Shown here piece after piece: positions 1 to 64,000 of a stretch of 64,000 nucleotides of DNA (its first letter is position 1; each line of letters starts with the position of its first letter). A program made the translations under genes and the position numbers. Below the pieces are notes generated by a model that was given only the letters and a program-made list of their open reading frames with translations, searched no databases and was not told the origin of the DNA. This stretch comes from Paenibacillus pinihumi DSM 23905 = JCM 16419 (GTDB lineage Bacteria; Bacillota; Bacilli; Paenibacillales; Paenibacillaceae), in contig NZ_AULX01000023.1 of assembly GCF_000422505.1 (NCBI RefSeq), forward strand, positions 62,001 to 126,000. The letters are read 5' to 3'.

Positions 1-90
1 CCTGGTGTTGGCGGAGCTTGGACATCCACAGGTACAATCCTTGTATTGTTTATCCTGCTGGTCATTATCTCGCGTACTTTCTTCGTGTAA
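1..90 (+). CDS. YjcZ-type small sporulation protein, 3' end only
   Basis: The window opens inside a reading frame that ends with TAA at 88-90. The 29 visible residues are a Gly-rich stretch (GVGGAW) followed by a hydrophobic run (ILVLFILLVII) and a short polar tail. Gly-rich head plus a single C-terminal membrane segment is the layout of the tiny YjcZ/YtzL-type sporulation proteins of Bacillus and Paenibacillus. The start lies outside the window. A rho-independent terminator follows about 50 bases downstream. The assignment rests on this short tail only. Confidence 0.6.
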   Translation, partial: PGVGGAWTSTGTILVLFILLVIISRTFFV

Positions 91-140
91 GGTTCCAAAT
101 CTCCTTCACATCTGAACTAAGATGTTCCAACCCCCTCTAG

Positions 141-165
141 GGTCTGCTTCGGCGGACCTTTTTTT
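141..165 (+). terminator. Rho-independent terminator after the YjcZ-type gene
   Basis: A 7-bp stem (GGTCTGC / GCGGACC, one G-T pair) with a TTCG tetraloop is followed at once by seven T residues. It closes the transcript of the upstream sporulation gene. Confidence 0.85.
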
Positions 166-303
166 AATGAGAAAATTCAAAAGAATCATTTGCGGGAACG
201 ATGCCGCAGATTGCGATACCCCGGAGGATGATACACTTTGCCCTGCAGAGTACACTAGCGTTGTGCTTTTAGGGTAAAATAAAAATAAAGGAGGGATTAG
301 CTT

Positions 304-678
304 ATGGATATTGCCATTATCGTCGAAGGAAAAAATGACCGCAGCCGCATTAGGAGAGTTCTGCAGCAGGATGTTCCGGTCTATTGCACCTACGGGACGC
401 CAGGCACCAAGCAGATTGCAGCCCTTCAGAAACAAGCGGGAGATAAAGAGGTATATTTGTTCATGGATAATGATGCCTCAGGTAAACGGATTCGGGGGAT
501 GCTTCGGGATACGTTCCCTGATGCCATACATATTTACACCCGACGTGGCTACCCTGGCGTGGAATCCACACCGGAATCCTATTTGATCGAGCAGCTTGAA
601 AAGGCGGGGCTGGAGGAATACATCCATTACCCGCCTTCAGACACAAACCAGATTTGGACCAAAGAAGATCAAATATGA
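304..678 (+). CDS. Toprim domain protein (YusF-like)
   Basis: This 124-residue protein is little more than a Toprim fold. The catalytic Glu of the first motif is in VEGKND (E8), and the metal-binding acidic motif is DNDAS (D55, D57). Toprim domains bind divalent metal and act in primases, topoisomerases, RNase M5 and OLD nucleases; the stand-alone single-domain form resembles B. subtilis YusF, whose job is not established. A strong ribosome site (AGGAGGG) lies 7 bases before the ATG. It converges on the next gene, with the 3' ends overlapping by 10 bases. Function beyond nucleic-acid phosphoryl transfer is unknown. Confidence 0.8.
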   Translation: MDIAIIVEGKNDRSRIRRVLQQDVPVYCTYGTPGTKQIAALQKQAGDKEVYLFMDNDASGKRIRGMLRDTFPDAIHIYTRRGYPGVESTPESYLIEQLEKAGLEEYIHYPPSDTNQIWTKEDQI

Positions 679-1610
679 AGCAGAGAAATGACAAGGGTAA
701 CTGAGAAAATACTGAGCAGTGTCGAAGCAAATACAACCTGGGATGAAAATTCAGGCTCATTGTCAAATTCGACTGCCAGCAGTACGCTGCTAAGCGAGGT
801 CGGAACAGCAGAGGATACGATAAGCGCCGAGGCCATTAACGGCGAGATATGCATGCCAAGCCCATTCATGCCCCATACGACCAATGCCGCGAGTGCAGGA
901 CCGGCACCCAGCCGCAGCAGACAGGACAAACCGATGTCAACGAGCAGCGGTCTGCTGAGCTGCCACTTCATGCTGCCAAGCTGTACGCCAAGCGTAATAA
1001 TTGCGGTTCCCAGAAAGGCATTCGCCAAATAATCGACCGGTGTCTGCAAGAAAGCCGGCAGCTCCACATTCAGGCCGCGCATGGCAAAAGCAACCGGAAT
1101 GACATAGATAACGGGCATGGAAGCAATTGTTTTCCAAATAAAGCTGATATTTTTGCGGTGTGAATTCACACTGTAAATGCCGTATGTATTGGGAATGAGC
1201 GATTGCATCATCATAATCAGCACCTGAATTGCCAAGGTTTGCGGGTTGCCCGCAAAAGCAAGCTGATTCAGCGGAATCCCGTAATTGGCGCTATTATAGA
1301 ATAAGACGCTATTGCGCATCGCTGCACGCTTCCCGCCCTGAAAGCCGCGCAGCCGGATTACAATTTCTGTAACGCCATATTGAAGCAGCATAAATACAAA
1401 GAAGAACAGCAGCACAAATCCGATTACAGCCCAGGACACATCAGTCTTGTACAGCAAATTAAAGATAATTGCCGGGGAAAAAAGATAAAAGTTCAATTTT
1501 GACAGCGTTTTAATATCTAAAGAAAAAGACCGCTGCAGAACGATCCCAATAGCAATCATAACTGACAGCGGCAGCAAATTATTCACTAGTATATGTAAAA
1601 AAATTTCCAT
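669..1610 (-). CDS. AEC family transporter (auxin efflux carrier fold)
   Basis: A 313-residue, very hydrophobic protein with about ten membrane segments, the usual length for the AEC/BASS-related permeases. The N-terminal repeat carries the family-like FYLFSPAIIFNLLY stretch and the second half repeats the fold (VDIGLSCLLRLGAGPALA). Members export or import small organic anions such as malate; the substrate cannot be read here. Its start codon overlaps the last base of the SCO gene, so it is probably the last gene of a ctaB-sco-AEC transcript. The respiratory company is not typical of the family and may be only positional. Confidence 0.85.
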   Translation of the reverse strand: MEIFLHILVNNLLPLSVMIAIGIVLQRSFSLDIKTLSKLNFYLFSPAIIFNLLYKTDVSWAVIGFVLLFFFVFMLLQYGVTEIVIRLRGFQGGKRAAMRNSVLFYNSANYGIPLNQLAFAGNPQTLAIQVLIMMMQSLIPNTYGIYSVNSHRKNISFIWKTIASMPVIYVIPVAFAMRGLNVELPAFLQTPVDYLANAFLGTAIITLGVQLGSMKWQLSRPLLVDIGLSCLLRLGAGPALAALVVWGMNGLGMHISPLMASALIVSSAVPTSLSSVLLAVEFDNEPEFSSQVVFASTLLSIFSVTLVISLLHI

Positions 1611-2230
1611 TACTTCGCATCCTGTTCGTTTAACAGCTTCTTGATATCCTTGATGACATCATCAACCTGAAGCTCGTCAACATCTGCCCGGATATACTTG
1701 CGCACTTCCCCCTGTTTATCCACCAGAATGAAATAGTTCGTATGGGAAAATTCTTGCTCACTCGTCTTGATTACCGTTACTCCATACTGTTTTGCCAGCG
1801 CATGGGTAGCAGCTTCATCACCACGCAGAAACTTCCATCCTGTCAGATCTGCATCAAACTTGCTTGCATACTCCTTGATTCGCTCCGGCGTATCGCGATT
1901 GGGATCTACCGTGATCTGATGGATCTGAAAATCCTTGCCGAAAGCGCCTTCCTTCACCATAGCATCCTGGATCTGCCCCAGTTGGGCAGTGGTTGGCGGA
2001 CACACGTCAGGACAATAGGAGAAGTAAAAATAATGAAGCCTTACTTTCCCTTGTGTATTCTCAATCGATACCTTATTGCCGTCCACATCTGCAAGCTCAT
2101 AGGCAGGCGCCGGCCCCAGTTTTCTGAGCGGCTCTCCCCCTGTCTTCATCGTGCTCAGCAAATAGATTCCCATAAGAGCACATAAGGCAAGAACTGCGAT
2201 TTTGAATGCATGCTTTTTTACAAAAGCCAT
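1610..2230 (-). CDS. SCO family copper chaperone for cytochrome c oxidase
   Basis: This membrane-anchored thioredoxin-fold protein would help load copper into the CuA centre of cytochrome oxidase. One N-terminal membrane segment (residues about 10-26) is followed by the copper-binding pair C73-x3-C77 (SYCPDVCPP) and the third ligand H163 (FSHTN), all intact. I chose the ATG at 2230 because AAGGGGG sits about 11 bases upstream; an in-frame GTG at 2251 would place that site inside the gene. It lies 26 bases after the heme O synthase gene, so both parts of oxidase maturation share an operon. B. subtilis YpmQ (BsSco) is the model. Confidence 0.92.
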   Translation of the reverse strand: MAFVKKHAFKIAVLALCALMGIYLLSTMKTGGEPLRKLGPAPAYELADVDGNKVSIENTQGKVRLHYFYFSYCPDVCPPTTAQLGQIQDAMVKEGAFGKDFQIHQITVDPNRDTPERIKEYASKFDADLTGWKFLRGDEAATHALAKQYGVTVIKTSEQEFSHTNYFILVDKQGEVRKYIRADVDELQVDDVIKDIKKLLNEQDAK

Positions 2231-2256
2231 TCTGTTACAAGCCCCCTTCACTTAAC

Positions 2257-3114
2257 TTATGTCCAAGAGGTATTTAATACCATGACCAAAAAAGTAACCA
2301 TCAGGTAATTAATGGAGATGATGAAATTAGTCTTGGCCCATTTTTCTGTATCTGGTGCATTCATGCCGAGGAGCGTATGAATAAACCAGACCGCGCCTAA
2401 CAGCAGCGTAATGATCAGATAGACCATCCCGACATGTCCAAAATAAAACAACGCAAGCCCTGACGGAATCAGCAGCAGTACATAAGGAATCATCTGAAGC
2501 TTGGTCCGGCCAATGCCTTTGACGACAGGCAGCAGTGGGAAGCCTGCGGCACGGTATTCCTCTACACGGCGGATAGAAAGCGACCAGAAATGCGGCGGCT
2601 GCCACAAGAAAAGCAGTGCAAACAAAATGAATGCCCCGGCATCAACCGTATTCGTTACCGCACAATAGCCGATTACAGGCGGCATGGCACCGGATACACC
2701 ACCGATGGATGTGCTCCAGGTAGAAGTGCGCTTCAGCCACATCGTATAAATAACAATATAAACAAACATGCCGGTCAGCCCGAGCCATCCTGTTAACGGA
2801 TTGACGAGCGTGAACAAAATAATGACTCCTGCAATACCTAGGATAATGCCGTACCAGAGCACAACATTCGGGCTAATACGGCCTGCCGCAGTGGCACGGT
2901 CGCGGGTACGTTCCATCTTTTGATCCATTTCCCGGTCCCAATAGTTGTTGATGACACAAGAGGATGCCATCGTAAGACCGGACCCGATTAGCATGTAAAG
3001 AAGCAGCAGCCAGTCGATATCCCATTTGGATGCCACCCAAAAGCCGCCGAAGCCCGCAATCAAATTCAACCGAATGATTCGCGGCTTCGTCAACGCTATA
3101 AAATCCTTCAGCAC
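2257..3114 (-). CDS. ctaB: Protoheme IX farnesyltransferase (heme O synthase)
   Basis: This UbiA-superfamily membrane enzyme transfers a farnesyl group to heme b, giving heme O for cytochrome oxidases. The first Asp-rich prenyl-diphosphate motif is clear (NNYWDREMDQKMERTRDRAT), and about nine hydrophobic segments follow. The start is set by the ribosome site: AGGAGGC at 3122-3128 lies 7 bases before a GTG at 3114, giving 285 residues and an N-terminus MLKDFIALTKPRI. Longer in-frame starts (to 3180) only add a non-conserved polar tail. The SCO gene follows. No ctaA is in the window; the intergenic region to 3399 is shared with the divergent cwlJ. Confidence 0.93.
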   Translation of the reverse strand: MLKDFIALTKPRIIRLNLIAGFGGFWVASKWDIDWLLLLYMLIGSGLTMASSCVINNYWDREMDQKMERTRDRATAAGRISPNVVLWYGIILGIAGVIILFTLVNPLTGWLGLTGMFVYIVIYTMWLKRTSTWSTSIGGVSGAMPPVIGYCAVTNTVDAGAFILFALLFLWQPPHFWSLSIRRVEEYRAAGFPLLPVVKGIGRTKLQMIPYVLLLIPSGLALFYFGHVGMVYLIITLLLGAVWFIHTLLGMNAPDTEKWAKTNFIISINYLMVTFLVMVLNTSWT

Positions 3115-3325
3115 AGCGACGAGCCTCCTAGTAAATATGCATTTATTAACATAAACGGCCCCCCCATTACTAAGCCGCACGTCTTTGAACGTACTTAATC
3201 ATACCGAAAAAACAAGTCTTTGACAATGTTCGTCCTTCTTGTTCATCATTTTGCCTTACTCCTTGTTACAGCTTGACGAATGTTGCAAGAACTTTCTCTG
3301 CAATGGAACCATTTGGAAAACAGTT

Positions 3326-3333
3326 CATACAAT
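3326..3333 (+). promoter_or_regulatory. Candidate sigma-E -10 element for cwlJ-gerQ
   Basis: CATACAAT matches the sigma-E -10 consensus exactly and lies 74 bases before the cwlJ start. In B. subtilis, cwlJ-gerQ is read by the mother-cell factor sigma-E. I cannot find a convincing ATA-type -35, so the call rests on the -10 and on what is known of this operon. Confidence 0.5.
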
Positions 3334-3399
3334 AGCACTGTAGTCATTCGCCTAACCGAAAAGGGAAGCACATCATGAATGAAGGTAAGGAGGAAAGCT

Positions 3400-3822
3400 A
3401 TGGCGGTTATTCAGACCAATTCAGAGCAGGTCAAATTGCTCGCCCGGCTGATGCGTGCAGAGGCTGAAGGCGAAGGGGAATTAGGGATGCTGATGGTCGG
3501 CAATGTCGGTGTGAACCGGGTATTAGGCAATTGTCTGGACTTTCGGAATATTCGCAATCTCGAGAATATGGTATACCAAAATCCCGGAGGCTTTGAGGCG
3601 ACACAGAAAGGATACTTCTACCAGCCGGCCCGTGACAGGGATGTCCAGCTTGCCCGGCGTGTCATTAATGGCGAACGGCAGTATCCGGCGTCGAATGCGC
3701 TCTGGTTTTTCAGACCGGCAGGGGATTGCCCGGACACGTGGTATGACCAGAGCAATACAGGCCGCTATAAAGCACACTGCTTTTTTGCGCCAAGCGGTGA
3801 CGATTGTCCAAACGTATATTAA
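3400..3822 (+). CDS. cwlJ: Spore cortex-lytic enzyme CwlJ
   Basis: A 140-residue Hydrolase_2 (SleB/CwlJ) domain protein without signal peptide, as is normal for CwlJ, which is placed in the coat from the mother cell. Recognisable features are LARLMRAEAEGE near the N-terminus with the expected catalytic Glu and the C-terminal ALWFFRP and CFFAP blocks. It degrades cortex peptidoglycan during germination, in response to Ca-dipicolinate in B. subtilis. AAGGAGG sits 6 bases before the ATG at 3400; the in-frame ATG seven codons upstream overlaps that site. gerQ, needed to localise CwlJ, follows after 45 bases. Confidence 0.93.
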   Translation: MAVIQTNSEQVKLLARLMRAEAEGEGELGMLMVGNVGVNRVLGNCLDFRNIRNLENMVYQNPGGFEATQKGYFYQPARDRDVQLARRVINGERQYPASNALWFFRPAGDCPDTWYDQSNTGRYKAHCFFAPSGDDCPNVY

Positions 3823-3867
3823 GTTTTCCAACCTATACTTACAGATTAGAAAGTGAGGAAAAGAAAA

Positions 3868-4386
3868 ATGACTAATGCATATCCGTTCCGCAATGTACAA
3901 GGGGGCTGGCCGCAGCAGCAATCCTATCCGGGAGGTTATTATCCGATGGCGATGCCTTTTCCGTCGAACACTGCAGTATCCCCGCAAATGGGCGCGGCCC
4001 CGGTTCAAGCCTCCGCTCCTCCACTCGTCCCGAGCGGAGCAATGGTCACGCCTTCCGGCGGAACTGTCGTAACCCTGCCTGCTGTTGAGGAGTCTTATGT
4101 TGAGAATATTTTGCGCTTGAACCGCGGCAAAGTTGCGACTGTCTATATGACGTATGAAAACAACCGCGAATGGAATGCCAAAATTTTCAAAGGTGTCATT
4201 TTGGCAGCCGGACGCGATCACATCATTTTGGCCGATCCGACAACGGGCATGCGGTATTTGCTGCTGACTATCAACTTGAACTACATTACATTTGATGAGC
4301 CCATTAATTATCAATATCCGTTCCAGGGCGGCGTCGTGACCAACCAAACCCCGATCTCCACAACGGCTGCTGCTCCTCAAAATTAA
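3868..4386 (+). CDS. gerQ: Spore coat protein GerQ
   Basis: GerQ is a coat protein needed for CwlJ to reach the spore surface; in B. subtilis it is cross-linked by transglutaminase during maturation. The 172-residue frame has the typical layout: a Tyr/Gln/Pro/Gly-rich N-terminal half, a Pro/Ala linker, then a conserved C-terminal domain (ESYVENILRLNRGK, LAAGRDHIILADP, YLLLTINLNYITF). The ATG at 3868 has a GTGAGGA site 8 bases upstream. An in-frame GTG at 3853 would add MRKRK, giving lysines near the N-terminus as in B. subtilis GerQ, but it lacks a clear ribosome site. Its 3' end overlaps the next, convergent gene by 4 bases. Confidence 0.93.
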   Translation: MTNAYPFRNVQGGWPQQQSYPGGYYPMAMPFPSNTAVSPQMGAAPVQASAPPLVPSGAMVTPSGGTVVTLPAVEESYVENILRLNRGKVATVYMTYENNREWNAKIFKGVILAAGRDHIILADPTTGMRYLLLTINLNYITFDEPINYQYPFQGGVVTNQTPISTTAAAPQN

Positions 4387-4661
4387 AAAGGCTTGAACAC
4401 CCAGGCATGCAGTCTGGAGGAGCCACCTGATATCCAATCCCGGGCAGCCATGAAGGAAGAACGTTCGTTGCAGCGTTCTTCCTTTATGCGTTGCGCTTCC
4501 GCTTCCGATGCCGCCTGCCAAAGTTCCACAAACAGCCCCGGCTGATCTGTTCCTTCATATATATGCATGTTGCTGTGGGCTTCCTGTTTCTCCTTCATAA
4601 AAGCCCTGTACGTCTCCATATATTCTTCATCAATCTTATACTCCACGAAACAAATATACAT
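4383..4661 (-). CDS. Small ABM/NIPSNAP-like protein of unknown function
   Basis: A 92-residue protein beginning MYICFVEYKIDEEY, with a central FVELWQAASEAEAQRIKEER stretch. Strand-helix-strand pattern, size and the weak resemblance to ABM/NIPSNAP dimeric alpha-beta barrels suggest a small cytosolic protein; I do not recognise it as a named family. A good ribosome site (GGGAGAGG) stands just before the ATG. It runs against gerQ and is divergent from the membrane hydrolase gene, so it is probably monocistronic. Confidence 0.65.
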   Translation of the reverse strand: MYICFVEYKIDEEYMETYRAFMKEKQEAHSNMHIYEGTDQPGLFVELWQAASEAEAQRIKEERCNERSSFMAARDWISGGSSRLHAWVFKPF

Positions 4662-4764
4662 CAGCCTCTCCCTTCCCTTCTCATAATCCTTGCCCGAATT
4701 GAAAATACTGAAGATACGCTGTTCATTGTACCATGATTATGGACAAGAAGGAGGCTGCAGCTAC

Positions 4765-5751
4765 ATGGATTCAGGTACACATCTTGTCATGGGTCTTGGA
4801 CTGGGCGGTCTGGCGATGATCGATCCGGCTGTATCTTCAAGTCCCGCCGTATTTACTGCCGTTATGGCTGGCACAATTATCGGCTCCCAGGCCCCGGATC
4901 TGGACGGGCTGCTCCGAATTAAGAGCAATGCCGCTTATATTAAAAATCACCGCGGAGTCACGCATTCCATTCCGGCGATTGCAATCTGGACCGTACTCAT
5001 TACTGTCATTCTGCAATTGCTCTATAAGGGCACTCTGCCATGGCTTCATGTGCTTGGCTGGGTACTGCTTGCAGTTGTCCTGCATGTGGTGACTGATCTG
5101 TTCAATGCCTATGGCACGCAGGCTATGCGCCCTTTCTCAGACAAATGGATTTCGTGGAATATTATTCACATCTTTGATCCGGTTATTTTTGCTTCACATA
5201 TTATCGCATTGCTGCTATGGGCTATTTTTGGCGCCGCACCCCAGATTATATTCCCTTTGCTATATGCGGGCCTTGTTGTTTATTTTATCTGGCGGACTTC
5301 GGCACAGCGCAGGCTTATGGATGAGCTGCCCAAGCTTGATCCCGAGCACCAGCGCGGTGAATCCTATATTCTGATCCCCACTATTTCGCTGCAGCGTTGG
5401 AATTTGATCAAGGTGCTTCAGGATAACAGCTTTGCGATCGGCAATGTCAACAAGGGCATCCTAAAATGGGTTGACCATGCCAGATGCTCTGCACACCCTG
5501 CCGTTCATCAGTCGAAAAGCGATCCTTCCGTACAGGCATTTTTATACTTGACGGCCTTTGCCTGCGCGGAGGTCAAAGAACATCCCTGGGGCTTCGAGGT
5601 GCGATGGGCCGATGTCCGCTACCGCCACCGCCAGCAGTATCCATTCATGGCTACCCTGCTGATGGACAAGGATTACAAAACCCTTGCCTCTTATGTAGGC
5701 TGGCTGAGTGATGAACGGCTGGAGAAGAGATTGCGGATGAATACGTATTAA
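4765..5751 (+). CDS. Membrane-bound metal-dependent hydrolase (DUF457, YfhP-like)
   Basis: This 328-residue membrane protein carries the DUF457/YdjM signature in order: an N-terminal H (SGTHLVMG), GSQAPDLD, the HRGVTHS block, then HVVTDLFNAYGT and FDPV. These His and Asp residues should bind metal within the membrane, between about four hydrophobic segments. The C-terminal third is soluble and resembles B. subtilis YfhP, an inner-membrane hydrolase said to control its neighbour in that species. The ATG at 4765 follows AAGGAGG with a 10-base gap; earlier in-frame starts have none. The substrate is unknown. Confidence 0.85.
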   Translation: MDSGTHLVMGLGLGGLAMIDPAVSSSPAVFTAVMAGTIIGSQAPDLDGLLRIKSNAAYIKNHRGVTHSIPAIAIWTVLITVILQLLYKGTLPWLHVLGWVLLAVVLHVVTDLFNAYGTQAMRPFSDKWISWNIIHIFDPVIFASHIIALLLWAIFGAAPQIIFPLLYAGLVVYFIWRTSAQRRLMDELPKLDPEHQRGESYILIPTISLQRWNLIKVLQDNSFAIGNVNKGILKWVDHARCSAHPAVHQSKSDPSVQAFLYLTAFACAEVKEHPWGFEVRWADVRYRHRQQYPFMATLLMDKDYKTLASYVGWLSDERLEKRLRMNTY

Positions 5752-5784
5752 ATCAGGCTGACCTGATTCAGTCTGACACAGAAA

Positions 5785-5826
5785 CAGGCAAGCATAGCGG
5801 GCTGTTATAGCGCCGCATGCTTGCCT
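5785..5826. terminator. Stem-loop terminator between convergent genes
   Basis: A 9-10 bp perfect stem (AGGCAAGCAT / ATGCTTGCCT) encloses a loop with a smaller GCGGG...CGCCGC element. It separates the DUF457 gene from the convergent secreted-protein gene and can serve both; T content after the stem is modest. Confidence 0.65.
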
Positions 5827-5845
5827 TGTTTATCATAAATGAACT

Positions 5846-6853
5846 TTAGTTAGGGATATTAATGGATACCTTCTCTTGTCCTGCATTGACATAGTCCGAA
5901 CTGACTATTGAGCTATTCGGAAAGGAGCAGTAACCGCCTGTTTGGCTTGCAAGCCACTGCTGTGCATTGGCAGCTGTTGTTCCAATCTTGGAGCTGCTCC
6001 ACTGAACATTCCTCAAATACGCTCCTGAATTAAAGTTGTTGCCCCCAATTTGACCGATAGACGTAATCCGTTTAAGAATGTTGCCCGTCCCGTTTAGCTT
6101 CCACCCCGGTGCATTTGCCACAAGTGTCTCCGTAGTAACTGTCGTGCTGTTCATTTTGATTCCGGTAGTCGATACGGCAACCTGATTGTCCTGGGTTACA
6201 TAAAATTTCAGTGTAACCGTTTGACCGGACTTGTAACGGGAACCAGACGTGCGTCCCTGTCCTGCAGGACTATTGAAAAATGCCCAATCCTGATTCGTTT
6301 TTCCATACTGGAAGCCAGCGTCAACCTCAGTACCATTTCTTCCCCCGGTATAAATATAGGATGTAGAATTGCCTCCCGGCTGACTTTGGTCGTTAACTTC
6401 TGCAGCAGCCGGCAAATATACTCTGCCTTCGTAATAAGAATATCCTGGATTCGAGAATACTCTGCGGTAAGGCCCCGTGTTGCCGGAGCAAGAGTAATTC
6501 AATATGGAAATGTCAGATACGAATGCTTGAGATTGATCTTCCGCTTGTGCTTCAGGCAATACAAAAGTCTCGCCATTTTCCCAGGCGTATACGCCATCGC
6601 CCACATATTCTGCTTTTTCTACATTCTCCTTCAATTCCGGCTTGTTGGCATAAACTTCACCGTCCGGAGCAAAATAAATGACATTCTCTCTGTCCGATTC
6701 CGGCAAGGTTTGCATAATGTCCCCGATAATTTCCCGTTCTGCAGCCCCAAGCTCCGGGGAAATGAAGAAATTATCGTTTTTATTTTCCTCGGCAAATACA
6801 GAAGTAGAAAAGACCAAGATCATAACAATTGCAATTGAAGCAAGCTTTCTCAC
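5846..6853 (-). CDS. Secreted protein, YrpD-like
   Basis: 335 residues with a clear signal peptide (MRKLASIAIVMILVFSTSVFA, cleavage after A21). An acidic linker of about 90 residues follows, then a beta-rich region with Gly, Ser and Asn (YSYYEGRVYLPAA, NSTSYIYTGGRNGTEVDAG, QYGKTNQDWAFF). The arrangement recalls the B. subtilis YrpD family of secreted proteins, whose function is unknown; this is from memory and not certain. Two Cys (in NYSCSG and GGYCSFP) flank the domain and could form a disulfide. A strong GGAGGTAAT site precedes the ATG. It stands alone with AT-rich DNA upstream. Confidence 0.7.
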   Translation of the reverse strand: MRKLASIAIVMILVFSTSVFAEENKNDNFFISPELGAAEREIIGDIMQTLPESDRENVIYFAPDGEVYANKPELKENVEKAEYVGDGVYAWENGETFVLPEAQAEDQSQAFVSDISILNYSCSGNTGPYRRVFSNPGYSYYEGRVYLPAAAEVNDQSQPGGNSTSYIYTGGRNGTEVDAGFQYGKTNQDWAFFNSPAGQGRTSGSRYKSGQTVTLKFYVTQDNQVAVSTTGIKMNSTTVTTETLVANAPGWKLNGTGNILKRITSIGQIGGNNFNSGAYLRNVQWSSSKIGTTAANAQQWLASQTGGYCSFPNSSIVSSDYVNAGQEKVSINIPN

Positions 6854-7168
6854 TATATATTACCTCCTGGCATAATTTTTTTTTATTTCTGTCTTCTCTG
6901 CCCTCCCCTCTCAATCGTATTCGTGCCTAATCCCAAGAAGCCAATACTATGTTGAAGCCATAAACCGGATGAATCTGTCTGAATATTCCGGTGCATAGCC
7001 AGCACACACATATATACTTATATTGTAAATTATATGTAAAAATCCTTTTTTTTGAAATGAATAAATACTCCTAATTCTCCTTGTGTATTTATATAATTGT
7101 TTTAAATTTTGCAAGCAATTGTAGAATTTTGCCGAGTTTATGACCATCCCTTGTCTTCTCAAATTATT
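6854..7168. other. AT-rich intergenic region, no gene supported
   Basis: About 315 bases, very AT-rich around 7015-7110. It should hold the promoter of the secreted-protein gene. The only open frame, on the minus strand, has no ribosome site and a composition that follows the AT content. Confidence 0.6.
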
Positions 7169-7510
7169 TCAAATTAAATCAGACAATTTCAATGCAAAAA
7201 GCCGTTTATCCGGGTCCGCATCCGGCAAATAGCGGTGAAGCTGTGTATCCAGACTGGAAATATATCCGTCATAGATTGCAAATGCGACCGCCATTCCAAT
7301 ATAAGTGGATCTCGTGGAGTATACATTAAACTGGGGACTGTTATCGACGGTTCGCGCTCCCTTGTGAAAATGATGATAGCCGTTGTACCATTCATGCACA
7401 ATCCGATTATCCTTCATAATGCATAAAGCTGCTGCGGAAGCCTTGATCTGCTCCTGAATCTGCTGTGTATAACGGGTTAACTCATTTACTTCATTTTGAT
7501 TCCACTCCAT
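7169..7510 (-). pseudogene. Truncated, active-site-degenerate serine beta-lactamase-like fragment
   Basis: The 113-residue frame reads like the N-terminal third of a class C beta-lactamase/serine hydrolase: a strand with CIMKDNRIVHEWYNG, then NVYSTRSTYIGMAVAFAIYDGYISSLD, then LFALKLSDLI and a stop. In this family the YS-x-x-K motif supplies the nucleophile and base; here it reads S-T-R-S, so the Lys is missing. The frame ends just where the LLTHTSG-type block should begin, and I could not find the rest in any frame down to 6947. It is the last member of the WYL/BtrH-like operon, 36 bases downstream with a ribosome site. A deliberate short protein is possible but less likely. Confidence 0.55.
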
Positions 7511-7546
7511 ATATTTCCACCCCCAAAGGCCATTATGCCTTTAAGT

Positions 7547-8527
7547 TTACCTTAATGCAATATCATGGGCACGAATCGACAGCGTTTCGCGTATGACAAG
7601 GCGCAGAACCTCTACTGCCTGCTCCTCGGATGCTTTTGCAGCAGCAAATAGCGCTTGCAGCTCTTCTTTTGTTCTCTGATCCAGACTCATGTTCTGATCT
7701 GCAGCTGCAGCGTCCAGCTTCTGCAGCGCCTCGTCAAAGCCCGCTGTGACAGCAAGATAATAATCAGCCACCTCGCACAACGCCGGCCAGTATTCGACAA
7801 GTCCCTTCATGTAATCCCGGATATTCCGCTTGGCCGCAGTGTAGCAGCGAAGCGTTTCACGAAGAGCGGCAGAACTGTGACCGATGTGCTCAAGCGCTTC
7901 CGACAATGCTTCATACCCTGCGCTCCCGCAGCCGTAGTCTGCCTCCGGCAGCATCGGGTCATGGGACTCCCAACGGTGGACACACTGGACAAGCGACTCT
8001 TTGTAAATTTCCACCGGGTCCAGGGTGATCCGATGCTCAAAGATTTGATAAAACCAGTAAGGCGTTGAATTGCAGCCGAAGGATGTATAGCTCAGCAGCT
8101 TCAGCTCTGCCCCCGTGCCGTCTGAAATAAGCAACGCCTCCAGTTCATCATCATAGCCTGCCGCCACAACAAACCGATCATGCCAGATAACTGCTCCGGT
8201 ACCTGTGTTGATAAAGTGTTTAATCTGGTTAATCGCTTCTTTTTGATATAGAGGGAAGGTGGCGTCGAAACTAAAGCCAGCGCCCTGAGAGGTCATTATC
8301 CCAATAAAATCCGCAGCCAAAAAATGCTCCGCCATCCAGTTATAAGCCGTATGTGATTCCTCTGGCAAGCGGCGGTGAATAACAAAACGAAAAGCCGATG
8401 CGGTCATGCATGCGAGCATCGGCTTCGAGCAGGAAATCCACCCGCTATGAGTCAATACAGCATGCATGGCATCGATGTAAGATTCTGTTTCGATTGCCAT
8501 GGACAGGCCTTCAAGAATAACCCTCAT
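7547..8527 (-). CDS. BtrH_N-like (papain-fold-like) protein, copy 2
   Basis: 326 residues. The N-terminal half resembles the BtrH N-terminal domain (butirosin acyltransferase type, C39-peptidase-like fold): SAFRFVIHRRL, then MTSQGAGFSF, then AGYDDELEALLISDG, where the family has a D-x-x-G-type end. The C-terminal part is helical and rich in Ala/Glu. It aligns along its whole length with the gene directly upstream (AF-x-F-x2-H-x-R-L; AEH; YQ-x2-AI-x2-IK), so the two are tandem paralogues. Cys residues sit near the expected nucleophile position (C-S-K-P-M-L-A-C), but no clear His precedes the AGYDD motif. The ATG at 8527 follows GGGAGGGG. Substrate unknown. Confidence 0.7.
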   Translation of the reverse strand: MRVILEGLSMAIETESYIDAMHAVLTHSGWISCSKPMLACMTASAFRFVIHRRLPEESHTAYNWMAEHFLAADFIGIMTSQGAGFSFDATFPLYQKEAINQIKHFINTGTGAVIWHDRFVVAAGYDDELEALLISDGTGAELKLLSYTSFGCNSTPYWFYQIFEHRITLDPVEIYKESLVQCVHRWESHDPMLPEADYGCGSAGYEALSEALEHIGHSSAALRETLRCYTAAKRNIRDYMKGLVEYWPALCEVADYYLAVTAGFDEALQKLDAAAADQNMSLDQRTKEELQALFAAAKASEEQAVEVLRLVIRETLSIRAHDIALR

Positions 8528-8553
8528 GCAACCCCTCCCTGCAGCCTTCGTGT

Positions 8554-9558
8554 TTATTTCGGGGTATGTATGCCCCATCTGGGCAATGTGGTCCGCTTCG
8601 GATCAGGATACCGGGCAGACAAGCCGCGCAGCACCCCCATTGCCTGATCCTCAATCGCTTGCATCTTATGAAGACGGCCGGTTAATCCGGCAATTTTCTG
8701 CTTGTCGATCTGTCTCTCTCCATTTATCTTGGTCATACAGGATTCCATATCCGGGATAAGGGCAGCCAACTGGTCATACAGCTCGAATGCTTCACCTGAT
8801 TCCGGCCATATCCCTTTTGCTTCACGCAAATAAAGGCGGATTTCCTTTCTGGACTCCAGATAGGATTCCAGTATGTAAGCGGCTCCGCCTTCATCATAAT
8901 CCCCGCTGTCGAGCCCGCGAATGAAAAATGTATAGGCCAGCTTGCCCGATGCAACGTCTGTATTGGGCAGTGTTTTATGAGGGGTGTCCCAGTCATGGAT
9001 GGCAAGACGAAACGATTCAAGCAGCATCGATTCATAAGGGATATCCACCTTGCTTCCGAAAGACTGGGCGTAAAAAAAGCCTGTAAAATTAAGACCCAAA
9101 TTATCATACAACACAATCCCGTTTTCATCCGACCAGCCGTCTTTGTAGTAAAACACCCGATCCTCATCATCATAGCCATGGATAACACCAAATTCGGGTA
9201 TCCAGTAAATGACACCCTGGCCCCTATCCAGACTGTCCTTGATCCAGCCTATTGCATCCTGCTGATAATAGCGGAAGGTGGGCAATCTTGTCCTCGTCCC
9301 GTCAATAACAGTAAGCAGTCCCAGGTTATCGGCAACCGGCTTGTGCTCGGCAACCCATTGCCCATAGGCGGAGACTGACATCGGCAAGAGCCGTTCATGG
9401 ACGGTAAATTTGAAGGCCATGCCGGTAAGTCCGGATAGTCTGTACAACGGTCCATCATACAAACCGGCCGCCGTCAATATAGCATACAGACTGTCAGTGA
9501 ACGACTTGGATTGCCGCTTCATTGTCAGATCAAGCAGCTTGTAACCGGAAGGTGGCAT
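8554..9558 (-). CDS. BtrH_N-like (papain-fold-like) protein, copy 1
   Basis: 334 residues, first of the tandem pair. Its N-terminal region has LSGLTGMAFKFTVHERL and a VIHGYDDEDRVFYYKDGW block that matches the BtrH_N-type core. Where the second copy has Cys, this one has Gly/Leu, and I see no candidate catalytic Cys, so it may be a non-catalytic partner. The C-terminal half (YILESYLESRKEIRLYLREAKGIWPE) matches the paralogue and is helical. AGGAGGG lies 6 bases before the ATG. It starts 21 bases after the WYL regulator stops, so the two are co-transcribed. I do not know its function. Confidence 0.7.
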   Translation of the reverse strand: MPPSGYKLLDLTMKRQSKSFTDSLYAILTAAGLYDGPLYRLSGLTGMAFKFTVHERLLPMSVSAYGQWVAEHKPVADNLGLLTVIDGTRTRLPTFRYYQQDAIGWIKDSLDRGQGVIYWIPEFGVIHGYDDEDRVFYYKDGWSDENGIVLYDNLGLNFTGFFYAQSFGSKVDIPYESMLLESFRLAIHDWDTPHKTLPNTDVASGKLAYTFFIRGLDSGDYDEGGAAYILESYLESRKEIRLYLREAKGIWPESGEAFELYDQLAALIPDMESCMTKINGERQIDKQKIAGLTGRLHKMQAIEDQAMGVLRGLSARYPDPKRTTLPRWGIHTPK

Positions 9559-9579
9559 CGCTGTCCCTCCTATTCCTGA

Positions 9580-10488
9580 TCATGATGTTGATTCTTTTGT
9601 ACGATCCAGTATTTCTGTACATTTGCTTCGCAGCTTCTCACGCAGCCATCTCGGGGCAAGCAGCTCCTCCCAGCCTGCAACCAGAAGATGCTGCAAAAAG
9701 CTATCTGTGTCATGGAAGTCGACCTCATAAACCATCCTCCCGACGCTACGTGCCGGATAGCCTCTCCAGCTTGTTCCCTCCAGTCTATCCAGCAGCTTCA
9801 CCTTGGCGACAAAAGGCTGCCTTAATGGAAGATGGTCCTCAGCATCCGGTTTAAATTCACCAACCGTGCCAGCAGCCTCACCAATGGATAACTGGTCAAT
9901 TCCGTCGAGTCTCAGACTGAACGGGCGATCATAGCCAGCCTCATATACCAGGACATAATCTGCATGATAACGCGAAACGAAACGGAAGGGTGCCACATGA
10001 AACTGACGCTCTCCTTCAGGATCTTTATATCTTAGATGAACGGTTAATCCGTCTGAAATGGCATGAGAGAGCAGTTGCATAGTTTGAACAATTCTCGGGT
10101 CCGCATCAAACATTGGCAAACGGGCAAGCTCCCGGTTATCGCCGCCATCCCCTTCCGCAAACCGGTCGAGCAGCCGGGCAATACGTCTGACAGGCTCCGC
10201 ATTGTCGTAGCTGTATTGGCGGTACCGGTGCGCGAGATATTTGAGCACCTTTTTCTCTTCGTCTGTCATGTAGATGTAAGGCAATATAAAGGTTTCATCC
10301 AGATAGCAGTAGCCTCTGTTTTTCGCCACATAGTTTAAGGGAGCGCGCAGCGACATCTCCATATATTCAATATCCCGGGCTGCCTGCCGCCTCGATATCT
10401 CGAATTCCCGGGCCAAATGCCCGGCATTCGGGTATTTGGCCGCCCGTATCTGCTGATCGAACCACCCGATACGATGCATGTTGCTCAT
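9580..10488 (-). CDS. WYL-domain transcriptional regulator with N-terminal HTH
   Basis: A 302-residue YafY/PafC-type regulator. Residues about 18-45 form a DeoR-like winged helix (NAGHLAREFEISRRQAARDIEYM); a linker follows; residues about 140-220 hold the WYL Sm-like fold (HLRYKDPEGERQFHVAPFRFV, YHADYVLVYEAG, FSLRLDGID), and the C-terminal extension VAGWEELLAPRWLREKL is the usual WCX region. WYL domains sense nucleic acid or small ligands, and such regulators often accompany defence and stress loci. It is the first gene of the operon with the BtrH-like pair and would be expected to control it. Confidence 0.88.
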   Translation of the reverse strand: MSNMHRIGWFDQQIRAAKYPNAGHLAREFEISRRQAARDIEYMEMSLRAPLNYVAKNRGYCYLDETFILPYIYMTDEEKKVLKYLAHRYRQYSYDNAEPVRRIARLLDRFAEGDGGDNRELARLPMFDADPRIVQTMQLLSHAISDGLTVHLRYKDPEGERQFHVAPFRFVSRYHADYVLVYEAGYDRPFSLRLDGIDQLSIGEAAGTVGEFKPDAEDHLPLRQPFVAKVKLLDRLEGTSWRGYPARSVGRMVYEVDFHDTDSFLQHLLVAGWEELLAPRWLREKLRSKCTEILDRTKESTS

Positions 10489-10560
10489 CGCCCGCTTCTC
10501 CCTTCAATTAAATCCGTTTCTTTCCATTACAACATTGAAGCCGCAGGTGACGCAACCGTT

Positions 10561-10773
10561 TTATTGCGATTGTCCAGATGTGGAATGCACAACAATCCCG
10601 TCAATTTTCTCCTGGGTTACTTTACTGCATTTTTTGCATACCTTGATCGTCTGGCCGTCTGCATTCATTCTGCTGTATAGAAGCTTGATTCTAGTACTTG
10701 AGCAAATCGGACATGTGCCTCTTCCACGTGACGGAAGTGTCCACAGGGCGCGGCCTCTTTTTGTTTTTGCCAT
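10561..10773 (-). CDS. Small zinc-ribbon protein
   Basis: A 70-residue basic protein with two CxxC knuckles, CPIC (residues 21-24) and CKKC (46-49), spaced as in a zinc ribbon. A GAGGGG site lies 9 bases before the ATG. Zinc ribbons of this size bind nucleic acid or protein; no specific function can be given. It lies 72 bases upstream of the WYL regulator on the same strand, and could belong to that transcript. Confidence 0.7.
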   Translation of the reverse strand: MAKTKRGRALWTLPSRGRGTCPICSSTRIKLLYSRMNADGQTIKVCKKCSKVTQEKIDGIVVHSTSGQSQ

Positions 10774-10817
10774 ATTGGTTAACCCCTCATTTCTGTATAG
10801 TCGCCCTCATTATAAAA

Positions 10818-10846
10818 CAAATGGTAGGACATATAATGTCCTACCA
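10818..10846 (-). terminator. Terminator of the GH4/sugar ABC operon
   Basis: An 11-bp perfect stem (TGGTAGGACAT / ATGTCCTACCA) with a 3-base loop, followed on the minus strand by a T-rich run (TTTGTTTTA). It lies about 60 bases after the GH4 gene stop. Confidence 0.8.
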
Positions 10847-10907
10847 CATGTAAAATTCAGTTTATAATTTTTCTTTCGCAGCTGCCATTTCCCATTCAAA
10901 ATACGGC

Positions 10908-12218
10908 TCAGCCATGAAATTGAAACTGAGGCAAGTAAGCCTTGTTGGCATCCAGCAGCTCATTGCACATGGAACGAATATCGTCCAGGGACAACTCGGC
11001 AGAAGTGTGCGGATCAAGCATCGCTGCATGGCAGACCCCTTCCCTGTCTCCCTTGAGAGCAGCTTCAATGGTCAGAATTTGCGGATTAATGTTCGTCCGG
11101 TTGAGGGCCGCAAGCTGCTGAGGAAGCTCGCCGACATGACAAGGCGTAATGCCGCTGCCGTCCACCAGACAAGGTACCTCTACACAGACGTCATTGGGAA
11201 GGTTGGTAATATAATTGCGGTTCAGGACATTGGCGCCAATCTTGTATACTTTGTCCCACACCATCGCTTCTATAATATAGGAAGCATATTCATGCGTCCG
11301 TTGATGGGTCAAGCCTGTGTTGTGGATCAGCTCCTCCTTCGCCTGATTCCAATAGTCCTGCTGGGATTTTCCCCAGTCACGGTACATCAGAGTCTGAATA
11401 CCGAACCGGTCCAACAGTTCCGGATAGGCATTCTTAATAAAATAAGGCACATATTCCGCCGTATGCTGTGTCGACTCCGTGACATAATAGCCAAATTGCT
11501 TCATCATCTCATAGCGCACCCGGTCATCATGCGGCTCTGTGCGCTCAAGTGCCCGGCGTTTAATTTCCGGATACAGGTTCACACCGTCACGATGCACCTC
11601 CAGCAGCCAAGCCTGGTGATTAATGCCGGCAATTTTGGACTTGACGCCACTTGAATCCATTCCCAGCCCCTGCAGCAAATCAGGTACACAAATTTGCACA
11701 CTGTGGCATAATCCTACGGTCTTGATCGATGTCTCCCGCTGGATGGCACCGGTGACGATTGCCATTGGATTCGTATAGTTCAGCAGCCATGCGTCCGGGC
11801 ATACCTCCTCCATCTCTCTGGCAATATCCATCATGACCGGAATCGTCCGAAGTCCCCGCATAATCCCGCCCATGCCCAACGTATCCGCATAGGTCTGTTT
11901 CAGTCCGTATTTCAACGGAATTTCAAAGTCCTGAATCACCTGCGGATCATACTTCCCAACCATAATCGCATTGATAACAAAATCCGCATCCTGAAGCGCT
12001 TCACGCTGGTTGTCATAAGCCTTGATTGTTGCTCTTCCTTCATTAATATTGTTATTTAACTGGTTCAGCATCATCTCGGACAGCCTGAGCTTTTCCTTAT
12101 CGATATCCAGCAGTGCAATATGCGCGTCATGCAAGCCGGGTGTCAGCAGACAATCCCCAATCAAATTTTTCACGAAAATAATACTGCCTGCCCCAATAAA
12201 TACGATTTTAACGGACAT
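10908..12218 (-). CDS. melA: GH4 family alpha-glycosidase, MelA-like alpha-galactosidase
   Basis: A 436-residue glycoside hydrolase of family 4, which cleaves by an NAD- and Mn-dependent redox mechanism. The Rossmann motif is at the N-terminus (VFIGAGSIIF), followed by the NYTNPMA block, the metal-binding Cys in GLCHSVQ and the His in GINHQAW, in the order seen in E. coli MelA. Length and motifs favour alpha-galactosidase over 6-phospho-glucosidase; transport by an ABC system, not a PTS, agrees with an unphosphorylated substrate. It is last in the sugar operon. The exact sugar (melibiose, a galacturonide or another) remains open. Confidence 0.88.
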   Translation of the reverse strand: MSVKIVFIGAGSIIFVKNLIGDCLLTPGLHDAHIALLDIDKEKLRLSEMMLNQLNNNINEGRATIKAYDNQREALQDADFVINAIMVGKYDPQVIQDFEIPLKYGLKQTYADTLGMGGIMRGLRTIPVMMDIAREMEEVCPDAWLLNYTNPMAIVTGAIQRETSIKTVGLCHSVQICVPDLLQGLGMDSSGVKSKIAGINHQAWLLEVHRDGVNLYPEIKRRALERTEPHDDRVRYEMMKQFGYYVTESTQHTAEYVPYFIKNAYPELLDRFGIQTLMYRDWGKSQQDYWNQAKEELIHNTGLTHQRTHEYASYIIEAMVWDKVYKIGANVLNRNYITNLPNDVCVEVPCLVDGSGITPCHVGELPQQLAALNRTNINPQILTIEAALKGDREGVCHAAMLDPHTSAELSLDDIRSMCNELLDANKAYLPQFQFHG

Positions 12219-12256
12219 CTATTCCACCGCTTTCTACTAGTTGTTGGTTTGTTTGA

Positions 12257-13147
12257 TTATCCCTTGACGCTGCCAAGGACGATGCCTTCCGCAAAATATT
12301 TCTGCAAGAACGGGTAGACAAGCAGCACGGGCACAGTTGCGACAAACACCTGGGCCGCCTTTGTCGTCCGGTCGGAAATATTCATCATCGAACGCCAATC
12401 CGCCGAGGTTGCCAGCGTCATGTCCCGGTTGACAATGACGGTCTGCAAGTAGCTTTGCAGCGGGTAGTTATCAGGATTATTCATAAGCATGAGCCCTTCA
12501 AACCATGAATTCCAATGGGTCACGATACAAAACAGCACCAAGGTCGCAATCGCCGGAGCTGATAGCGGGACCGCAATCTTCCATAAGGCTGTCCAAACAT
12601 TCGCGCCATCTATCACCGCCGCCTCTTCAATCTCCTTTGGCAGTGAGCGAAAAAAATTAAGCAGCAGAATCACATTGAAGATGGGCACAGCCCCTGGTAA
12701 GATGAGCGCCCAAAAGCTGTCGATAAGCCCCGTCGCCTTGATTGTCATATACCATGGAATCAGTCCGCCGCTGAACAGCATCGTCATGATGAAGAACCAC
12801 ACATACAAGCTCCGCCACTTGAACTGCGCCTTATCCTTGGATAACGGGTATGCAATACATATGGTAAGCAGCATATTGAGCGGAACACCGACCAGCACCC
12901 GCTTGACCGAGATCAGGAAGGAGGTTATAAACTCCGGCTTGCCGAGTACATATTTGTACGAATCGACATTAAAACCGACAGGCCACAGCCTTACCGCTCC
13001 CGAACCCACGGCAGAGCTGGAGCTGAAGGATATCGCCAGAATGTTCACGATTGGGAGCAGACAGGCAAGCGCTGCTCCAATCAGCACCATGTAATTGAAA
13101 ATGACAAAAGCTTTTCTGCCGGAAGAAGATTTACGAAATGCGGTCAT
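12257..13147 (-). CDS. Sugar ABC transporter permease (LplC/YtcP-like)
   Basis: A 296-residue inner-membrane permease of the carbohydrate CUT1 type with six hydrophobic segments. The cytoplasmic coupling loop is clear (EAAVIDGANVWTALWKIAVPL). It should pair with the LplB-like permease 120 bases upstream. The ATG at 13147 follows GAAGGA with a 10-base gap; a longer frame upstream is basic and non-conserved. No ATPase gene is in the cluster, so a shared MsmX-type ATPase encoded elsewhere is likely, as for other Lpl/Yes systems. Confidence 0.9.
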   Translation of the reverse strand: MTAFRKSSSGRKAFVIFNYMVLIGAALACLLPIVNILAISFSSSSAVGSGAVRLWPVGFNVDSYKYVLGKPEFITSFLISVKRVLVGVPLNMLLTICIAYPLSKDKAQFKWRSLYVWFFIMTMLFSGGLIPWYMTIKATGLIDSFWALILPGAVPIFNVILLLNFFRSLPKEIEEAAVIDGANVWTALWKIAVPLSAPAIATLVLFCIVTHWNSWFEGLMLMNNPDNYPLQSYLQTVIVNRDMTLATSADWRSMMNISDRTTKAAQVFVATVPVLLVYPFLQKYFAEGIVLGSVKG

Positions 13148-13269
13148 CTGATCACAATCCTTCAAGTGTAACGGCTGAGACCGCATTTCACGCAGTCGCA
13201 GCTTCGTTCACGCAAAAATAAAAAGATTCATCGGAGCAATTTGAACTATTACATCGTACCGGAACTTTT

Positions 13270-14169
13270 CTAAAAAATACGGTAATCGGTATACCGGTAA
13301 GCGAGCGCATACGACCCGCTCAGAAGAAGCAGCGATACTACAGATTTGAATAAGCCAACGGCTGTAGCAACCTCGTACTGAGCATCCTGAACGCCGATCC
13401 GGTACACCAGCGTATCAATAATATCGCCTGACACGTATACCTGCGGGCTGTACAGATTGAACACCTGGTCGAACCCTGCATTCAACACATTGCCAAGGCT
13501 TAATATCGTCATCAAAACCATCATCGGGACCAGGTTAGGCAATGTAATATGAAGTGTCTGCTTCCAGCGTCCGGCCCCATCCATAACTGCCGATTCGTAC
13601 AAAGAAGGATCAACACCCGCCAGCGCCGCAAGATAGACAATCATTCCGTAGCCAAATTCCTTCCATATTTCCGTCCCGACCAGCGTGAAGGGAAACCAGC
13701 TTTTGTCCCCCAGGAAGTAGACGGGTTCAATGCCGATTGATTGAAGCAGCCGATTCACAATGCCCTCGGACGGTGATAAAATATCGATAAAAATACCGCC
13801 CAGAATAATCCATGAAAGAAAATGGGGAAAATAGACGATCGTCTGCACAGAGCGCTTGATGAGCCGGTTCTTCACTTCATTCAGCAAGAGGGCAAATACG
13901 ACCGGAACGACCGCCAGCGCTATAATTTTCATTGCGGAAATAAAAATCGTATTCCACAGCACCTGATAAATATTAGGCATACTGAGCATATAGACGAAAT
14001 GATCCCAGCCTGCCCATGGCGATCCGAACATTCCCTTGGAGGGTGAAAACCGCTTGAAGGCCATTACAATGCCCGCCATCGGTATATAGTTGTAGATCAG
14101 GACTAAAATAACGCCGGGCAGCAGCAGCAGGTGAAAGATATGTTCATTTCTGAACTTGAGCTTTATCAT
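13270..14169 (-). CDS. Sugar ABC transporter permease (LplB/YteP-like)
   Basis: A 299-residue permease with six membrane segments, the family N-terminus (HLLLLPGVILVLIYNYIPM-type) and an EAA loop that reads ESAVMDGAGRWKQTLHITLP. It forms the second half of the transmembrane channel with the LplC-like protein. A stem-loop sits between it and the binding protein gene upstream, a common way to make less permease than binding protein. Ribosome site GGAGG precedes the ATG. Confidence 0.9.
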   Translation of the reverse strand: MIKLKFRNEHIFHLLLLPGVILVLIYNYIPMAGIVMAFKRFSPSKGMFGSPWAGWDHFVYMLSMPNIYQVLWNTIFISAMKIIALAVVPVVFALLLNEVKNRLIKRSVQTIVYFPHFLSWIILGGIFIDILSPSEGIVNRLLQSIGIEPVYFLGDKSWFPFTLVGTEIWKEFGYGMIVYLAALAGVDPSLYESAVMDGAGRWKQTLHITLPNLVPMMVLMTILSLGNVLNAGFDQVFNLYSPQVYVSGDIIDTLVYRIGVQDAQYEVATAVGLFKSVVSLLLLSGSYALAYRYTDYRIF

Positions 14170-14190
14170 GTGGAACCTCCATCATTACGA

Positions 14191-14232
14191 GGCCGGGGAC
14201 CTAAGCTGACAATTCTCTGGCCCGCCCCGGCC
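14191..14232 (-). promoter_or_regulatory. Intercistronic stem-loop between binding protein and permease genes
   Basis: An 8-bp perfect GC stem (GGCCGGGG / CCCCGGCC) with a 26-base loop lies between the binding-protein stop and the permease ribosome site. No T run follows, so it more likely stabilises the upstream mRNA or partly attenuates than fully terminates. Confidence 0.6.
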
Positions 14233-14248
14233 GCTGATCAACCCTTTG

Positions 14249-15892
14249 TTACTGTTGCGACTGATACCACGCATTGACTTCCTTGGTCATCTGATCGCCC
14301 CCGAGCTTCTTCCAGCTATCAACGAATTGATCGAACTTGTCGATTGACTCGCCCATAATAATGCTGGTGAACGTCTCCAGCTGCATTTTTTGCAAGGTCC
14401 CGTCTTTATCGACCATAGCTTGCGTTGGAGCACCGTAAAACTGGTTATCCATTACCTTCTGATTGGCGACATAATCGCTTAATACGCCGAGCGAACCGCC
14501 TGGACCATACATTTTGCTGATGCCCCAGAAGCTGTTGTCTCCTTTTTGGGCAGCGGATACACCCTCATAATACCCCTTCTCTTCCTCATTTAGAGCGGAC
14601 GTATCGTTGTTTTTCAAAGCTTCGATTACATGCTGGTGGGCATCGAGATTTTTGAGCGGAGCCTCGCCATACAGCAGCGCATACTCAAAAATCGAATGTC
14701 CGTCGGGATCTACGTTGTATTTACCTGGCTCTGCGGTCTCACCATAGCTTTTTTCCAGCACAAGATTCAGCATTTTGATCGCCGCTTCCGGTTGCTTCGC
14801 ACCCTTCTTCACGACATAGTAGGTATTAATGGCAAACGGAACCTGCGCTTTGGCAGCCTCCTGATCAACAGACGGCAGCGCATACGGTGTCCACTCCGCG
14901 TCCGGGTTATGCAGCTTGCCATCCTGCAGCCAGCCGCCGTTCCAGAAATAGCCGTACAGCATGCCGACCTTGCCTGCATTCGCATCCTCTTTGACCTTGG
15001 TCGCATCCCGTGTGCCGTACTCCTTGCTAATCTGGCCGGACTTGAACATCTCCTGCAATGTTTGGAGCGCCTGCTTCATCCGAGGCTGGATGCTGCCGTA
15101 GACCAGCTCCCCTGCATCATTCTTCACCCATGTATTCGGGTAAGCATGGAACCCGTTAAAGTAACCCTCCAATGCCGCAAAAAATCCCCATAAATCACGG
15201 TTGACGCCAAGGCCAACGGTATCATTCACCTTGTTCCCGTCCGGGTCCTGAGTGGTGAATGCTTCGGCAATTTTCAGAAAATCCTCCATTGTCTTCGGTT
15301 CCGGCAAATTCAGCTTTTGCAGCCAATCTGTACGGACCCACAGCACATGGGACTGGCCGATTCCCGATCCCATCTTTGGCAAAGCCATCATCTTTCCGTC
15401 AAACCGGGTCGATTGCAGTGCATTGCCGCCATCCTGAGACAGAAGCTTTTTCGTAAACGGAGACGCATAGCTCTCGTAAAGCGCTGTCAAATCCTCCAGT
15501 TGGTCATCCTCCACCAGCTTCTTGAGCTGGGCAGGCGTCACTTGAAATATATCCGGGAGATCATCGGAGGCAATCGAGATATTCAGCTTCTGTCCGTACT
15601 GGGACTGGGCGATTGTCCAGTTGTATTTAATTTTTATCCCCAGCATGTCTTCATAGGCTTTGGACCAATTGTTGCTCTCGATGCTCTCGCCTTCCTTGAA
15701 GGTCGTTCCTTCATTAATAGGACGGACAGCTGTTACTTCAATCGGCGGGTCGTATTTATCCAGCGGTCCGGAGGTTACGACGCTCTCCGGCGGCTTCGTC
15801 CCGTCTTGGGGCGCCTGATTCTCTCCTTTGCTGCAAGCGCCTAGTGATAAGGCAAGCAGACTGACTGCACATACCATAGCCAGCTTCTTCAT
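14249..15892 (-). CDS. Sugar ABC transporter substrate-binding lipoprotein (LplA/YtcQ-like)
   Basis: A 547-residue extracellular solute-binding protein of family 1, long form. The lipobox is LSLGAC, so Cys is lipidated after cleavage at about residue 17. The long bilobal domain has family blocks such as DWLQKLNLPEPKTMEDF and the C-terminal WYQSQQ end. The ATG at 15892 follows GAGGGGGAAC; the upstream in-frame ATG at 15916 lies before that site. A TATAAT box at 15937-15942 on the minus strand could serve it. It captures the sugar for the two permeases downstream and is probably induced through the YesM/YesN pair just upstream. Confidence 0.92.
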   Translation of the reverse strand: MKKLAMVCAVSLLALSLGACSKGENQAPQDGTKPPESVVTSGPLDKYDPPIEVTAVRPINEGTTFKEGESIESNNWSKAYEDMLGIKIKYNWTIAQSQYGQKLNISIASDDLPDIFQVTPAQLKKLVEDDQLEDLTALYESYASPFTKKLLSQDGGNALQSTRFDGKMMALPKMGSGIGQSHVLWVRTDWLQKLNLPEPKTMEDFLKIAEAFTTQDPDGNKVNDTVGLGVNRDLWGFFAALEGYFNGFHAYPNTWVKNDAGELVYGSIQPRMKQALQTLQEMFKSGQISKEYGTRDATKVKEDANAGKVGMLYGYFWNGGWLQDGKLHNPDAEWTPYALPSVDQEAAKAQVPFAINTYYVVKKGAKQPEAAIKMLNLVLEKSYGETAEPGKYNVDPDGHSIFEYALLYGEAPLKNLDAHQHVIEALKNNDTSALNEEEKGYYEGVSAAQKGDNSFWGISKMYGPGGSLGVLSDYVANQKVMDNQFYGAPTQAMVDKDGTLQKMQLETFTSIIMGESIDKFDQFVDSWKKLGGDQMTKEVNAWYQSQQ

Positions 15893-16118
15893 TGCATGTT
15901 CCCCCTCATGGATCATGTTATCTAGCTTACAGGCTCATTATATCAATGGTTCTGAACAGGCCGAGAGTGAGAAAAACGCTCGAATGGTAGGAATTTTTTC
16001 TGCTGAAGCCTGGGGGACGATTAAAATTACACTTCTTGCGGAAAAAAATCATACTGGTTGTTGTATGTCGTTCATCATTACATTCCGTGCTCTTTCCACT
16101 CAAAAAAGCCGCCCCGCA

Positions 16119-17129
16119 TCAGGAACGGCTCCGGTATTCGCTTGGCAGCATGCCCGTATGCTCACGGAACACTTTGCTGAAATAACGGGTATCGGAAAAT
16201 CCGCAGCGCTCGGCAATCCAATAGACCGGATGATTGGTTTCAATCAGCCACTCCTTCGCCAGCTCCATATAAACCTGCTGAATATAATGAATGAAGGAGA
16301 CACCAACGATATCCTTGAAAGCTTTGCTGAAATAGCTCTTGCTAATATTTACCTGCCGGCAAATAACAGCTTGAGACAGGTCTTCTTCACGTGATTTGTG
16401 AATGAGCTCCAAAGAGCGGACAATGCCGTAGATCATTTCTTCGGAATAGGCCGATTTCCGCAGCCATTTTTGCAGCTCCTTGCGTGTATCTTCGAGCCAA
16501 TCAACTGGAGATGCATGCTCCAGCTTGTGGCTTTGCTCCGCCCAAAGCGGAAATTCACCGACATACTTCTCCCAGCCTGCCAGATATTCAGCAAGCTTGG
16601 AGCGAAGTTGCAACTGCCCGCCTGCAAGAGAGTCCGCCAATCTGCGATAAAGCTGGTCATCCACGACCCAAAGCAGTCCGGGCCCAAGCTTGCAGAGATC
16701 ATCGCTTTCATGCGGCTGATCCTGCGTTATTAATGCGGCTTCTCCTGAAGAGGAGCGTACCCGCTTCGCAATGCGGGCCAAGACTTCATCCAGATTTTGA
16801 TCCTCCAGTTGTGTTTTCACAATATAATCAATGGCTCCAAGTCTCAAAGCGTCCTGGATGTAGTCAAAATCCTGATGGCAGGTAACAACGACAACTTTAA
16901 TCGCAGGGGCAACTATTTGAAGCTCCTTCATCAGTTCAAGACCCGACATTCTGGGCATTGTAATGTCGGTAATGACCAAATGTACCGGATTCTCCTTGAT
17001 ATGGGCCAAGGCCTTGTCGCCACTGGAGGCTTCGCCGACAATCCGAAATCCGTGCTGATCCCAAGGGAATAAGGTACGCATACCTTTGCGGGCCAGGCTT
17101 TCATCATCGACAATAAGTGCATCAATCAT
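16119..17129 (-). CDS. YesN-like response regulator with AraC DNA-binding domain
   Basis: A 336-residue regulator. The receiver domain (residues 1-120) has the acidic pair in VDDE, the phosphorylated Asp in VITDITMPRMSG and the Lys in YIVKTQ. The C-terminal 100 residues hold two AraC-type helix-turn-helix motifs (VNISKSYFSKAFKD and ERCGFSDTRYFSKVFRE). The gene overlaps the kinase gene by 4 bases, so the pair is translationally coupled. It should activate the binding-protein operon 220 bases downstream when the kinase senses sugar. Confidence 0.92.
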   Translation of the reverse strand: MIDALIVDDESLARKGMRTLFPWDQHGFRIVGEASSGDKALAHIKENPVHLVITDITMPRMSGLELMKELQIVAPAIKVVVVTCHQDFDYIQDALRLGAIDYIVKTQLEDQNLDEVLARIAKRVRSSSGEAALITQDQPHESDDLCKLGPGLLWVVDDQLYRRLADSLAGGQLQLRSKLAEYLAGWEKYVGEFPLWAEQSHKLEHASPVDWLEDTRKELQKWLRKSAYSEEMIYGIVRSLELIHKSREEDLSQAVICRQVNISKSYFSKAFKDIVGVSFIHYIQQVYMELAKEWLIETNHPVYWIAERCGFSDTRYFSKVFREHTGMLPSEYRSRS

Positions 17130-18841
17130 GCTTCCTCCCTCCCCTCCTTAAGCTGCTCCGGGAGCCGGATGAAAATCTCAGTCCCCTGGCCTGACGAGCT
17201 GTTAATATGCAGTGCCGCTGTTTCGTCATAATAGGTGTCCAGCATTTTCTTCACGTAGCTTAGCCCGATGCCCAGCCCGCTTTTGCGGATATCCTCCTGC
17301 CGGAACAGCTCATTCAGCCGCTCTTCACCCATACCGTCTCCGTTATCCTGGACGCGAAGCGATACCCCATTATCGAGCTTGTCAATGCGGACGCTAATTT
17401 GCATATCATCATCCTGACCGCCGTGGTACATCGCATTTTCCACCAGCGGCTGCAGGATGAAGCGCGGAATCTGGATATCCATTGTGGACGGGTCCACTTC
17501 CACATCGACCTTGAACGGATGATCATAGCGAATGCTTTGCAGCTCGATGTAATCCCGGATCGCCGCAGCTTCCTCGCGCACGGTGACGATAATGCTTTTC
17601 TTGCCCAAATTATAATGCAGAATCCGGGTGAAAATAGAGACCAGACGCGCAATATCCTGCTGCCCGTTCATGCGGGCAATCCATTGAATGGTATTGAGTG
17701 TGTTATGGATAAAATGCGGATTAATTTGTACCAGCAGCTTCTCCACTTCAAGCTGTCCCCTGCGCTTCTCCTTCTCCTCCACATCCGTAATCAGCATCGC
17801 AATACGTTCTTTCATATGCTGGAAGCTGCCCAGTACATGGTCGAACTCCTGCAATCCTGTCGGAGCAGGAGGCGGCGTATTTAGTTCGCCGTAGCTGTAT
17901 TTGCGGATTTCACGGTTAATAAGCCGGATCGGACTATAGATCATTTTCCATATAACCCACGCAAGCAGCGCCCCTACCAGCAGAGATACAAAAGCAATAA
18001 TAAGGAACTGCCATTTCCACTTGTTGATGACATGGAAATATTGCTGATCCGGGATTACCCGGTGCAGACCCCACGGATTGCTGCCTTCCGTATTAAAAAT
18101 CTGGTAACCCTGTGTTTCCGCTTCAAACTTCTGCCCGATTGGAAAGGCTTCCAAATCACTATAGACAATCTCGTCTTTGTCATTATGAATCACCCATTGA
18201 TGGGGAGATGATTGCAAAATATCCGAGACATCGCGTTCAATATAAATATAAATCGGCATCTCCCCGCTATACTCCATCTGTCGAAGCAGGGATACGACCA
18301 ATGAATGCGGCTGTCCGTTCAATGAAGGATGCGGGCCGTGATAAGAGAGCAGCTTTTTGACAAATAATTCTGGCTGCCTCCCGATAACGGACGGATTTTC
18401 AGCAAGCGGAACATTGGGAAACAGCACCGGCTCCTTGTACTCAGGCGCATAGTAGAAAAATACATTGATCCCCGGATTTGCAAATCCGATATTCGCAGTC
18501 GATTGCATCAAATCCTGATACATGAAGGTGCGATCAAGGCTGCTCCCGCTCTCCAAATAGTGAATCAGCTCTCTGCCGATCCCACCCTCCACGACAAGCA
18601 ATTGGGAGGAACGTCCCAGCTCATCAATCCGATTCTCCAAATCCTGTGCGACATTGTGAACTTGATTAAGGATATCTTCACTATTCCGGTCAATCTGCAC
18701 CATATACATCCAGTAGTAGGAAACGTAGCCGACCAGTACAATCGGCACGGCAGAAGCTATAATTAATGTCAGGGCCAGCCTGACCTTCAAGGTTGCGGGC
18801 CGAAGCTCTATCCAAGGCCTCTTCTTTCGCCAGTTTGCCAT
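17126..18841 (-). CDS. YesM-like sensor histidine kinase
   Basis: A 571-residue membrane kinase of the His_kinase (LytS/YesM) type. Order: N-terminal membrane segment (about 22-45), an extracellular sensor of about 230 residues, second membrane segment (FLIIAFVSLLVGALLAWVIW), HAMP linker, the phospho-acceptor block INPHFIHNTLNTIQW, then an ATPase domain with N-box (LVENAMYHG) and G-box (VQDNGDGMG). The response regulator follows with a 4-base overlap. The binding-protein operon next to it suggests that it senses the same sugar. Confidence 0.93.
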   Translation of the reverse strand: MANWRKKRPWIELRPATLKVRLALTLIIASAVPIVLVGYVSYYWMYMVQIDRNSEDILNQVHNVAQDLENRIDELGRSSQLLVVEGGIGRELIHYLESGSSLDRTFMYQDLMQSTANIGFANPGINVFFYYAPEYKEPVLFPNVPLAENPSVIGRQPELFVKKLLSYHGPHPSLNGQPHSLVVSLLRQMEYSGEMPIYIYIERDVSDILQSSPHQWVIHNDKDEIVYSDLEAFPIGQKFEAETQGYQIFNTEGSNPWGLHRVIPDQQYFHVINKWKWQFLIIAFVSLLVGALLAWVIWKMIYSPIRLINREIRKYSYGELNTPPPAPTGLQEFDHVLGSFQHMKERIAMLITDVEEKEKRRGQLEVEKLLVQINPHFIHNTLNTIQWIARMNGQQDIARLVSIFTRILHYNLGKKSIIVTVREEAAAIRDYIELQSIRYDHPFKVDVEVDPSTMDIQIPRFILQPLVENAMYHGGQDDDMQISVRIDKLDNGVSLRVQDNGDGMGEERLNELFRQEDIRKSGLGIGLSYVKKMLDTYYDETAALHINSSSGQGTEIFIRLPEQLKEGREEA

Positions 18842-18945
18842 AAATTCACCTGATGGTTGCGTTTTAATCGTATCATATCACATTTGTACAACAAGAGGTG
18901 CAGAGGAATAAGATTCCATGTACAGGTGAACAGCCCAGGCCAGCC

Positions 18946-19548
18946 TCATCCAAGCGTCTCCCATTTGGCCCACATTTCAACCGGGTTAAGCTCGTAGATC
19001 TCCTGTTCTCTGAACATGAACTGATGCATAATGAATTCCCGTCTGATCGTGGCGAAGTCTTCATGGAACTGCTTGATAAACGTATTGATATCCTTCTCGC
19101 TGTACTTGCGTCCCTTCTCCAGCCTGGATGCCATGTGCGACAGCACGATAAGCTTCTTCTTAAGCTGGGATGGAATGCTTTTCAGCCTGCCTTCCGCCGT
19201 ATAAAAATTTTTAATGACCGATTGCTGAATCCGCAGATGCTCTTCCTGCATTATATCTGCTCCTCCTCCTTTATGTTGCCTGTAAATCAGTTCACTGGCA
19301 GCCGTGGCACTGCTGGACAGGAAGTAATGATTCAGGGAAAAATAAATCGTATTTTTTACCCGGCGCTCATTAATCAGGCTCGCTTCCCGGAGCTTCGACG
19401 CATGGTGCGTAATTGTGGCAGGGGTTACGCCAAGCTTCTCAGCAAGAACCTGTCCATTCAACTCGCCGTCCGCCAGCAAAATTAATATTCGAATCCGGGT
19501 AGCGTCTGCCAACGCTTTGTGGTAATTGACCACCTTATCCAATTGCAT
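18946..19548 (-). CDS. ArsR-type HTH regulator with C-terminal DUF2087 domain
   Basis: A 200-residue protein. The N-terminal half is a winged helix (LADATRIRILILLADGELNGQVLAEKLGVTPATITHHASKLREA), without the Cys metal sites of classical ArsR. The C-terminal 75 residues match DUF2087 in my reading (EGRLKSIPSQLKKKLIVLSHMA, then EKDINTFIKQFHEDFATIRREFI). Proteins with this pair are common in Bacillota and their ligand is unknown. The ATG at 19548 follows GAAGGTG; a GTG nine bases upstream is too close. No co-transcribed gene is apparent, so its target cannot be named. Confidence 0.82.
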   Translation of the reverse strand: MQLDKVVNYHKALADATRIRILILLADGELNGQVLAEKLGVTPATITHHASKLREASLINERRVKNTIYFSLNHYFLSSSATAASELIYRQHKGGGADIMQEEHLRIQQSVIKNFYTAEGRLKSIPSQLKKKLIVLSHMASRLEKGRKYSEKDINTFIKQFHEDFATIRREFIMHQFMFREQEIYELNPVEMWAKWETLG

Positions 19549-19667
19549 AAGAAACACCTTCTTTCATTTGATTTAGCATTCATCTAATTAGATGTAATTT
19601 AAATTACATAATATAGAAATCAATCTTCAAAGTCAAGTGTTATCCGCCTTCCTCATAAATTTAGAAA

Positions 19668-19705
19668 ACAAAAAAAACTCCGTCCCGGTTAAGGAACGGA
19701 GTTTT
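19668..19705 (-). terminator. Terminator downstream of the SASP gene
   Basis: A 10-bp perfect stem (AAAACTCCGT / ACGGAGTTTT) with a 12-base loop, followed on the minus strand by a run of T. About 150 bases of further folded sequence lie between it and the SASP stop codon. Confidence 0.8.
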
Positions 19706-19853
19706 CTGTACTGTCGCCCGCTTCTTCCTTGACGGAAAGAAAGGCGCAGTGGTACGCTTTTAACAAGATCAAAGCTTGTTATGCAATAATCGGTCCCTCC
19801 TCATTCGGAAAAGGAACCGTCATTGCCAAGAGCTCTGATTATATGGCTTTTAC

Positions 19854-20069
19854 TTAACGGGATTGGCCCGCCAGTTGCTGTTCAGCGATTTGTACAAGCT
19901 TTCTTGTGATGTAACCACCAAGAGAACCTGCATCACGAGTAGCAACATTACCATAATAACCGTCTGCTGGAATTTGGATACCCAGTTCTTGAGCTGCCTC
20001 GTATTTCAGTTGGTTCAGAGCTTGAGTTGCTTGAGGTACTACCAAGGTGTTGCTGCTGCGGTTTGACAT
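19854..20069 (-). CDS. Alpha/beta-type small acid-soluble spore protein (SASP)
   Basis: A 71-residue DNA-binding protein of the alpha/beta SASP family, which coats spore DNA and protects it from UV and heat. Family marks are present: the QALNQLKYEAAQELGI block with the GPR protease site around E-L-G-I, the YYGNVATRDAGSLGGYIT segment and VQIAEQQLAG. A GGGAGAAATTC ribosome site precedes the ATG. A sigma-G-like promoter stands about 60 bases upstream. Such genes are usually several per genome; this copy is monocistronic. Confidence 0.96.
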   Translation of the reverse strand: MSNRSSNTLVVPQATQALNQLKYEAAQELGIQIPADGYYGNVATRDAGSLGGYITRKLVQIAEQQLAGQSR

Positions 20070-20124
20070 GGTTGAATTTCTCCCTTCGTCCTCTACAAAA
20101 TATTGTGATGCAAGCTTGCAAACT

Positions 20125-20154
20125 TATTATGGTTCGGACGAAGAAAGAATATGC
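20125..20154 (-). promoter_or_regulatory. Candidate sigma-G promoter of the SASP gene
   Basis: On the minus strand GCATAT is followed after 17 bases by CATAATA, close to the sigma-G consensus (TGMATA, 17-18, CATACTA). The position, 55-85 bases before the start, and the forespore gene make it plausible. Confidence 0.5.
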
Positions 20155-20200
20155 TTGCTAAAAACAAAAACTTTGAAATTTTTTTTGAGGAGAGATTTTA

Positions 20201-20383
20201 ATGTCCAAACCCCTCTCGCTTCTTTTTGCCATCGGATCGGTAATTTTGATGGGTGCAACGGCTGTTTCCCTAAGCATCAACAGTTGGCTTGCCCTGTTAT
20301 TCTTCTTCCTGACCATTTCAAGTATTGGAGCAGGATTCGTTGTAAAAGCCCGCTCTAGACGCAAACAAGAGCCGCAGCACTAA
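20201..20383 (+). CDS. Small two-segment membrane protein (DUF5325/YlaF-like)
   Basis: A 60-residue protein with two hydrophobic segments (residues about 5-23 and 28-47) and a basic tail with Arg and Lys. Size and pattern recall B. subtilis YlaF (DUF5325), of unknown function. GAGGAGAGA stands 7 bases before the ATG. It is divergent from the SASP gene and convergent to trpS, and its stop codon lies in the loop of the shared terminator. Confidence 0.65.
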   Translation: MSKPLSLLFAIGSVILMGATAVSLSINSWLALLFFFLTISSIGAGFVVKARSRRKQEPQH

Positions 20384-20397
20384 TGCTGTGGCTCTTG
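20366..20397. terminator. Bidirectional terminator between the small membrane protein and trpS
   Basis: A 14-bp near-perfect stem (CAAGAGCCGCAGCA / TGCTGTGGCTCTTG, one G-T) with a 4-base loop that contains part of the TAA stop of the plus-strand gene. It lies between convergent genes. Confidence 0.8.
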
Positions 20398-20410
20398 CAA
20401 GCTTCCTTGG

Positions 20411-21400
20411 CTATTGTTTCGGCAATACAAAACCCATCCGTTCCTTCACATCAAGTACAGTCTGGTCTGCAACTGCCGCTGCTTTTTCTGCACCGCTGCG
20501 CAAAATGTCGTGCAGTTCACCGGAGCTTCTGATCTCCTGGTAACGGGCCTGCAAAGGTTCAATGACAGAGACGACATGCTCGGCCAGTTCCTTCTTGAAT
20601 GCTCCATAGCCCTGTCCCTCATAGCGGGCCTCAATCTCTTCAATTGACAATCCGGAGCAATGAGAATAGATGCTCATCAAATTGCTGACTTCCGGCTTCT
20701 CCGCCGGATCAAACTTGACCTCGCGGCCGGAGTCTGTCGTCGCGCGGCTAATCTTCTTGCGAATAACATCAGGAGAATCGAGCAGTGCAATATAGCTGGC
20801 CGGATTCGGATTGCTTTTGCTCATTTTTTTGCTGGCATCATCCAAAGACATAATCCGGGCCCCTATCTTCGGTGTATACGTCTCCGGCATGGTGAAGTAA
20901 TCGCCGTAACGGCTGTTAAAGCGCTGCGCCAAATCTCTTGTCAGCTCCAAATGCTGCCGCTGGTCGTCGCCTACAGGCACAAGATCCGCATTATAAATCA
21001 AAATGTCGGCAGCCATAAGCGTCGGGTACACGAACAAACCTGTACCGACAGATTCTTTGCCTGCTGATTTATCTTTGAATTGTGTCATTCTCTCCAGCTC
21101 GCCCATGTAGGACAGCGTGGTAAACAACCAGCCAAGCTCCGCATGCGCCCGGACATGGGACTGCATAAATACGCTCGCCTTGGCAGGATCAATACCTGCT
21201 GCAATAAAGAGCGCTGCTACCGCTTCCGACTGCTCGCGCAGCGCCTGCGGCTCCTGCGGGACCGTAATCGCATGCATATCGACGATCATAAAGAAGCACT
21301 CATGATCCTTTTGCAGCTTCACAAAATTTTGCATCGCTCCGATGTAATTGCCCAGCGTCAGCTGCCCGCTCGGTTGAATACCCGATAATACCCGTTTCAT
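20411..21400 (-). CDS. trpS: Tryptophanyl-tRNA synthetase
   Basis: A class I aminoacyl-tRNA synthetase of 329 residues that charges tRNA-Trp. The HIGH-equivalent motif is TLGN (GQLTLGNYIGA, residues about 13-18) and the second signature is KMSKS (residues about 192-196), with the bacterial TrpRS block GDDQRQHLELTRDLA. The ribosome site GGAGGGG precedes the ATG. A complete T-box leader lies immediately upstream, so expression should rise when uncharged tRNA-Trp accumulates. Confidence 0.97.
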   Translation of the reverse strand: MKRVLSGIQPSGQLTLGNYIGAMQNFVKLQKDHECFFMIVDMHAITVPQEPQALREQSEAVAALFIAAGIDPAKASVFMQSHVRAHAELGWLFTTLSYMGELERMTQFKDKSAGKESVGTGLFVYPTLMAADILIYNADLVPVGDDQRQHLELTRDLAQRFNSRYGDYFTMPETYTPKIGARIMSLDDASKKMSKSNPNPASYIALLDSPDVIRKKISRATTDSGREVKFDPAEKPEVSNLMSIYSHCSGLSIEEIEARYEGQGYGAFKKELAEHVVSVIEPLQARYQEIRSSGELHDILRSGAEKAAAVADQTVLDVKERMGFVLPKQ

Positions 21401-21431
21401 TCGCTATCAACCCCTCCAATTTTTTAAACAC

Positions 21432-21650
21432 AAAAAAGGCCTCTCGCAAGGGACGAGAGACCGTGGTGCCACCCTTATTCGCCTGCATTTGGACAAACCC
21501 CAAGCAAGCCTTTATGCTTCATAACGTGAAGCGCCCGGAGAATATCATCTCAGCTCAAGGCCCCATTCAGCAATAGTCCTCTGCACCGGCTCGCAGCATC
21601 CGCCGGCTCTCTGCATGCATTGGAAATACTATGCCTACTTATTCCTGTCA
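21432..21650 (-). ncRNA. T-box riboswitch, tRNA-Trp specific, leader of trpS
   Basis: Read on the minus strand, the leader carries the conserved T-box sequence AGGGTGGCACCACGG (21461-21475) and then a terminator hairpin (GGTCTCTCGTCCC / GCGAGAGGCC with a T run, 21432-21462). The two halves can pair alternatively as antiterminator and terminator. A UGG triplet at 21563-21565, on the 3' side of a long stem I, is the likely specifier codon. It lies directly ahead of trpS, which agrees with a Trp specifier. The 5' boundary is approximate. Confidence 0.93.
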
Positions 21651-21689
21651 TTGCCGTTGTCCAACATTATAACTGCTCCGGCCAAATTG

Positions 21690-22439
21690 TCAAGCTCTGC
21701 GGTATTTCAAGTTGACGGTGAAGCTGTTGTTGTCGCCGCGATAGCGCGCAATCGAATATTCGAAAGGTTCATTATTGTCCAAATATGCAGTTGTCCTGAT
21801 CAGATGGACGGCAGCTTTCGGTTCTGTCCCCAGCAGCTTAATATCTTCCGCCGACACATTCACAGCTTCAAGAACCCGGCTCGCATGGCTGATCTCAAGT
21901 CCGTATTTCGTTTCCAGCAGTTCATATAAAGAGGTATGTTCCAGATCATCTGACATAAGACCAGGTGCAAGACTGCAGGGGATGTAGCTCGTTACGACAA
22001 CGACAGGCTGCCCGTCCGCGTAACGTACACGCTCGAGGCGGAATAGTTCAGTCTGCGGGTCTTCAAAAATCTCCGCAAGCTCACCTTGTGTTTTTACGAT
22101 CTCAAGTCTGATAACGTTTGTGGAAGGCTTCAAACCTTTCAATTCCATCTCTTTGGAGAAGCTGAATAAATGCTGCAAAAACCACTGATCAATTTTGGGC
22201 TTGGCGACGAATGTGCCTTTTCCCTTCTCCTTGATCAGCAGCCCTTCACTTACAAGCTCGCTAATAGCTTGTCTAACCGTCGGACGGCTGATCTGGCTTA
22301 GCTCCACCAGTTCCCTCTCTGACGGAATAAGATCGCCAGGCGAGAGTCGGCCGCTGCTGATTTCAGCCTTGATCATTTCCTTCAACTGATAATACAACGG
22401 AATCGGGCTATCCTTGTCCAATCTAATATAATCCAGCAT
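21690..22439 (-). CDS. GntR/HutC-type transcriptional regulator (UTRA domain)
   Basis: A 249-residue regulator. Residues about 10-75 form the GntR winged helix (IPLYYQLKEMIKAEI, PSERELVELSQISRPTVRQAISEL, KGKGTFVAKP). Residues about 90-240 form the UTRA ligand domain (LFRLERVRYADGQPVVV, LYELLETKYGLEI, EYSIARYRGD). UTRA proteins bind sugar phosphates, amino sugars or phosphonates. No metabolic gene stands beside it. A perfect 14-bp palindrome about 110 bases upstream may be its own operator. It is divergent from the His-rich permease gene. Confidence 0.9.
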   Translation of the reverse strand: MLDYIRLDKDSPIPLYYQLKEMIKAEISSGRLSPGDLIPSERELVELSQISRPTVRQAISELVSEGLLIKEKGKGTFVAKPKIDQWFLQHLFSFSKEMELKGLKPSTNVIRLEIVKTQGELAEIFEDPQTELFRLERVRYADGQPVVVVTSYIPCSLAPGLMSDDLEHTSLYELLETKYGLEISHASRVLEAVNVSAEDIKLLGTEPKAAVHLIRTTAYLDNNEPFEYSIARYRGDNNSFTVNLKYRRA

Positions 22440-22546
22440 GATTTCACCTTACCTTGATCCATATTGAACGGCAATTGCACTCTTCTCTCTGTATTTTGCC
22501 TGTTCTGAATGCCCAGGCTTATTTAAGCATCGCTTCTCTGAACATG

Positions 22547-22560
22547 TCAAGACGTCTTGA
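22547..22560. promoter_or_regulatory. Perfect 14-bp palindrome, possible GntR operator
   Basis: TCAAGACGTCTTGA is a perfect palindrome between the divergent GntR regulator and the permease gene. GntR/HutC regulators bind palindromes of this length, often with a central A-C-G-T or T-A step. Autoregulation is an inference from position. Confidence 0.5.
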
Positions 22561-22631
22561 TAAGTTTATTTTGCCCGGTGACTTTGTTAAAAACCAGTCC
22601 TATATGCAGTTGAACAAGCATAAGCTATAAT

Positions 22632-22658
22632 AATCGTAATCTTTACAGTAATTATTAC
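22632..22658. promoter_or_regulatory. Candidate Zur operator upstream of the permease pair
   Basis: GTAATTATTAC (22648-22658) is an exact match to the core GTAATNATTAC of the Bacillus Zur box. TCGTAAT (22634-22640), the left half of a second box, lies just before it. The element sits directly after a TATAAT at 22626-22631 and 8 bases before the ribosome site, where a bound repressor would block transcription. Confidence 0.55.
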
Positions 22659-22676
22659 AAGAAAGAAGGGGTTCGC

Positions 22677-23822
22677 TTGTCAACCGTCGCGCTTCGCTGG
22701 GCAACGCCTCTGGTTACGCTCGTCTGCATGGGTTTGATGCTGCTTATTATTATGAACCGGGATATCAGCCTCCTCGGATTGGACGTGTCCTCGCTGCAGT
22801 CCTTCAAGATCATGTTTATCAGCCTTATTCTTGAAGCCTTCCCGTTTATTCTGCTTGGCGTACTTGCATCCTCACTGCTCCAGGTATTTGTATCTGACAA
22901 AATGATTCAGCGGCTTACGCCGAAAAACCCGATCGGCGGCATCTTGTTCGGCAGCTTGCTGGGCATTTTATTTCCGCTGTGCGAGTGCGGGATGATTCCT
23001 GTCGTACGCAGACTGATCCGCAAAGGAATGCCTGCCTATATTGGTATCGTATTTATTTTGGCTGGCCCTATCCTCAACCCAATCGTGTATACATCCACTT
23101 ATACCGCCTTCCGGTCTCAGCCCCAGATCGCCTATTCCCGGATGGGACTGGCCTTTGCAGTAACGGTAATCATCGGACTGCTGCTTTACAGGTTTATGCG
23201 CAGAAGTCCGCTAAAAGATGCACATGTGCATCATGAATACCATAACCATGATCATGACCATCACGGACATCATCCTGGACATTCACATGGTACCCGCTCT
23301 CAACATGAACATGCATACATATCTTCACATCATCACCCTGCGCATTCAGATCATCATCATCATGGTACAGGCCAACATTCACATGATGAGCACCATCGTA
23401 ACGGCTCAACCCGACGCAGCCGGTTTGCATCGATACTGGCTCACGCGTCGGATGAATTTTTTGAGATGGGAAAATATTTGTTGTTCGGCGCTCTTCTTAC
23501 GGCATTCATTCAAGTGAGCCTTAGCCGGGAAACATTGATCGGTATCGGCGACCATCCGGTATTATCGAATCTGTTCATGATGGGGTTTGCCTTTATTTTA
23601 TCGATCTGTTCAACCTCTGACGCCTTCGTGGCCTCATCATTTAGCGGGACCTTTAATGCAGGCTCGCTGTTGGCTTTCCTCGTATTCGGAGCGATGATTG
23701 ACCTGAAGAACACCTTAATGCTGTTTTCTGTATTCCGGGCCAGAATTGTACTCTGGATTATCGTACTGACCTTTGTGCTGGTGCTTGCGGGGTCTTATCT
23801 GTTTCAATATTTCTTCTTCTAG
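22677..23822 (+). CDS. YcgR/DUF318 permease with a His-rich cytoplasmic loop
   Basis: A 381-residue membrane permease (ArsP/DUF318-like) with about eight membrane segments. The first block of segments is LYLF-free but has the family stretch PLCECGMIPVVRRLIRKGMPAYIGIVFILAGPILNPIV, and the C-terminal half repeats it with SICSTSDAFVASSF. Between them, residues about 178-250 are packed with His (HNHDHDHHGHHPGHSHG, HHHPAHSDHHHHG), a metal-binding loop. The start is a TTG at 22677 after AAGGGG. The YcgQ-like partner follows. A Zur-like box upstream suggests zinc control. Confidence 0.85.
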   Translation: MSTVALRWATPLVTLVCMGLMLLIIMNRDISLLGLDVSSLQSFKIMFISLILEAFPFILLGVLASSLLQVFVSDKMIQRLTPKNPIGGILFGSLLGILFPLCECGMIPVVRRLIRKGMPAYIGIVFILAGPILNPIVYTSTYTAFRSQPQIAYSRMGLAFAVTVIIGLLLYRFMRRSPLKDAHVHHEYHNHDHDHHGHHPGHSHGTRSQHEHAYISSHHHPAHSDHHHHGTGQHSHDEHHRNGSTRRSRFASILAHASDEFFEMGKYLLFGALLTAFIQVSLSRETLIGIGDHPVLSNLFMMGFAFILSICSTSDAFVASSFSGTFNAGSLLAFLVFGAMIDLKNTLMLFSVFRARIVLWIIVLTFVLVLAGSYLFQYFFF

Positions 23823-23864
23823 TGCTTGTTCCGAACCTATAAAAATGCAGAAAGGAGCTTATTC

Positions 23865-24794
23865 ATGATTTTCCACTATCTGATTCGGGGGATTATTTTG
23901 TCCGGCTTTGCCTTCCTGATTGTATACTTGACCAAAAGCGACCAGCTTGGGCTATACATCGCTCCCCGGATGGAGACGTATGTCAAGCTGTCGGCAGTCG
24001 GGCTATATGCTGCTGCTGTGTATCAATTTTATCTTGTATTTAGAACGTGGTCCGGCAGCCATGTTGAGCCGGATTGTGATTGCGACCATACCCCATCGCC
24101 TTCCATAATGAAAAATACGATGATATATGGCCTGTTTCTGCTTCCGCTCTGTCTGGGCTTCCTGCTGCCTAACACGGTTATGGGCAGCACATTGGCTGCT
24201 AAAAAGGGGATGAGTTTAAACGGGTCTGTCAACATCACCCGCCCGGCTGCCGGAAACACATCCGGTGCGGATCAAGCTGCGCAAATATCGGAAACTCCGG
24301 CCGGAGCCGGTATCTATAACGGGGGCTCCACCCCTCAGTCCGCTGATGAAATGTTCCCGTCTGATGTGTATACGGAAAGCTATGCCGCCTATGCCAAAAA
24401 GCTGTATGCGCAAGACAGTATCGAAGTAACAGAGAAGCAGTTTATCGAGACGCTGACGACGCTCGACCTGTATCGGCAGCCGTTCCTGGGCAAGCAGGTA
24501 GTACTTAGCGGATTCGTATACCGCGAGCCTGAAATGTCTTCTTCCCAATTTGCGCTCAGCCGTTTTGCAATGAACTGCTGCTCGGCCGATGCGCTTCCTT
24601 ATGGACTGATGGTCAGCTATATGCAGGCAGAGAAGTACAAGGACGATGCATGGCTGAAAATTACCGGAACTCTGGAGTTGACGCAGTACAACGGCAACCC
24701 TGTCCTTCAGATCAAGGCTTCCGGACTGGAAAATATACCAGCCCCTGACTCCCCTTACGTCTATCCTGACTACGACTTTGGCTTTGATTCCTGA
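23865..24794 (+). CDS. YcgQ-like TIGR03943 family permease subunit
   Basis: A 309-residue protein that normally accompanies DUF318 permeases. Four hydrophobic segments lie in the N-terminal 130 residues (LIRGIILSGFAFLIVYL, YVKLSAVGLYAAAVYQFYL, YGLFLLPLCLGFLLP), with a CDCDH motif between the second and third. The C-terminal 130 residues form the DUF1980 domain with FAMNCCSADALPYG and a D-x-W-L-K-I-x-G-T end. The ATG at 23865 follows AAAGGAG. It lies 42 bases after the permease gene and the two probably act as one transporter. Confidence 0.85.
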   Translation: MIFHYLIRGIILSGFAFLIVYLTKSDQLGLYIAPRMETYVKLSAVGLYAAAVYQFYLVFRTWSGSHVEPDCDCDHTPSPSIMKNTMIYGLFLLPLCLGFLLPNTVMGSTLAAKKGMSLNGSVNITRPAAGNTSGADQAAQISETPAGAGIYNGGSTPQSADEMFPSDVYTESYAAYAKKLYAQDSIEVTEKQFIETLTTLDLYRQPFLGKQVVLSGFVYREPEMSSSQFALSRFAMNCCSADALPYGLMVSYMQAEKYKDDAWLKITGTLELTQYNGNPVLQIKASGLENIPAPDSPYVYPDYDFGFDS

Positions 24795-24835
24795 TAACGC
24801 CAACTAACATTTGCATGATAGTAAAGATTCATTAA

Positions 24836-24880
24836 AAAACCGCTGTGAACAAGGACTGGCTCCTTATTTACAGCGGTTTT
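24836..24880. terminator. Bidirectional terminator after the permease pair
   Basis: An 11-bp perfect stem (AAAACCGCTGT / ACAGCGGTTTT) with A and T runs on both sides, between convergent genes. It can stop transcription from either direction. Confidence 0.85.
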
Positions 24881-24904
24881 CCGTTCAATATGCATGCTCA
24901 CAGC

Positions 24905-25315
24905 CTAATTCGTATCGCGCAGCCCTCTGTTCTTCGGCTGGTAGCGGAACAGCCAGTTAGCCGTATTATAATTCGACTCGTACTGTATGCTCGCTGACCA
25001 GGTTCCGGCATTAGGACGTACGGCAAAGTCGTACATAATCTCTCCATGAGTCCAATTCCGCTTCATCCTTAGGGCATCAACAGCCATTTGGCGGAAAGCC
25101 CTTACCTGGGGAGTAGTCAATCCCGGATTCTGCTCCGACTTCAGCTCTCCGTTGCGACATTCGATCGGGTGATGTCTGATTCCAAACTTCCCTATGGTAT
25201 TATTGCGAATTTGAATGGTGACCGTTCCTGACATCGCATGCGTCAGTTCTTCCTCCAGTTCTCGAAATACAAAATCAACCTGCCGGGCTAATGGCATTTC
25301 CTCCAACCCCATCAT
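24905..25315 (-). CDS. Conserved-looking protein of unknown function
   Basis: 136 residues, start chosen at the ATG at 25315 because GCGAGGTG stands 5 bases before it; longer in-frame starts (to 25399) lack a site. The protein opens with an acidic, helical stretch (LARQVDFVFRELEEELTHAM) and then has a beta-rich basic region (GTVTIQIRNNTIGKFGIRHHPIEC, NWTHGEIMYDFAVR, QYESNYNTANWLFRY). I do not recognise a family. It is monocistronic, with terminators on both sides. Confidence 0.6.
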   Translation of the reverse strand: MMGLEEMPLARQVDFVFRELEEELTHAMSGTVTIQIRNNTIGKFGIRHHPIECRNGELKSEQNPGLTTPQVRAFRQMAVDALRMKRNWTHGEIMYDFAVRPNAGTWSASIQYESNYNTANWLFRYQPKNRGLRDTN

Positions 25316-25531
25316 GAATACACCTCGCAATCCTTTATTTCTCATTGTTTCCAAATAGGTAACAAGACTCATTATAAAATCAATTATCTGAAATTTCAAC
25401 TATTTTAGACATATTGTTGGTAAAAAAATAGTTCTTTATGCCTTTGTTTATTTGGTTTAATATAGAAATATAGACCTATTACATAGGACGATGCTATAAT
25501 ATGGTTAATCTAATCAAGGGGGATGCAGCCT

Positions 25532-26785
25532 ATGCAATGGCTAAACTCGTTGTCCATCCGCAATAAAATTTTAGTAGGAAGCTATTCAATTGTTATTTTA
25601 TTTTCAATTGCCACATTAGCTGTTACGATGATTGCGGGCGCTTCGTTATATGTAAGCCTTTTCATTATTATTGCCCTGGCAGCCGTTACGTACCCTATTT
25701 CCAGCATGATTGAAAAAACCATTACCAGATCCATAGGCGAATTGACAGATGTTGCATTCCGGATTTCCAAAGGAGATTTTTCACAGCGTGTGGATGTGAA
25801 CAGCACTGTCGGACAGCTCGGCCATTCTTTCAACAGCATGATTGACAAGCTAAAAGATATTTTGAATGAATCCATGAAGATTTCCCGTACGGTATCCGAT
25901 TCAAGCGGCAACATACTAGATAAAAACAAAGATCTGAAAACCATTATGGAGCAAGTAACGCATTCCTGCAGCGAGCTTGCTGTAGGAGCCAATGAAATCT
26001 CCGAGGATGTAGCCGGCATGAGCGACTCCATTCAAGAAATTGAAGAGAAGATTTCAGCCTACGCCGATACGACGAGACAGATTAACCATCAGTCCGAACT
26101 GACGCTGTCCCTTGTTGAAAAAGGACGCCAGTCCGTAGAGACCCAGAGTGAGAGCATGCGCCTGAATGTCGAAGCAACAGCGGTCGTATCGGAGACAATC
26201 GGTGAACTGTCCCGCAAGGCAGAAGGCATTACGAAAATCACCAGGACAATCTCGGAAATCGCTGAACAGACCAACCTGCTGTCACTCAATGCTTCGATTG
26301 AAGCGGCGCGTGCAGGAGAGCATGGCCGGGGCTTCGCAGTTGTTGCCCAGGAGGTTCGCAACCTGGCAGAGGAATCCTCTGCATCAACGAAAGAAGTGTT
26401 CGGCCTGGTGCGTGGCATTGAGCAAAGCGTAAAAAATGCGATCGAGAAAATTCAAGCCAATGAACAGATTGTAAATGAACAAAGCGAACGTCTAAAGGAA
26501 TCCGAGCAGGTCTTCCATGAAATTGTCGGCAGTGTACAGTTCATTACGGGGCAAATCTCTTCCTTTTCCAAAGAAATAGAGCTCATGCTCGACAGTGCCC
26601 GCAAAATTTCCAGCTCGATTCAGAACATTTCGGCGATTACCGAAGAGTCGGCTGCCGGGACGCAGGAAGTGTCCGCATCCATGAATGAGCAAATTACTTC
26701 CGTCCAGGAAGTTGTTGAGGAGACAGAAACGATGCAGCAGATGGTGACCAAGCTGCAAAAAACGATCCAGGTCTTCAAGTTCTAA
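25532..26785 (+). CDS. Methyl-accepting chemotaxis protein without external sensor
   Basis: A 417-residue chemoreceptor. Two adjacent membrane segments (residues about 15-40 and 43-60) leave no extracellular domain; a HAMP linker ([23 protein letters not shown]) follows, then a long helical signalling region. The hairpin tip is well conserved ([41 protein letters not shown] in segments). Such receptors respond to cytoplasmic or membrane signals. AAGGGGG lies 9 bases before the ATG at 25532; the in-frame ATG at 25523 directly abuts that site. Confidence 0.93.
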
Positions 26786-26860
26786 TCTTATTCTATTCAT
26801 CGCACCGCTCTGGCAACGTTATGGAAGCTTATATGCTTTTGAACATTTACATACCAACAA

Positions 26861-26894
26861 AAAAGGTGGCTTCTCTGGCGGAAGCCACCTTTTT
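26861..26894. terminator. Bidirectional terminator between chemoreceptor and esterase genes
   Basis: A 12-13 bp stem (AAAAGGTGGCTTC / GAAGCCACCTTTT) with a 7-base loop and T run, between convergent genes. Confidence 0.9.
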
Positions 26895-26934
26895 CACTTT
26901 GCAAGAAAGTCTGGTGCATAAAATAATTAAATGG

Positions 26935-27594
26935 TTACAGGCCTTTATTGAAATCATAATCGACTGCCTTGAGAAAGGCACGCGCTATTACAGCATGCCC
27001 GTGCAGGCCCGGATGAACCCGGTCCCAGCCGAGTGACGCCGGATATACATGTTCCAGCACTTTATTGAATGCCTCTTGAACATCAACAAACAAGGCATCG
27101 TATTTCTCAGCCAGCTTCTTGACCACTGCGCCATATGCATCCATTGTGTTGCGCATGGCATCATTGGCATTCGGCTCGATGTAGAACGGCGTCATTAGAA
27201 TAAGTCCCTTTACTGTTGGCTTGGTACGGGCAATCAGCTGTTCCAGCTCTGCTTCATACTCTTCAATCAGCACATGGGTTTCTGTCATGGATGGCTGGTC
27301 GAATTGACGCCAAACATCGTTAATGCCGATCATGATCGACAGCCAGTCCGGATTCAGGTCCAACACATCCCGTTCCCAGCGCGCTTTGAGATCACGCACA
27401 TTGTGACCGCTGCTGCCCATATTTACAATCCGGAGGTTAAGCTCAGGATAGGTAGATTGCAGCAATGCAGCAACAACACTTACATAACCATTCCCAAAAG
27501 CATGAAATCCTCCGTCCCCGTAAGGGTGCGACCGTCCGCAATCCGTTATGGAATCTCCAATAAGAACAATCTTGTCTCCGCTTGCAAATTTCAT
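26935..27594 (-). CDS. SGNH/GDSL family esterase
   Basis: A 219-residue hydrolase without signal peptide. Block I has the nucleophile Ser (IGDSITDCG), block III is GIND (residues about 91-94), and block V holds the Asp-His pair in DRVHPGLHGH. The block II Gly is in MGSSGHN. This is the layout of the small cytoplasmic acyl- or acetylesterases, often acting on acetylated sugars. AAAGGCAGGGATACGAGA precedes the ATG. Its gene stands alone; no sugar operon adjoins it, so the substrate is open. Confidence 0.92.
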   Translation of the reverse strand: MKFASGDKIVLIGDSITDCGRSHPYGDGGFHAFGNGYVSVVAALLQSTYPELNLRIVNMGSSGHNVRDLKARWERDVLDLNPDWLSIMIGINDVWRQFDQPSMTETHVLIEEYEAELEQLIARTKPTVKGLILMTPFYIEPNANDAMRNTMDAYGAVVKKLAEKYDALFVDVQEAFNKVLEHVYPASLGWDRVHPGLHGHAVIARAFLKAVDYDFNKGL

Positions 27595-27783
27595 TCTCGT
27601 ATCCCTGCCTTTGTCATAGTCGAATTTATGGGCTTCATCATCAGAAACGGATTCATGTAACCGATTTCAATCTTTTCAGCCCTTGAGCTTTACTTTCGTA
27701 TTTATGTATTCAGTTCCATTTCCTTGAACACAGCTATAATGTTAATACCAAGCCCTTATATTGTAAAGCCGCTCTTCCAAAAA

Positions 27784-27820
27784 AAAGATGGAGCAGGCTG
27801 TTGCACCCTGCTCCATCTTT
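27784..27820. terminator. Terminator in the gap before the CAP gene
   Basis: A 14-bp perfect stem (AAAGATGGAGCAGG / CCTGCTCCATCTTT), A-rich on one side and T-rich on the other. It lies in the 303-base gap (27595-27897) between the esterase start and the end of the CAP gene; nothing else recognisable is in that gap. Confidence 0.88.
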
Positions 27821-27897
27821 CATGAATATTAATGAGATATCTTTAATAATGCCGGATTAGAAATTTTTCATTCTATTGAATCTCGATCCTGTAATGA

Positions 27898-28701
27898 TTA
27901 GTTCGTGAATTCCTGAACCCATTGTCCGTTGTAATAACCGACACCAATTTTGTTGAAATTAGCGTTCAGGATATTCTCACGGTGACCCTGGCTGTTCATC
28001 CAGTCGTTCATAACCTGGGCAGGAGACTGCTGACCGCTGGCAATATTCTCGCCGGCATAGGAATACTTGATTCCGTACTGGGTCATCATATCAAACGGTG
28101 AGCCGTAAGTTGGCGACGTATGGCTGAAGTAATGGTTATTGTACATATCCTTCGCCTTATCCAGCGCAACTCTCGCTAATGCGGAATCAGAGGCAAGCGG
28201 CTTCAGGCCGGCTTTCCCGCGCTCTACATTTACAAGTCTCACGACCTCAGCCTCAAACTTGCTTTGCTCCGTTGCTGTACCGCCGTTAGAGCCGTTTGAG
28301 CTGTCCGGCTTGTCAGGGGTAGTTGTTCCCGGTTTGGACGGTGCTGTCGGCGTACTGCCGTTATTGGAACCCGAACCAGCCGGAGGCGCAGTCACTTCGC
28401 CTGGGGAACCTGCAGACGGGAAATTCTTAAAAATGTCTTGCAGATTAAAGCTGAAGCCTGGCAAAGAACCATTATTGAACAGCTGCGAGAGCTGCGGATT
28501 CGACTTCAACAGATCCTCCAGGGAAGAGCCCTGGTTCGATAAATTCGTGATGACCTTGCTGTCTACCTGAACATGCACAGGGATTGTGTTCACGCTTGGC
28601 GCAGCCGATGCTGTACCTGCACCTGCACTTATTCCTCCTGCTGCGATCAATCCTGCTGCTAGTGTCCCGGCAATCGTACGGTGAAACAAACGCTTACTCA
28701 T
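27898..28701 (-). CDS. Secreted CAP-domain protein (YkwD-like)
   Basis: 267 residues with a signal peptide (RTIAGTLAAGLIAAGGISAG, cleavage near A-S-A). A low-complexity Pro/Gly/Ser/Thr linker (residues about 95-145) leads to a C-terminal CAP/SCP-like domain of about 125 residues: VRLVNVERGKAGLKPL, ARVALDKAKDMYNNHYFSHTSP, YAGENIASG, NSQGHRENILNANFNKIGVGY. The His and Glu cavity residues (H in HYFSH, E in GENI, H in GHRENI) are intact. Bacillus YkwD is the model; role in the envelope or spore is unclear. The ATG at 28701 follows GAGGAGG. Confidence 0.9.
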   Translation of the reverse strand: MSKRLFHRTIAGTLAAGLIAAGGISAGAGTASAAPSVNTIPVHVQVDSKVITNLSNQGSSLEDLLKSNPQLSQLFNNGSLPGFSFNLQDIFKNFPSAGSPGEVTAPPAGSGSNNGSTPTAPSKPGTTTPDKPDSSNGSNGGTATEQSKFEAEVVRLVNVERGKAGLKPLASDSALARVALDKAKDMYNNHYFSHTSPTYGSPFDMMTQYGIKYSYAGENIASGQQSPAQVMNDWMNSQGHRENILNANFNKIGVGYYNGQWVQEFTN

Positions 28702-28782
28702 GAAATCATCCTCCTCGTGTTTTGGGTGCCTTTGGTGACGTGTCCCATGGTAACACGAACAAAACATGATTTCATGCCATAA

Positions 28783-29934
28783 TTATTGGGAGATTAAATA
28801 TTTCTCATGCAGGAATTCTGACATTTTGGTATGCTTGCGCATCGATTTTTCATGAACAAGGTTGATTTTCCCATTATCGAGTCTGCCGAATCTCTCTGCC
28901 AGCTCCTCATTTTCATGCGACCAGTCGACGCCATCCAGAGCTGCCAGACATGATGTCCACTCCGAATTATAGACGCCATCCTTGTACAGGAATCCGTGCG
29001 CATATAATGCGATGGCTTCCTGCGCTACACGTGTAGAAGATACGTATTGGGATAAGCCCGGCTGCTCCGGAAGATGCGGCAGAATGCCATTCAAATATTG
29101 GTGCAAGATTTCGATATGAGCAGGAATATCCTTGCGGATCTTCCGTGCCATCTCGTAGGAAGGCTGCATTTTCCCAGTGAATAACAACGTAGCTGTAGAA
29201 TAAAGCCAGCTGAAGCAGGTGAAATTCTTGTTAAACGAGGTCAGGTTGTTGCGGCGCTCAATACCCGCCGATTTCAGCAGCTCGTTGTAGTCGGCTACCT
29301 GCTGCATAACAAGGTTCAGCGGATCGGTGGAGTCAAAGGAATGACCCAACTCCTTGCTCACCAACTGCACCTTGGAGTTGATGTCGCCAAATAACTGCTT
29401 CTCTTCCTCTTCGTCCAACCCGATATACAGCTGTACGGACAGCTCGCTCTCCATCAGGTCCAGGCGGCGTGCTTCAATTTCAGCCAACAGACCCTCCGTC
29501 TGCTCCAACTCCTCAACGAGTGACTCGTCCTCAGGCGCTCTTCTGCATTTCACTTTGAGCTGTGAAGCCTTTCTCTCAACTTTGCGGACTTCCTTGAGCA
29601 GTTGCTCATTGACATAGCCAAGCGCCTGAATCCGGTGCTGGCCGTCTAGAATGCTCAGCTTGGAGCCGTGGCGTAGAATGAGGTTTCCCCCTTCTCTGGC
29701 AAGCTGATTCACCTGACGCAGGGACAGGGTGACCGGACCAAAGAAAACATGCTCCAGCTCACGCTCCTGCAGGTAATTGGCAATTTTGCGGCGCTGCATC
29801 GGACTTAGCTTCCGCTGCACCATTGGATCGATAGCGGTATAGTTCAGCAAATCCTGAACACGAAGCGAGACGGTCGCTACCCCGAAGCTCTCACAGTAAG
29901 GATGAATGGTCATTTGCAAACGTAAACCGTCCAT
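28783..29934 (-). CDS. DGQHR/DndB-like domain protein, second of a pair
   Basis: 383 residues. The defining motif DGQHR is at about residue 99 (ILDGQHRIQALGYV), preceded by a ParB-like region with MQRRKIANYLQERE. A charged coiled region follows (LKEVRKVERKASQLK), then the QLFGDINSKVQLVSKELGHSFDS block typical of DndB and related DGQHR proteins. DndB represses or tunes the Dnd phosphorothioation genes in other bacteria, but no dndA, C, D or E gene is in this window. Its start overlaps the stop of its partner by one base (TAATG), so the two are translationally coupled. Role unknown. Confidence 0.75.
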   Translation of the reverse strand: MDGLRLQMTIHPYCESFGVATVSLRVQDLLNYTAIDPMVQRKLSPMQRRKIANYLQERELEHVFFGPVTLSLRQVNQLAREGGNLILRHGSKLSILDGQHRIQALGYVNEQLLKEVRKVERKASQLKVKCRRAPEDESLVEELEQTEGLLAEIEARRLDLMESELSVQLYIGLDEEEEKQLFGDINSKVQLVSKELGHSFDSTDPLNLVMQQVADYNELLKSAGIERRNNLTSFNKNFTCFSWLYSTATLLFTGKMQPSYEMARKIRKDIPAHIEILHQYLNGILPHLPEQPGLSQYVSSTRVAQEAIALYAHGFLYKDGVYNSEWTSCLAALDGVDWSHENEELAERFGRLDNGKINLVHEKSMRKHTKMSEFLHEKYLISQ

Positions 29935-31070
29935 TATTCCGCTGCCTCCTTATCAGAAATCAACAATAATTGGTGCTCATTATAGAAATCACGAATAAAG
30001 TTATAAGCCTTCATAATCCGGCTGCGGCGTGGCAGACGATCCTTCTCGTCATCCTTGTAAATTTCATGCCATTTCACATGAGGCAAAATTTGCATCGCAT
30101 GCTTGAGGTTATAGACGTTGAACTGCTGTGTTTTGAAAGCTTCCTCGTGGAAGAACAGCGACAGTGCAATCTGGACGTTCTCTGTCCAGCAGATTTCCGA
30201 TTTGCTTGGCTGCGGCAGATATTTCAGCATCAGCTCAAAATATTCCGACGCCTGTTCCATACCTCGTATCAAATCGGTCTCGGTATAATGATAGCCATTA
30301 TGTCTTGCCGCCGATTTCAGCCTGCCTTCGAACAGGCCGACCATCAGCTCGATCAGCAGGTGGTAGCTCCATAAATATTCCGGCGCCTTGCCACGTTCCG
30401 AATACATATCGACTCGAATGTTCTCCATAACCGGGTGTTCCTGAACCAGCCTGCTGGCCATGACGTGGTAAAATCTGCGCTGGTCGCGCAAAACAGCCAG
30501 GTTGCCTCCGATTTTGCGGGGGAGCTTATTAATATCGGAGAATAATTGGCGCTCCTGCTTCGCATTGATATCCAGATAGATCATAACGGAAATCGGGAAA
30601 TCATATAATCTGCTGAGCTTCTTCGTAATCTCTTCCATCCGCTCATATTCACGGCGGTCTTTGGCACGCGCCATGTTGCTTTGAAGCGTTTCCATGAGAC
30701 GACGGAACGCCGCAAGCCTGTGCTGGCCGTCAACAACATAGCATTTTTCCATCGCCTGGAGATTCAGGGTCTGACTGGATTCGTCGTACTGTCCTGCACC
30801 TCTTGCTGACAGGATAATGCCGGGAAAGTATACGGTCTGCCCATGATCGAGATAGAGCAGAACATAGTCCATCAGTTTGGATAAGTTTTGCGGGATCAGC
30901 TGGCGCTGCACTTCAAGGTCAATCTCATAAATTGAAAAAAGCTTGCTCATCGGCAATGTTGTCGATAAAGTCGTCTGTCCGAACGTGCGTGCCAGCTTCC
31001 CCGGAATTTCAATATAGGAAGGGCTTTTATGCTGGGAAATCAAATCAGATAAGGATTCAATCGTGTCCAC
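29934..31070 (-). CDS. DGQHR/DndB-like domain protein, first of a pair
   Basis: 378 residues, with the motif VDGQHRLAAFRRL at about residue 115 and, later, ERQLFSDINKLPRKIGG. Between them is a charged helical insert (AKDRREYERMEEITKKLSRLY). The N-terminal part (TLSTTLPMSKLFSIYEID, QNLSKLMDYVLLYLD) matches the partner's ParB-like fold. Start is a GTG at 31070 with AAAGGAG 10 bases upstream. The two proteins share the fold but differ enough that they are ancient paralogues, probably a heteromer. No other gene is in the transcript. Confidence 0.75.
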   Translation of the reverse strand: MDTIESLSDLISQHKSPSYIEIPGKLARTFGQTTLSTTLPMSKLFSIYEIDLEVQRQLIPQNLSKLMDYVLLYLDHGQTVYFPGIILSARGAGQYDESSQTLNLQAMEKCYVVDGQHRLAAFRRLMETLQSNMARAKDRREYERMEEITKKLSRLYDFPISVMIYLDINAKQERQLFSDINKLPRKIGGNLAVLRDQRRFYHVMASRLVQEHPVMENIRVDMYSERGKAPEYLWSYHLLIELMVGLFEGRLKSAARHNGYHYTETDLIRGMEQASEYFELMLKYLPQPSKSEICWTENVQIALSLFFHEEAFKTQQFNVYNLKHAMQILPHVKWHEIYKDDEKDRLPRRSRIMKAYNFIRDFYNEHQLLLISDKEAAE

Positions 31071-31442
31071 TTGTCTGTCACTCCTTTGTCATATCATCGC
31101 TACTTCACGGTTAGTCCTAATTTATAAGTATATCAAATACGGTGCAAGATTTACATGAGCAATTTTGTTGGATCATAGCCGATCTTATGGAAATTTAAAC
31201 CTTTTTATGACGTTTTTTAAAAGATAATGTCCAAATTTGTATAATAGTCCCGTTTTTAGAACCGAACACGCTTTTTCTTACTCCTGTACAGGCATATAAA
31301 ATGTTCATTGCCCCCGGCATTTACCAACAAATTCTTCCATGTCATGTTACATTGTATGCTTCATTGTTTGCTTCATTCTTACCCTCCTGCGGGCATAACA
31401 AAACGAATCCCCCCACAGATGTGAGGAGATTCTTTACAATCA
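31071..31442. other. Intergenic region of about 370 bases, AT-rich, with the ectoine operon terminator
   Basis: The left part should hold the DGQHR pair promoter. At 31405-31432 a 13-bp near-perfect stem (GAATCCCCCCACA / TGTGAGGAGATTC) is followed on the minus strand by GTTTTGTT; this is the terminator of the ectoine operon. No open frame with a ribosome site is seen. Confidence 0.7.
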
Positions 31443-31964
31443 TTAACGGTTCGTCAGCTTCGTCCAGAAACCGCCCTTGAACTGTTTCGGTTCATGGGAG
31501 ATGACGAATGCCTTGGGAGAAAGTTTGTCGAGTGTATTCATCAGCCTCTTCTCATTGCTGCGCTTTACGAGCACCTGCATGACCAGACGCTTGCCGTCTC
31601 TGCCATCTGCCTGCCATGTCGTCACGCCATAACCCAAATCGCGCAGACGGTTCGGCAGGTCAATGGAAATCGAATCCACGATGACCTGTACGACCAGGTA
31701 GCCAAGGGCAAGATATTCTTCAATTTTGCTGCCCACGTAGACCCCTATGCCGAAGCCGATACAGTAAGCGGCCATATTGACCGGGCTGTCCAGGTTACTG
31801 AGCACCAGGTTGAGCCCGATCAGATAGATGAACACCTCTACCATCGCAAGCATCGAGGCGGCTAACGTCCGTCCCTTCACGACAAGGATGAGCCGGAGCG
31901 TAAAGCTGGCCACATAAACAATGTTGATGGCAATAATGGTACCGGCAAGCGACCAGGAAATCAT
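31443..31964 (-). CDS. UPF0316/DUF2179 membrane protein in the ectoine operon
   Basis: A 173-residue protein: three membrane segments (residues about 5-25, 33-55 and 65-82) then a soluble C-terminal domain with the DUF2179 pattern (GYGVTTWQADGRDGKRLVMQVLVKRSNEKRLMNTLDKLSPKAFVISHEP in parts). DUF2179 domains are thought to bind small ligands (YitT and DgcN-like relatives carry them). It overlaps ectD by 4 bases and is the last gene before the operon terminator. A role linked to osmotic or solute sensing is my guess from position only. Confidence 0.8.
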   Translation of the reverse strand: MISWSLAGTIIAINIVYVASFTLRLILVVKGRTLAASMLAMVEVFIYLIGLNLVLSNLDSPVNMAAYCIGFGIGVYVGSKIEEYLALGYLVVQVIVDSISIDLPNRLRDLGYGVTTWQADGRDGKRLVMQVLVKRSNEKRLMNTLDKLSPKAFVISHEPKQFKGGFWTKLTNR

Positions 31965-32866
31965 GCCTGTTCCCGTGCAGCAATAAATTCAGGTCTTGGC
32001 GTCTGGCCCGAGTAAGGAGCCTGAAGCCTGTTGTCCACACTGTTATAAACAATAAACACATTGCTGCGCGGATAAGGGGAAATATTGCTGGCCGATCCAT
32101 GCATCAAATTGCAGTCAAACAACAGAATCGAGCCTGCCCTGCCCACCGGCATCTCGATGGAGCTTTGTTGTGCCAGCTCCGTCAGGCTCTGCTGGTCAGG
32201 AACCCCGTACTCCTGGCGGCGCAGCGAGTCCTTGTAATGATTCTCAGGTGTCTGCCCCACACAGGCTATGAACTCTTTATGCGAACCGGGAATAACCATA
32301 AGCGAGCCATTATAAACAAAATTATCCTCCAGCGCAATAGAGCAGCTAAGCGCCCGCATAGACGGCATCCCATCCTCCACATGCCAGGTTTCAAAATCCG
32401 AATGCCAATAGAATTCCTTTCCGGTAAAACCCGGCTTGTAATTAATCCGCGACTGATGGACATAGGTCTGGCTGCCGAGCAAATAGTCCACAACCTGTTT
32501 CAGCTTCGGATGGGAAGATGTGCTGTGGAAAACTTCATTATCGCGATGAACAGCAAAGATAGAACGCACCTCGTCTCCACCCGGCTCACGGATCACTTCA
32601 TCAGAGGAGACGGTCAAATAATGCTGCTGCAGCCGCTTGAGCTCCTTGCGCCATTCTTCAATCTCCTTTGCTGAAAAGAAGCCTTCTACAAACAGATAGC
32701 CGTTCTGCCCGTAGAATTCCGACTGTTCACGGGTGAGCGGAGCGCTGCTGCTCCACTCCGAGTAGACAACAGGGTCCTGGCGCTTAATACGATGCGGCTT
32801 ATCCGCCAGTCTTGACGGATATTTATCCTTAACTTGATCCAGTTTTGCTTGTGCAGAAGTTTGCAT
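31961..32866 (-). CDS. ectD: Ectoine hydroxylase
   Basis: A 301-residue Fe(II)/2-oxoglutarate dioxygenase that turns ectoine into 5-hydroxyectoine. The EctD signature WHSDFETWH with EDGMPSMRA is present; its H and D are two iron ligands, and the third H is in LMHGSASNISP. The 2-oxoglutarate-binding Arg is in PRSNVF. It follows ectC after 40 bases. The enzyme converts part of the ectoine pool to the better thermal and desiccation protectant, which suits a soil spore-former. The N-terminus MQTSAQAKLDQ has a GAGGA site ahead of it. Confidence 0.96.
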   Translation of the reverse strand: MQTSAQAKLDQVKDKYPSRLADKPHRIKRQDPVVYSEWSSSAPLTREQSEFYGQNGYLFVEGFFSAKEIEEWRKELKRLQQHYLTVSSDEVIREPGGDEVRSIFAVHRDNEVFHSTSSHPKLKQVVDYLLGSQTYVHQSRINYKPGFTGKEFYWHSDFETWHVEDGMPSMRALSCSIALEDNFVYNGSLMVIPGSHKEFIACVGQTPENHYKDSLRRQEYGVPDQQSLTELAQQSSIEMPVGRAGSILLFDCNLMHGSASNISPYPRSNVFIVYNSVDNRLQAPYSGQTPRPEFIAAREQA

Positions 32867-32906
32867 AGTATATCGTCCTCCTCTGAATTCATTTTAATGG
32901 GTCAAA

Positions 32907-33302
32907 TTATACCTTCGCCTCTTCCGCAAGCAGCGGATAGACACCTTCCTCGTCATGCACCTCTTGCCCTGTCAACGGCGGGTTGAATACGCAGATCATC
33001 CGCATCGTCTTGGTTGCGCGCAGCCAGTGCTTTTCATGGCCATCCAGCGCATAGAGCGTACCCGGACGGATCGGGTACACCTCTCCTCCGTCAACCTCAA
33101 TCTCGCCCTCGCCTTCCACACAATAGACCGCCTCGACATGGTGTTTATACCAGATCCATGTTTCGGTCCCAGCCTTGATCAGCGTGTCATGCATGGAAAA
33201 GCCCATGCCGTCCTTCGCCAGCAGCAATCTGCGGGAATTCCAGGTTGGCGTATCAATATCGTCCTTCGTATTTACTACTTGATCCAGATGTTTAATGATC
33301 AT
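32907..33302 (-). CDS. ectC: L-ectoine synthase
   Basis: A 131-residue cupin that closes N-gamma-acetyl-diaminobutyrate into ectoine. The three iron-binding residues expected from characterised Paenibacillus and Sphingopyxis EctC are at E57, Y84 and H92. The N-terminal half has the WNSRRLLLAKDGMGFSMHDT block, and the core has EAVYCVEGEGEIEV. The GTG/ATG junction overlaps the ectB stop by one base. The protein is short and complete. Confidence 0.96.
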   Translation of the reverse strand: MIIKHLDQVVNTKDDIDTPTWNSRRLLLAKDGMGFSMHDTLIKAGTETWIWYKHHVEAVYCVEGEGEIEVDGGEVYPIRPGTLYALDGHEKHWLRATKTMRMICVFNPPLTGQEVHDEEGVYPLLAEEAKV

Positions 33303-34576
33303 TAGCTCAGCTCCTTCATCGCTTCTTCTAAATGTTCCAGCCCCTGGTCCAGCAGCTCCGGCTCAATCGTCAGCGGGGGCATCAACTTTGCAACTTCATC
33401 ATGCGGCCCGGAGGTTTCCATAATCAGTCCCCTGTTGAAAGCAGCAGCGCACAGCAGTGATGCTTGCTCTGAATCCCGGAAAACGAGTCCCTGAATGAGC
33501 CCCTTCCCGCGAATTTCAATGTGATGCTCCGGGTAAGCTGCACGGATCTTCTCCAGTGTGGAGCGTATCCGTGCAGCTTTGGCAGCCAGCTCCGGCTCGA
33601 AGTCCGCCTCTACCCAATAATCGAGTGCAGCCGAAGCCGCCACGAAGCCCAAATTGTTGCCCCGGAACGTCCCGTTATGCTCGCCCGGGCTCCAGATGTC
33701 ATGCTCCGGCTTGATCAGCGTCAGCGCCATCGGCAGTCCGAAGCCGCCTATCGATTTGGACAGGCACACCATATCCGGCACAATTCCCGCCGATTCGAAA
33801 CTGAAGAACGTACCGGTGCGGCCACATCCCATCTGCACATCATCGACGATAAGCAGAATCTGACGGTCACGGCATATGCGTGCAATTTTCTTAAGCCACT
33901 CATCGCTGGCAGCATTCAATCCGCCCTCGCCCTGAAGCGTCTCCAGGAGCACCGCTGCCGGCAGCTCCACACCGCTCCCCGGATCATCCAGCAGCTTTTC
34001 CAGATAAGCAGCTGTATCGACCTCGTCACCAAAGTAGCCATCGTAAGGCATAAATGTCGTGTACGTGAGCGGAACTCCGGCTCCGCTCCGCTTGAACTGG
34101 TTGCCGGTCGCGGCCAGAGAGCCAAGCGACATTCCATGAAAAGCATTCGTAAAGCATATAATTTGTGTTCTTCCGGTAACCTTGCGTGCCAGCTTCATCG
34201 CGCTCTCGACGGAATTGGTGCCGGTCGGTCCCGGGAACATCACTTTGTAATCAAGCTTTCTTGGCTCCAAAATCAGTTTCTTGAAGCGGGTAAGAAAGGT
34301 TTCCTTGGCGCTGGTCGCCATATCCAGGCTGTGGGTGATGCCATCCTCATGCAAATAATCAATCAATCTTTGCTTGAGCATCGGATTGTTATGTCCATAG
34401 TTGACGGCCCCTGCACCGGCAAAGAAATCAATATACTCTTTGCCGGCGGTGTCCCACAGCCTGGCATTTTGCGCTTTTTGAAAGACAGTTGTAAAGCTGC
34501 GGCAATAGCTGCGCACCTCGGATTCCAACTGGTTGAACACCTTCATTGACGGACTCTTTTGCATAAGCTGATTCAT
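33302..34576 (-). CDS. ectB: Diaminobutyrate-2-oxoglutarate transaminase
   Basis: A 424-residue class III aminotransferase that makes L-2,4-diaminobutyrate from aspartate semialdehyde. The PLP Lys is in [15 protein letters not shown] (about residue 269), the phosphate-binding and cofactor block is [11 protein letters not shown], and the N-terminal [25 protein letters not shown]-type region includes [15 protein letters not shown] lies 6 bases before the ATG. ectA is 68 bases upstream and ectC follows directly. Confidence 0.96.
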
Positions 34577-34644
34577 CTAATCCCTCCCGGAATAATTTTT
34601 GGTTAATCGTGGCTTTCTTTGTTGTCTGCAATCTTGCGCTTCCC

Positions 34645-35154
34645 TTAATACAGGGGGCCAATAACTACAAGCGGCTCGCTCTCATGCTGCTGCCCCTTCG
34701 GAAACAATCCGGCAGGGTAGCCCTGCTGCTCGCTCATTCCGACCGTGCATCCCAGACTGCGGGCCAGCGCCTTAAACAGGCGAAGCGACGCAGTATTGGA
34801 CGGGCTGATCGTCGCCTCGATAGAGCGGACTGGCCCTTCCTCCCTTGCATCAACCAGCAGCTTCTCCAGCATCGTCCGGCCAAGGCCCTTCCCGCGCTCA
34901 GCAGGATCCACCGCAATCTGCCAGATGAACAGCCGGTCTTCGGTATCAGGCGGCCTGAGCGCTGAGACGAAACCAACGACCCTTCCCTCATGCTCGGCTA
35001 CCAGACAAGTATCTCCGTACATATCGCATAACAGGATGTAGCAGTACGCCGAGTTCAAATCGAGCGTTCCCGCCTTCTTAATCAGCTCCCATACCGCAGC
35101 TCCGTCCTGTTTGTTCGGCTTGCGCAATTGATGCTTTAATGCTGTTTCAGGCAT
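34645..35154 (-). CDS. ectA: Diaminobutyrate acetyltransferase
   Basis: A 169-residue GNAT enzyme that acetylates L-2,4-diaminobutyrate with acetyl-CoA. The acetyl-CoA motif is RGKGLGRTML (residues about 87-96), preceded by the ectoine-specific LDLNSAYCYILLCDMYGDTC. The start at 35154 follows AAGGAG; longer in-frame frames upstream are not conserved. The upstream 140-base gap contains a long inverted repeat. Together with ectB and ectC it makes ectoine. Confidence 0.95.
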   Translation of the reverse strand: MPETALKHQLRKPNKQDGAAVWELIKKAGTLDLNSAYCYILLCDMYGDTCLVAEHEGRVVGFVSALRPPDTEDRLFIWQIAVDPAERGKGLGRTMLEKLLVDAREEGPVRSIEATISPSNTASLRLFKALARSLGCTVGMSEQQGYPAGLFPKGQQHESEPLVVIGPLY

Positions 35155-35171
35155 CGTATCGCTCCTTCTTG

Positions 35172-35240
35172 CGGCAAGGACGTCCGTTCTATTCAGTTCT
35201 GGTGAGTACTGGCCAGCTCTGCGGTTTCCCGTCCTTGCCG
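35172..35240 (-). promoter_or_regulatory. Long inverted repeat between ehuA and ectA
   Basis: CGGCAAGGACG (35172-35182) is the exact reverse complement of CGTCCTTGCCG (35230-35240), giving an 11-bp stem around a 47-base loop. It lies 18 bases before the ectA start and after the ehuA-side DNA. It could be an mRNA-processing or partial termination element between uptake and synthesis genes. There is no T run. Confidence 0.55.
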
Positions 35241-35297
35241 TCATTCTGTTTTCCCTGCTGTTGACGTCCATACGCATCGTCACTAAATAAAACCCAA

Positions 35298-36140
35298 CTA
35301 TACGAACCTGCTCAGGAATGATTTGAGACGGTCGCTCTTCGGCTGCCCGAACAGCTCCTGCGGCGGCCCTGACTCTACAATCCGTCCATCTGCTCCAAAT
35401 ATGACCCGATCCGCAACATCCCGTGCAAAATCCATTTCATGCGTAATGAGCATCATCGCCATCTCGCCTTCCTCGGCAATTTCCTTGATTACCGCCAGCA
35501 CTTCCCCGACAAGCTCGGGATCGAGCGCTGAGGTCACCTCGTCAAACACCATAATTTTAGGACGCATGACGAGCGCCCGGGCAATGGCTACCCGCTGTTT
35601 TTGTCCGCCGGACAGCTTGGATGGATAGACATCCAGCTTATCCTCAAGACCAACCTTGCGCAGCATTTCCACAGCGCGGTCATGCGCTTCCTCTTTGTCA
35701 AGCCCCAGCACCTTGCGTGGCGCTTCGGTGACATTGCGCAAAACCTTCATATGCGGAAACAGATTGAAATGCTGAAAGACCATTCCGATTTTGCTGCGCA
35801 TCCGGTGTAGATGATGTTCATTTGCACGAACCAGCTTGCCATTACGCTCCATTTGCCATAGCGGCTCGCCCTCTACTTCAATGACGCCGGAGGTTGGTTC
35901 CTCCAGTGTCATCAGCATTCGTCCGAGCGTTGTCTTGCCTGAGCCGCTTGGGCCGATTAACGCAACCTTCTCTCCTGCTGCAATGTCCAGATCAATGCCA
36001 TGCAGCACCTCCAGATCACCATATGATTTTTTTACATCCCGGTAAGAGACGACCGGAACGGCAGATGCTGCCGGCTTCCCCTGATGGGGTTTGCTTACAC
36101 TCCCTGTAAAGGCGGGCTCTTCCTTCGTCGCTGTGTCCAT
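35298..36140 (-). CDS. ehuA: Ectoine/hydroxyectoine ABC transporter ATPase
   Basis: A 280-residue ABC ATPase of the polar amino acid type. Walker A is GPSGSGKT (residues about 57-64), the signature is LSGGQKQR, Walker B IMVFDEV, and the switch His is in ITHEMDF. A 25-residue polar extension precedes the domain. Its neighbours ehuB, C and D and ectABCD identify the substrate by context. It energises the EhuCD permease. Confidence 0.9.
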   Translation of the reverse strand: MDTATKEEPAFTGSVSKPHQGKPAASAVPVVSYRDVKKSYGDLEVLHGIDLDIAAGEKVALIGPSGSGKTTLGRMLMTLEEPTSGVIEVEGEPLWQMERNGKLVRANEHHLHRMRSKIGMVFQHFNLFPHMKVLRNVTEAPRKVLGLDKEEAHDRAVEMLRKVGLEDKLDVYPSKLSGGQKQRVAIARALVMRPKIMVFDEVTSALDPELVGEVLAVIKEIAEEGEMAMMLITHEMDFARDVADRVIFGADGRIVESGPPQELFGQPKSDRLKSFLSRFV

Positions 36141-36192
36141 CCCATCCTCCTTTTGCGGTCAAGCACATGGATCAATACGTTAACCTGACCGT

Positions 36193-36855
36193 TTAACGTG
36201 TATAACGCTGTTTCATCCGGTTCTCAAGCCACCCTACAAGGAAGGCGACAATCAGACTAATGACCAGAAACAGTACGCCTACAATCGTGTAAGGCTCGAA
36301 CGGACGCCAGTCTCTGGCATTGATGTTCTTGGCTGTCGTCAACAGCTCCACGACTGTAATCGCTGCGAGCAGCGGTGTTTCCTTGAACATGACAATCAGA
36401 TAATTGCCCATAATGGGTAAAATCGGCGGTATAGCCTGCGGCAATATGATTGCGCTCCATGTACGGACCGGCGTAAAATTAAGGGCTTTGGCTGCCTCCC
36501 ACTGCCCATTGTCGATTCCCTCAATACCGGATCGGTATACTTGGGACATGTACGTGCTGTAGTGAAGCCCCAGACCGATAATCCCTGTCGTCAATGCCGG
36601 AACCGAGATCCCTGTCAGCAGCGGAATGCTGTAAAACAGGAAGAAAATTTGGACAAGCAGCGGAGTTCTGCGGATAAATTCCGATATTCCGTCAACGGTT
36701 AACCGGACCAGCACAAACCGTGATCGTGACAGTACGGCCAGGACAAGGCCGAGCGTACAGGCCAGCGCGAAGCCCCATGCGGTAGCGATAAAGGTCGCTT
36801 GCAGCGCTGAAAGCAATCTGGGCAAAATAGAAGCGGCATAGCTCCAGTCCCACAT
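36193..36855 (-). CDS. ehuD: Ectoine/hydroxyectoine ABC transporter permease
   Basis: A 220-residue permease with five hydrophobic segments of the amino acid HisM/GlnP type. The coupling motif reads QWEAAKALNFTPVRTWSAIILPQA, close to the ehuC one. It sits 6 bases from ehuC and forms the channel with it. A C-terminal basic tail follows the last segment. Confidence 0.88.
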   Translation of the reverse strand: MWDWSYAASILPRLLSALQATFIATAWGFALACTLGLVLAVLSRSRFVLVRLTVDGISEFIRRTPLLVQIFFLFYSIPLLTGISVPALTTGIIGLGLHYSTYMSQVYRSGIEGIDNGQWEAAKALNFTPVRTWSAIILPQAIPPILPIMGNYLIVMFKETPLLAAITVVELLTTAKNINARDWRPFEPYTIVGVLFLVISLIVAFLVGWLENRMKQRYTR

Positions 36856-36861
36856 CTCTCA

Positions 36862-37515
36862 TCACATCCTTCCTGCCGTCAGCTTCCGCTCAAGCAAGCG
36901 GGCGAGCAGCGAAATGACAGATGCGATAATAAAGTACAGGATGAGCAACAGACCAAAAATTTGTGCGGTTTGCGGAAGGTACAGGCTTCTCAAAATCATT
37001 GCCTGATACGTTAAATCTGTAAGTGTAATAAAGTAAATGAGAGAGGTCGCTTTCAAAAGCTCAATCATCAGATTATTCATGGGCGGGAGCATTCGTATTA
37101 GAGCCTGGGGAAAAACTACTCTAATCATCCGCTGGGCGGATGTGAAATTCAGCGCTTGTGCCGCCTCCCATTGTCCCTTCGGTACAGCAAGAATCGAGCT
37201 CCTTACAATTTCCGCCCCGAATGCCCCGTAATTGAGGCCAATGGCCAGCACCGCAGCCGCCATCTTAGACAGCTCGATACCGAGAAAAGGAAGGACAAAA
37301 TATACCCAAAACAACAGCACCAGCAAGGATATGCCCCGGAATAGCAGCATATACGTATAGGACAAGCCTCTCAGCCACTTCAGCCGGGATATCCGGCATA
37401 ATCCGGCTGCGCCTGCAATAATCAAGGCTACAATGGCGGACAAAAAGGTTACCTGCAACGTAATCAGCAGCCCTTCCCACATGAGCGGCAGCCATTCCAG
37501 CCATTTGGATACCAT
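36862..37515 (-). CDS. ehuC: Ectoine/hydroxyectoine ABC transporter permease
   Basis: A 217-residue permease with about five membrane segments and an EAA-type loop (QWEAAQALNFTSAQRMIRVVFPQA). It is 3 bases from the binding-protein gene, which shows tight coupling. It is the partner of EhuD. Confidence 0.88.
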   Translation of the reverse strand: MVSKWLEWLPLMWEGLLITLQVTFLSAIVALIIAGAAGLCRISRLKWLRGLSYTYMLLFRGISLLVLLFWVYFVLPFLGIELSKMAAAVLAIGLNYGAFGAEIVRSSILAVPKGQWEAAQALNFTSAQRMIRVVFPQALIRMLPPMNNLMIELLKATSLIYFITLTDLTYQAMILRSLYLPQTAQIFGLLLILYFIIASVISLLARLLERKLTAGRM

Positions 37516-37518
37516 AGG

Positions 37519-38433
37519 CTATCCGCACAGCTCCGCTGCTGTCATACCGCCAGGCAGTTCCGCATCAGAGAAGCCGAACTTCTCGAGAATTGTGAGCAGC
37601 TCGCCGGACTCCTTGAGCTTCTCCAGCTCTGCATTAAAGGCCTCCACAAATTCCGTATCTGCCGGACGGAATGCCGATGCGCCGTAGCCTCTTACACTTG
37701 TTCCATCGATAACAGGCTGCTCGAAATCCTCCACGCGCTCCAGCTTGTCATCTTGGGCAGATGCCAGGCGCGACCGCAATGCCGGGTCTGTCATCGTCAT
37801 GGCATCCGCTCTGCCGGACTGCAATGCGCTGACTGCGGCATCCTGATCGGGTGTAATGACCATCTGGCTGTCTTTGACGCCTGATTGTTCAAGATATTCA
37901 ATTTCGACAGCACCGGTCATGACAGCTACTTTGGCCCCGCTGCTGGCAATATCTTCGTAGCTCTTTAAATTCAGCGGGTTACCCTGCTTTACAGCAATCG
38001 CTTCTCCAATGCTATACTCCGGATTGGCAAATGCCACCTGTTTGCAGCGGTTTTCATTGATGAACATCCCGGCCGTAATCATGTCGAACCGGCCCGCCTG
38101 CAAGCCGCCAATCAGACCGCCAAACTCCGTCAGTTCACCCCGCATCTCTGAAATACCGAGACGTTCCAATATGACACGCGCGATTTCCACCGCTTCTCCA
38201 GTCAATGTTCCATCCGCTTCCTTGTAGGCGTACGGATTCTCGTTCGCAAAGCCGACCGTTATGTAGCCCTGGCTGCGCGCCTTCTCCAGCGTCCCGGCTC
38301 CGGCCTTATTGTTGCCTCCTGGCGAAGCATTTCCGCCCCCAGATGCGCCTGGGCTCCCGTTTGTGTTTCCAGCTCCGCATGCGGATACCAGCATCATGCC
38401 GGCTACCAGCAGCAGGAGCCAACCCTTCCTCAT
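37519..38433 (-). CDS. ehuB: Ectoine/hydroxyectoine-binding lipoprotein
   Basis: A 304-residue family 3 solute-binding lipoprotein. The lipobox is MLVSAC (LVSAC) near residue 18, then a Gly/Asn/Ser-rich linker and two lobes: GFANENPYAYKEADGTLTGEAVEIA, ITAGMFINENRCKQVAFANPEYSIGEA, and DAMTMTDPALR. The ectoine-binding residues cannot be judged by eye. The ATG at 38433 was chosen over a GTG at 38445 that lies against the ribosome site. It is the first gene of the operon and so the main promoter should lie upstream, in the 820-base gap. Confidence 0.87.
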   Translation of the reverse strand: MRKGWLLLLVAGMMLVSACGAGNTNGSPGASGGGNASPGGNNKAGAGTLEKARSQGYITVGFANENPYAYKEADGTLTGEAVEIARVILERLGISEMRGELTEFGGLIGGLQAGRFDMITAGMFINENRCKQVAFANPEYSIGEAIAVKQGNPLNLKSYEDIASSGAKVAVMTGAVEIEYLEQSGVKDSQMVITPDQDAAVSALQSGRADAMTMTDPALRSRLASAQDDKLERVEDFEQPVIDGTSVRGYGASAFRPADTEFVEAFNAELEKLKESGELLTILEKFGFSDAELPGGMTAAELCG

Positions 38434-39255
38434 TATGATTCCCACAACCTTTCTTTGTTTTTCCCTGAACGTTCATGCTGCGGCTTTGGCCTTTCGACTT
38501 TTGGAGCCTATGCCTCATGCTCTAACTCTCTGTCATCAGCATGGCGCCCTCTTGGGATACTGAATATGCTAACATGAATAGCCGACGGGGTCATTTCCAG
38601 TAACCTTCCATAATCTAGGAATATTCAGGCTCATTTGGGAAGAGGCCAGATTAACTGCCTTAGACTCTTTATTCCTCCCGTATCTTCCCGCATGTGGATG
38701 TATACGTTATTTTCATCTGTTGGCAATCTGTGTTATAAACAGCGGCAATTTTTGTGAAACAGAGGATTTAAATTTTTTTAGCCGAATAAAGTTTTTTACT
38801 GATTTTCCACGATACAAAGAGATAAACGGATATAAAACGAGATAATCCGGTCCAATATTTCAAATTTACGTATAAAACGTTGAATTCCCTCAATTTTCGG
38901 CACAATCGACAATTCTCTCCATAAGAAGTCCGGTATTACAGCCAACCTCCCTTTACTCCGACGCACACTACAGATTGAAATTTCTGAAGTTAAATGTATC
39001 ACATGCATGGCAACTGCCCACGTCATTCTTACAAGACGATCGGACTGGCGGCCTCTCAAAATCCGCTTCATAATGCTCCTTTATTAGTGGCTTGCCTGCC
39101 GCTTTGAAGCCATATTTGTGTTTGCTGCCCGCAGGACGCAAAAAAGCAACGGAAGCGATCCTTACGGATGCTCCGTTGCTTTTTTTCTCTGCTAAAAATA
39201 ATTGTACCGTTTGCAACCATTCCGTCCAATCCCCGATTTGAAAGCGGAAAGAAGA
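38434..39255. other. 820-base intergenic region, promoter of the ectoine operon, with a terminator
   Basis: No gene is supported. The region is AT-rich around 38740-38900, and should carry the osmotically controlled promoter of ehuB, though I cannot name the boxes. At 39140-39186 a 13-14 bp stem (AAAAAAGCAACGGA / TCCGTTGCTTTTTT) is the terminator of the ROK kinase operon. Short minus-strand frames here have no ribosome site. Confidence 0.7.
39140..39186 (-). terminator. Terminator after the ROK kinase gene
   Basis: A 13-14 bp stem (AAAAAGCAACGGA / TCCGTTGCTTTTT) with a loop that itself pairs (GCGATCC / GGATGC); A run on one side and T run on the other, so it can work on both strands. Confidence 0.88.
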
Positions 39256-40200
39256 CTATTGATTAAATAATGACGCCGCCCCGATCAGGCCGACATCATC
39301 ATTCAACTTGGCAGGCACGATCTCGAAGGTACCGCGGTACGGGACCATAACGAAGCGGTCCGTCTCTTCCCTAAGCCGGGGGAACAGCATATCGCCCGCC
39401 TTGCTCACACCGCCGCCGATGACGATCTTGTCGGGATTGAACGTGTGGACAATATTGGCCAGTCCAATAGCCGTGTAGCGGATCATCCGCGTGATCACTT
39501 CAGCAGCGACCACATCCCCCTGAGCCTCCGCTGCAAAAACGTGACGGGAGGAAATCTCCTCCCCTGCGGCAGCGGCAAGCTCAGTCATAACAGAACGCCC
39601 GGATTCGAGACGCCGCAGCGCCTCGTTACGGATGGCCGTGCCTGAAGAGAAGGTCTCCCAGCAGCCGTAGTTGCCGCAATTGCACAGCACACCATCGGGA
39701 TGAATGATCGTATGGCCGAGTTCCCCGGCGAAGGAGCTGCTTCCAAGCAGCAGCTTGCCGTCCATGACGACTCCTGCGCCAATGCCCGTACTGAGCGTCA
39801 CATATACCATGTTGTCCGAGCCGACGCCCGCACCCCGGACATATTCGCCCCAGGCCGCCGCATTGGCATCATTTACAACCTGTACAGGCACGCCCAGATC
39901 CGCTTCCATCCACTGCTTGAGCGGCACGTTGTTCCACTCCGGCAGATTCGTGCCATTCAAGGCAATCCCCTGACGGCTGTCTACAGCGCCGGGGGAAGCC
40001 AGACCAACCCCCTGCAGCGCTTTGCCATTGGAAACACTATTAATCATCTTTACCATGCTTTGTACTACCTCGCGCGCGGTTACAGCGTCTGCCGTATCCA
40101 TCTGTTCGCGGTGCACGACATTGCCGGAGGCGTCGAATAATGCAGCCGCAATTTTCGTTCCTCCCAGGTCTACCCCTACTACATAGTTTTCATTGCTCAC
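39256..40200 (-). CDS. glcK: ROK family sugar kinase (glucokinase type)
   Basis: A 314-residue ATP-dependent hexokinase of the ROK family. The phosphate-binding motif is DLGGTKIAA (residues 11-19), the catalytic Asp region is VVNDANAAAWGE, and the zinc-binding cluster is CNCGNYGCWE with H in ELGHTIIHPDG. Length and Zn motif match bacillary GlcK; it may act on glucose or another hexose. It is the last gene of the run, 26 bases after cutC. Confidence 0.85.
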   Translation of the reverse strand: MSNENYVVGVDLGGTKIAAALFDASGNVVHREQMDTADAVTAREVVQSMVKMINSVSNGKALQGVGLASPGAVDSRQGIALNGTNLPEWNNVPLKQWMEADLGVPVQVVNDANAAAWGEYVRGAGVGSDNMVYVTLSTGIGAGVVMDGKLLLGSSSFAGELGHTIIHPDGVLCNCGNYGCWETFSSGTAIRNEALRRLESGRSVMTELAAAAGEEISSRHVFAAEAQGDVVAAEVITRMIRYTAIGLANIVHTFNPDKIVIGGGVSKAGDMLFPRLREETDRFVMVPYRGTFEIVPAKLNDDVGLIGAASLFNQ

Positions 40201-40226
40201 TGCAGCTCACCTTTTTTATACTCTAT

Positions 40227-40928
40227 TTATGCACCGTCATGATGTAAAATGTCTGATAGATTGCGCAGCCGCACCGGATCAATGCCGGCAAGGGCGGATG
40301 ACCCGCTGCGTACTGCGGTTCCGAAATGAACTTCCTGAACCCCGGTTGCCGCCACAAAATCGGCGATGCCTTCGACAGTCAGCCCGCTGCCAGCAAGAAT
40401 GCGCAGCCCGCTGCCTCCGGCTGCCGCTACCAGCGCCTTAATCTGATCAACCGCTTGCGGTGCAGGCTTCAGGCCGCCGGAAGTCAGCACGCGGTTGATC
40501 TCCGGATAGCGCAGAAGCGTCTGAATGCCGGACAACTGGTCGTCCAGCTCGTCAAAAGCGCGATGGAAGGTTACATTCATCTCCTCCGCCAGCGGCAGCA
40601 GCTCTTCCAGCCCTTCCGTGTCAATCTGTCCCTCTTCCGTCAGCAGCCCGATCACAATACCGGCTGCGCCCGTTTTGGAGATTGCCCGGATCTCCTGAGC
40701 CATCGTTTCCTTGTCCAGCCGGTCATATACAAAGGAACGGCTGTGCGGCCGGACCATGACATGAACCGGAATGCTGACCGCCTCTGCCACGCATTGCACC
40801 ATTCCGATGCCCGGCGTCAGTCCGCCTTCTGTAAAGGCGGTAATCAGCTCGATGCGGTCTGCGCCATTCTTCTCCGCTTCAATCGCATCCTGTACACAGG
40901 TCGCAATGACTTCCAATACTGTATTCAT
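40227..40928 (-). CDS. cutC: CutC family protein
   Basis: A 233-residue TIM-barrel protein. The family blocks are ENGADRIELITAF near the N-terminus, MVRPHSRSFVYD, and TFHRAFDELDD. CutC is named for copper homeostasis in E. coli, but its enzymatic role is disputed. It overlaps the M17 aminopeptidase gene by 4 bases and precedes the ROK kinase gene. The context does not suggest a copper role here. Confidence 0.9.
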   Translation of the reverse strand: MNTVLEVIATCVQDAIEAEKNGADRIELITAFTEGGLTPGIGMVQCVAEAVSIPVHVMVRPHSRSFVYDRLDKETMAQEIRAISKTGAAGIVIGLLTEEGQIDTEGLEELLPLAEEMNVTFHRAFDELDDQLSGIQTLLRYPEINRVLTSGGLKPAPQAVDQIKALVAAAGGSGLRILAGSGLTVEGIADFVAATGVQEVHFGTAVRSGSSALAGIDPVRLRNLSDILHHDGA

Positions 40929-42391
40929 GACTTCTCCTCCGATTTCGAGACAAAGCAGCTCACTGCATAGTCAGCCAGCAGCCGCGCACCATAACCGGTC
41001 GCTCCCGCTTCCGAGTAGCCTGCGTCGGATTTATACTGCACTGTCCCTGCCATATCAATGTGAACCCAATCCATTGACGGGTCCACGAATCGCCGGATGA
41101 ACAGTGCGGCCGTAATCGCCCCGGCCAGATCGCCGGTCCCGATATTGCGCAAATCGGCGTAGTTGCTCCGCAGCTCAGCCTCATATTCGTCCATCAGAGG
41201 CATCGGCCACAGCCGCTCCCCGTTCCGTTCTCCAATCGCCACAAGCTCCCGCGTCATCGCCTCATCGCCCCAAATACCGGCAATGCCAAGGCCAAGCGCC
41301 GCTCCGACATTGCCTGTCAGCGTGGCAATATCGATAACCTTGGACGCGCCGAGCGCTGCCGCATGCAGCAGCGCATCGGCAATAATGAGACGCCCTTCGC
41401 CGTCCGTATTGGCAACTTGCACGGTCAGGCCGTTCGGATACTGCACAACCGAGGATGGCAGCATCGCTCCCGGACCCGGCAAGTTGTCGACGACAGCCAG
41501 CAGCGCGGTCACATTGACCTTCGCTTGCGTGCGCGCAAGAATATCCATTGCGCCGGCAACTGCAGCAGCGCCTCCCATATCCATGCGGGCATCGCTGATA
41601 TCGCGGCCCGTCTTGACGTTCATGCCGCCCATATCGAAGGTGACGCCTTTGCCGACAAGCGCCAGCAGCGGCTCGCCAGGAGCACCTTCATAGGCAATTT
41701 CAATCAGCGCAGGCGAATGGCTGCTGCCCGCTCCTACCGCGAGCAGCCCATTCATCTGGCGCTTGACCAATTCCTCTCCCTGGAACACACGCAGCTTGAC
41801 CGGCAATCCGGCGAAATGCCGCTCCACCCCGATTACGAACGAAGCCGGATGCAAGCCATCCGGCGTATCGTTAACCAGATCGCGCGTCAGCATCGCCGCT
41901 TCCGCGCGAAGACGCGCTTCCGCTTCCGCTGCTTCAAGCTGAACCAGCCCCAGTACGCCACCTTTATCCGGCAGGATGCTCAGCGCCACCGTCCGGCCTG
42001 AACGGCTCTTTCCTCTGTATTTGTCGTATTGATAAAGCCCGAGCAGCCAGCCTTCAATCCAAGCCTGTACCCAGCCTTGCGCTTCCTCCGGCTTGCCGCC
42101 GGTTGCAGCAAGCGCCGCTTCAGCTGACAGCTCGCCCAGCGGCTGGGCTTCGGCCAGCAGCGCCCTGGCCGCCCTTCCGCCTGCACGGCGTACCGACTCC
42201 AGCTTCAAGGCAGCAAACTCACCCATTCCGATCACAAGCGCATCCTGCTCATCAGCCTTACGGCGGTAATACCACGTAACAGCACCTTCCGCCTGCTTGC
42301 CGGCAGGCAGCATATACTCACAAGGCTGTCCGGAGAGTACCGGCAGCAGCCGGACCTTCGTTCCTTCTGCCCGTTCAAAGTTTATTTTCAT
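40925..42391 (-). CDS. M17 leucyl aminopeptidase
   Basis: A 488-residue cytosolic zinc or manganese exopeptidase. The C-terminal catalytic domain has the metal ligands K in GKGVTFDMGGM, D in MDMGGA and the signature NTDGEGRLIIADALL, which carries the catalytic Glu and Arg (the family usually has NTDAEGR). The N-terminal domain is divergent, as usual. It is downstream of the peptide ABC transporter genes, so it probably cleaves imported peptides. cutC overlaps its 3' end. Confidence 0.9.
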   Translation of the reverse strand: MKINFERAEGTKVRLLPVLSGQPCEYMLPAGKQAEGAVTWYYRRKADEQDALVIGMGEFAALKLESVRRAGGRAARALLAEAQPLGELSAEAALAATGGKPEEAQGWVQAWIEGWLLGLYQYDKYRGKSRSGRTVALSILPDKGGVLGLVQLEAAEAEARLRAEAAMLTRDLVNDTPDGLHPASFVIGVERHFAGLPVKLRVFQGEELVKRQMNGLLAVGAGSSHSPALIEIAYEGAPGEPLLALVGKGVTFDMGGMNVKTGRDISDARMDMGGAAAVAGAMDILARTQAKVNVTALLAVVDNLPGPGAMLPSSVVQYPNGLTVQVANTDGEGRLIIADALLHAAALGASKVIDIATLTGNVGAALGLGIAGIWGDEAMTRELVAIGERNGERLWPMPLMDEYEAELRSNYADLRNIGTGDLAGAITAALFIRRFVDPSMDWVHIDMAGTVQYKSDAGYSEAGATGYGARLLADYAVSCFVSKSEEKS

Positions 42392-42592
42392 AACGATCCC
42401 TTCCTTACATGAAGTTCAGCACACTTCTGCCCTTTCAGCAGCTTCAACCCGCCCGGCCGTGCGGCATACCGTCGATCCGCAGATCCCGGGTGCTTTCACT
42501 TGCCAAGCGGGTATTGGCGCAGCGGGGAACAGACTGCCATCGTTCATTCCCGTCCAGGCGCTTATACTTTTTTCTTACTGCATATGCTTGAC

Positions 42593-43585
42593 CTATGCCT
42601 GCCTGCCGGACATAATCTCCTCATCGTACAAATGGCAAGCCACATGACGGTCAGGTTCCACTTCCAGGAACTTCGGCGCCTTCGTCTTGCATACTTCCAT
42701 ACAGGAAGGACAGCGCGTATGGAATCGACACCCTGTAGGCGGATCGACCGGACTTGGCAGATCGCCCTTCAAAATGATGCGCTCCCTCGTCAGGCTAGGG
42801 TCCGCTACAGGAACCGATGACAGCAATGCCTGCGTATACGGATGAAGCGGACGCTCGTAGAGCTCTTCCTTGGAAGCCGTCTCTACCAGCGCACCCAGGT
42901 ACATGACGCCGATCCGGTCGCTAATATGCTCGACAACACTGAGATCATGCGAGATGAAAAGATAGGTAAGCCCGTATTCCTCCTGCAAATCCTGCAGCAA
43001 ATTGAGCACCTGGGATTGAATCGATACGTCCAACGCCGATACCGGCTCATCGGCAACGATCAGGCTCGGACGAACGGACAACGCCCGGGCGATGCCGATC
43101 CGCTGGCGCTGGCCTCCACTGAATTCATGCGCATAGCGCTCGGCATGGAAGCTGTTCAGACCAACGACCTCAAGCAGCTCCGAAGCCAGCTTGTCCCGTT
43201 CGCCTTGGCTAAGCTTTGTATGGATAAGCAACGGCTCGGCAACCAGATCCTTGACCTTCATTCTCGGATTGAGCGAAGCGTACGGGTCCTGGAACACCAT
43301 CTGCATTTCCTTGCGGATCGGGCGCATCTGGTTGTCGGACAGCTGCGTAATGTTCTGCCCGTTGAACCACACCTCGCCTTCATTAGGCGTCAGCAGTCTG
43401 GTAACGAGACGCCCGGTCGTGGATTTGCCGCAGCCGCTCTCTCCTACAAGACTGAAGGTTTCGCCTTTGCCGATCGAGAAGGAAATGCCGTCCACCGCGC
43501 GCAAATATTTATGCTTGCCGAACCATCCCTTGTTTACAAGAAATGATTTCTGCAGCCCTTTGACTTCAATTAACGGCGTGCTCAT
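42593..43585 (-). CDS. Peptide ABC transporter ATPase (OppF/DppF type)
   Basis: A 330-residue ATPase. Walker A is GESGCGKST (residues about 51-59), signature FSGGQRQR, Walker B LIVADEPVSALD, with the C-terminal Cys-rich region CRFHTRCPSCMEVCKTKAP typical of the F-type subunit, which may bind an iron-sulfur cluster. The ATG at 43585 lies in an ATGA overlap with the stop of the D-type gene; AGGAGG stands upstream. Longer open frames upstream are the other gene's strand shadow. Confidence 0.92.
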   Translation of the reverse strand: MSTPLIEVKGLQKSFLVNKGWFGKHKYLRAVDGISFSIGKGETFSLVGESGCGKSTTGRLVTRLLTPNEGEVWFNGQNITQLSDNQMRPIRKEMQMVFQDPYASLNPRMKVKDLVAEPLLIHTKLSQGERDKLASELLEVVGLNSFHAERYAHEFSGGQRQRIGIARALSVRPSLIVADEPVSALDVSIQSQVLNLLQDLQEEYGLTYLFISHDLSVVEHISDRIGVMYLGALVETASKEELYERPLHPYTQALLSSVPVADPSLTRERIILKGDLPSPVDPPTGCRFHTRCPSCMEVCKTKAPKFLEVEPDRHVACHLYDEEIMSGRQA

Positions 43586-44580
43586 ACAGCGCTTCCTCCT
43601 TTCTGTTCCGATTGCTGAGTCAGCCAGCAGCGGCTCTTGCGACCTTCGCCGCCTACAGCGAGCAGCTCCGGCTCCGTCGTCATACATTCCGGCATTACAT
43701 GTGCGCAACGCGGGGCGAATTTGCAGCCCTGGGGCATATGCGACAAATCCGGTACATTGCCGGGAATCGACTCCAGACGTTTCACCTTCTGGCGCAGTTT
43801 CGGCACAGAGCGGATAAGCCCTTGCGTATACGGATGCTGCGGATTGGCGAACAGTTCCTTGACAGGAGCTTCCTCGACAACACGGCCCGCGTACATGACG
43901 ACGACGCGGTCACACATTTCGGCTACGACACCAAGATCATGCGTAATGAGCAGCATGCCCATGCTCCGCTCTTCCTTAAGCCGCTTCATCAGATCGAGAA
44001 TTTGCGCCTGAATCGTAACATCGAGTGCAGTTGTCGGCTCATCGGCAATAAGCAGCTTCGGATGGCAGGACATCGCCATCGCAATCATAACCCGCTGCCG
44101 CATCCCGCCCGAGAGCTGGTGCGGATAATCGTTCATGACTTCACTTGCCCGGGGAATGCCCACCAATTGCAGCATATGAACGGCATGCTCACGCGCTTTG
44201 GCTTTATTGAAGCCAAGATGAAGCCGGATCGGCTCTTCGATCTGCTTGCCGATGCGCAATACCGGATTTAGCGAGGTCATCGGTTCCTGAAAGATCATCG
44301 CCAGTTCCTTGCCCCGGACCTTGCGCATCTCATTTTCAGAGAGACGCAGCAAATCCTTGCCTTCAAATTTGACGTGGCCGCCAGCATTTTGGCCGGGGGT
44401 ACCCTTGAGCAGCCTCATGATCGACAGGGAGGTTACACTTTTACCGCAACCGGATTCGCCGACCAGACCGAGCACTTCCCCGCTGTTTATATGAAAATCC
44501 AAGCCGGCGACGGCCATTACATTGCCGCCTGCCCGTTTGAACTCCGTTTTCAACCCTTCAACTTCGAGCAATTTATTCAT
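43582..44580 (-). CDS. Peptide ABC transporter ATPase (OppD/DppD type)
   Basis: A 332-residue ATPase. Walker [10 protein letters not shown] (residues about 37-45), signature LSGGMRQR, Walker [13 protein letters not shown], switch H in ITHDLG, and the Cys-rich C-terminal region [14 protein letters not shown]. It pairs with the F-type subunit to drive the two permeases. It lies 14 bases after the second permease gene. Confidence 0.92.
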
Positions 44581-44594
44581 CGCGGCCTGCCCCT

Positions 44595-45509
44595 TTAGTT
44601 TTTCATTTTGGGATCAAGAGCGTCCTGCAGTCCGTCTCCGACCAGATTAAACGCAAGTACCGTAAGAAAAATAATTAAACCTGGGAAATATACAACATGC
44701 GGTGCAATACTTAAATAGTCGCGGCCCATGCTGAGCATCGCGCCCCAATCCGGCTCCGTGGGCTTCGCGCCCATGCCGAGAAAGCTCAATGATGAAGCGG
44801 CCAGAATGGCGCCCCCAATTTTCATCGTAACGTTAACAATGACGCTAGGCAGCGTCTCCGGAAAAATATGACGCCAAATAATCCGTCTGTCCTTGGCTCC
44901 CATAGAACGTGCAGCTTCAACAAACAATGTCTCCTTCGCGGACAGCGTCACACTCCGGATCATCCGGGCAAACGAAGGAATACCGAATACAGCGACGGCA
45001 ATAACAACGTTCGTCAGACCCGGACCGAGAATGGCGACGATACCGATTGCGAGCAAAATATCAGGAAAGGAAAACATAACGTCGCTTCCCCGCATGATCA
45101 GCCGGTCCAGCCACTTGCCGTAGTAACCGGAGAGCAGACCGAGAATGGTGCCAAAAAACGCGGCAATCAATACAGCGCTCAAGCTTACCGCCAGCGACAG
45201 GCGTGTGCCTTCGATCAGACGGCTGAGAATGTCGCGCCCGTATTCATCCGTACCGGCCCAGTGCTTGGCCGAAGGTCCGGCGAGAAGCGCATCATAATCC
45301 GGTGCGCTCGGATCGTAAGGCGTAATATAGGGTCCAAAAATGGCAACCAGTACAAGCAAAATAATAAAGATGCCGGCAACGAGGGAAACCTTTTGCTTGC
45401 TGAATTTGCGGAGAAATTCAGCAGTTGCGCTTTTTCGTTTCGCTGGTGCGGCGGGCTGTTGTCCAGACCCTTGGGAGGAGTTGGCCGCAGCTGTCGATTG
45501 TTGACTCAT
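44595..45509 (-). CDS. Peptide ABC transporter permease (OppC/DppC type)
   Basis: A 304-residue permease with an N-terminal cytoplasmic tail rich in Gln, Ser and Ala, six membrane segments, and the EAA motif in VEAARSMGAKDRRIIWRHIFPETLP. The FGPYITPYDPSAPD block after the first segment is typical of the C-type subunit. It pairs with the B-type permease 17 bases upstream. Confidence 0.92.
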   Translation of the reverse strand: MSQQSTAAANSSQGSGQQPAAPAKRKSATAEFLRKFSKQKVSLVAGIFIILLVLVAIFGPYITPYDPSAPDYDALLAGPSAKHWAGTDEYGRDILSRLIEGTRLSLAVSLSAVLIAAFFGTILGLLSGYYGKWLDRLIMRGSDVMFSFPDILLAIGIVAILGPGLTNVVIAVAVFGIPSFARMIRSVTLSAKETLFVEAARSMGAKDRRIIWRHIFPETLPSVIVNVTMKIGGAILAASSLSFLGMGAKPTEPDWGAMLSMGRDYLSIAPHVVYFPGLIIFLTVLAFNLVGDGLQDALDPKMKN

Positions 45510-45526
45510 TGGTAACTCTCCTTCCT

Positions 45527-46453
45527 CTATTTCGAATCGAATCTGATCTTCGGATTCAGTACGCCGTACAGTAAATCGACGAGCAGATTAATCAGGATAA
45601 ATTCAGTGGCAAAAAGCAGCAGCAGCGCCTGAATAACCGTATAGTCCCGGAAAGCAATCGAGTCGACGAGCATCCGGCCCATTCCCGGAATACTGAAGAC
45701 GGTCTCGACCATAACCGATCCACCCAGCAAAAATCCAAATTGCAAGCCCGCTACGGTAACGACTTGAATCAGCGAGTTGCGCAGCGCATGGCGGCCAACG
45801 ACGATAAATTCATGCAATCCCTTCGCCCGTCCTGTGCGGATGTAATCCTCACGCATCGATTCAAGCATCGATGTCCGGGAGAAACGGGCAAGCATGGACA
45901 TAATTCCGGCACCGAGCGTCAAAGACGGCAGTACATAACTGGACCAGGAATCTACGCCCCCTGTCGGGAACCAGCCAAGCTCTACAGAGAAAATTTGAAT
46001 CAATACAAGTCCAAGCCAAAAACCCGGAATCGAGATTCCTGAGATGGCTGTAATCATGCCGACATGATCCGGCCATTTGTTACGGTTGATCGCCGAGATG
46101 ATTCCGATGAATACTCCCATAATGACCGCCCATCCCATACTGAAGAGAGTCAGCCAGATTGTCGGCATTACACGGGTGGCCAGCATATCGCTCACCGGCA
46201 GTCCGGAGCGGATGGAATTGCCCAGATCGCCGTGGAACAGCCGGCCCATATAATCAATGTATTGCTGCCACAGCGGGTTGTTCAAGCCAAGCTGCTCCCG
46301 GATTCCATTAATTTCTTCCAGTGTTGCTTCCTTTCCGGCGATAAGCCGGGCAGGGTCACCCGGAATAAGGTGAATAAACATAAATACAACCACCGATACG
46401 ACAAAGAGCAGCGGGATAACCCCCAGCAGCCGTTGCAGAGCATATCTACCCAA
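45527..46453 (-). CDS. Peptide ABC transporter permease (OppB/DppB type)
   Basis: A 308-residue permease. Six membrane segments, the B-type N-terminal block HLIPGDPARLIAGKEAT, and the EAA loop YIRTGRAKGLHEFIVVGRHALRNSLI. It forms the channel with the C-type subunit. A stem-loop lies between it and the binding-protein gene, as in the sugar operon of this window. Confidence 0.92.
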   Translation of the reverse strand: MGRYALQRLLGVIPLLFVVSVVVFMFIHLIPGDPARLIAGKEATLEEINGIREQLGLNNPLWQQYIDYMGRLFHGDLGNSIRSGLPVSDMLATRVMPTIWLTLFSMGWAVIMGVFIGIISAINRNKWPDHVGMITAISGISIPGFWLGLVLIQIFSVELGWFPTGGVDSWSSYVLPSLTLGAGIMSMLARFSRTSMLESMREDYIRTGRAKGLHEFIVVGRHALRNSLIQVVTVAGLQFGFLLGGSVMVETVFSIPGMGRMLVDSIAFRDYTVIQALLLLFATEFILINLLVDLLYGVLNPKIRFDSK

Positions 46454-46477
46454 GCCGGATACCTCCTCTAGACAAAG

Positions 46478-46520
46478 AGAGAGGCTGCTCCAATGATTCC
46501 AACACTGAAGCAGTCTCCCC
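46478..46520 (-). promoter_or_regulatory. Intercistronic stem-loop between peptide-binding protein and permease genes
   Basis: On the minus strand GGGAGACTGCTTC pairs with GAGCAGCCTCTC in 12 of 13 positions (G-U included) around a 17-base loop. No long T run. Such elements lower permease expression relative to the binding protein. Confidence 0.5.
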
Positions 46521-46556
46521 TTCTTAATTATTGCTTCCTTGAATGAACTTGTTCTG

Positions 46557-48170
46557 TTATTGCTTTACTTCAGCATTCAGAACATTGATGGAGCCGTCCG
46601 GATAAACTTTTACGCCATCAAGGTACGCACGCTTACCGGAGATAGCCTGATCAACAGCGAGGAACGCCCATGGAGCATCGCCCCAGATTTGTTTTTGGAT
46701 GTCGCTGTAGATCGCTTTGGCTTTTTCTGCATCTGTGGAACGGTTTGCTTCCGCAATCCATTTGTCCACATTCTCGTTTTTGTAATAGGCCGTATTCGAA
46801 CCTGCCGGTGGGAACATTTCGCTGCTGAACAAACCTCTTGTAGCACCGTCAGCATCACCGGAGGATGGGGACCAGCTTACAAACCACATTTGAATTTTAG
46901 CTTCTTCAGGTGATTTAGGTGAGTTGATTTGGTCAGACAGTGTTGCGCCTTCCATTGCCTTCACCTCCAGCTTGATGCCTGCCAGAGACAGTTGCTGGGC
47001 AATAAACTGCATGCCTTTCATCGTCTCGGAGTCGTTCTCGCCCCAGATTTCAGCTTCAAAGCCGTCCGGGTATCCAGCTTCAGCCAGCAATTGTTTTGCT
47101 TTCTCCAGGTCATAGCCGTAGCCTTCCTGCTTGGAGTAGAACTGCGTTTTGGACGACATTGTGGAATCAAGCGCCGTTCCAAGTCCGGATTTTACAACTT
47201 TTATGAACGCATCTTTATTAATCGCATAGTTGATCGCTTGACGGACTTTCAGATCGTCGAAAGGCTTCTTCATCGTGTTCAGTGTAACGTAACGTACAAT
47301 AGTAGAGTCTGTTTTGTCGATAACGATATTGCTGTCATTTTGAACCTCGTTCACTTGCTCCGTAGGCATCGGGTAGATGAAATCCGCCTCGCCTGTTTTC
47401 AGCATCGCAATACGGGAACCATTCTCCGGTACCGGCTTGAATGTCAGGCTGTCTACTTTAGGCAGGCCTTGCTGCCAGTAATCCGCATTTTTCTCCACAA
47501 CCAGACGGTCGCCTTCAATCCACTCTTTGTACTTGAACGGACCTGTACCTACCGGATTTTGGCCGATTTTGTCGCCATACTTCTCAAGTGCAGCCGGGCT
47601 GATCATCAGACCCATAGCCAGCTTGTTCAGGAATGCGTTGTACGGCTCGCTCAGCGTAATGACAACTGTGTTTGCATCCGGTGTTTCCACTTTGGTCACA
47701 CGGGAGAAGCTTCTGCGCATTCTCAGGTTGTTCTTTTCGTCAATGATACGTTCGATGTTGACTTTAACCGCTTCGGCATTGAAGTCCGTTCCGTCATGGA
47801 ACTTGACGCCTTCTTTCAGTTTCAATGTATAAACCAGACCGTCATCGCTAATTGTATAGCTGTCAGCGAGTACAGGCTTCAGATTCATATTTTCATCAAA
47901 GCCCATCAAACCTTCGTACATGGATCTTACAGCGGAAATCGAGTTGGTATCCCCTGCATTGTGCGGGTCCAATGTAATGAAGTTGGCATTTACAGCGATA
48001 ATCGCATTATTGCCATTCTTGGAACCGGCAGGCGCCTTTGTCCCGGTGTTTTCTGTTTTCCCTGGTGTTGTTGAACCACTATTGCCGCTGTTGCTAGAAC
48101 AAGCAGCCGCTACAACCGTTACAATCATCAGCAGCATCAGCATGCCCCATGCTTTTCCTTTGAATCTCAT
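46557..48170 (-). CDS. Peptide ABC transporter substrate-binding lipoprotein (family 5)
   Basis: A 537-residue binding lipoprotein. The lipobox is VVAAAC, followed by a Ser/Gly/Thr linker; the family 5 signature is LKPVLADSYTISDDGLVYTLKLKEGVKFHDGTDFNAE in pieces, and the second lobe holds YAINKDAFIKV. It captures oligopeptides or dipeptides, or a related solute such as glutathione or nickel complexes. It is preceded by asparaginase and followed by the transporter genes. Typical length. Confidence 0.92.
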   Translation of the reverse strand: MRFKGKAWGMLMLLMIVTVVAAACSSNSGNSGSTTPGKTENTGTKAPAGSKNGNNAIIAVNANFITLDPHNAGDTNSISAVRSMYEGLMGFDENMNLKPVLADSYTISDDGLVYTLKLKEGVKFHDGTDFNAEAVKVNIERIIDEKNNLRMRRSFSRVTKVETPDANTVVITLSEPYNAFLNKLAMGLMISPAALEKYGDKIGQNPVGTGPFKYKEWIEGDRLVVEKNADYWQQGLPKVDSLTFKPVPENGSRIAMLKTGEADFIYPMPTEQVNEVQNDSNIVIDKTDSTIVRYVTLNTMKKPFDDLKVRQAINYAINKDAFIKVVKSGLGTALDSTMSSKTQFYSKQEGYGYDLEKAKQLLAEAGYPDGFEAEIWGENDSETMKGMQFIAQQLSLAGIKLEVKAMEGATLSDQINSPKSPEEAKIQMWFVSWSPSSGDADGATRGLFSSEMFPPAGSNTAYYKNENVDKWIAEANRSTDAEKAKAIYSDIQKQIWGDAPWAFLAVDQAISGKRAYLDGVKVYPDGSINVLNAEVKQ

Positions 48171-48273
48171 TCTGCTCCACCCCTTGTGAGTAATGTATAT
48201 AGAATCTCTTCATGCCGAAATAGCGGATGAAGGCTATTCTTAAATTGTCTGATTCCCTTAGCTCACTGCTCCA

Positions 48274-49278
48274 TTAAAGCGAAAATACAGCCTTGCGCTC
48301 GCCTACCACGGTGCCGCCATCGTTCAAGATGATGTTCGGAACAAGCTCATACAGGCGGTCGATGGTCGACTGGTCATCATAGCCGAGCTTCTCCAAGATG
48401 CTGGCGATAATGCAAGGCCACACCTGCTCGGAGCCGTCGGATACTTTGAGGGAAATGCCAAGCCGCTGCTTGCGCAGTCCGATGCCGTATACCCCTTTGG
48501 CTCCGCCCTTGGCAGACAGGTTGCTGTCCTTGAGCAAGGCCGAGCACACGAACTTCGTATCTGCGATCATATCCGGATACTCATTCATCCGCTGTGCCAT
48601 CCGCTCTGCGGCGGCGCGGGTTTCTTCATCGGCAATCAGATCGGTACAGGCCAGCTTCAAGTATGTCCATGCAATCTTGTGAAGCGGCAGCGCGTGGACA
48701 GGAAGGCCGCAGCCATCAATTCCAACCGGAATTGAAGACACAGACACATCTGCCATCTCGGCAAGCGAAGCCAAAATTTCCTGCTGCGCCGGGTGCTCCA
48801 TTTTGTAATACGACTCCGGATCCCACCCCATATGCTTGCTCAGGCCGATCAGGCCCAGATGCTTGCCGGAGCAGTTGTGGAACAGGCGGCGCTTCTCTTC
48901 GCGGTTACGGTGGCGCTCTGCCTTGGCACCCTCATTGAGCGGATAAGTAGCGCAGCAGTGCAGCATGCTCTCGTCCAGCTCCATCTTATGAAGCATCGAT
49001 TCCAGAGCGTCGATGTGAAATGCCTCGCCCCTGTGGGAAGCAGCGAACAACGCTGTCTCCTGGTTGGACAGACCATAAATTTCGTCAATCTTTCTCTTCA
49101 TGCCCGGCAGCGCCTGGAAGGGCTTGGCCGCCGATCGCAAAAATGTCATATGGTCAGGATTGCCCGCCTGATAGATGACCTTCCCTGTCTCATCAACAAC
49201 GGTGACAGCACCGTAATGGACATTCTCGAGAACGCCTCCCCGGTATTCCTCGACAAGCGGTATAAAGCTGTTGCTCAT
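48274..49278 (-). CDS. Class 3 (Rhizobium-type) L-asparaginase
   Basis: A 334-residue asparaginase of the PF06089 family, unrelated to the L-asparaginase I/II fold. The two SxxK sites expected in the ReAV-type enzymes are visible: RSAAKPFQ (about residue 49) and NCSGKHLG (about residue 137), along with DGCGLPVHALPL. It hydrolyses Asn to Asp and ammonia. The gene is between the ROK regulator and the peptide-binding gene, so it may release nitrogen from imported peptides. A GGGGGATACATC site precedes the ATG. Confidence 0.88.
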   Translation of the reverse strand: MSNSFIPLVEEYRGGVLENVHYGAVTVVDETGKVIYQAGNPDHMTFLRSAAKPFQALPGMKRKIDEIYGLSNQETALFAASHRGEAFHIDALESMLHKMELDESMLHCCATYPLNEGAKAERHRNREEKRRLFHNCSGKHLGLIGLSKHMGWDPESYYKMEHPAQQEILASLAEMADVSVSSIPVGIDGCGLPVHALPLHKIAWTYLKLACTDLIADEETRAAAERMAQRMNEYPDMIADTKFVCSALLKDSNLSAKGGAKGVYGIGLRKQRLGISLKVSDGSEQVWPCIIASILEKLGYDDQSTIDRLYELVPNIILNDGGTVVGERKAVFSL

Positions 49279-49340
49279 GATGTATCCCCCTTAATGATGA
49301 ACCTTAAATATAATTCCTATGCCAGGCTCCGCAGACCGGC

Positions 49341-50495
49341 CTAATCAAGCTTGAAAAATTGCGCTTGGGCCTGAAGGCCCGAACCGATCATGACACCCGC
49401 TTCATGCAGTTGTGAAGTGACGAACCGGAAAGAGTCGCGAAGCGGCTCCCACACGAAGCGGGAATGGCAGCGTTCCTTCACTTCCTCATACATCTCCGGA
49501 AACTTGTCGGTCAGCTCCCCGCTGAAAATGACCGTATCCGGATTGTACATGCAGACTACATTGTTCACCGTTATTGCCATGTAAGTCAGCGCCCGGTCAA
49601 TGAGATGAATGGCCCAGCGTTCGCCAGCCGCCCGGGCTGCAAACAGCTCCTCCACGGACTGAATCGGCCTGATCTGGCTCGCCTCCTGCAGCAGCGAATG
49701 AATGGTAATGTAAGTTTGCAGACAGCCCGCCTTGCCGCATTGGCACAGCGGACCGTTCGGGTCAACTGTTGTATGTCCGATCTCACCGGCGCTGTTCATT
49801 TCCCCGCGATAGATTTCCCCTTCGAAGATAAGCGCCGAGCCGACTCCATTGCCGAAGCCAAGCAGCGCGGTACGGTTCGATCCGATAGCCGAGCCCTTCA
49901 AATGTTCAGCGAGCGCCTTGACCTTCAACTCATTATCAACCTTTACCTTCAGGCCTGTAGCCTCCTCCAGCAGCGCTGACAATGCGACATTCTTCCATCC
50001 GAGCTGCACCGAGAACACGACAACTCCTCTGCCGTTGTCAATGATGCCAGGGAGACCTACTCCGATTCCTACAATATGTTTCCTTTCGGCGATTCCCCGC
50101 TCAAGCATATGTTCCAGTACATCGGAAATCCGCTGTACCGTAACCTCCGGCGCCTCTTCAATTCCCCGCTCATGGCTTTCACTGTGCACCAGATTGCCCT
50201 GCAAGTCGACAACTCCGATATTCAGGACATGTCGATCAAGCTCGATTCCGATGGAGCTCACCGAAGCATCCATCAGGCCGAGCAGTGTGGACTTTCTGCC
50301 TAGTCCTTCAGACACCTGCTCAGATTCAATCACATAGCCTTGCTCTGTCAGCTCCCCGACAATCCGGCTGACCGTCGTCGGACTCATTCCCGTCTTCTTG
50401 GCGATCATTGCTCTTGAGATCGGGCTCTGGGTCTTAATCATTTCGAACACCGTCAACCGATTCTGGCGCTTGATAAAGTCCTGATCATGTTTCAT
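49341..50495 (-). CDS. ROK family transcriptional regulator (NagC/XylR type)
   Basis: A 384-residue regulator: an N-terminal MarR-like winged helix (AMIAKKTGMSPTTVSRIVGELTEQGYV), then a ROK domain with a degenerate ATP site (GIGVGLPGIIDNGRGVVVF) and the zinc cluster CQCGKAGCLQTY. The ligand of ROK repressors is usually a sugar, so its presence before asparaginase and a peptide transporter is unusual. It is the first gene of the run; an autoregulated operator would lie in the 700-base region upstream. Confidence 0.9.
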   Translation of the reverse strand: MKHDQDFIKRQNRLTVFEMIKTQSPISRAMIAKKTGMSPTTVSRIVGELTEQGYVIESEQVSEGLGRKSTLLGLMDASVSSIGIELDRHVLNIGVVDLQGNLVHSESHERGIEEAPEVTVQRISDVLEHMLERGIAERKHIVGIGVGLPGIIDNGRGVVVFSVQLGWKNVALSALLEEATGLKVKVDNELKVKALAEHLKGSAIGSNRTALLGFGNGVGSALIFEGEIYRGEMNSAGEIGHTTVDPNGPLCQCGKAGCLQTYITIHSLLQEASQIRPIQSVEELFAARAAGERWAIHLIDRALTYMAITVNNVVCMYNPDTVIFSGELTDKFPEMYEEVKERCHSRFVWEPLRDSFRFVTSQLHEAGVMIGSGLQAQAQFFKLD

Positions 50496-51196
50496 AAACG
50501 GTTCATTCCCTTAATTAATTTCTTCCGTGGAATAAGTATAGTATTAATAGAATTAAAAATGATAGATTTATGATTAAAAACCTATAATTCTACAAAAATC
50601 GACTCCCTATTTCTCCAGTGATGTTATTAATATAAAACAACATTTTGCATACGTCAAGATACATAACATTTTTCCAGCCAAATATTTTTTATATACCGAA
50701 AGTAAACGCTTTTTTATCGGTTATTGAGGTTTGACATAAAATATCGAAAATATTTGTCATGTTCATTGACATATACATGACGTAATATAGTCATTTGAAT
50801 GGCCTTCGGCCTGACTATATGAGCAAAATTACACAATTTCTGCCCTTTCAAGCTCCGGGATGATGAGAGCTATGTCAGGAAGAGTACGGGAATTTAGGTG
50901 AAGGAATGCTGCAGGGGGTATTTTTGTTTCGCATCTATGGTGCGCAAGCACGGGAGAAAAAGATCCAAGGGAGGAAATTCCGGTCCGGAAGACGTATGCC
51001 GAAATATCTATTCTATTATCGCAGGGGGCATTGTTGCAGCCGATGATGCGCATCCATAGTAAGCGATGGCAAACTTCTTTTAGGAAAATGGTGTGTTTTT
51101 GACGAATGCAAGCCGCCCAATAGAACTGGGCGGCTTTCCCCGCAACACGATTTGCTGCTGCCGGCTTTTCTTCATCTTTTCATAAAGAGCAGTACA
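50496..51196. other. 700-base intergenic region with a hairpin and a terminator
   Basis: No gene is supported; the region is AT-rich in its first 280 bases, around the regulator promoter. A cre-like sequence (AAACGCTTTTTT, near 50704-50715) lies there, but it is imperfect. ATATAGTCA (50786-50794) and TGACTATAT (50812-50820) form a 9-bp stem that encloses GGCCTTCGGCC. The region ends with the terminator at 51110-51136. Confidence 0.6.
51110..51136 (-). terminator. Terminator after the aldo/keto reductase gene
   Basis: A 10-bp perfect stem (AAGCCGCCCA / TGGGCGGCTT) with a 7-base loop. It lies about 60 bases past the end of the minus-strand aldo/keto reductase gene. Confidence 0.75.
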
Positions 51197-52126
51197 TTAG
51201 GCCTTCAAATCAAGCCATTTGACTTCCTCATCCGTCAGGCTGATTGTCTCTGCATCGCGGCAGGACAGAAGCTCCGCTTCATTTTGCGGGCCAATAATTG
51301 CAGCCGTACCAAAGGATTGATTGAGCACATAAGCAAGGGCGATCTGTATAATCGAAACCCCTTTTTGCTTTGCCAGCTCCTGTGCTCTATCGTAACGCTC
51401 CCAGTTCTCATCATTATAGAAGACACGCACCAGATCGGCGTCTGAATGATCATCCCGCGTGAAGCGGCCCGTGAAGAAGCCGCGCGCCTGCGAGGACCAG
51501 GAGAAAATGGGAAGCTTGGACTGCCCGTGCCATTGTAGCGTTTCTTCATCTACACTAATGCATCCGTCCCAGTAAGCTTCTTTAGCCTTGGCGAGTGCCA
51601 GATTCGGGCTGCTGAACGAAAATCCTCTCAGACCGTGGCTCTCAGCATAGCTTTGCGCTTCCGCCAGCCGCTGCCATGTCCAGTTGGATGCTCCGAATGC
51701 AAGTATTCGGCCCGCTTCCACCTGCTCATTGAGAATCTCCAATATTTCACCGACCGGTACGTCTGTATCATCACGATGCAGGGCATACAAATCGACATAA
51801 TCCGTGCGCAGCCGCTCCAGGCTGATCGACAATTCCTCCTGAATGGCGGCACGGTTGACGCGTTTGCCATCCTTGTTCGGGTGGGCGCCTTTGGTCCAGA
51901 GGTTGATTTCACTGCGGTTGCCGCGTTCCTCTACCCACATGCCGATCGCCTGCTCGCTTCTGCCTTCGCGGTAAATAAAGGCCGTGTCAATCGTATTGCC
52001 GCCTATAGCTGCGAATGCGTCCAGATTCTTGCGGACAAGATCATACACCTCGGGCATAAAATAGTCTGAGCCCATAATGAGACGGGATACGCCATTGCGG
52101 AGTCCTGGAATTTCAATATGCTTCAT
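51197..52126 (-). CDS. Aldo/keto reductase
   Basis: A 309-residue NAD(P)H-dependent oxidoreductase with the AKR (alpha/beta)8 fold. D, Y and H of the tetrad are in GGNTIDTAFIYREGRSE and ALHRDD; the cofactor end is AIIGPQNEAEL. The ATG at 52126 follows GGAGGG; a longer frame to 52192 has none. It starts 4 bases after the Gfo/Idh gene stop, so the two are co-transcribed. A sugar-derived carbonyl is a fair guess. Confidence 0.92.
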   Translation of the reverse strand: MKHIEIPGLRNGVSRLIMGSDYFMPEVYDLVRKNLDAFAAIGGNTIDTAFIYREGRSEQAIGMWVEERGNRSEINLWTKGAHPNKDGKRVNRAAIQEELSISLERLRTDYVDLYALHRDDTDVPVGEILEILNEQVEAGRILAFGASNWTWQRLAEAQSYAESHGLRGFSFSSPNLALAKAKEAYWDGCISVDEETLQWHGQSKLPIFSWSSQARGFFTGRFTRDDHSDADLVRVFYNDENWERYDRAQELAKQKGVSIIQIALAYVLNQSFGTAAIIGPQNEAELLSCRDAETISLTDEEVKWLDLKA

Positions 52127-52130
52127 CTTC

Positions 52131-53129
52131 TCATCCCTCCTGGGTAATTGTAATCCGGTTGCGCTCATGAATCGATTGCAGACAAGCATCAATAACTTTC
52201 ATATTGGCAATCGCATCGGCCGGAGCGAATTGCGGCGCCTTCTCTCCCCATACCACTGCTGCGAATTCATCAGCTTGCAGGGCATACGTATTCAAATCCG
52301 GCTGTTCGACTTCACGACGGCCATCCTTGGTAATGACATAAAAGTTCGGGTTCTGGATAAACGCCGACGGCACTTCAATCCGGCCATTCGTGCCCAGAAT
52401 CTCCAGTGTATTGCGGAAATCCGCCCACATGCCGCAGTCGAAGCTCAAGGCGACACCGCCGGAAAACTCAAGAATGCCCGATGCCATCATATCGACATTG
52501 TCATGCTCCGGCGAGAGCAGTCCGTGCACCGTCGCTGCTTGCGGCTCTTCTCCGAGCAGCATCCGGGCTACGCTGATCGGGTAGCAGCCTACATCATAGA
52601 TGGAACCGCCTCCCCATGCCTTCCGGTAGCGCACATTGGAAGCGTCTCCAGCATTATTGAAAGTAAAGGTGCTGTGCAGTCCGCGAACCTCTCCGATTTC
52701 ACCCGATTGAATGATATTCTTGATGACGTCAAAGCGGGGATGATACCGGTACATGAACGCTTCAGCCAAATGAACCCCTGCTGCGCTGCATGCGTCTACC
52801 ATTCTCCGGGCCTCATCTGCGTTTAATGCGATTGGCTTTTCACACAGGACATGCTTGCCCGCCTCAGCAGCCTTAATCGTCCACTCCATATGCAAATGAT
52901 TCGGCAGCGGGATGTAGACCGCATCTATCGTTTCGTCAGCAAGCAGCGCTTCATAACTGCCATAAGCCGTTGGTATATCAAGGCTTTTGGCCGTTTCCTC
53001 TGCCGTGTTCAAATTCCGGCTTGCAATTGCTGCGACTACGCCGGTCTGTGAAGCCTGAATTCCGGGAATAACCGAACGCTTGGCAATACCTGCACAACCG
53101 AGTACACCCCATCTTAATTTACTGGACAT
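52131..53129 (-). CDS. Gfo/Idh/MocA family oxidoreductase
   Basis: A 332-residue NAD(P)-dependent sugar or inositol dehydrogenase. The Rossmann motif is GVLGCAGIAKRSVIPG, the family EKP motif is in HVLCEKPIALNADEA, and the C-terminal domain has YDVGCYPISVARMLLGEEP. AGGGGTGTAAC precedes the ATG at 53129. A 16-bp near-palindrome (53153-53168) stands in the upstream region and could be an operator. Confidence 0.92.
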   Translation of the reverse strand: MSSKLRWGVLGCAGIAKRSVIPGIQASQTGVVAAIASRNLNTAEETAKSLDIPTAYGSYEALLADETIDAVYIPLPNHLHMEWTIKAAEAGKHVLCEKPIALNADEARRMVDACSAAGVHLAEAFMYRYHPRFDVIKNIIQSGEIGEVRGLHSTFTFNNAGDASNVRYRKAWGGGSIYDVGCYPISVARMLLGEEPQAATVHGLLSPEHDNVDMMASGILEFSGGVALSFDCGMWADFRNTLEILGTNGRIEVPSAFIQNPNFYVITKDGRREVEQPDLNTYALQADEFAAVVWGEKAPQFAPADAIANMKVIDACLQSIHERNRITITQEG

Positions 53130-53152
53130 TGTTACACCCCTCAGCACTTGGA

Positions 53153-53168
53153 ATTTGAATTCGAATTA
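53153..53168. promoter_or_regulatory. Near-palindrome upstream of the oxidoreductase operon
   Basis: AATTTGAATTCGAATT matches its own reverse complement at 14 of 16 positions and lies about 24 bases before the oxidoreductase start, next to a TATACT -10-like box on the minus strand. Regulator unknown. Confidence 0.35.
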
Positions 53169-53334
53169 CCCTCAGTATAATGCATCTTCCTGCCCAGTGA
53201 TATAGAAAGGTTTTCAGGGCGGTATAACAATATTCATGTGAAAGATATTACGAACGGGTAAGACAGCACAGGACAGCGGGGCTTGGGGAGCAATTCTTGC
53301 AGGTTATGATTAGCGGCAGGCTATAAACTCGTTA

Positions 53335-53389
53335 AACCTGTTTTCAATTTGAAGAACAGGTTGACATAGTTTTCAATAATCAATACAGT
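53335..53389 (+). promoter_or_regulatory. Sigma-A promoter with inverted repeat, ahead of the lipoprotein gene
   Basis: TTGACA (53361-53366), a 17-base spacer, then TACAGT (53384-53389) form a strong promoter. AACCTGTT (53335-53342) and AACAGGTT (53355-53362) form an 8-bp inverted repeat that overlaps the -35 box; a regulator could bind here. The rest of the 346-base gap from 53130 holds nothing recognisable. Confidence 0.6.
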
Positions 53390-53475
53390 TTAGGGAGATA
53401 TTAGGGATATTTCTATGTACTTAAATCTGGTAAACATAAAACAAAACAAGAACGGAGAACAGGGAAGGGGAATTT

Positions 53476-53979
53476 ATGTTTTATAAAACCGCTTTGGCAC
53501 TGTTTTTAATTGTTGTTGTTACAGGCTGTACGCAGGATACACCGGATACGAACAGGAATGAGCCACCCATCATTATTCAGCAGGATCATAGCATAATTAC
53601 GCTCGTCCAAACCGATCAAAGCGAGCTATTGAATCTGGACTATCAGCTTACTAACCCGTCCGGGCACACAACTGGTCCATTTTATACAGAATTCATTTTT
53701 CATCATGATGAGTTAGCCAAGCATTTGGACGAACACATTTATTCTATATATGAAAGAATAGGCATGTCTACTACCTTGTTGCCTGATGAAAGCTATAGAG
53801 GCGGTGTCACACTGGAGATTCCTTCAACTAATAAAATGAAGGCAGACGAACTGAAGGCTATCATTGAAGACCAGAAAGCCATAGAAATTCGTCTTATTCA
53901 TGCAGAAAATGGCCAATTAATTGCACAAGGTTGGATGCACATCTTCGAGGTAACCAAGGAAAACTGGCCAAGACAATAA
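53476..53979 (+). CDS. Small secreted lipoprotein of unknown function
   Basis: A 167-residue protein with a signal peptide and lipobox VVVTGC (Cys 18). The mature part begins with a polar linker (TQDTPDTNRNEPP) and forms a beta-rich domain (SIITLVQTDQSELLNLDYQL, FYTEFIFHHDELAKHLDEHIYS) with a C-terminal helix. I do not recognise a family. GGAAGGGGAATT precedes the ATG. It is monocistronic with its own promoter and terminator. Confidence 0.75.
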   Translation: MFYKTALALFLIVVVTGCTQDTPDTNRNEPPIIIQQDHSIITLVQTDQSELLNLDYQLTNPSGHTTGPFYTEFIFHHDELAKHLDEHIYSIYERIGMSTTLLPDESYRGGVTLEIPSTNKMKADELKAIIEDQKAIEIRLIHAENGQLIAQGWMHIFEVTKENWPRQ

Positions 53980-54010
53980 AGCCCGAATCCCTCTTATAGA
54001 GATTCGGGCC
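53980..54010. terminator. Bidirectional terminator between lipoprotein and membrane protein genes
   Basis: A 9-bp stem (GCCCGAATC / GATTCGGGC) extended by CTC/GAG inside, between two convergent genes. Confidence 0.75.
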
Positions 54011-54017
54011 AGTCCGA

Positions 54018-54467
54018 TTATGATTCAGCCGGAAAATCCAGCTCTCCATTGCGCTGCTTTCTCTGAAGCGAAAGCCTCAGCGGCAGTTGCCATGCAGTCA
54101 CCACTGCAAACAAAATGAAAAGAAAATCCATTGCGCCGAAAAAATCGGTGAAATTCTCAGTGAAAATTTGAAACACCATCTTATTGAGCATGGAGCCGAA
54201 AATGTCCTGCATCATATAGGCAACCATAAAAAATTTGCCCAGCACGATACCAAGCAGCGCTGCAATAACAGCGGTAATCTGATTGGCCTTCGTCACGCCC
54301 GGGGTGAGCAAGTAGACTGCATACCCTGCCAAACCGCCGATCCCCCAAGCGACAAGGCCGAGCTCGTATTCTGTCATCGCAAGGATCAGCGCCCAGACCG
54401 CGCCGCCAATAATCGAGGCGGCCAGCGCTCCCAGTGCAGGCAGAATCACTCTGTTGTTGTCCTGCAT
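54018..54467 (-). CDS. Small polytopic membrane protein
   Basis: 149 residues with about four hydrophobic segments (LPALGALAASIIGGAVWALIL, LVAWGIGGLAGYAVYLL, QITAVIAALLGIVLGKFFMVAYMM, FFGAMDFLFILFAVVTAWQLPL) and a short polar C-terminus. No family was recognised. The ATG at 54467 follows GGAGGA with a 9-base gap; the longer frame to 54563 lacks a site. Confidence 0.7.
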   Translation of the reverse strand: MQDNNRVILPALGALAASIIGGAVWALILAMTEYELGLVAWGIGGLAGYAVYLLTPGVTKANQITAVIAALLGIVLGKFFMVAYMMQDIFGSMLNKMVFQIFTENFTDFFGAMDFLFILFAVVTAWQLPLRLSLQRKQRNGELDFPAES

Positions 54468-54613
54468 GTCTTGAATTCCTCCATTATTATACATTCTCTC
54501 TTTGTATGAACCCCATTCACCTGCTATCGGCCGAATAGACGGATAAATTTGGAACTTATCCATAGTAGCACATTAGTTTGTAAAAAACACCAAATTATTT
54601 TTCCTCTTCAAGC

Positions 54614-54768
54614 TATATAAGTTGAACGAATGAATGTCCTGCAGAGCCGCCGTGTTGAATGAAAGACAGGTAAGGGAGAAATCCGGGGACAAATGCGAAA
54701 TCTTCGTTTCTCCAGAATCCTTTCACACTCTGGCTATCGACGTTTATTTCCTTCGTTCAACTTATATA
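54614..54768. mobile_element. MITE-like element, 155 bp, 17-bp terminal inverted repeats
   Basis: TATATAAGTTGAACGAA (54614-54630) is matched exactly by its reverse complement at 54752-54768. Between them are 121 bases without a gene. A short non-coding element with perfect ends is the mark of a MITE, mobilised by a transposase encoded elsewhere. No clear target duplication was resolved (a TATA duplication is possible). The element forms the 3' end of the gene fragment that follows. Confidence 0.65.
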
Positions 54769-54946
54769 CAAGATCCGACAATGTAACGGGATATAAAAGC
54801 GATAGATCAAAGGCTTTATAGACGTCCAGTTCTTTATTGTTTAACAGCATCCCCGTCTCATAACCCGCTGAATTGGTTCCCAAGATGATGCTCTTTATAT
54901 CAAAGTATCCTGGACAATTTGGCATGTAACACCAGAAAGTATCTTA
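54734..54946 (-). pseudogene. Gene fragment truncated at its 3' end by the MITE
   Basis: A minus-strand frame with the strong coding look DTFWCYMPNCPGYFDIK, ILGTNSAGYETGMLLNN and DVYKAFDLSLLYPVTLSDLV runs from a stop near 54949 into the right repeat of the 155-bp element, which supplies the last residues (NEGNKRR) and the stop. Both ends of the original gene are absent. I do not recognise the protein. The ATG at 54925 is only a convenient start. Confidence 0.5.
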
Positions 54947-54954
54947 CAGGATGC

Positions 54955-54985
54955 TTGACTTCGACCATACTCGAAGGCTTAGAGT
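54955..54985 (+). promoter_or_regulatory. MerR-type promoter with 19-bp spacer and operator
   Basis: TTGACT (54955-54960) and TAGAGT (54980-54985) are 19 bases apart, the overlong spacer that MerR family activators untwist. The spacer holds the perfect dyad CTTCGA-N6-TCGAAG (54959-54976). No MerR gene is in the window. Confidence 0.7.
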
Positions 54986-55027
54986 TAATCCGTAACCTAT
55001 AACTTAAAACTAAAGGAGTAGAGTTAC

Positions 55028-55087
55028 ATGAGTAATAACAAAGCGGAACTGGTTAATGAATTTGCCCCTAAAAAAAGGGGAGAATAA
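55028..55087 (+). CDS. Possible 19-residue leader peptide or truncated gene start
   Basis: A short frame MSNNKAELVNEFAPKKRGE with AAAGGAG 10 bases before its ATG lies directly after the MerR-type promoter. It may be the real first gene, now lost to a deletion, or a leader. The next gene begins 64 bases later with its own site. Confidence 0.4.
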   Translation: MSNNKAELVNEFAPKKRGE

Positions 55088-55151
55088 AAGCAGGCAGCAT
55101 TTCGAAAGAGACGTCTCATCACTTAATCCATGACGAAGGGAATGGCTGCTC

Positions 55152-56399
55152 ATGAACGAAAGACTTGAGAAGTTTGAACAAAGCTTAGCAGAACAACACC
55201 ATCATACAGATTTACTCAGTGAAGCGACTGATGAGGTCACGCCGTTCAAGGTTCACGTTCCGCAGGAGGCGATCGACGACCTGAAACTGCGCCTGAGCCT
55301 CACGCGCTGGCCGGACCGTGAGCTGGTCGGGGACTGGACGCAGGGCGTTCCACTGGCTGCGGCGCAGGAGCTAATCGCCTACTGGAAGGACAAGTACGAT
55401 TGGAGAGTGTTCGAGGAGCGCCTGAACACATTCCCTCAGTTCCGCACGAAAATCGACGGCGTCGGCATCTACTTCATCCACTTGCGTTCGCAACACGAGA
55501 ATGCTATGCCGCTGCTGCTCAGCCACGGCTGGCCGGGTTCGGTCATCGAGTTCCTCGATGCGGCCGAGCGCCTGACTGACCCGGAGCGTTTTGGCGGCAG
55601 TGCAGAGGACGCCTTCCACGTGGTTATCCCATCCATGCCCGGCTACGGCTTCTCGGACAAGCCGCGCGACCTTGGCTGGAACCCCGGCCGTATTGCATCC
55701 GCTTGGGCGCAACTGATGGAGCGCCTCGGCTACGACCGCTACGTTGCACAAGGCGGCGACTGGGGTTCGGCCGTCACCACTGCCCTGGCGTCACAAGCTC
55801 GCAAAGGGCTGCTGGCCGCGCATGTGAACCTGCCAATGGTCGTACCCGCCGAAATCCCGGACAACCCGAACGAAGAGGAGGCACTCGCACTCGCCCAAAT
55901 CAACCTGTTCGTCACGAACAAGACGGGCTATGCGGACGAAATGAACACCCGCCCGCAGACCATCGGGTATGCGCTCAACGACTCGCCGGTTGCACTCGCA
56001 ACCTTTATGTACGAGAAGTTCCAGGAGTGGACGGACAACGACGGCCGTCCGGAGGACGCGCTCACCCGCGACCAGATGCTGAACGACATTTCGCTGTACT
56101 GGTTCACCGGCACCGGCACTTCCGCTTCGCGCCTGTACTGGGAAGGCGTGGGTGCTACTATACAGGGTCCGGAGTTCTTCTCGTCGGCGCGCTCCGGAGG
56201 CGGCCGCATCGCCATACCGATGGGCACGAGCCTATTCCCGGCCGAGACCTACATCCCGCCGCGCGAGTGGGCCGAGCAAGCGTGGGAGAATCTCTTCTAC
56301 TGGAACCACGTCGAGGCCGGCGGCCACTTCGCCGCATTCGAGCAGCCGGAAATCTTCGCCCGCGAACTGGCGAAGGCATTCCGCCAGTTCCGTGACTAA
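55152..56399 (+). CDS. Epoxide hydrolase (EHN domain plus alpha/beta hydrolase)
   Basis: A 415-residue enzyme that opens epoxides to diols. The N-terminal EHN domain (residues about 30-135: FKVHVPQEAIDDLKLRLSLTRWPD) precedes the alpha/beta hydrolase core: oxyanion motif SHGWPGS, nucleophile in QGGDWGS (D about 193), and the catalytic His in EAGGHFAAFEQP. Codon use is GC-rich from residue about 30 on, unlike the AT-rich first 90 bases and neighbours, so it is probably acquired. GAAGGGAATGGCTGCTC precedes the ATG. A MerR-type promoter lies upstream, which suggests induction by electrophiles or drugs. Confidence 0.9.
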   Translation: MNERLEKFEQSLAEQHHHTDLLSEATDEVTPFKVHVPQEAIDDLKLRLSLTRWPDRELVGDWTQGVPLAAAQELIAYWKDKYDWRVFEERLNTFPQFRTKIDGVGIYFIHLRSQHENAMPLLLSHGWPGSVIEFLDAAERLTDPERFGGSAEDAFHVVIPSMPGYGFSDKPRDLGWNPGRIASAWAQLMERLGYDRYVAQGGDWGSAVTTALASQARKGLLAAHVNLPMVVPAEIPDNPNEEEALALAQINLFVTNKTGYADEMNTRPQTIGYALNDSPVALATFMYEKFQEWTDNDGRPEDALTRDQMLNDISLYWFTGTGTSASRLYWEGVGATIQGPEFFSSARSGGGRIAIPMGTSLFPAETYIPPREWAEQAWENLFYWNHVEAGGHFAAFEQPEIFARELAKAFRQFRD

Positions 56400-56420
56400 A
56401 CCTTTTCAACCTTACTACAC

Positions 56421-56471
56421 AGGGCCGCAGATGGTCCGACGGCATAGCGCCGGCGACCCGTCTGCGGCCCT
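56421..56471 (+). terminator. GC-rich hairpin after epoxide hydrolase
   Basis: An 11-bp perfect stem (AGGGCCGCAGA / TCTGCGGCCCT) encloses a second hairpin of GC-rich bases. No T run, so termination is plausible but not certain. It shares the high GC of the gene and probably came with it. Confidence 0.6.
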
Positions 56472-56533
56472 GCCGTTTAATAAAAAGTATTAATATCTTC
56501 CTATGTACTCTTGCCAAGTATCCTGTCGCTCAT

Positions 56534-58123
56534 CTACATATCCTTCATTTCATGGATTTTTTGCAAGGTATTAAGGTACATGGACTTATCTTCAGGCGAC
56601 TCAGCGGATTTATACCACTCCACAAGCCTGTATCCGAACATAATAAGGATTAGTTCATGGACACAATGATCGGAGATATGGGACACATCCGCATATTCCG
56701 AAAAGCCCCTGTAATACGCCGGAATGCATTTTTGGTAGTATTCAACCATATGACAGACGTCCGCTTCGTCCGCTATTAAACTCGCGATGTCCTCACCCAT
56801 GTACCCCCATCCGGCGGTATCCCAGTCGATGAGTACGATTTTACTGTCCGAGTAGAATATGTTTGCCACCCAAAAATCTCTGTGGCAAAGCACTATTGGC
56901 AGCTTTTCAATGCGACTGAATATTTCATCTGCATTGTTATCTATGTCTATGAGCATTTTACATAGGTGCTTCGGAATTTCGCAGTCGTCGGAGCGTATGT
57001 AATCATACAAAAAATCCCATGAGCGATACCGCAGATAGTAGTTTTTCATAAACTCAACCTTGCTTAAATTGGGCAGATTCTGCAATACGTTTGGTAGTTC
57101 AGCGTACAGCTTGCCTTGAAACCGCCCCAATTCCTCGGCTGCACGTTCATACATTTCGGAGGTCAGATTTAAGCCTGACACACCATCAATATATTCCATC
57201 CATAGCTGTATCTCATCGCCATTTATTTCGGCGTGATAACACTCCGGACTACGGAACGAATCGAAGAAAGCCTTGTTGAAATCCGATGCATAGAGGTCGT
57301 ATTCCCTTCGCCATGAATCTGGATCACTATAACGCTCAAATTTTTCCTGTCTTTTCCAAACCACCTTATACGGCAGTTTCTCACCGTCGGAAGCTTCAGC
57401 CATGCCCGTTACAAGCCGAACATCCCCTACTGTCCCGCCTTGCAGTTGCTTGATTTGATAATCCGCGCCGATTATGTTCTTGCCAATCATTTTACTCAAA
57501 ACGATTGTCAGCTTTTCGGATTCAATCTGCGTCTGTTCAACTTGTGAAAAATCATAATAAGTGTAACTGAGCAGTTTATTCGTTTTTTCAAATCCTCCCG
57601 GTATAATCTCAATAGCGAATACACAGCCCTCCGGTTCGTCTACACTGTCATCCCTGCCGATGCCAAGTTCACGGCAATCCAAAAATCCCATTTTCTTTTT
57701 ATATACATCGGGATGCCCCCACGTCATACATCCGGTATAACCAAGTAATTTTGCAACTTCAAGTCCGTGCATAACCAAAGCCGTCCCTATTCCTTTGCGT
57801 TGGTACTCGTAGGATTTTTCAATGTGGCAGTCTTTGTCTCCGTGTTTGACTGCAAGGCTGTTGAGCCATACGATGTGTTCGCCATTATCTCCCATAGGCA
57901 TCGCGGAAAAAATAGCGTGTCCGAGATAGGATAAGCCGTCGTCTGTGACAGCTACCAAGTCAAGCTCCGGGATATAGTATGGTGAACGGCGAATATTATC
58001 CGCGAAAACCTCATGGAAATCTCCGTCGCTATCACGATCATTAAACTCAAAAGCGTCACGATCAAGTTTTCTTATAATACCGTATTCGTCTGAATGTATT
58101 TGCTTGATTTTATAATGACTCAT
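56534..58123 (-). CDS. GNAT acetyltransferase fused to an APH-family phosphotransferase
   Basis: A 529-residue fusion. Residues about 1-180 form a GNAT fold (HIVWLNSLAVKHGDKD, SYEYQRKGIGTALVMHGLEVAKLLGY, the R/Q-x-x-G-x-G/A acetyl-CoA loop, GHPDVYKKKMGF). Residues about 215-529 form an aminoglycoside phosphotransferase/kinase-like domain with the catalytic Asp in LCHRDFWVAN and the Mg-binding Asp in LIDWDTAGWG. The layout recalls the AAC(6')-APH(2'') enzyme of gram-positives, but the sequence is distinct, and other small-molecule substrates are possible. AT-rich codon use and its damaged rsgA neighbour point to a transferred block. Its ATG overlaps the stop of that pseudogene (ATGA). Confidence 0.8.
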   Translation of the reverse strand: MSHYKIKQIHSDEYGIIRKLDRDAFEFNDRDSDGDFHEVFADNIRRSPYYIPELDLVAVTDDGLSYLGHAIFSAMPMGDNGEHIVWLNSLAVKHGDKDCHIEKSYEYQRKGIGTALVMHGLEVAKLLGYTGCMTWGHPDVYKKKMGFLDCRELGIGRDDSVDEPEGCVFAIEIIPGGFEKTNKLLSYTYYDFSQVEQTQIESEKLTIVLSKMIGKNIIGADYQIKQLQGGTVGDVRLVTGMAEASDGEKLPYKVVWKRQEKFERYSDPDSWRREYDLYASDFNKAFFDSFRSPECYHAEINGDEIQLWMEYIDGVSGLNLTSEMYERAAEELGRFQGKLYAELPNVLQNLPNLSKVEFMKNYYLRYRSWDFLYDYIRSDDCEIPKHLCKMLIDIDNNADEIFSRIEKLPIVLCHRDFWVANIFYSDSKIVLIDWDTAGWGYMGEDIASLIADEADVCHMVEYYQKCIPAYYRGFSEYADVSHISDHCVHELILIMFGYRLVEWYKSAESPEDKSMYLNTLQKIHEMKDM

Positions 58124-58666
58124 TTCTTAAATCCTCCGTTTTTCTTCATCTACTTGCTTCTCATGGCAAGCGATTTATTCCACGCTTTTTTATCCATTAG
58201 GTAACCCAATTTCTCGTCCACAAACTTGTTCTCCCGCTTCTATGAAAGGTAACGCTCCCAATGCTCACGCGCCAATGATTCATCGGTAAGAGCCGGAAGA
58301 ACTGCGCAGCCCGGCTCCGTCTGGTGACGGAAGGCATTGAAGCGGCACTGCGTGTATAATTCCCCCACCTCGTTAAATGCCGCGCTGATACCGTCGTCCG
58401 TACCGAACAGCCCAAGTTCGCGCATACCCGACGTATCAATAACCATCATCCTGGAAGGGAGCATGAAAAATACATAATCGCCAACGCAAGGAAAATCATC
58501 CCAGGTCCTTCGCAATGTGTTAGAACGTGCCCTCCAATACAACCGTCACTTCTCCTGTTGGGTGATGAAGGTATATTGATCTCGCTGAAGTTCCGTAACC
58601 CTTCCGGGTTAAACCCATCGGCGGCGTTTCGGCTTCGATATAGCCGTATTGTTTCAAATCAGTCAT
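58120..58666 (-). pseudogene. Decayed rsgA-type ribosome-assembly GTPase gene
   Basis: Read across several frames the region spells an RsgA protein: N-terminal YGYIEA, then TGEVTVVLEGTF, a stop (58520-58522), HIAKD, a frameshift near 58500, FPCVGDYVFF, then directly VIDTSGMRELGLFG (the DTPGMREL region of the G domain), CRFNAFRHQTEPGCAV (Zn knuckle), a stop at 58240-58242, and YLMDKKAWNKSLAMRSK with a stop at 58150-58152 and MKKNGGFKK. The G1 P-loop segment between FPCVGDYV and DTSGMREL is deleted. The zinc-ligand Cys pattern is altered too. It is a second, non-functional copy; the true rsgA would be elsewhere. Start at 58666. Confidence 0.8.
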
Positions 58667-58904
58667 TAACCCTATTCTCTCCTAAAAATTAGAGGAGTTA
58701 AGAGGATAGTCACTGACTATTCCTCTATCTAACCAATTGAAAAACTATGGTCAACTCATGAATAAAAATGGTTATTTGGATAAAGATTCACTTTCTTTTC
58801 GTACTAAAGGATCGGAAGGCAAACTGGACAACTATACGGGCGGTTACATATTGATATGAAATGTAAGCGTTTCCTTTAATGTTAAGTATGTACACATTAC
58901 GGCG

Positions 58905-59417
58905 TTATCCTTCCGTATCCACATAAAGACCACCAGGACTTTCATAATCACCGATAAAATTATGGAAATGGTCAGAAAATCTAGGGAAATTCGGTTTAAA
59001 TCGAGCACATAGGTCCGAATTGATTCCTGGGAAACAACTCATACTTCTCACTGCCAATAAGCCTATTCCACTATCTGCATCAGGAGTACCTGTAAAAAAA
59101 TTCTCAAAGCGTGCACGAGAATAGTAATACACGTCTAACCACTTCATATGTGCTATAACGCGTTTCTCAAAAATTGAAACTCGTTCGCGATTTTCAGTTC
59201 TACCACAGTGAGAAGGTGTTGAATTTGATGATGATACAACTGAGTTGGATTTTAGATTTGGCGCATAATTTACGAAATAGCCTTCATCTTTGCTTCAACC
59301 TTCGGAAACTACTTCTAAATTGGACTGCGCTGCGAATGAACTGAGAGAAATAGATCCTAGAGCTATGCTTCAAACGAGAATAAGTACAGGTATATTTTTT
59401 TCTTTCCAAAAAAACAA
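58905..59417 (-). pseudogene. Secreted-protein gene with two in-frame stops
   Basis: One frame runs from a TTG near 59417: a signal peptide (IPVLILV, a stop at 59370-59372, SIALGSISLSSFAAQS), then NLEVVSEG, a second stop at 59295-59297, then KDEGYFVNYAPNLK, CGRTENRERVSIFEKRVIAHMKWLDVYYYSRARFENFF in part, and SCFPGINSDLCARFKPNFPRFSDH to TAA. Apart from the two stops, no frameshift is seen. I do not recognise the family; two Cys (in MSCFPG and DLCARF) may form a disulfide. It is followed by a cre-like TGTAAGCGTTTCC at 58864. A short functional frame of 80 residues from the ATG at 59147 is less likely. Confidence 0.65.
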
Positions 59418-59773
59418 TCTTAATTATACCATATTTGTTATATATATCAATGGTTGCTAATCAAACATTCATAGGGGTTCATACTTGAATCCGTGAAGGT
59501 TGTAAACTGTCCCTCTTTAACTTTGGAAATTCAGCTGACTTATGGATTTTTGCGCACGATTACTTTTTCAGACACATCAAAGCAGAACCACCGAATTGGG
59601 GTTCTTTGTAGCCCGTCGTAATCGCTTCCTGACTCGTGGTGCTGGAGATTTGCTGATCCCGAATTCGAGGCCACTGAAAAACTTGCATTGTTAATTAGCT
59701 CAAAACATGATTCCCTCAAAAAAGAGACCTTTCGTTCAAATTAGAACGGAAGGTCGCCTCTTTCTTTATTCTT
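59418..59773. other. Intergenic debris with a terminator-like hairpin
   Basis: No gene is supported in about 350 bases. AAAGAGACCTTTCGTTC (59721-59737) pairs with GAACGGAAGGTCGCCTCTTT (59744-59763) with a 3-base bulge and a T-rich flank, a terminator-like hairpin. The sequence upstream is likely decayed insertion-sequence DNA but I could not assign it. Confidence 0.5.
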
Positions 59774-59833
59774 TTACTTTGATTCTTTCATAAGGGTAAT
59801 GATTCGTTTGAGATTAACAGAAAATATCGCCAT
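59774..59833 (-). pseudogene. C-terminal scrap of an IS1182-like transposase
   Basis: 19 residues, MAIFSVNLKRIITLMKESK, end in TAA. This matches the C-terminal helix pattern (A-I-N-L-x-R-I) of IS1182-family transposases. The rest of the element is absent; upstream the sequence changes to an RHS fragment in another frame. Confidence 0.45.
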
Positions 59834-59898
59834 GGTCGTTATGGGAATAGTAAGTCCGGTTGCCGGTGGCATCCACTCTTGCAACTAATTCTTTGGAT
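59823..59898 (-). pseudogene. RHS/YD-repeat fragment
   Basis: The frame reads KELVARVDATGNRTYYSHNDHGDI, a typical YD-repeat motif, and is cut on the left by IS3 DNA and on the right by transposase DNA. The complete RHS gene at the right edge has the matching SGNRAYYSQNGHGDVTRL. So part of a second RHS coding region has been broken here. Confidence 0.65.
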
Positions 59899-59922
59899 TG
59901 TCAACACAAAACTGAACAAAAA

Positions 59923-60660
59923 TTATGAGGGTATTTTTCTGGCTTGTACCGGCGTACGGTAATCCAGTGTTCCATGAATGCGATGATGATTAAACCAGTG
60001 GACATAGTCTCGTAGCTCTACAGAAAGCTGCTCACCTGTCTGAAAGTGAGTCTGGTTGGCAAATTCAGTCTTGAATGATTTGAAGGTGGCTTCTGCAACG
60101 GCATTGTCATAAGGGCAACCTTTTCTGCTAAGTGAGCGTTTGACCTTAAACGTTTCTAATGCTTCTGAAATAAGCTTGTTGTCAAACTCGCTCCCGCGAT
60201 CAGTATGAAACATTTTCACACGATCAAGACGCACAGAGAGGCTCGCGATCGCTCTGTACACGAGTCCGGCTGTCTTTTCAGGACCGCTGCTAAAGCCAAT
60301 CATTTCGCGGTTAAAGAGGTCGACAAACAAGCACACGTAGTGCCATTTGCCTGCAACTCGTACGTAAGTGAGATCACTAACCACAACGGCAAAAGGCTCA
60401 TCCTGTTTAAACTTGCGTCCTAACTCATTCTTAACTTTGGACTCATTTACATCGCTTTTAAAGGGCTTGTATTGGGTAACCGTGTAAGTGGACACCAGCC
60501 CATGTTTGTTCATGATACGGGCGATTTTACGGCGTGAGATATGGTTGCTCCTCTTCATTCTCAGCAGGTTCTGGTTTGTAGTAGTAGGTGCTTCGGGGCA
60601 ATTGCAGGACGTTACACATTGCTGATACCGAGTACTTGTGAGCGTTCTGACGGATCACAT
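59923..60660 (-). pseudogene. IS3 orfB (DDE transposase), frameshifted with an internal deletion
   Basis: The main frame (59923-60558) holds a DDE integrase core: D in VVVSDLTYVRV, D in FHTDRGSEF, E in AEATFKSFKTE. Upstream, in another frame down to a stop at 60527-60529, is the normal N-terminus RQNAHKYSVSAMCNVLQLPRS (to KPEPAENEEEQ). About 20 residues of the normal orfB that link the two are missing, and the frame shifts, so a full transposase cannot be made. The ATG at 60558 is a chance start. Confidence 0.75.
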
Positions 60661-60942
60661 TTACTTTCGTCCCATGATCAGCGCGGCTTGCTTTAAAATG
60701 TCATTCTCCATCTTCAAACGCTGATTTTCTTTACGTAAAGCTAGGAGTTCACTCTCTTCCTCTGTGCGATTATCTTTTTCTTTGAAGGAGCCTGTTTTTT
60801 GACTTTGTGCAATCCAACGGTCAAAAGCAGAAGCACTCAGATCATATTCCTTGACAATGTTCGCTCTTGATTTTCCGCTCTCGTAAAGCTGGACCATCTG
60901 CTTCTTAAACTCGGCAGTAAATGTACGTCTTGGTTTTGGCAT
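60661..60942 (-). CDS. IS3 family transposase orfA
   Basis: A 93-residue protein with the IS3 orfA layout: helix-turn-helix (FTAEFKKQMVQLYESGKSRANIVKEYDLSASAFDRWI) and a C-terminal leucine zipper (LLALRKENQRLKMENDILKQAALIMGRK). It normally joins orfB by a -1 frameshift. GGAGCGAATCTACC precedes the ATG. It is intact, although its partner is not. Confidence 0.85.
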   Translation of the reverse strand: MPKPRRTFTAEFKKQMVQLYESGKSRANIVKEYDLSASAFDRWIAQSQKTGSFKEKDNRTEEESELLALRKENQRLKMENDILKQAALIMGRK

Positions 60943-61014
60943 GGTAGATTCGCTCCTTTATCTATTCCCTTCATTCTACTAACCCTTATTTTTTCTGTCC
61001 AACTTAGTGTAGAC

Positions 61015-61704
61015 GATCCACTTACTATTGAACAGGAGCTTGCTGGCGAAACTGCACCACTCTCTCATTTCGGCAAGGCTATGTCTGACCTCAACATTGA
61101 ACATATTAAAGCCATCACTCCGCAAGCAAAAGGACGTGTAGAGCGGCTATGGCAAACCCTGCAGGACCGTCTGGTCATTGAACTTCGTTTGCTTGGCATT
61201 ACCACCATCGAAGCTGCTAATGAAGTCTTACCTGGTCTGATTCAAAAACATAATAAACAATTCGCCGTCATGCCTCGTTCTGAGCAGCAGGCTTATTTAC
61301 CGCTCCCTCACGATGTTAATCTCGAGCATGTCTTTACGATTCGTGAATTAAGAAAGTTTGCTAACGGCAACACGCTCTCCTACGGCGGCATCACCTATAC
61401 CCTCTCTGACCCTTCACAGCCACGCTTTGATGCCAAGACGGTCGTTGAAGTGCGTCAGACGCTCTCTGGCGAAGTATTTATTTGGCATCATGAGCAGGCC
61501 TTGTTGCTAAAGCAAACAGAGCGACCGAAGCGAGTGCTGTCACAACAGAAAAAGGCGGGCTCTGCGCAGCCACGCATTCCCGCCATCGATCATCCGTGGA
61601 AAACCACGTATGACAACAACACTTCTAAGCGTACCACAAAACGGAGCGCCTTCCAAGACGCGATGTATTCGCAGCACAACAGTTATTTTGAAGCCTCTTG
61701 GTAA
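61015..61704 (+). pseudogene. Transposase 3' part (ISNCY/IS1202-like), 5' truncated by IS3
   Basis: The frame continues from the IS3 edge: LTIEQELAGETAPLSHFGKAMSDLNIEHIKAITPQAKGRVERLWQTLQDRL in part, the C-terminal half of a DDE transposase with its last catalytic Glu in KGRVERLW, then a beta-barrel and a basic tail. The upstream catalytic part is missing. An ATG at 61081 gives a 207-residue frame, but that is internal. Its natural 3' end must lie between 61705 and about 61760. Confidence 0.7.
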
Positions 61705-62315
61705 AGGGGATTCAACTCTAACAGATGACATTTTCACTGACGATTGACACCAGAAGTCGTTGTACTTCGTTTTCATATGCAATTCCTTCCTTCTTGTGCT
61801 GTTATGCCGCCATTAAGCGCCTGTGGAGTAGGGAAGGCGGCTAGCCCGACACGTAGCCTTACCTGTTCTATGTCAACTGGTCGTCACCAGATTTATTGAC
61901 TTGCACAGTAACTATCGCGGCAAATAGCCAGATTGTTGCGGACAATTGGCAAATAAGTCCTGACAATATGAATAGTCGGGCTAACTACTCCAAAAGATGC
62001 TTTGCCTTTTCATCCTCCCTATCGGGGCGGCATATTCTACAGTTGCGAGTAAATTTAAAAAAACGCAAGAAAGCGAAGATAACGAAGAACAGGTCAATCA
62101 TGGTAGTATCTGACCATAATGTACCTGTTAGATGTAACATTAATTCGTCAATTAGGTTATAAGATTAAAGCATCTACGTGCGTACAATCATATTAAGGGA
62201 ATTTCATATGGGGGTGATGAGGATAAGTTCTTTTGGACTGAGCCGCACGATTCATTCGGCACTGGGTGGGGGTAATAGAAAGACCTTGAGGATTGCCGCC
62301 CTCAAGGTCTCAGTA
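61705..62315. other. 610-base gap with remnants and a hairpin
   Basis: No gene is supported. It contains the end of the transposon, then uncharacterised AT-rich DNA, and at 62280-62309 a 10-bp stem (AGACCTTGAG / CTCAAGGTCT) that probably ends the toxin-immunity transcript. Confidence 0.55.
62280..62309 (-). terminator. Terminator of the RHS toxin-immunity unit
   Basis: A 10-bp perfect stem (AGACCTTGAG / CTCAAGGTCT) just past the immunity gene; the minus-strand downstream side reads TTTCTATT. Confidence 0.65.
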
Positions 62316-62660
62316 TCATTCATCAAAACTATTGAGCCAGTACATTGATTGCGCTGTACTAGAGATGGTTTTGAGTAAATCTAGTGTTTCTTTCTTTTTC
62401 AATTTAATTGCATCATTTAACTTTTCGGGGGCTATATCACGTATATCCTCTAACATGCAACATTCTTCAAACAATTCGATTATTGCCTTGTTCGCTTCAT
62501 TTTGCTCAAGAAGCTGTGATACATACGGACGGTACAGATATACATATGCATCTTCAAATGTTAAAGCCCCCTCAAGCAACGAATCAAGCATTCCGAGATT
62601 TAAAATACATAAAAACTTTTGAATTTCTTCTGACTGCTCTAATTTTATTTGTAAATTCAA
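62316..62660 (-). CDS. Immunity protein, DUF3969-like
   Basis: A 114-residue, acidic, helical protein (FLCILNLGMLDSLLEGALTFEDAYVYLYRP, then EANKAIIELFEECCMLEDI, ending STAQSMYWL). The pattern recalls the DUF3969 family, which is found beside toxin genes. It begins 15 bases after the stop of the RHS toxin gene with its own GGAG site. By position it should bind and block the toxin tip. DUF number from memory. Confidence 0.65.
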   Translation of the reverse strand: MNLQIKLEQSEEIQKFLCILNLGMLDSLLEGALTFEDAYVYLYRPYVSQLLEQNEANKAIIELFEECCMLEDIRDIAPEKLNDAIKLKKKETLDLLKTISSTAQSMYWLNSFDE

Positions 62661-62675
62661 TATATCACTCCTTTA

Positions 62676-64000
62676 TTACGGCATTTGACTTGATGAGTTA
62701 CTCCATCCATTTTTCGTCTTAACATTAAAGACCTGTCCAGATTGACTTTGGAAGTAATGGATAGAGATTTTGTTGCCGTTCGCATCCACACCATCCTTGT
62801 AAACCTTATGCCATGTTCCAGATTCAATTGCTCTTAATTCCTCTAGTAATTCTCCATTGTTCACTTTATTTTTCACTGTTCCGTTTTTAGCACCTGAGAA
62901 TCCTTGAGGATATAGAGGTGAGTCTTTAATTGATTTATACACATTTTGTAAAGCACAGTTATGAACCCAAATCCCAAGGTTAGAAACGAAATACGAATGG
63001 AAGTCCTTAACTTCAAAATTATAAACCGTTGCTTCCCGTGGCTCTTTCTCAATCTTGTCTATCGTAAGTGTAGCCCCACCACTCGTAACAAGCAAGTCGC
63101 CAACTTTCAAGTCTTTTACTTCTGTCCATCCCTTACCTTCCAACCAGAAAGGATGCTCTGCCGTAGCCTCAATAACTTCTTCACCGTTGTAAACCTTATA
63201 GATTTCATCAGCCTGCTTCTGGAACAGCCCCACGACCTCTTTGTAAGCCACTTCCCCAGTTTCATCAGATTTAGCGAGAACCATATCCCCTACCTCGATT
63301 TCCTCGATAGGTTTCTCACCTTCGTCTGTTAATACCAGGGTCCCTGCTGTGAAGCAATTACATCCTTTTTTTATCGCACTTATAAAATCTTGACCTTTAT
63401 TCGTTAACTTACCCACTTTACCCTGTGGGGTTACTTCGATAAATATCATTCCTGCTGCCAAAAATTGTTCTAAGGAATAGGGATTTTCTTTTGAAATCCT
63501 ATAGTATTCATCTAATTCCGACAATGTTCCCATGGACCAGTAATCAGCAGCTGAATATAAGGAGGAATGCACTTCTTTTAAAAATTCCCATTCTATTTGT
63601 GCTTGTTTTTTTACACTTTCCCAGGCGGCTTTACAATATTTCTTCCCTAACCACTCCGTGAAGCAATGACCACTCGGATCAATATAACGTAATGGATTAT
63701 TTATAACATACGTATACAGGTTCTGACTTAACGGATTCCCTAGTTCTCCCTCATACGTATCCTCATTAATAAACCGCCCTATACTCGGATCGTACCATCT
63801 GGCCCGCAGATACTGCAAGCCCGTTGTGTTGTCCCAATATTCCCCGCTATATCGGAATAGATTAGGAATCGTCTCACTCGTCGTTATTGGATTTCCCCAC
63901 ATATCATACGTGTAGCTGTTCAGCACGTTGCCCGATTGGTCCGTGAGACGGGTGACATCACCATGACCGTTTTGAGAATAATACGCCCGGTTGCCGCTGG
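62676..64000 (-). CDS. RHS repeat polymorphic toxin with HINT domain, 5' part off the window
   Basis: The visible 441 residues end a larger secreted toxin. From the right edge: YD repeat (GNRAYYSQNGHGDVTRL), the RHS core end LRARWYDPSIGRFINEDTYEG with NLYTYVINNPLRYIDPSGH, then a pre-toxin region of about 100 residues, a HINT protease/intein-like domain (NCFTAGTLVLTDEGEKPIEEI, EATAEHPFWL, YNFEVKDFHSYFVSNLGIWVHNC), and a C-terminal tip of about 95 residues (GTWHKVYKDGVDANGNKISIHYFQ...). The HINT Cys and end VHNC suggest release of the tip. The tip has two His but I do not recognise the toxin fold. The start lies beyond 64000. Immunity gene follows. Confidence 0.88.
   Translation of the reverse strand, partial: SGNRAYYSQNGHGDVTRLTDQSGNVLNSYTYDMWGNPITTSETIPNLFRYSGEYWDNTTGLQYLRARWYDPSIGRFINEDTYEGELGNPLSQNLYTYVINNPLRYIDPSGHCFTEWLGKKYCKAAWESVKKQAQIEWEFLKEVHSSLYSAADYWSMGTLSELDEYYRISKENPYSLEQFLAAGMIFIEVTPQGKVGKLTNKGQDFISAIKKGCNCFTAGTLVLTDEGEKPIEEIEVGDMVLAKSDETGEVAYKEVVGLFQKQADEIYKVYNGEEVIEATAEHPFWLEGKGWTEVKDLKVGDLLVTSGGATLTIDKIEKEPREATVYNFEVKDFHSYFVSNLGIWVHNCALQNVYKSIKDSPLYPQGFSGAKNGTVKNKVNNGELLEELRAIESGTWHKVYKDGVDANGNKISIHYFQSQSGQVFNVKTKNGWSNSSSQMP

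Follow-up and report, generated by a model that had tools for sequence, protein, structure and literature searches.

A zinc-ribbon protein, a WYL transcription regulator and two tandem papain-fold-like proteins (C1 and C2), the latter two devoid of the catalytic cysteine and histidine of the related enzymes, form a conserved unit in Paenibacillaceae. The copy described here lies in the window, as we call the whole stretch of 64,000 nucleotides that was analysed. Relatives of C1 and C2 are joined to several types of regulators, and we give about an even chance to the view that they represent an undescribed Bacillota sensory domain, in which a carrier-protein amide-synthase fold has exchanged its Cys-His pair for Ser/Thr-Glu, has been joined separately to ECF sigma factors, WYL and AraC regulators, and lets gene expression respond when a metabolite or a loaded carrier protein is present. 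The window would then carry the two-protein WYL form, provided with a private autoregulatory operator.

A conserved unit of four genes

The initial annotation described an operon of four minus-strand ORFs: the WYL regulator, two tandem copies of a papain-fold-like protein and a hydrolase-like fragment. All four were confirmed, with gaps of 21, 26 and 36 bases and a Shine-Dalgarno-like stretch, identified by eye, 5' of each (C2 starts at an ATG at 8527, preceded by GGGAGGGG). The identity of the regulator was also confirmed in Pfam (PF13280, 28.6 bits with a cut-off of 21.8), its N-terminal HTH (HTH_11, 17.4 bits, cut-off 25) and WCX matches being below the cut-offs. A search for the same gene order in other Paenibacillus genomes, which the annotation had proposed, found the WYL gene and the two tandem genes conserved in many of them. 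C1 and C2, which are paralogues with 28% identity, are in tandem in all 53 other loci.

The limits of the four-gene unit, however, had been drawn wrongly. The hydrolase fragment is found beside 0/53 other loci, while a zinc-ribbon ORF that had been overlooked adjoins the WYL-C1-C2 trio in 53/53. The conserved unit is zinc ribbon, WYL, C1 and C2, present in every one of the 51 distinct loci of Paenibacillaceae examined (the window and 50 others). The zinc-ribbon ORF gave only weak matches to Pfam zinc ribbons (the best to PF22811, 21 bits with a cut-off of 27.2). The hydrolase fragment barely reached the PF00144 threshold (27.1 bits, cut-off 27.0) over 87 of the 329 positions of the profile, and no SxxK lysine could be seen in it by eye. 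The zinc ribbon is present without the trio in 23/71 genomes, and one genome of the same genus that lacks the trio retains the zinc ribbon together with what remains of a WYL gene and a palindrome with two mismatches. In another genome (G097) the zinc ribbon and C1 are on different contigs and C1 is split in two frames. As the annotation had supposed, no described system resembling a WYL regulator with a tandem papain-fold-like pair was found in the open-access literature.

Table 1 Features of the conserved unit and its surroundings in the window
Feature	Position	Strand	Evidence or remark
Operator-like palindrome, TAGGACAT-TAT-ATGTCCTA	10825-10843		Conserved in all 51 loci
-10 box, TATAAT	10809-10814	minus	On the 3' side of the palindrome, 10 bp away
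Small basic zinc-ribbon protein, 70 aa, two CxxC	10561-10773	minus	First gene 3' of the palindrome
WYL transcription regulator with putative HTH and WCX parts, 302 aa	9580-10488	minus	PF13280 above cut-off
C1 (copy 1), putative AziU/BtrH-like pseudoenzyme; Ser19 at Cys position, Glu122 at His position	8554-9558	minus	Model and fold matches, residues
C2 (copy 2), another AziU/BtrH-like protein; neither Cys nor His retained, both positions variable	7547-8527	minus	Model and fold matches, residues
Hydrolase fragment, remaining 5' part of a gene for a serine beta-lactamase-like hydrolase	7169-7510	minus	PF00144 at threshold; outside the conserved unit

A single palindrome at the promoter

The palindrome (consensus over the loci TACGACAT-NNN-ATGTCGTA) was recovered from 51/51 distinct loci with no more than three mismatches and from 49/51 with no more than two. 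Its distance to the -10 box is 10 bp in 50 of the 51, and the box is an exact TATAAT in 31. Both arms are altered together in the window and in loci L009 and L082. In the divergent loci L117 and L118 the gene order is WYL-[palindrome]-C1-C2-zinc ribbon and therefore the palindrome still precedes the last three genes. No second copy with up to two mismatches appeared anywhere in these 51 loci (753,635 bases), and in its own genome the palindrome is the sole site with zero or one mismatch, with one further two-mismatch site located inside an ORF. It is only the position of these sites that is special, and not their number: the reversed control pattern gave five matches in the same genome against two for the palindrome (at two mismatches), and one or two matches in 3 of 15 other genomes. 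Good matches seem to occur once per genome (own genome and 15 others), so that a C1-C2 pair that did no more than tune the WYL factor would control its own operon only, and the output would then have to be one of the proteins of that operon.

An inverted repeat next to a WYL gene could also belong to an anti-phage defence operon with a BrxR-like repressor, and the annotation had hinted at a defence locus. BrxR and similar WYL repressors recognise inverted repeats, and defence systems accompany about half of the BrxR homologues (PMC9122601). Here, however, PADLOC returned only generic WYL models, C1, C2, the zinc ribbon and the fragment matched none of its models, and a comparison of C1 with 50,697 phage records found nothing; we consider a defence role highly improbable.

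Fold and lost catalytic residues of C1 and C2

The BtrH_N label given to both copies did not hold, as 0/16 C1 and 0/16 C2 sequences matched PF14399 at E ≤ 1 in an HMM search against Pfam. Pfam and NCBIfam provide no name for the C1 and C2 copies tested, nor for a stand-alone copy in the same genome. The broader idea of a papain-like fold and a distant kinship with the BtrH group was borne out by fold and profile links. The predicted folds of C1 (a model of moderate quality, pLDDT 75.5, pTM 0.74) and C2 match AziU2/U3 best in Foldseek, and only AziU2/U3 chains reach E ≤ 1e-3 for either model. The models and AziU2/U3 have in common a papain-like part and a helical bundle, with TM-scores of 0.43-0.53 (Foldseek for both proteins, VIA for C1 only), and the C1 fold is also common to the amide synthases CcbD and CtaG (VIA). 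At the profile level C1 and C2 are linked to the regulator-associated domain family described below (E 2e-36 and 3e-34), and this wider family is remotely linked to BtrH_N/DUF4872 proteins (probability 93.3%, E 2.8e-7).

The reference BtrH_N proteins keep both Cys and His (4/4); among 146 distinct relatives none has the catalytic Cys and none the catalytic His. The Cys position is mostly Ser/Thr and the His position mostly Glu (52/52 C1 and 37/42 other copies). C1 is strongly conserved at Ser19 (50/52), Glu122 (52/52) and the Asp position (48/52); in C2 the Glu of the His position has been lost too. Two cysteines noticed earlier in copy 2 had suggested that one partner might be catalytic and the other not. 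This idea found no support. The first is a Cys in only 3/16 alignment rows and the second in the window sequence alone. The catalytic Cys is missing from both copies, and C1, the more conserved of the two, has Glu at the catalytic His.

The profile link to BtrH_N/DUF4872 and the fold common to CcbD and CtaG could be taken in favour of a BtrH-type acyltransferase acting on an aminoglycoside or a peptide, close to the view of the initial annotation. There is no Pfam match, however, and the catalytic Cys and His are lost. This reading is contradicted already, unless Ser19 should be an active nucleophile, and we give it a very small probability. We prefer to regard C1 and C2 as putative pseudoenzymes of the AziU/CcbD/CtaG/BtrH group, with a confidence that is intermediate and shared with the whole explanation proposed below; some catalysis by their altered active site is still conceivable.

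Association with transcription regulators

Among 41 other Paenibacillaceae copies, the domain is fused to an ECF sigma factor in 17 and located directly behind a sigma gene in 16, a count (33/41) that comes from a non-random sample of copies; the Pfam Sigma70_r2/r4 check covered five of the fusions and two of the upstream genes. At locus L094 a sigma-domain fusion is back to back with the WYL unit, with the palindrome in between. Outside Paenibacillaceae, a fusion of the domain with a WYL regulator occurs in one other Bacillota genome (G500; Pfam WYL, 60.5 bits), and fusions with AraC regulators occur in two other loci. In other Bacillota it adjoins AraC regulators, and the two that were scanned both carry GyrI-like small-molecule-binding domains. 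The disarmed domain is joined to ECF sigma, WYL and AraC proteins, so that this enzyme fold has apparently been recruited, repeatedly, by transcription regulators. Neither a sigma factor fused to a BtrH/C39-like domain nor a WYL domain linked to a pseudoenzyme in Paenibacillus was found in the open-access literature.

Proposed function of the operon

We propose, at even probability, a self-contained autoregulated signalling operon, in which the WYL factor acts on its own operator and the pseudoenzyme pair C1-C2 sets its activity. From the sequence patterns we infer that the WYL factor would bind the palindromic operator, which is centred at about -32 and overlaps the operon's promoter, and would most likely act as a repressor of the operon. 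C1 and C2 would probably pair like AziU2 and AziU3, and their remodelled active site would probably accommodate either a small molecule or a group linked to a carrier protein, without transferring an acyl group. Their effect on the WYL factor would make them the two-protein version of the fused WYL-domain protein of the other Bacillota genome, and the likeliest output would be the zinc-ribbon protein. The sequences themselves show the unit, the palindrome, the relatives and fusions of the domain and the loss of Cys and His. Several observations speak against the proposal: good palindromes seem to be limited to one per genome, C2 no longer has the Glu, and the zinc ribbon also occurs where the trio is absent.

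A repurposed enzyme is a less probable alternative: C1-C2 would be an active heteromer with non-cysteine chemistry and the WYL factor would turn it on in the presence of its substrate or product. AziU3/U2 perform a sulfate-leaving ring closure, not an acyl transfer, and both models match the fold of this two-protein complex best. The strong conservation of Ser19, Glu122 and the Asp position in C1 fits an enzyme as well, C1-C2 would be a natural output given that there is only one good palindrome, and in one genome (G138) the unit lies within a few kb of the start of a synthase-type cluster that has a BtrH_N protein of its own. The regulator fusions, however, point to sensing, C2 lacks the conserved positions, and no biosynthesis cluster stood out beside 13 other loci (first 70 residues of the ORFs, by eye). 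It is rather unlikely that C1-C2 is an inducible sink, that would bind and sequester a toxic small molecule sensed by the WYL factor. The restriction of the palindrome to this operon, in the loci examined, and the GyrI-like domains of the two AraC neighbours would agree with this, but sequestration is not required of the fused sigma and WYL forms.

One recurring extension of ECF sigma factors thereby gains a fold and a likely origin. According to PMC8999054, 15 of the 26 ECF sigma groups with regulatory extensions are still to be studied. An enzyme fold from antibiotic assembly has apparently become part of a regulator, recognisable by its clear signature of Ser/Thr and Glu residues and housed in this case in a compact, testable operon. 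Thanks to the WYL-domain fusion, a partnership of the window genes can be tested directly, and proteins without a Pfam or NCBIfam name (in the copies tested) gain a likely use.

Comparison with known systems

AziU2/AziU3 of the azinomycin pathway (PDB 8gs1 and 7wuw) have 11-14% identity to C1/C2. They form a complex of two proteins, as C1 and C2, encoded by tandem genes, may also do. The window unit has in addition a WYL regulator, a palindromic operator and a zinc ribbon, and no azabicycle pathway was noticed in the reading by eye of the ORFs beside 13 other loci. Compared with CcbD, CtaG and BtrH (PF14399 and DUF4872), the C1/C2 family has mostly Ser/Thr for the Cys and mostly Glu for the His, and is below detection by Pfam. 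Like the extensions known in ECF sigma factors, the relatives of C1 are C-terminal extensions of, or partners encoded behind, an ECF sigma factor; no papain/BtrH-like extension is among those covered in the available part of the review PMC8999054, and the regulator of the window is a WYL protein and not a sigma factor. BrxR-type WYL repressors combine an HTH-WYL protein with an inverted repeat at its own promoter (PMC9122601), like the WYL factor of the window with its putative HTH and the palindrome that it is predicted to bind. The unit differs from them in matching the generic WYL defence model only and in the partners of the regulator, which are putative pseudoenzymes and a zinc ribbon.

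Composition and conservation of the unit

Four closely spaced minus-strand genes had been proposed in the initial annotation as an operon, namely the WYL-domain regulator (WYL), two tandem papain-fold-like proteins (C1 and C2) and a short hydrolase fragment, and these are indeed present, with gaps of 21, 26 and 36 bases. WYL-C1-C2 was found in all 13 Paenibacillus loci matched by C1 in a scan of GTDB contigs, to which we added 40 loci hand-chosen from genomes with stronger C1 matches. All 53 contain WYL, C1, C2 and a small zinc ribbon together, and none contains the hydrolase fragment, for which the Pfam match was at threshold and covered 87 of 329 positions. The conserved unit thus comprises the WYL-C1-C2 trio and the zinc ribbon, not the hydrolase fragment. 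The zinc ribbon lies upstream in 51 of the 53; in the two divergent loci, L117 and L118 (C1 38-39% identical), it follows C2. Three of the 53 were repeats of the same contigs, leaving 51 distinct loci with the window included.

Coordinates of the features in the window and in other fetched loci (L numbers; G numbers are the genomes searched, G000 being that of the window)
Feature	Location	Strand	Description
WYL	window 9580-10488	minus	true WYL-domain protein (Pfam)
C1	window 8554-9558	minus	ORF
C2	window 7547-8527	minus	ORF
Hydrolase fragment, 113 aa	window 7169-7510	minus	start of beta-lactamase-like hydrolase
Zinc ribbon, 70 aa	window 10561-10773		ORF upstream of WYL, missing from the initial annotation
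Palindrome	window 10825-10843		operator-like inverted repeat
Glycosidase and putative permeases	window 10908-12218 and 12257-14169	same as unit	family 4 glycosidase (Pfam) and two sugar-transport permeases (by eye), upstream of unit
L123 (G002, same genus)	6916-7893		decayed locus
L158 (G138)	374-18999		apparent synthase cluster within few kb of unit
L155 (G000)	8085-9975		ECF sigma gene and, directly behind, G000:C2 (349 aa)
L094 (G151)	7998-10100		570-codon sigma-domain fusion back to back with a WYL unit
L162	2227-4053		Laminin_G_3 fused ahead of pseudoenzyme domain
L163	2947-4779		Laminin_G_3 fused ahead of pseudoenzyme domain
L164	2203-6096		sigma-domain fusion, then two more divergent domain copies in line
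L165	11141-12280		sigma-domain fusion followed by solute-binding-protein-like gene (by eye)
L169	1837-2979		sigma-domain fusion followed by solute-binding-protein-like gene (by eye)

Some C1 match was obtained in 127 of 295 whole genomes of Paenibacillaceae and one at E<=1e-60 in 80 of them (tallied from the list of matches), while within the genus 3 of 7 genomes matched at E<=1e-3. Broken versions were also seen: C1 is split across two frames in G097, whose C1 locus is outside the 53, with the zinc ribbon on a different contig, and G270 has a stop within the C2 frame. By our own tally of G000-G097 the zinc ribbon occurs in 27/27 genomes with a strong C1 and in 23/71 without one, so it also exists independently of the trio. 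In L126, L128, L130 and L134 a stand-alone zinc-ribbon gene closely follows a small gene whose product starts with KY(I/M)NAD or a similar sequence (NYKNAKDIFPPELL in L130), a second recurring neighbour. The glycosidase of the window had no relative in the 53 other stretches carrying the unit.

Active-site residues

We aligned 52 C1, 52 C2 and 42 other copies of the domain (the 41 of the Paenibacillaceae set described below plus one in L094) with four BtrH_N proteins. None of the 146 copies had Cys at the BtrH Cys position, occupied by Ser (50) or Ala (2) in C1, by Ser (38), Thr (5) or others (9) in C2 and by Ser (22), Thr (16), Ala (3) or Val (1) in the other copies. The two Cys of C2 highlighted in the initial annotation are not conserved. 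At the BtrH His position C1 always had Glu (52/52), the other copies mostly so (Glu 37, Asp 3, Phe 2), and C2 was variable (Arg 17, Gln 15, Gly 7, Asp 5, Ala 4, Glu 3, Lys 1). Single columns are uncertain at such distance, the Cys column more so than the His one, where hhalign likewise aligned Glu with the BtrH His. The Asp position was kept in 48/52 C1, 37/52 C2 and 33/42 others.

In favour of C1-C2 being a remodelled enzyme, the apparent cluster near the unit in G138 combines ABC transporters and long frames that look NRPS/PKS-like by eye with a BtrH_N protein (41 bits). No synthase cluster was seen beside 13 other loci, judged from the initial 70 residues of every ORF. A butirosin-like acyltransferase operon was rejected as the overall reading of the unit. 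BtrH_N matches in Paenibacillaceae also lie within frames of 1,000-2,900 aa, some of which look synthase-like by eye (e.g. L068, L076).

A candidate operator upstream of the unit

An alignment of the sequence ahead of the zinc ribbon revealed a palindrome with consensus TACGACAT-NNN-ATGTCGTA, found within 3 mismatches in all 51 distinct loci and within 2 in 49, with no second one within 2 mismatches in their 753,635 bases. It lies 10 bp from the -10 box in 50/51 loci (exactly TATAAT in 31), and in 22 the two arms are perfect complements of each other. As a dimer site would predict, three loci show matching substitutions in both arms: C to G paired with G to C in the window, and C to T paired with G to A in L009 and in L082. 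With the -10 box set at -12 to -7 the palindrome would span about -41 to -23, a position that would suit a repressor.

At 0 or 1 mismatches the window's own genome has a single site, that of the unit; at 2 mismatches there were 2 sites versus 5 for a reversed control pattern. Among 15 other genomes, 11 had a site at <=1 mismatch (one each in ten, two in G121), and the reversed control scored 2, 2 and 1 hits in three of the 15 and none in the others. Given these control counts, how many sites there are is no evidence; where they lie is. Both G000 and G121 have their extra sites inside ORFs. Twenty zinc-ribbon loci elsewhere were examined, 17 of them in genomes lacking a strong C1 and three (L140-L142) in genomes that have one. 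A site with at most 2 mismatches occurs in L123 alone, and two others have a 4-mismatch site. L123 keeps the zinc ribbon, the 2-mismatch palindrome and a 31-codon WYL remnant, while neither C1 nor C2 is matched in the fetched stretch. WYL and C1 flank the palindrome in L117 and L118, where it precedes C1-C2-zinc ribbon; it therefore goes with these three genes.

The initial proposal is partly confirmed, the unit being read here as a putative WYL switch that has a palindrome of its own and a pair of disarmed enzymes. C1-C2 would act with the WYL factor as its sensing or co-regulating pair within a closed autoregulatory loop, and the zinc ribbon would be the likeliest output of the operon. This reading is weakest in there being only one good palindrome: were WYL to control this operon alone, the output would have to be C1, C2 or the zinc ribbon, leaving room for a remodelled enzyme or a ligand sink.

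Linkage of the domain to regulators

The window's own genome has a third relative, G000:C2, standing alone directly behind an ECF sigma gene. The C1 and C2 profiles matched its family over ~300 columns (probability 99.9, E 2e-36 and 3e-34, respectively), and this regulator-linked family matched BtrH with probability 93.3. This locus represents the sigma branch of the domain family in the window's own genome.

Within Paenibacillaceae, 37 loci taken from search results, and therefore non-random (some of the 15 in one batch were picked for long frames), carried 41 copies. In 17 the domain is fused behind ECF sigma and in 16 it directly follows a sigma ORF; two are fused behind Laminin_G, two stand in line behind a fusion, one follows a WYL-like HTH gene (L156) and three have no visible partner of this kind, one of these close to a contig end. 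Sigma was recognised by our own five-sequence profile, with a Pfam check on seven proteins. Taking 20 loci down the match list, skipping loci fetched before and a single short partial frame, gave nine sigma fusions, ten copies behind a sigma ORF and one neither. In L094 the fusion is back to back with a WYL unit, the palindrome being in the shared intergenic stretch, so that both branches of the family are adjacent. The Laminin_G_3 fusions (L162, L163) have no regulator, for no obvious reason, and a further arrangement was seen in L164. Behind the fusions of L165 and L169 there are similar solute-binding-protein-like genes (by eye) with no obvious signal peptide.

The domain was found in 20 of 299 genomes of a phylum-wide draw, 18 of them outside Paenibacillaceae, and 16 of these provided 19 loci. 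Three were regulator fusions, with AraC in L219 and L220 and WYL in G500, where WYL (60.5 bits) makes up the N-terminal part of a 647-codon frame and the domain lies behind it. Six adjoined a regulator, WYL-like by BLAST without a Pfam match in L206 and AraC in L207 (cut by the contig end), L208, L212, L215 and L216; ten had none. That one domain is joined to several unrelated regulators is the strongest functional evidence in this analysis. The unit represents one branch of this regulator-linked domain family.

Comparison with known systems

AziU3/U2 carries out a sulfation and aziridine-formation step in azinomycin. We found no description of the regulator-linked domain in the open-access literature; the passages of PMC9570651 on azinomycin describe sulfation and aziridine formation and do not name AziU3. 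Passages of a review on ECF sigma factors (PMC8999054) list SnoaL, TPR, Cys-rich, WD40 and anti-sigma-like extensions and no papain-like one. BtrH_N has been placed near the C39 and C70 families (PMC10318531), and BrxR represses through inverted repeats (PMC9122601).
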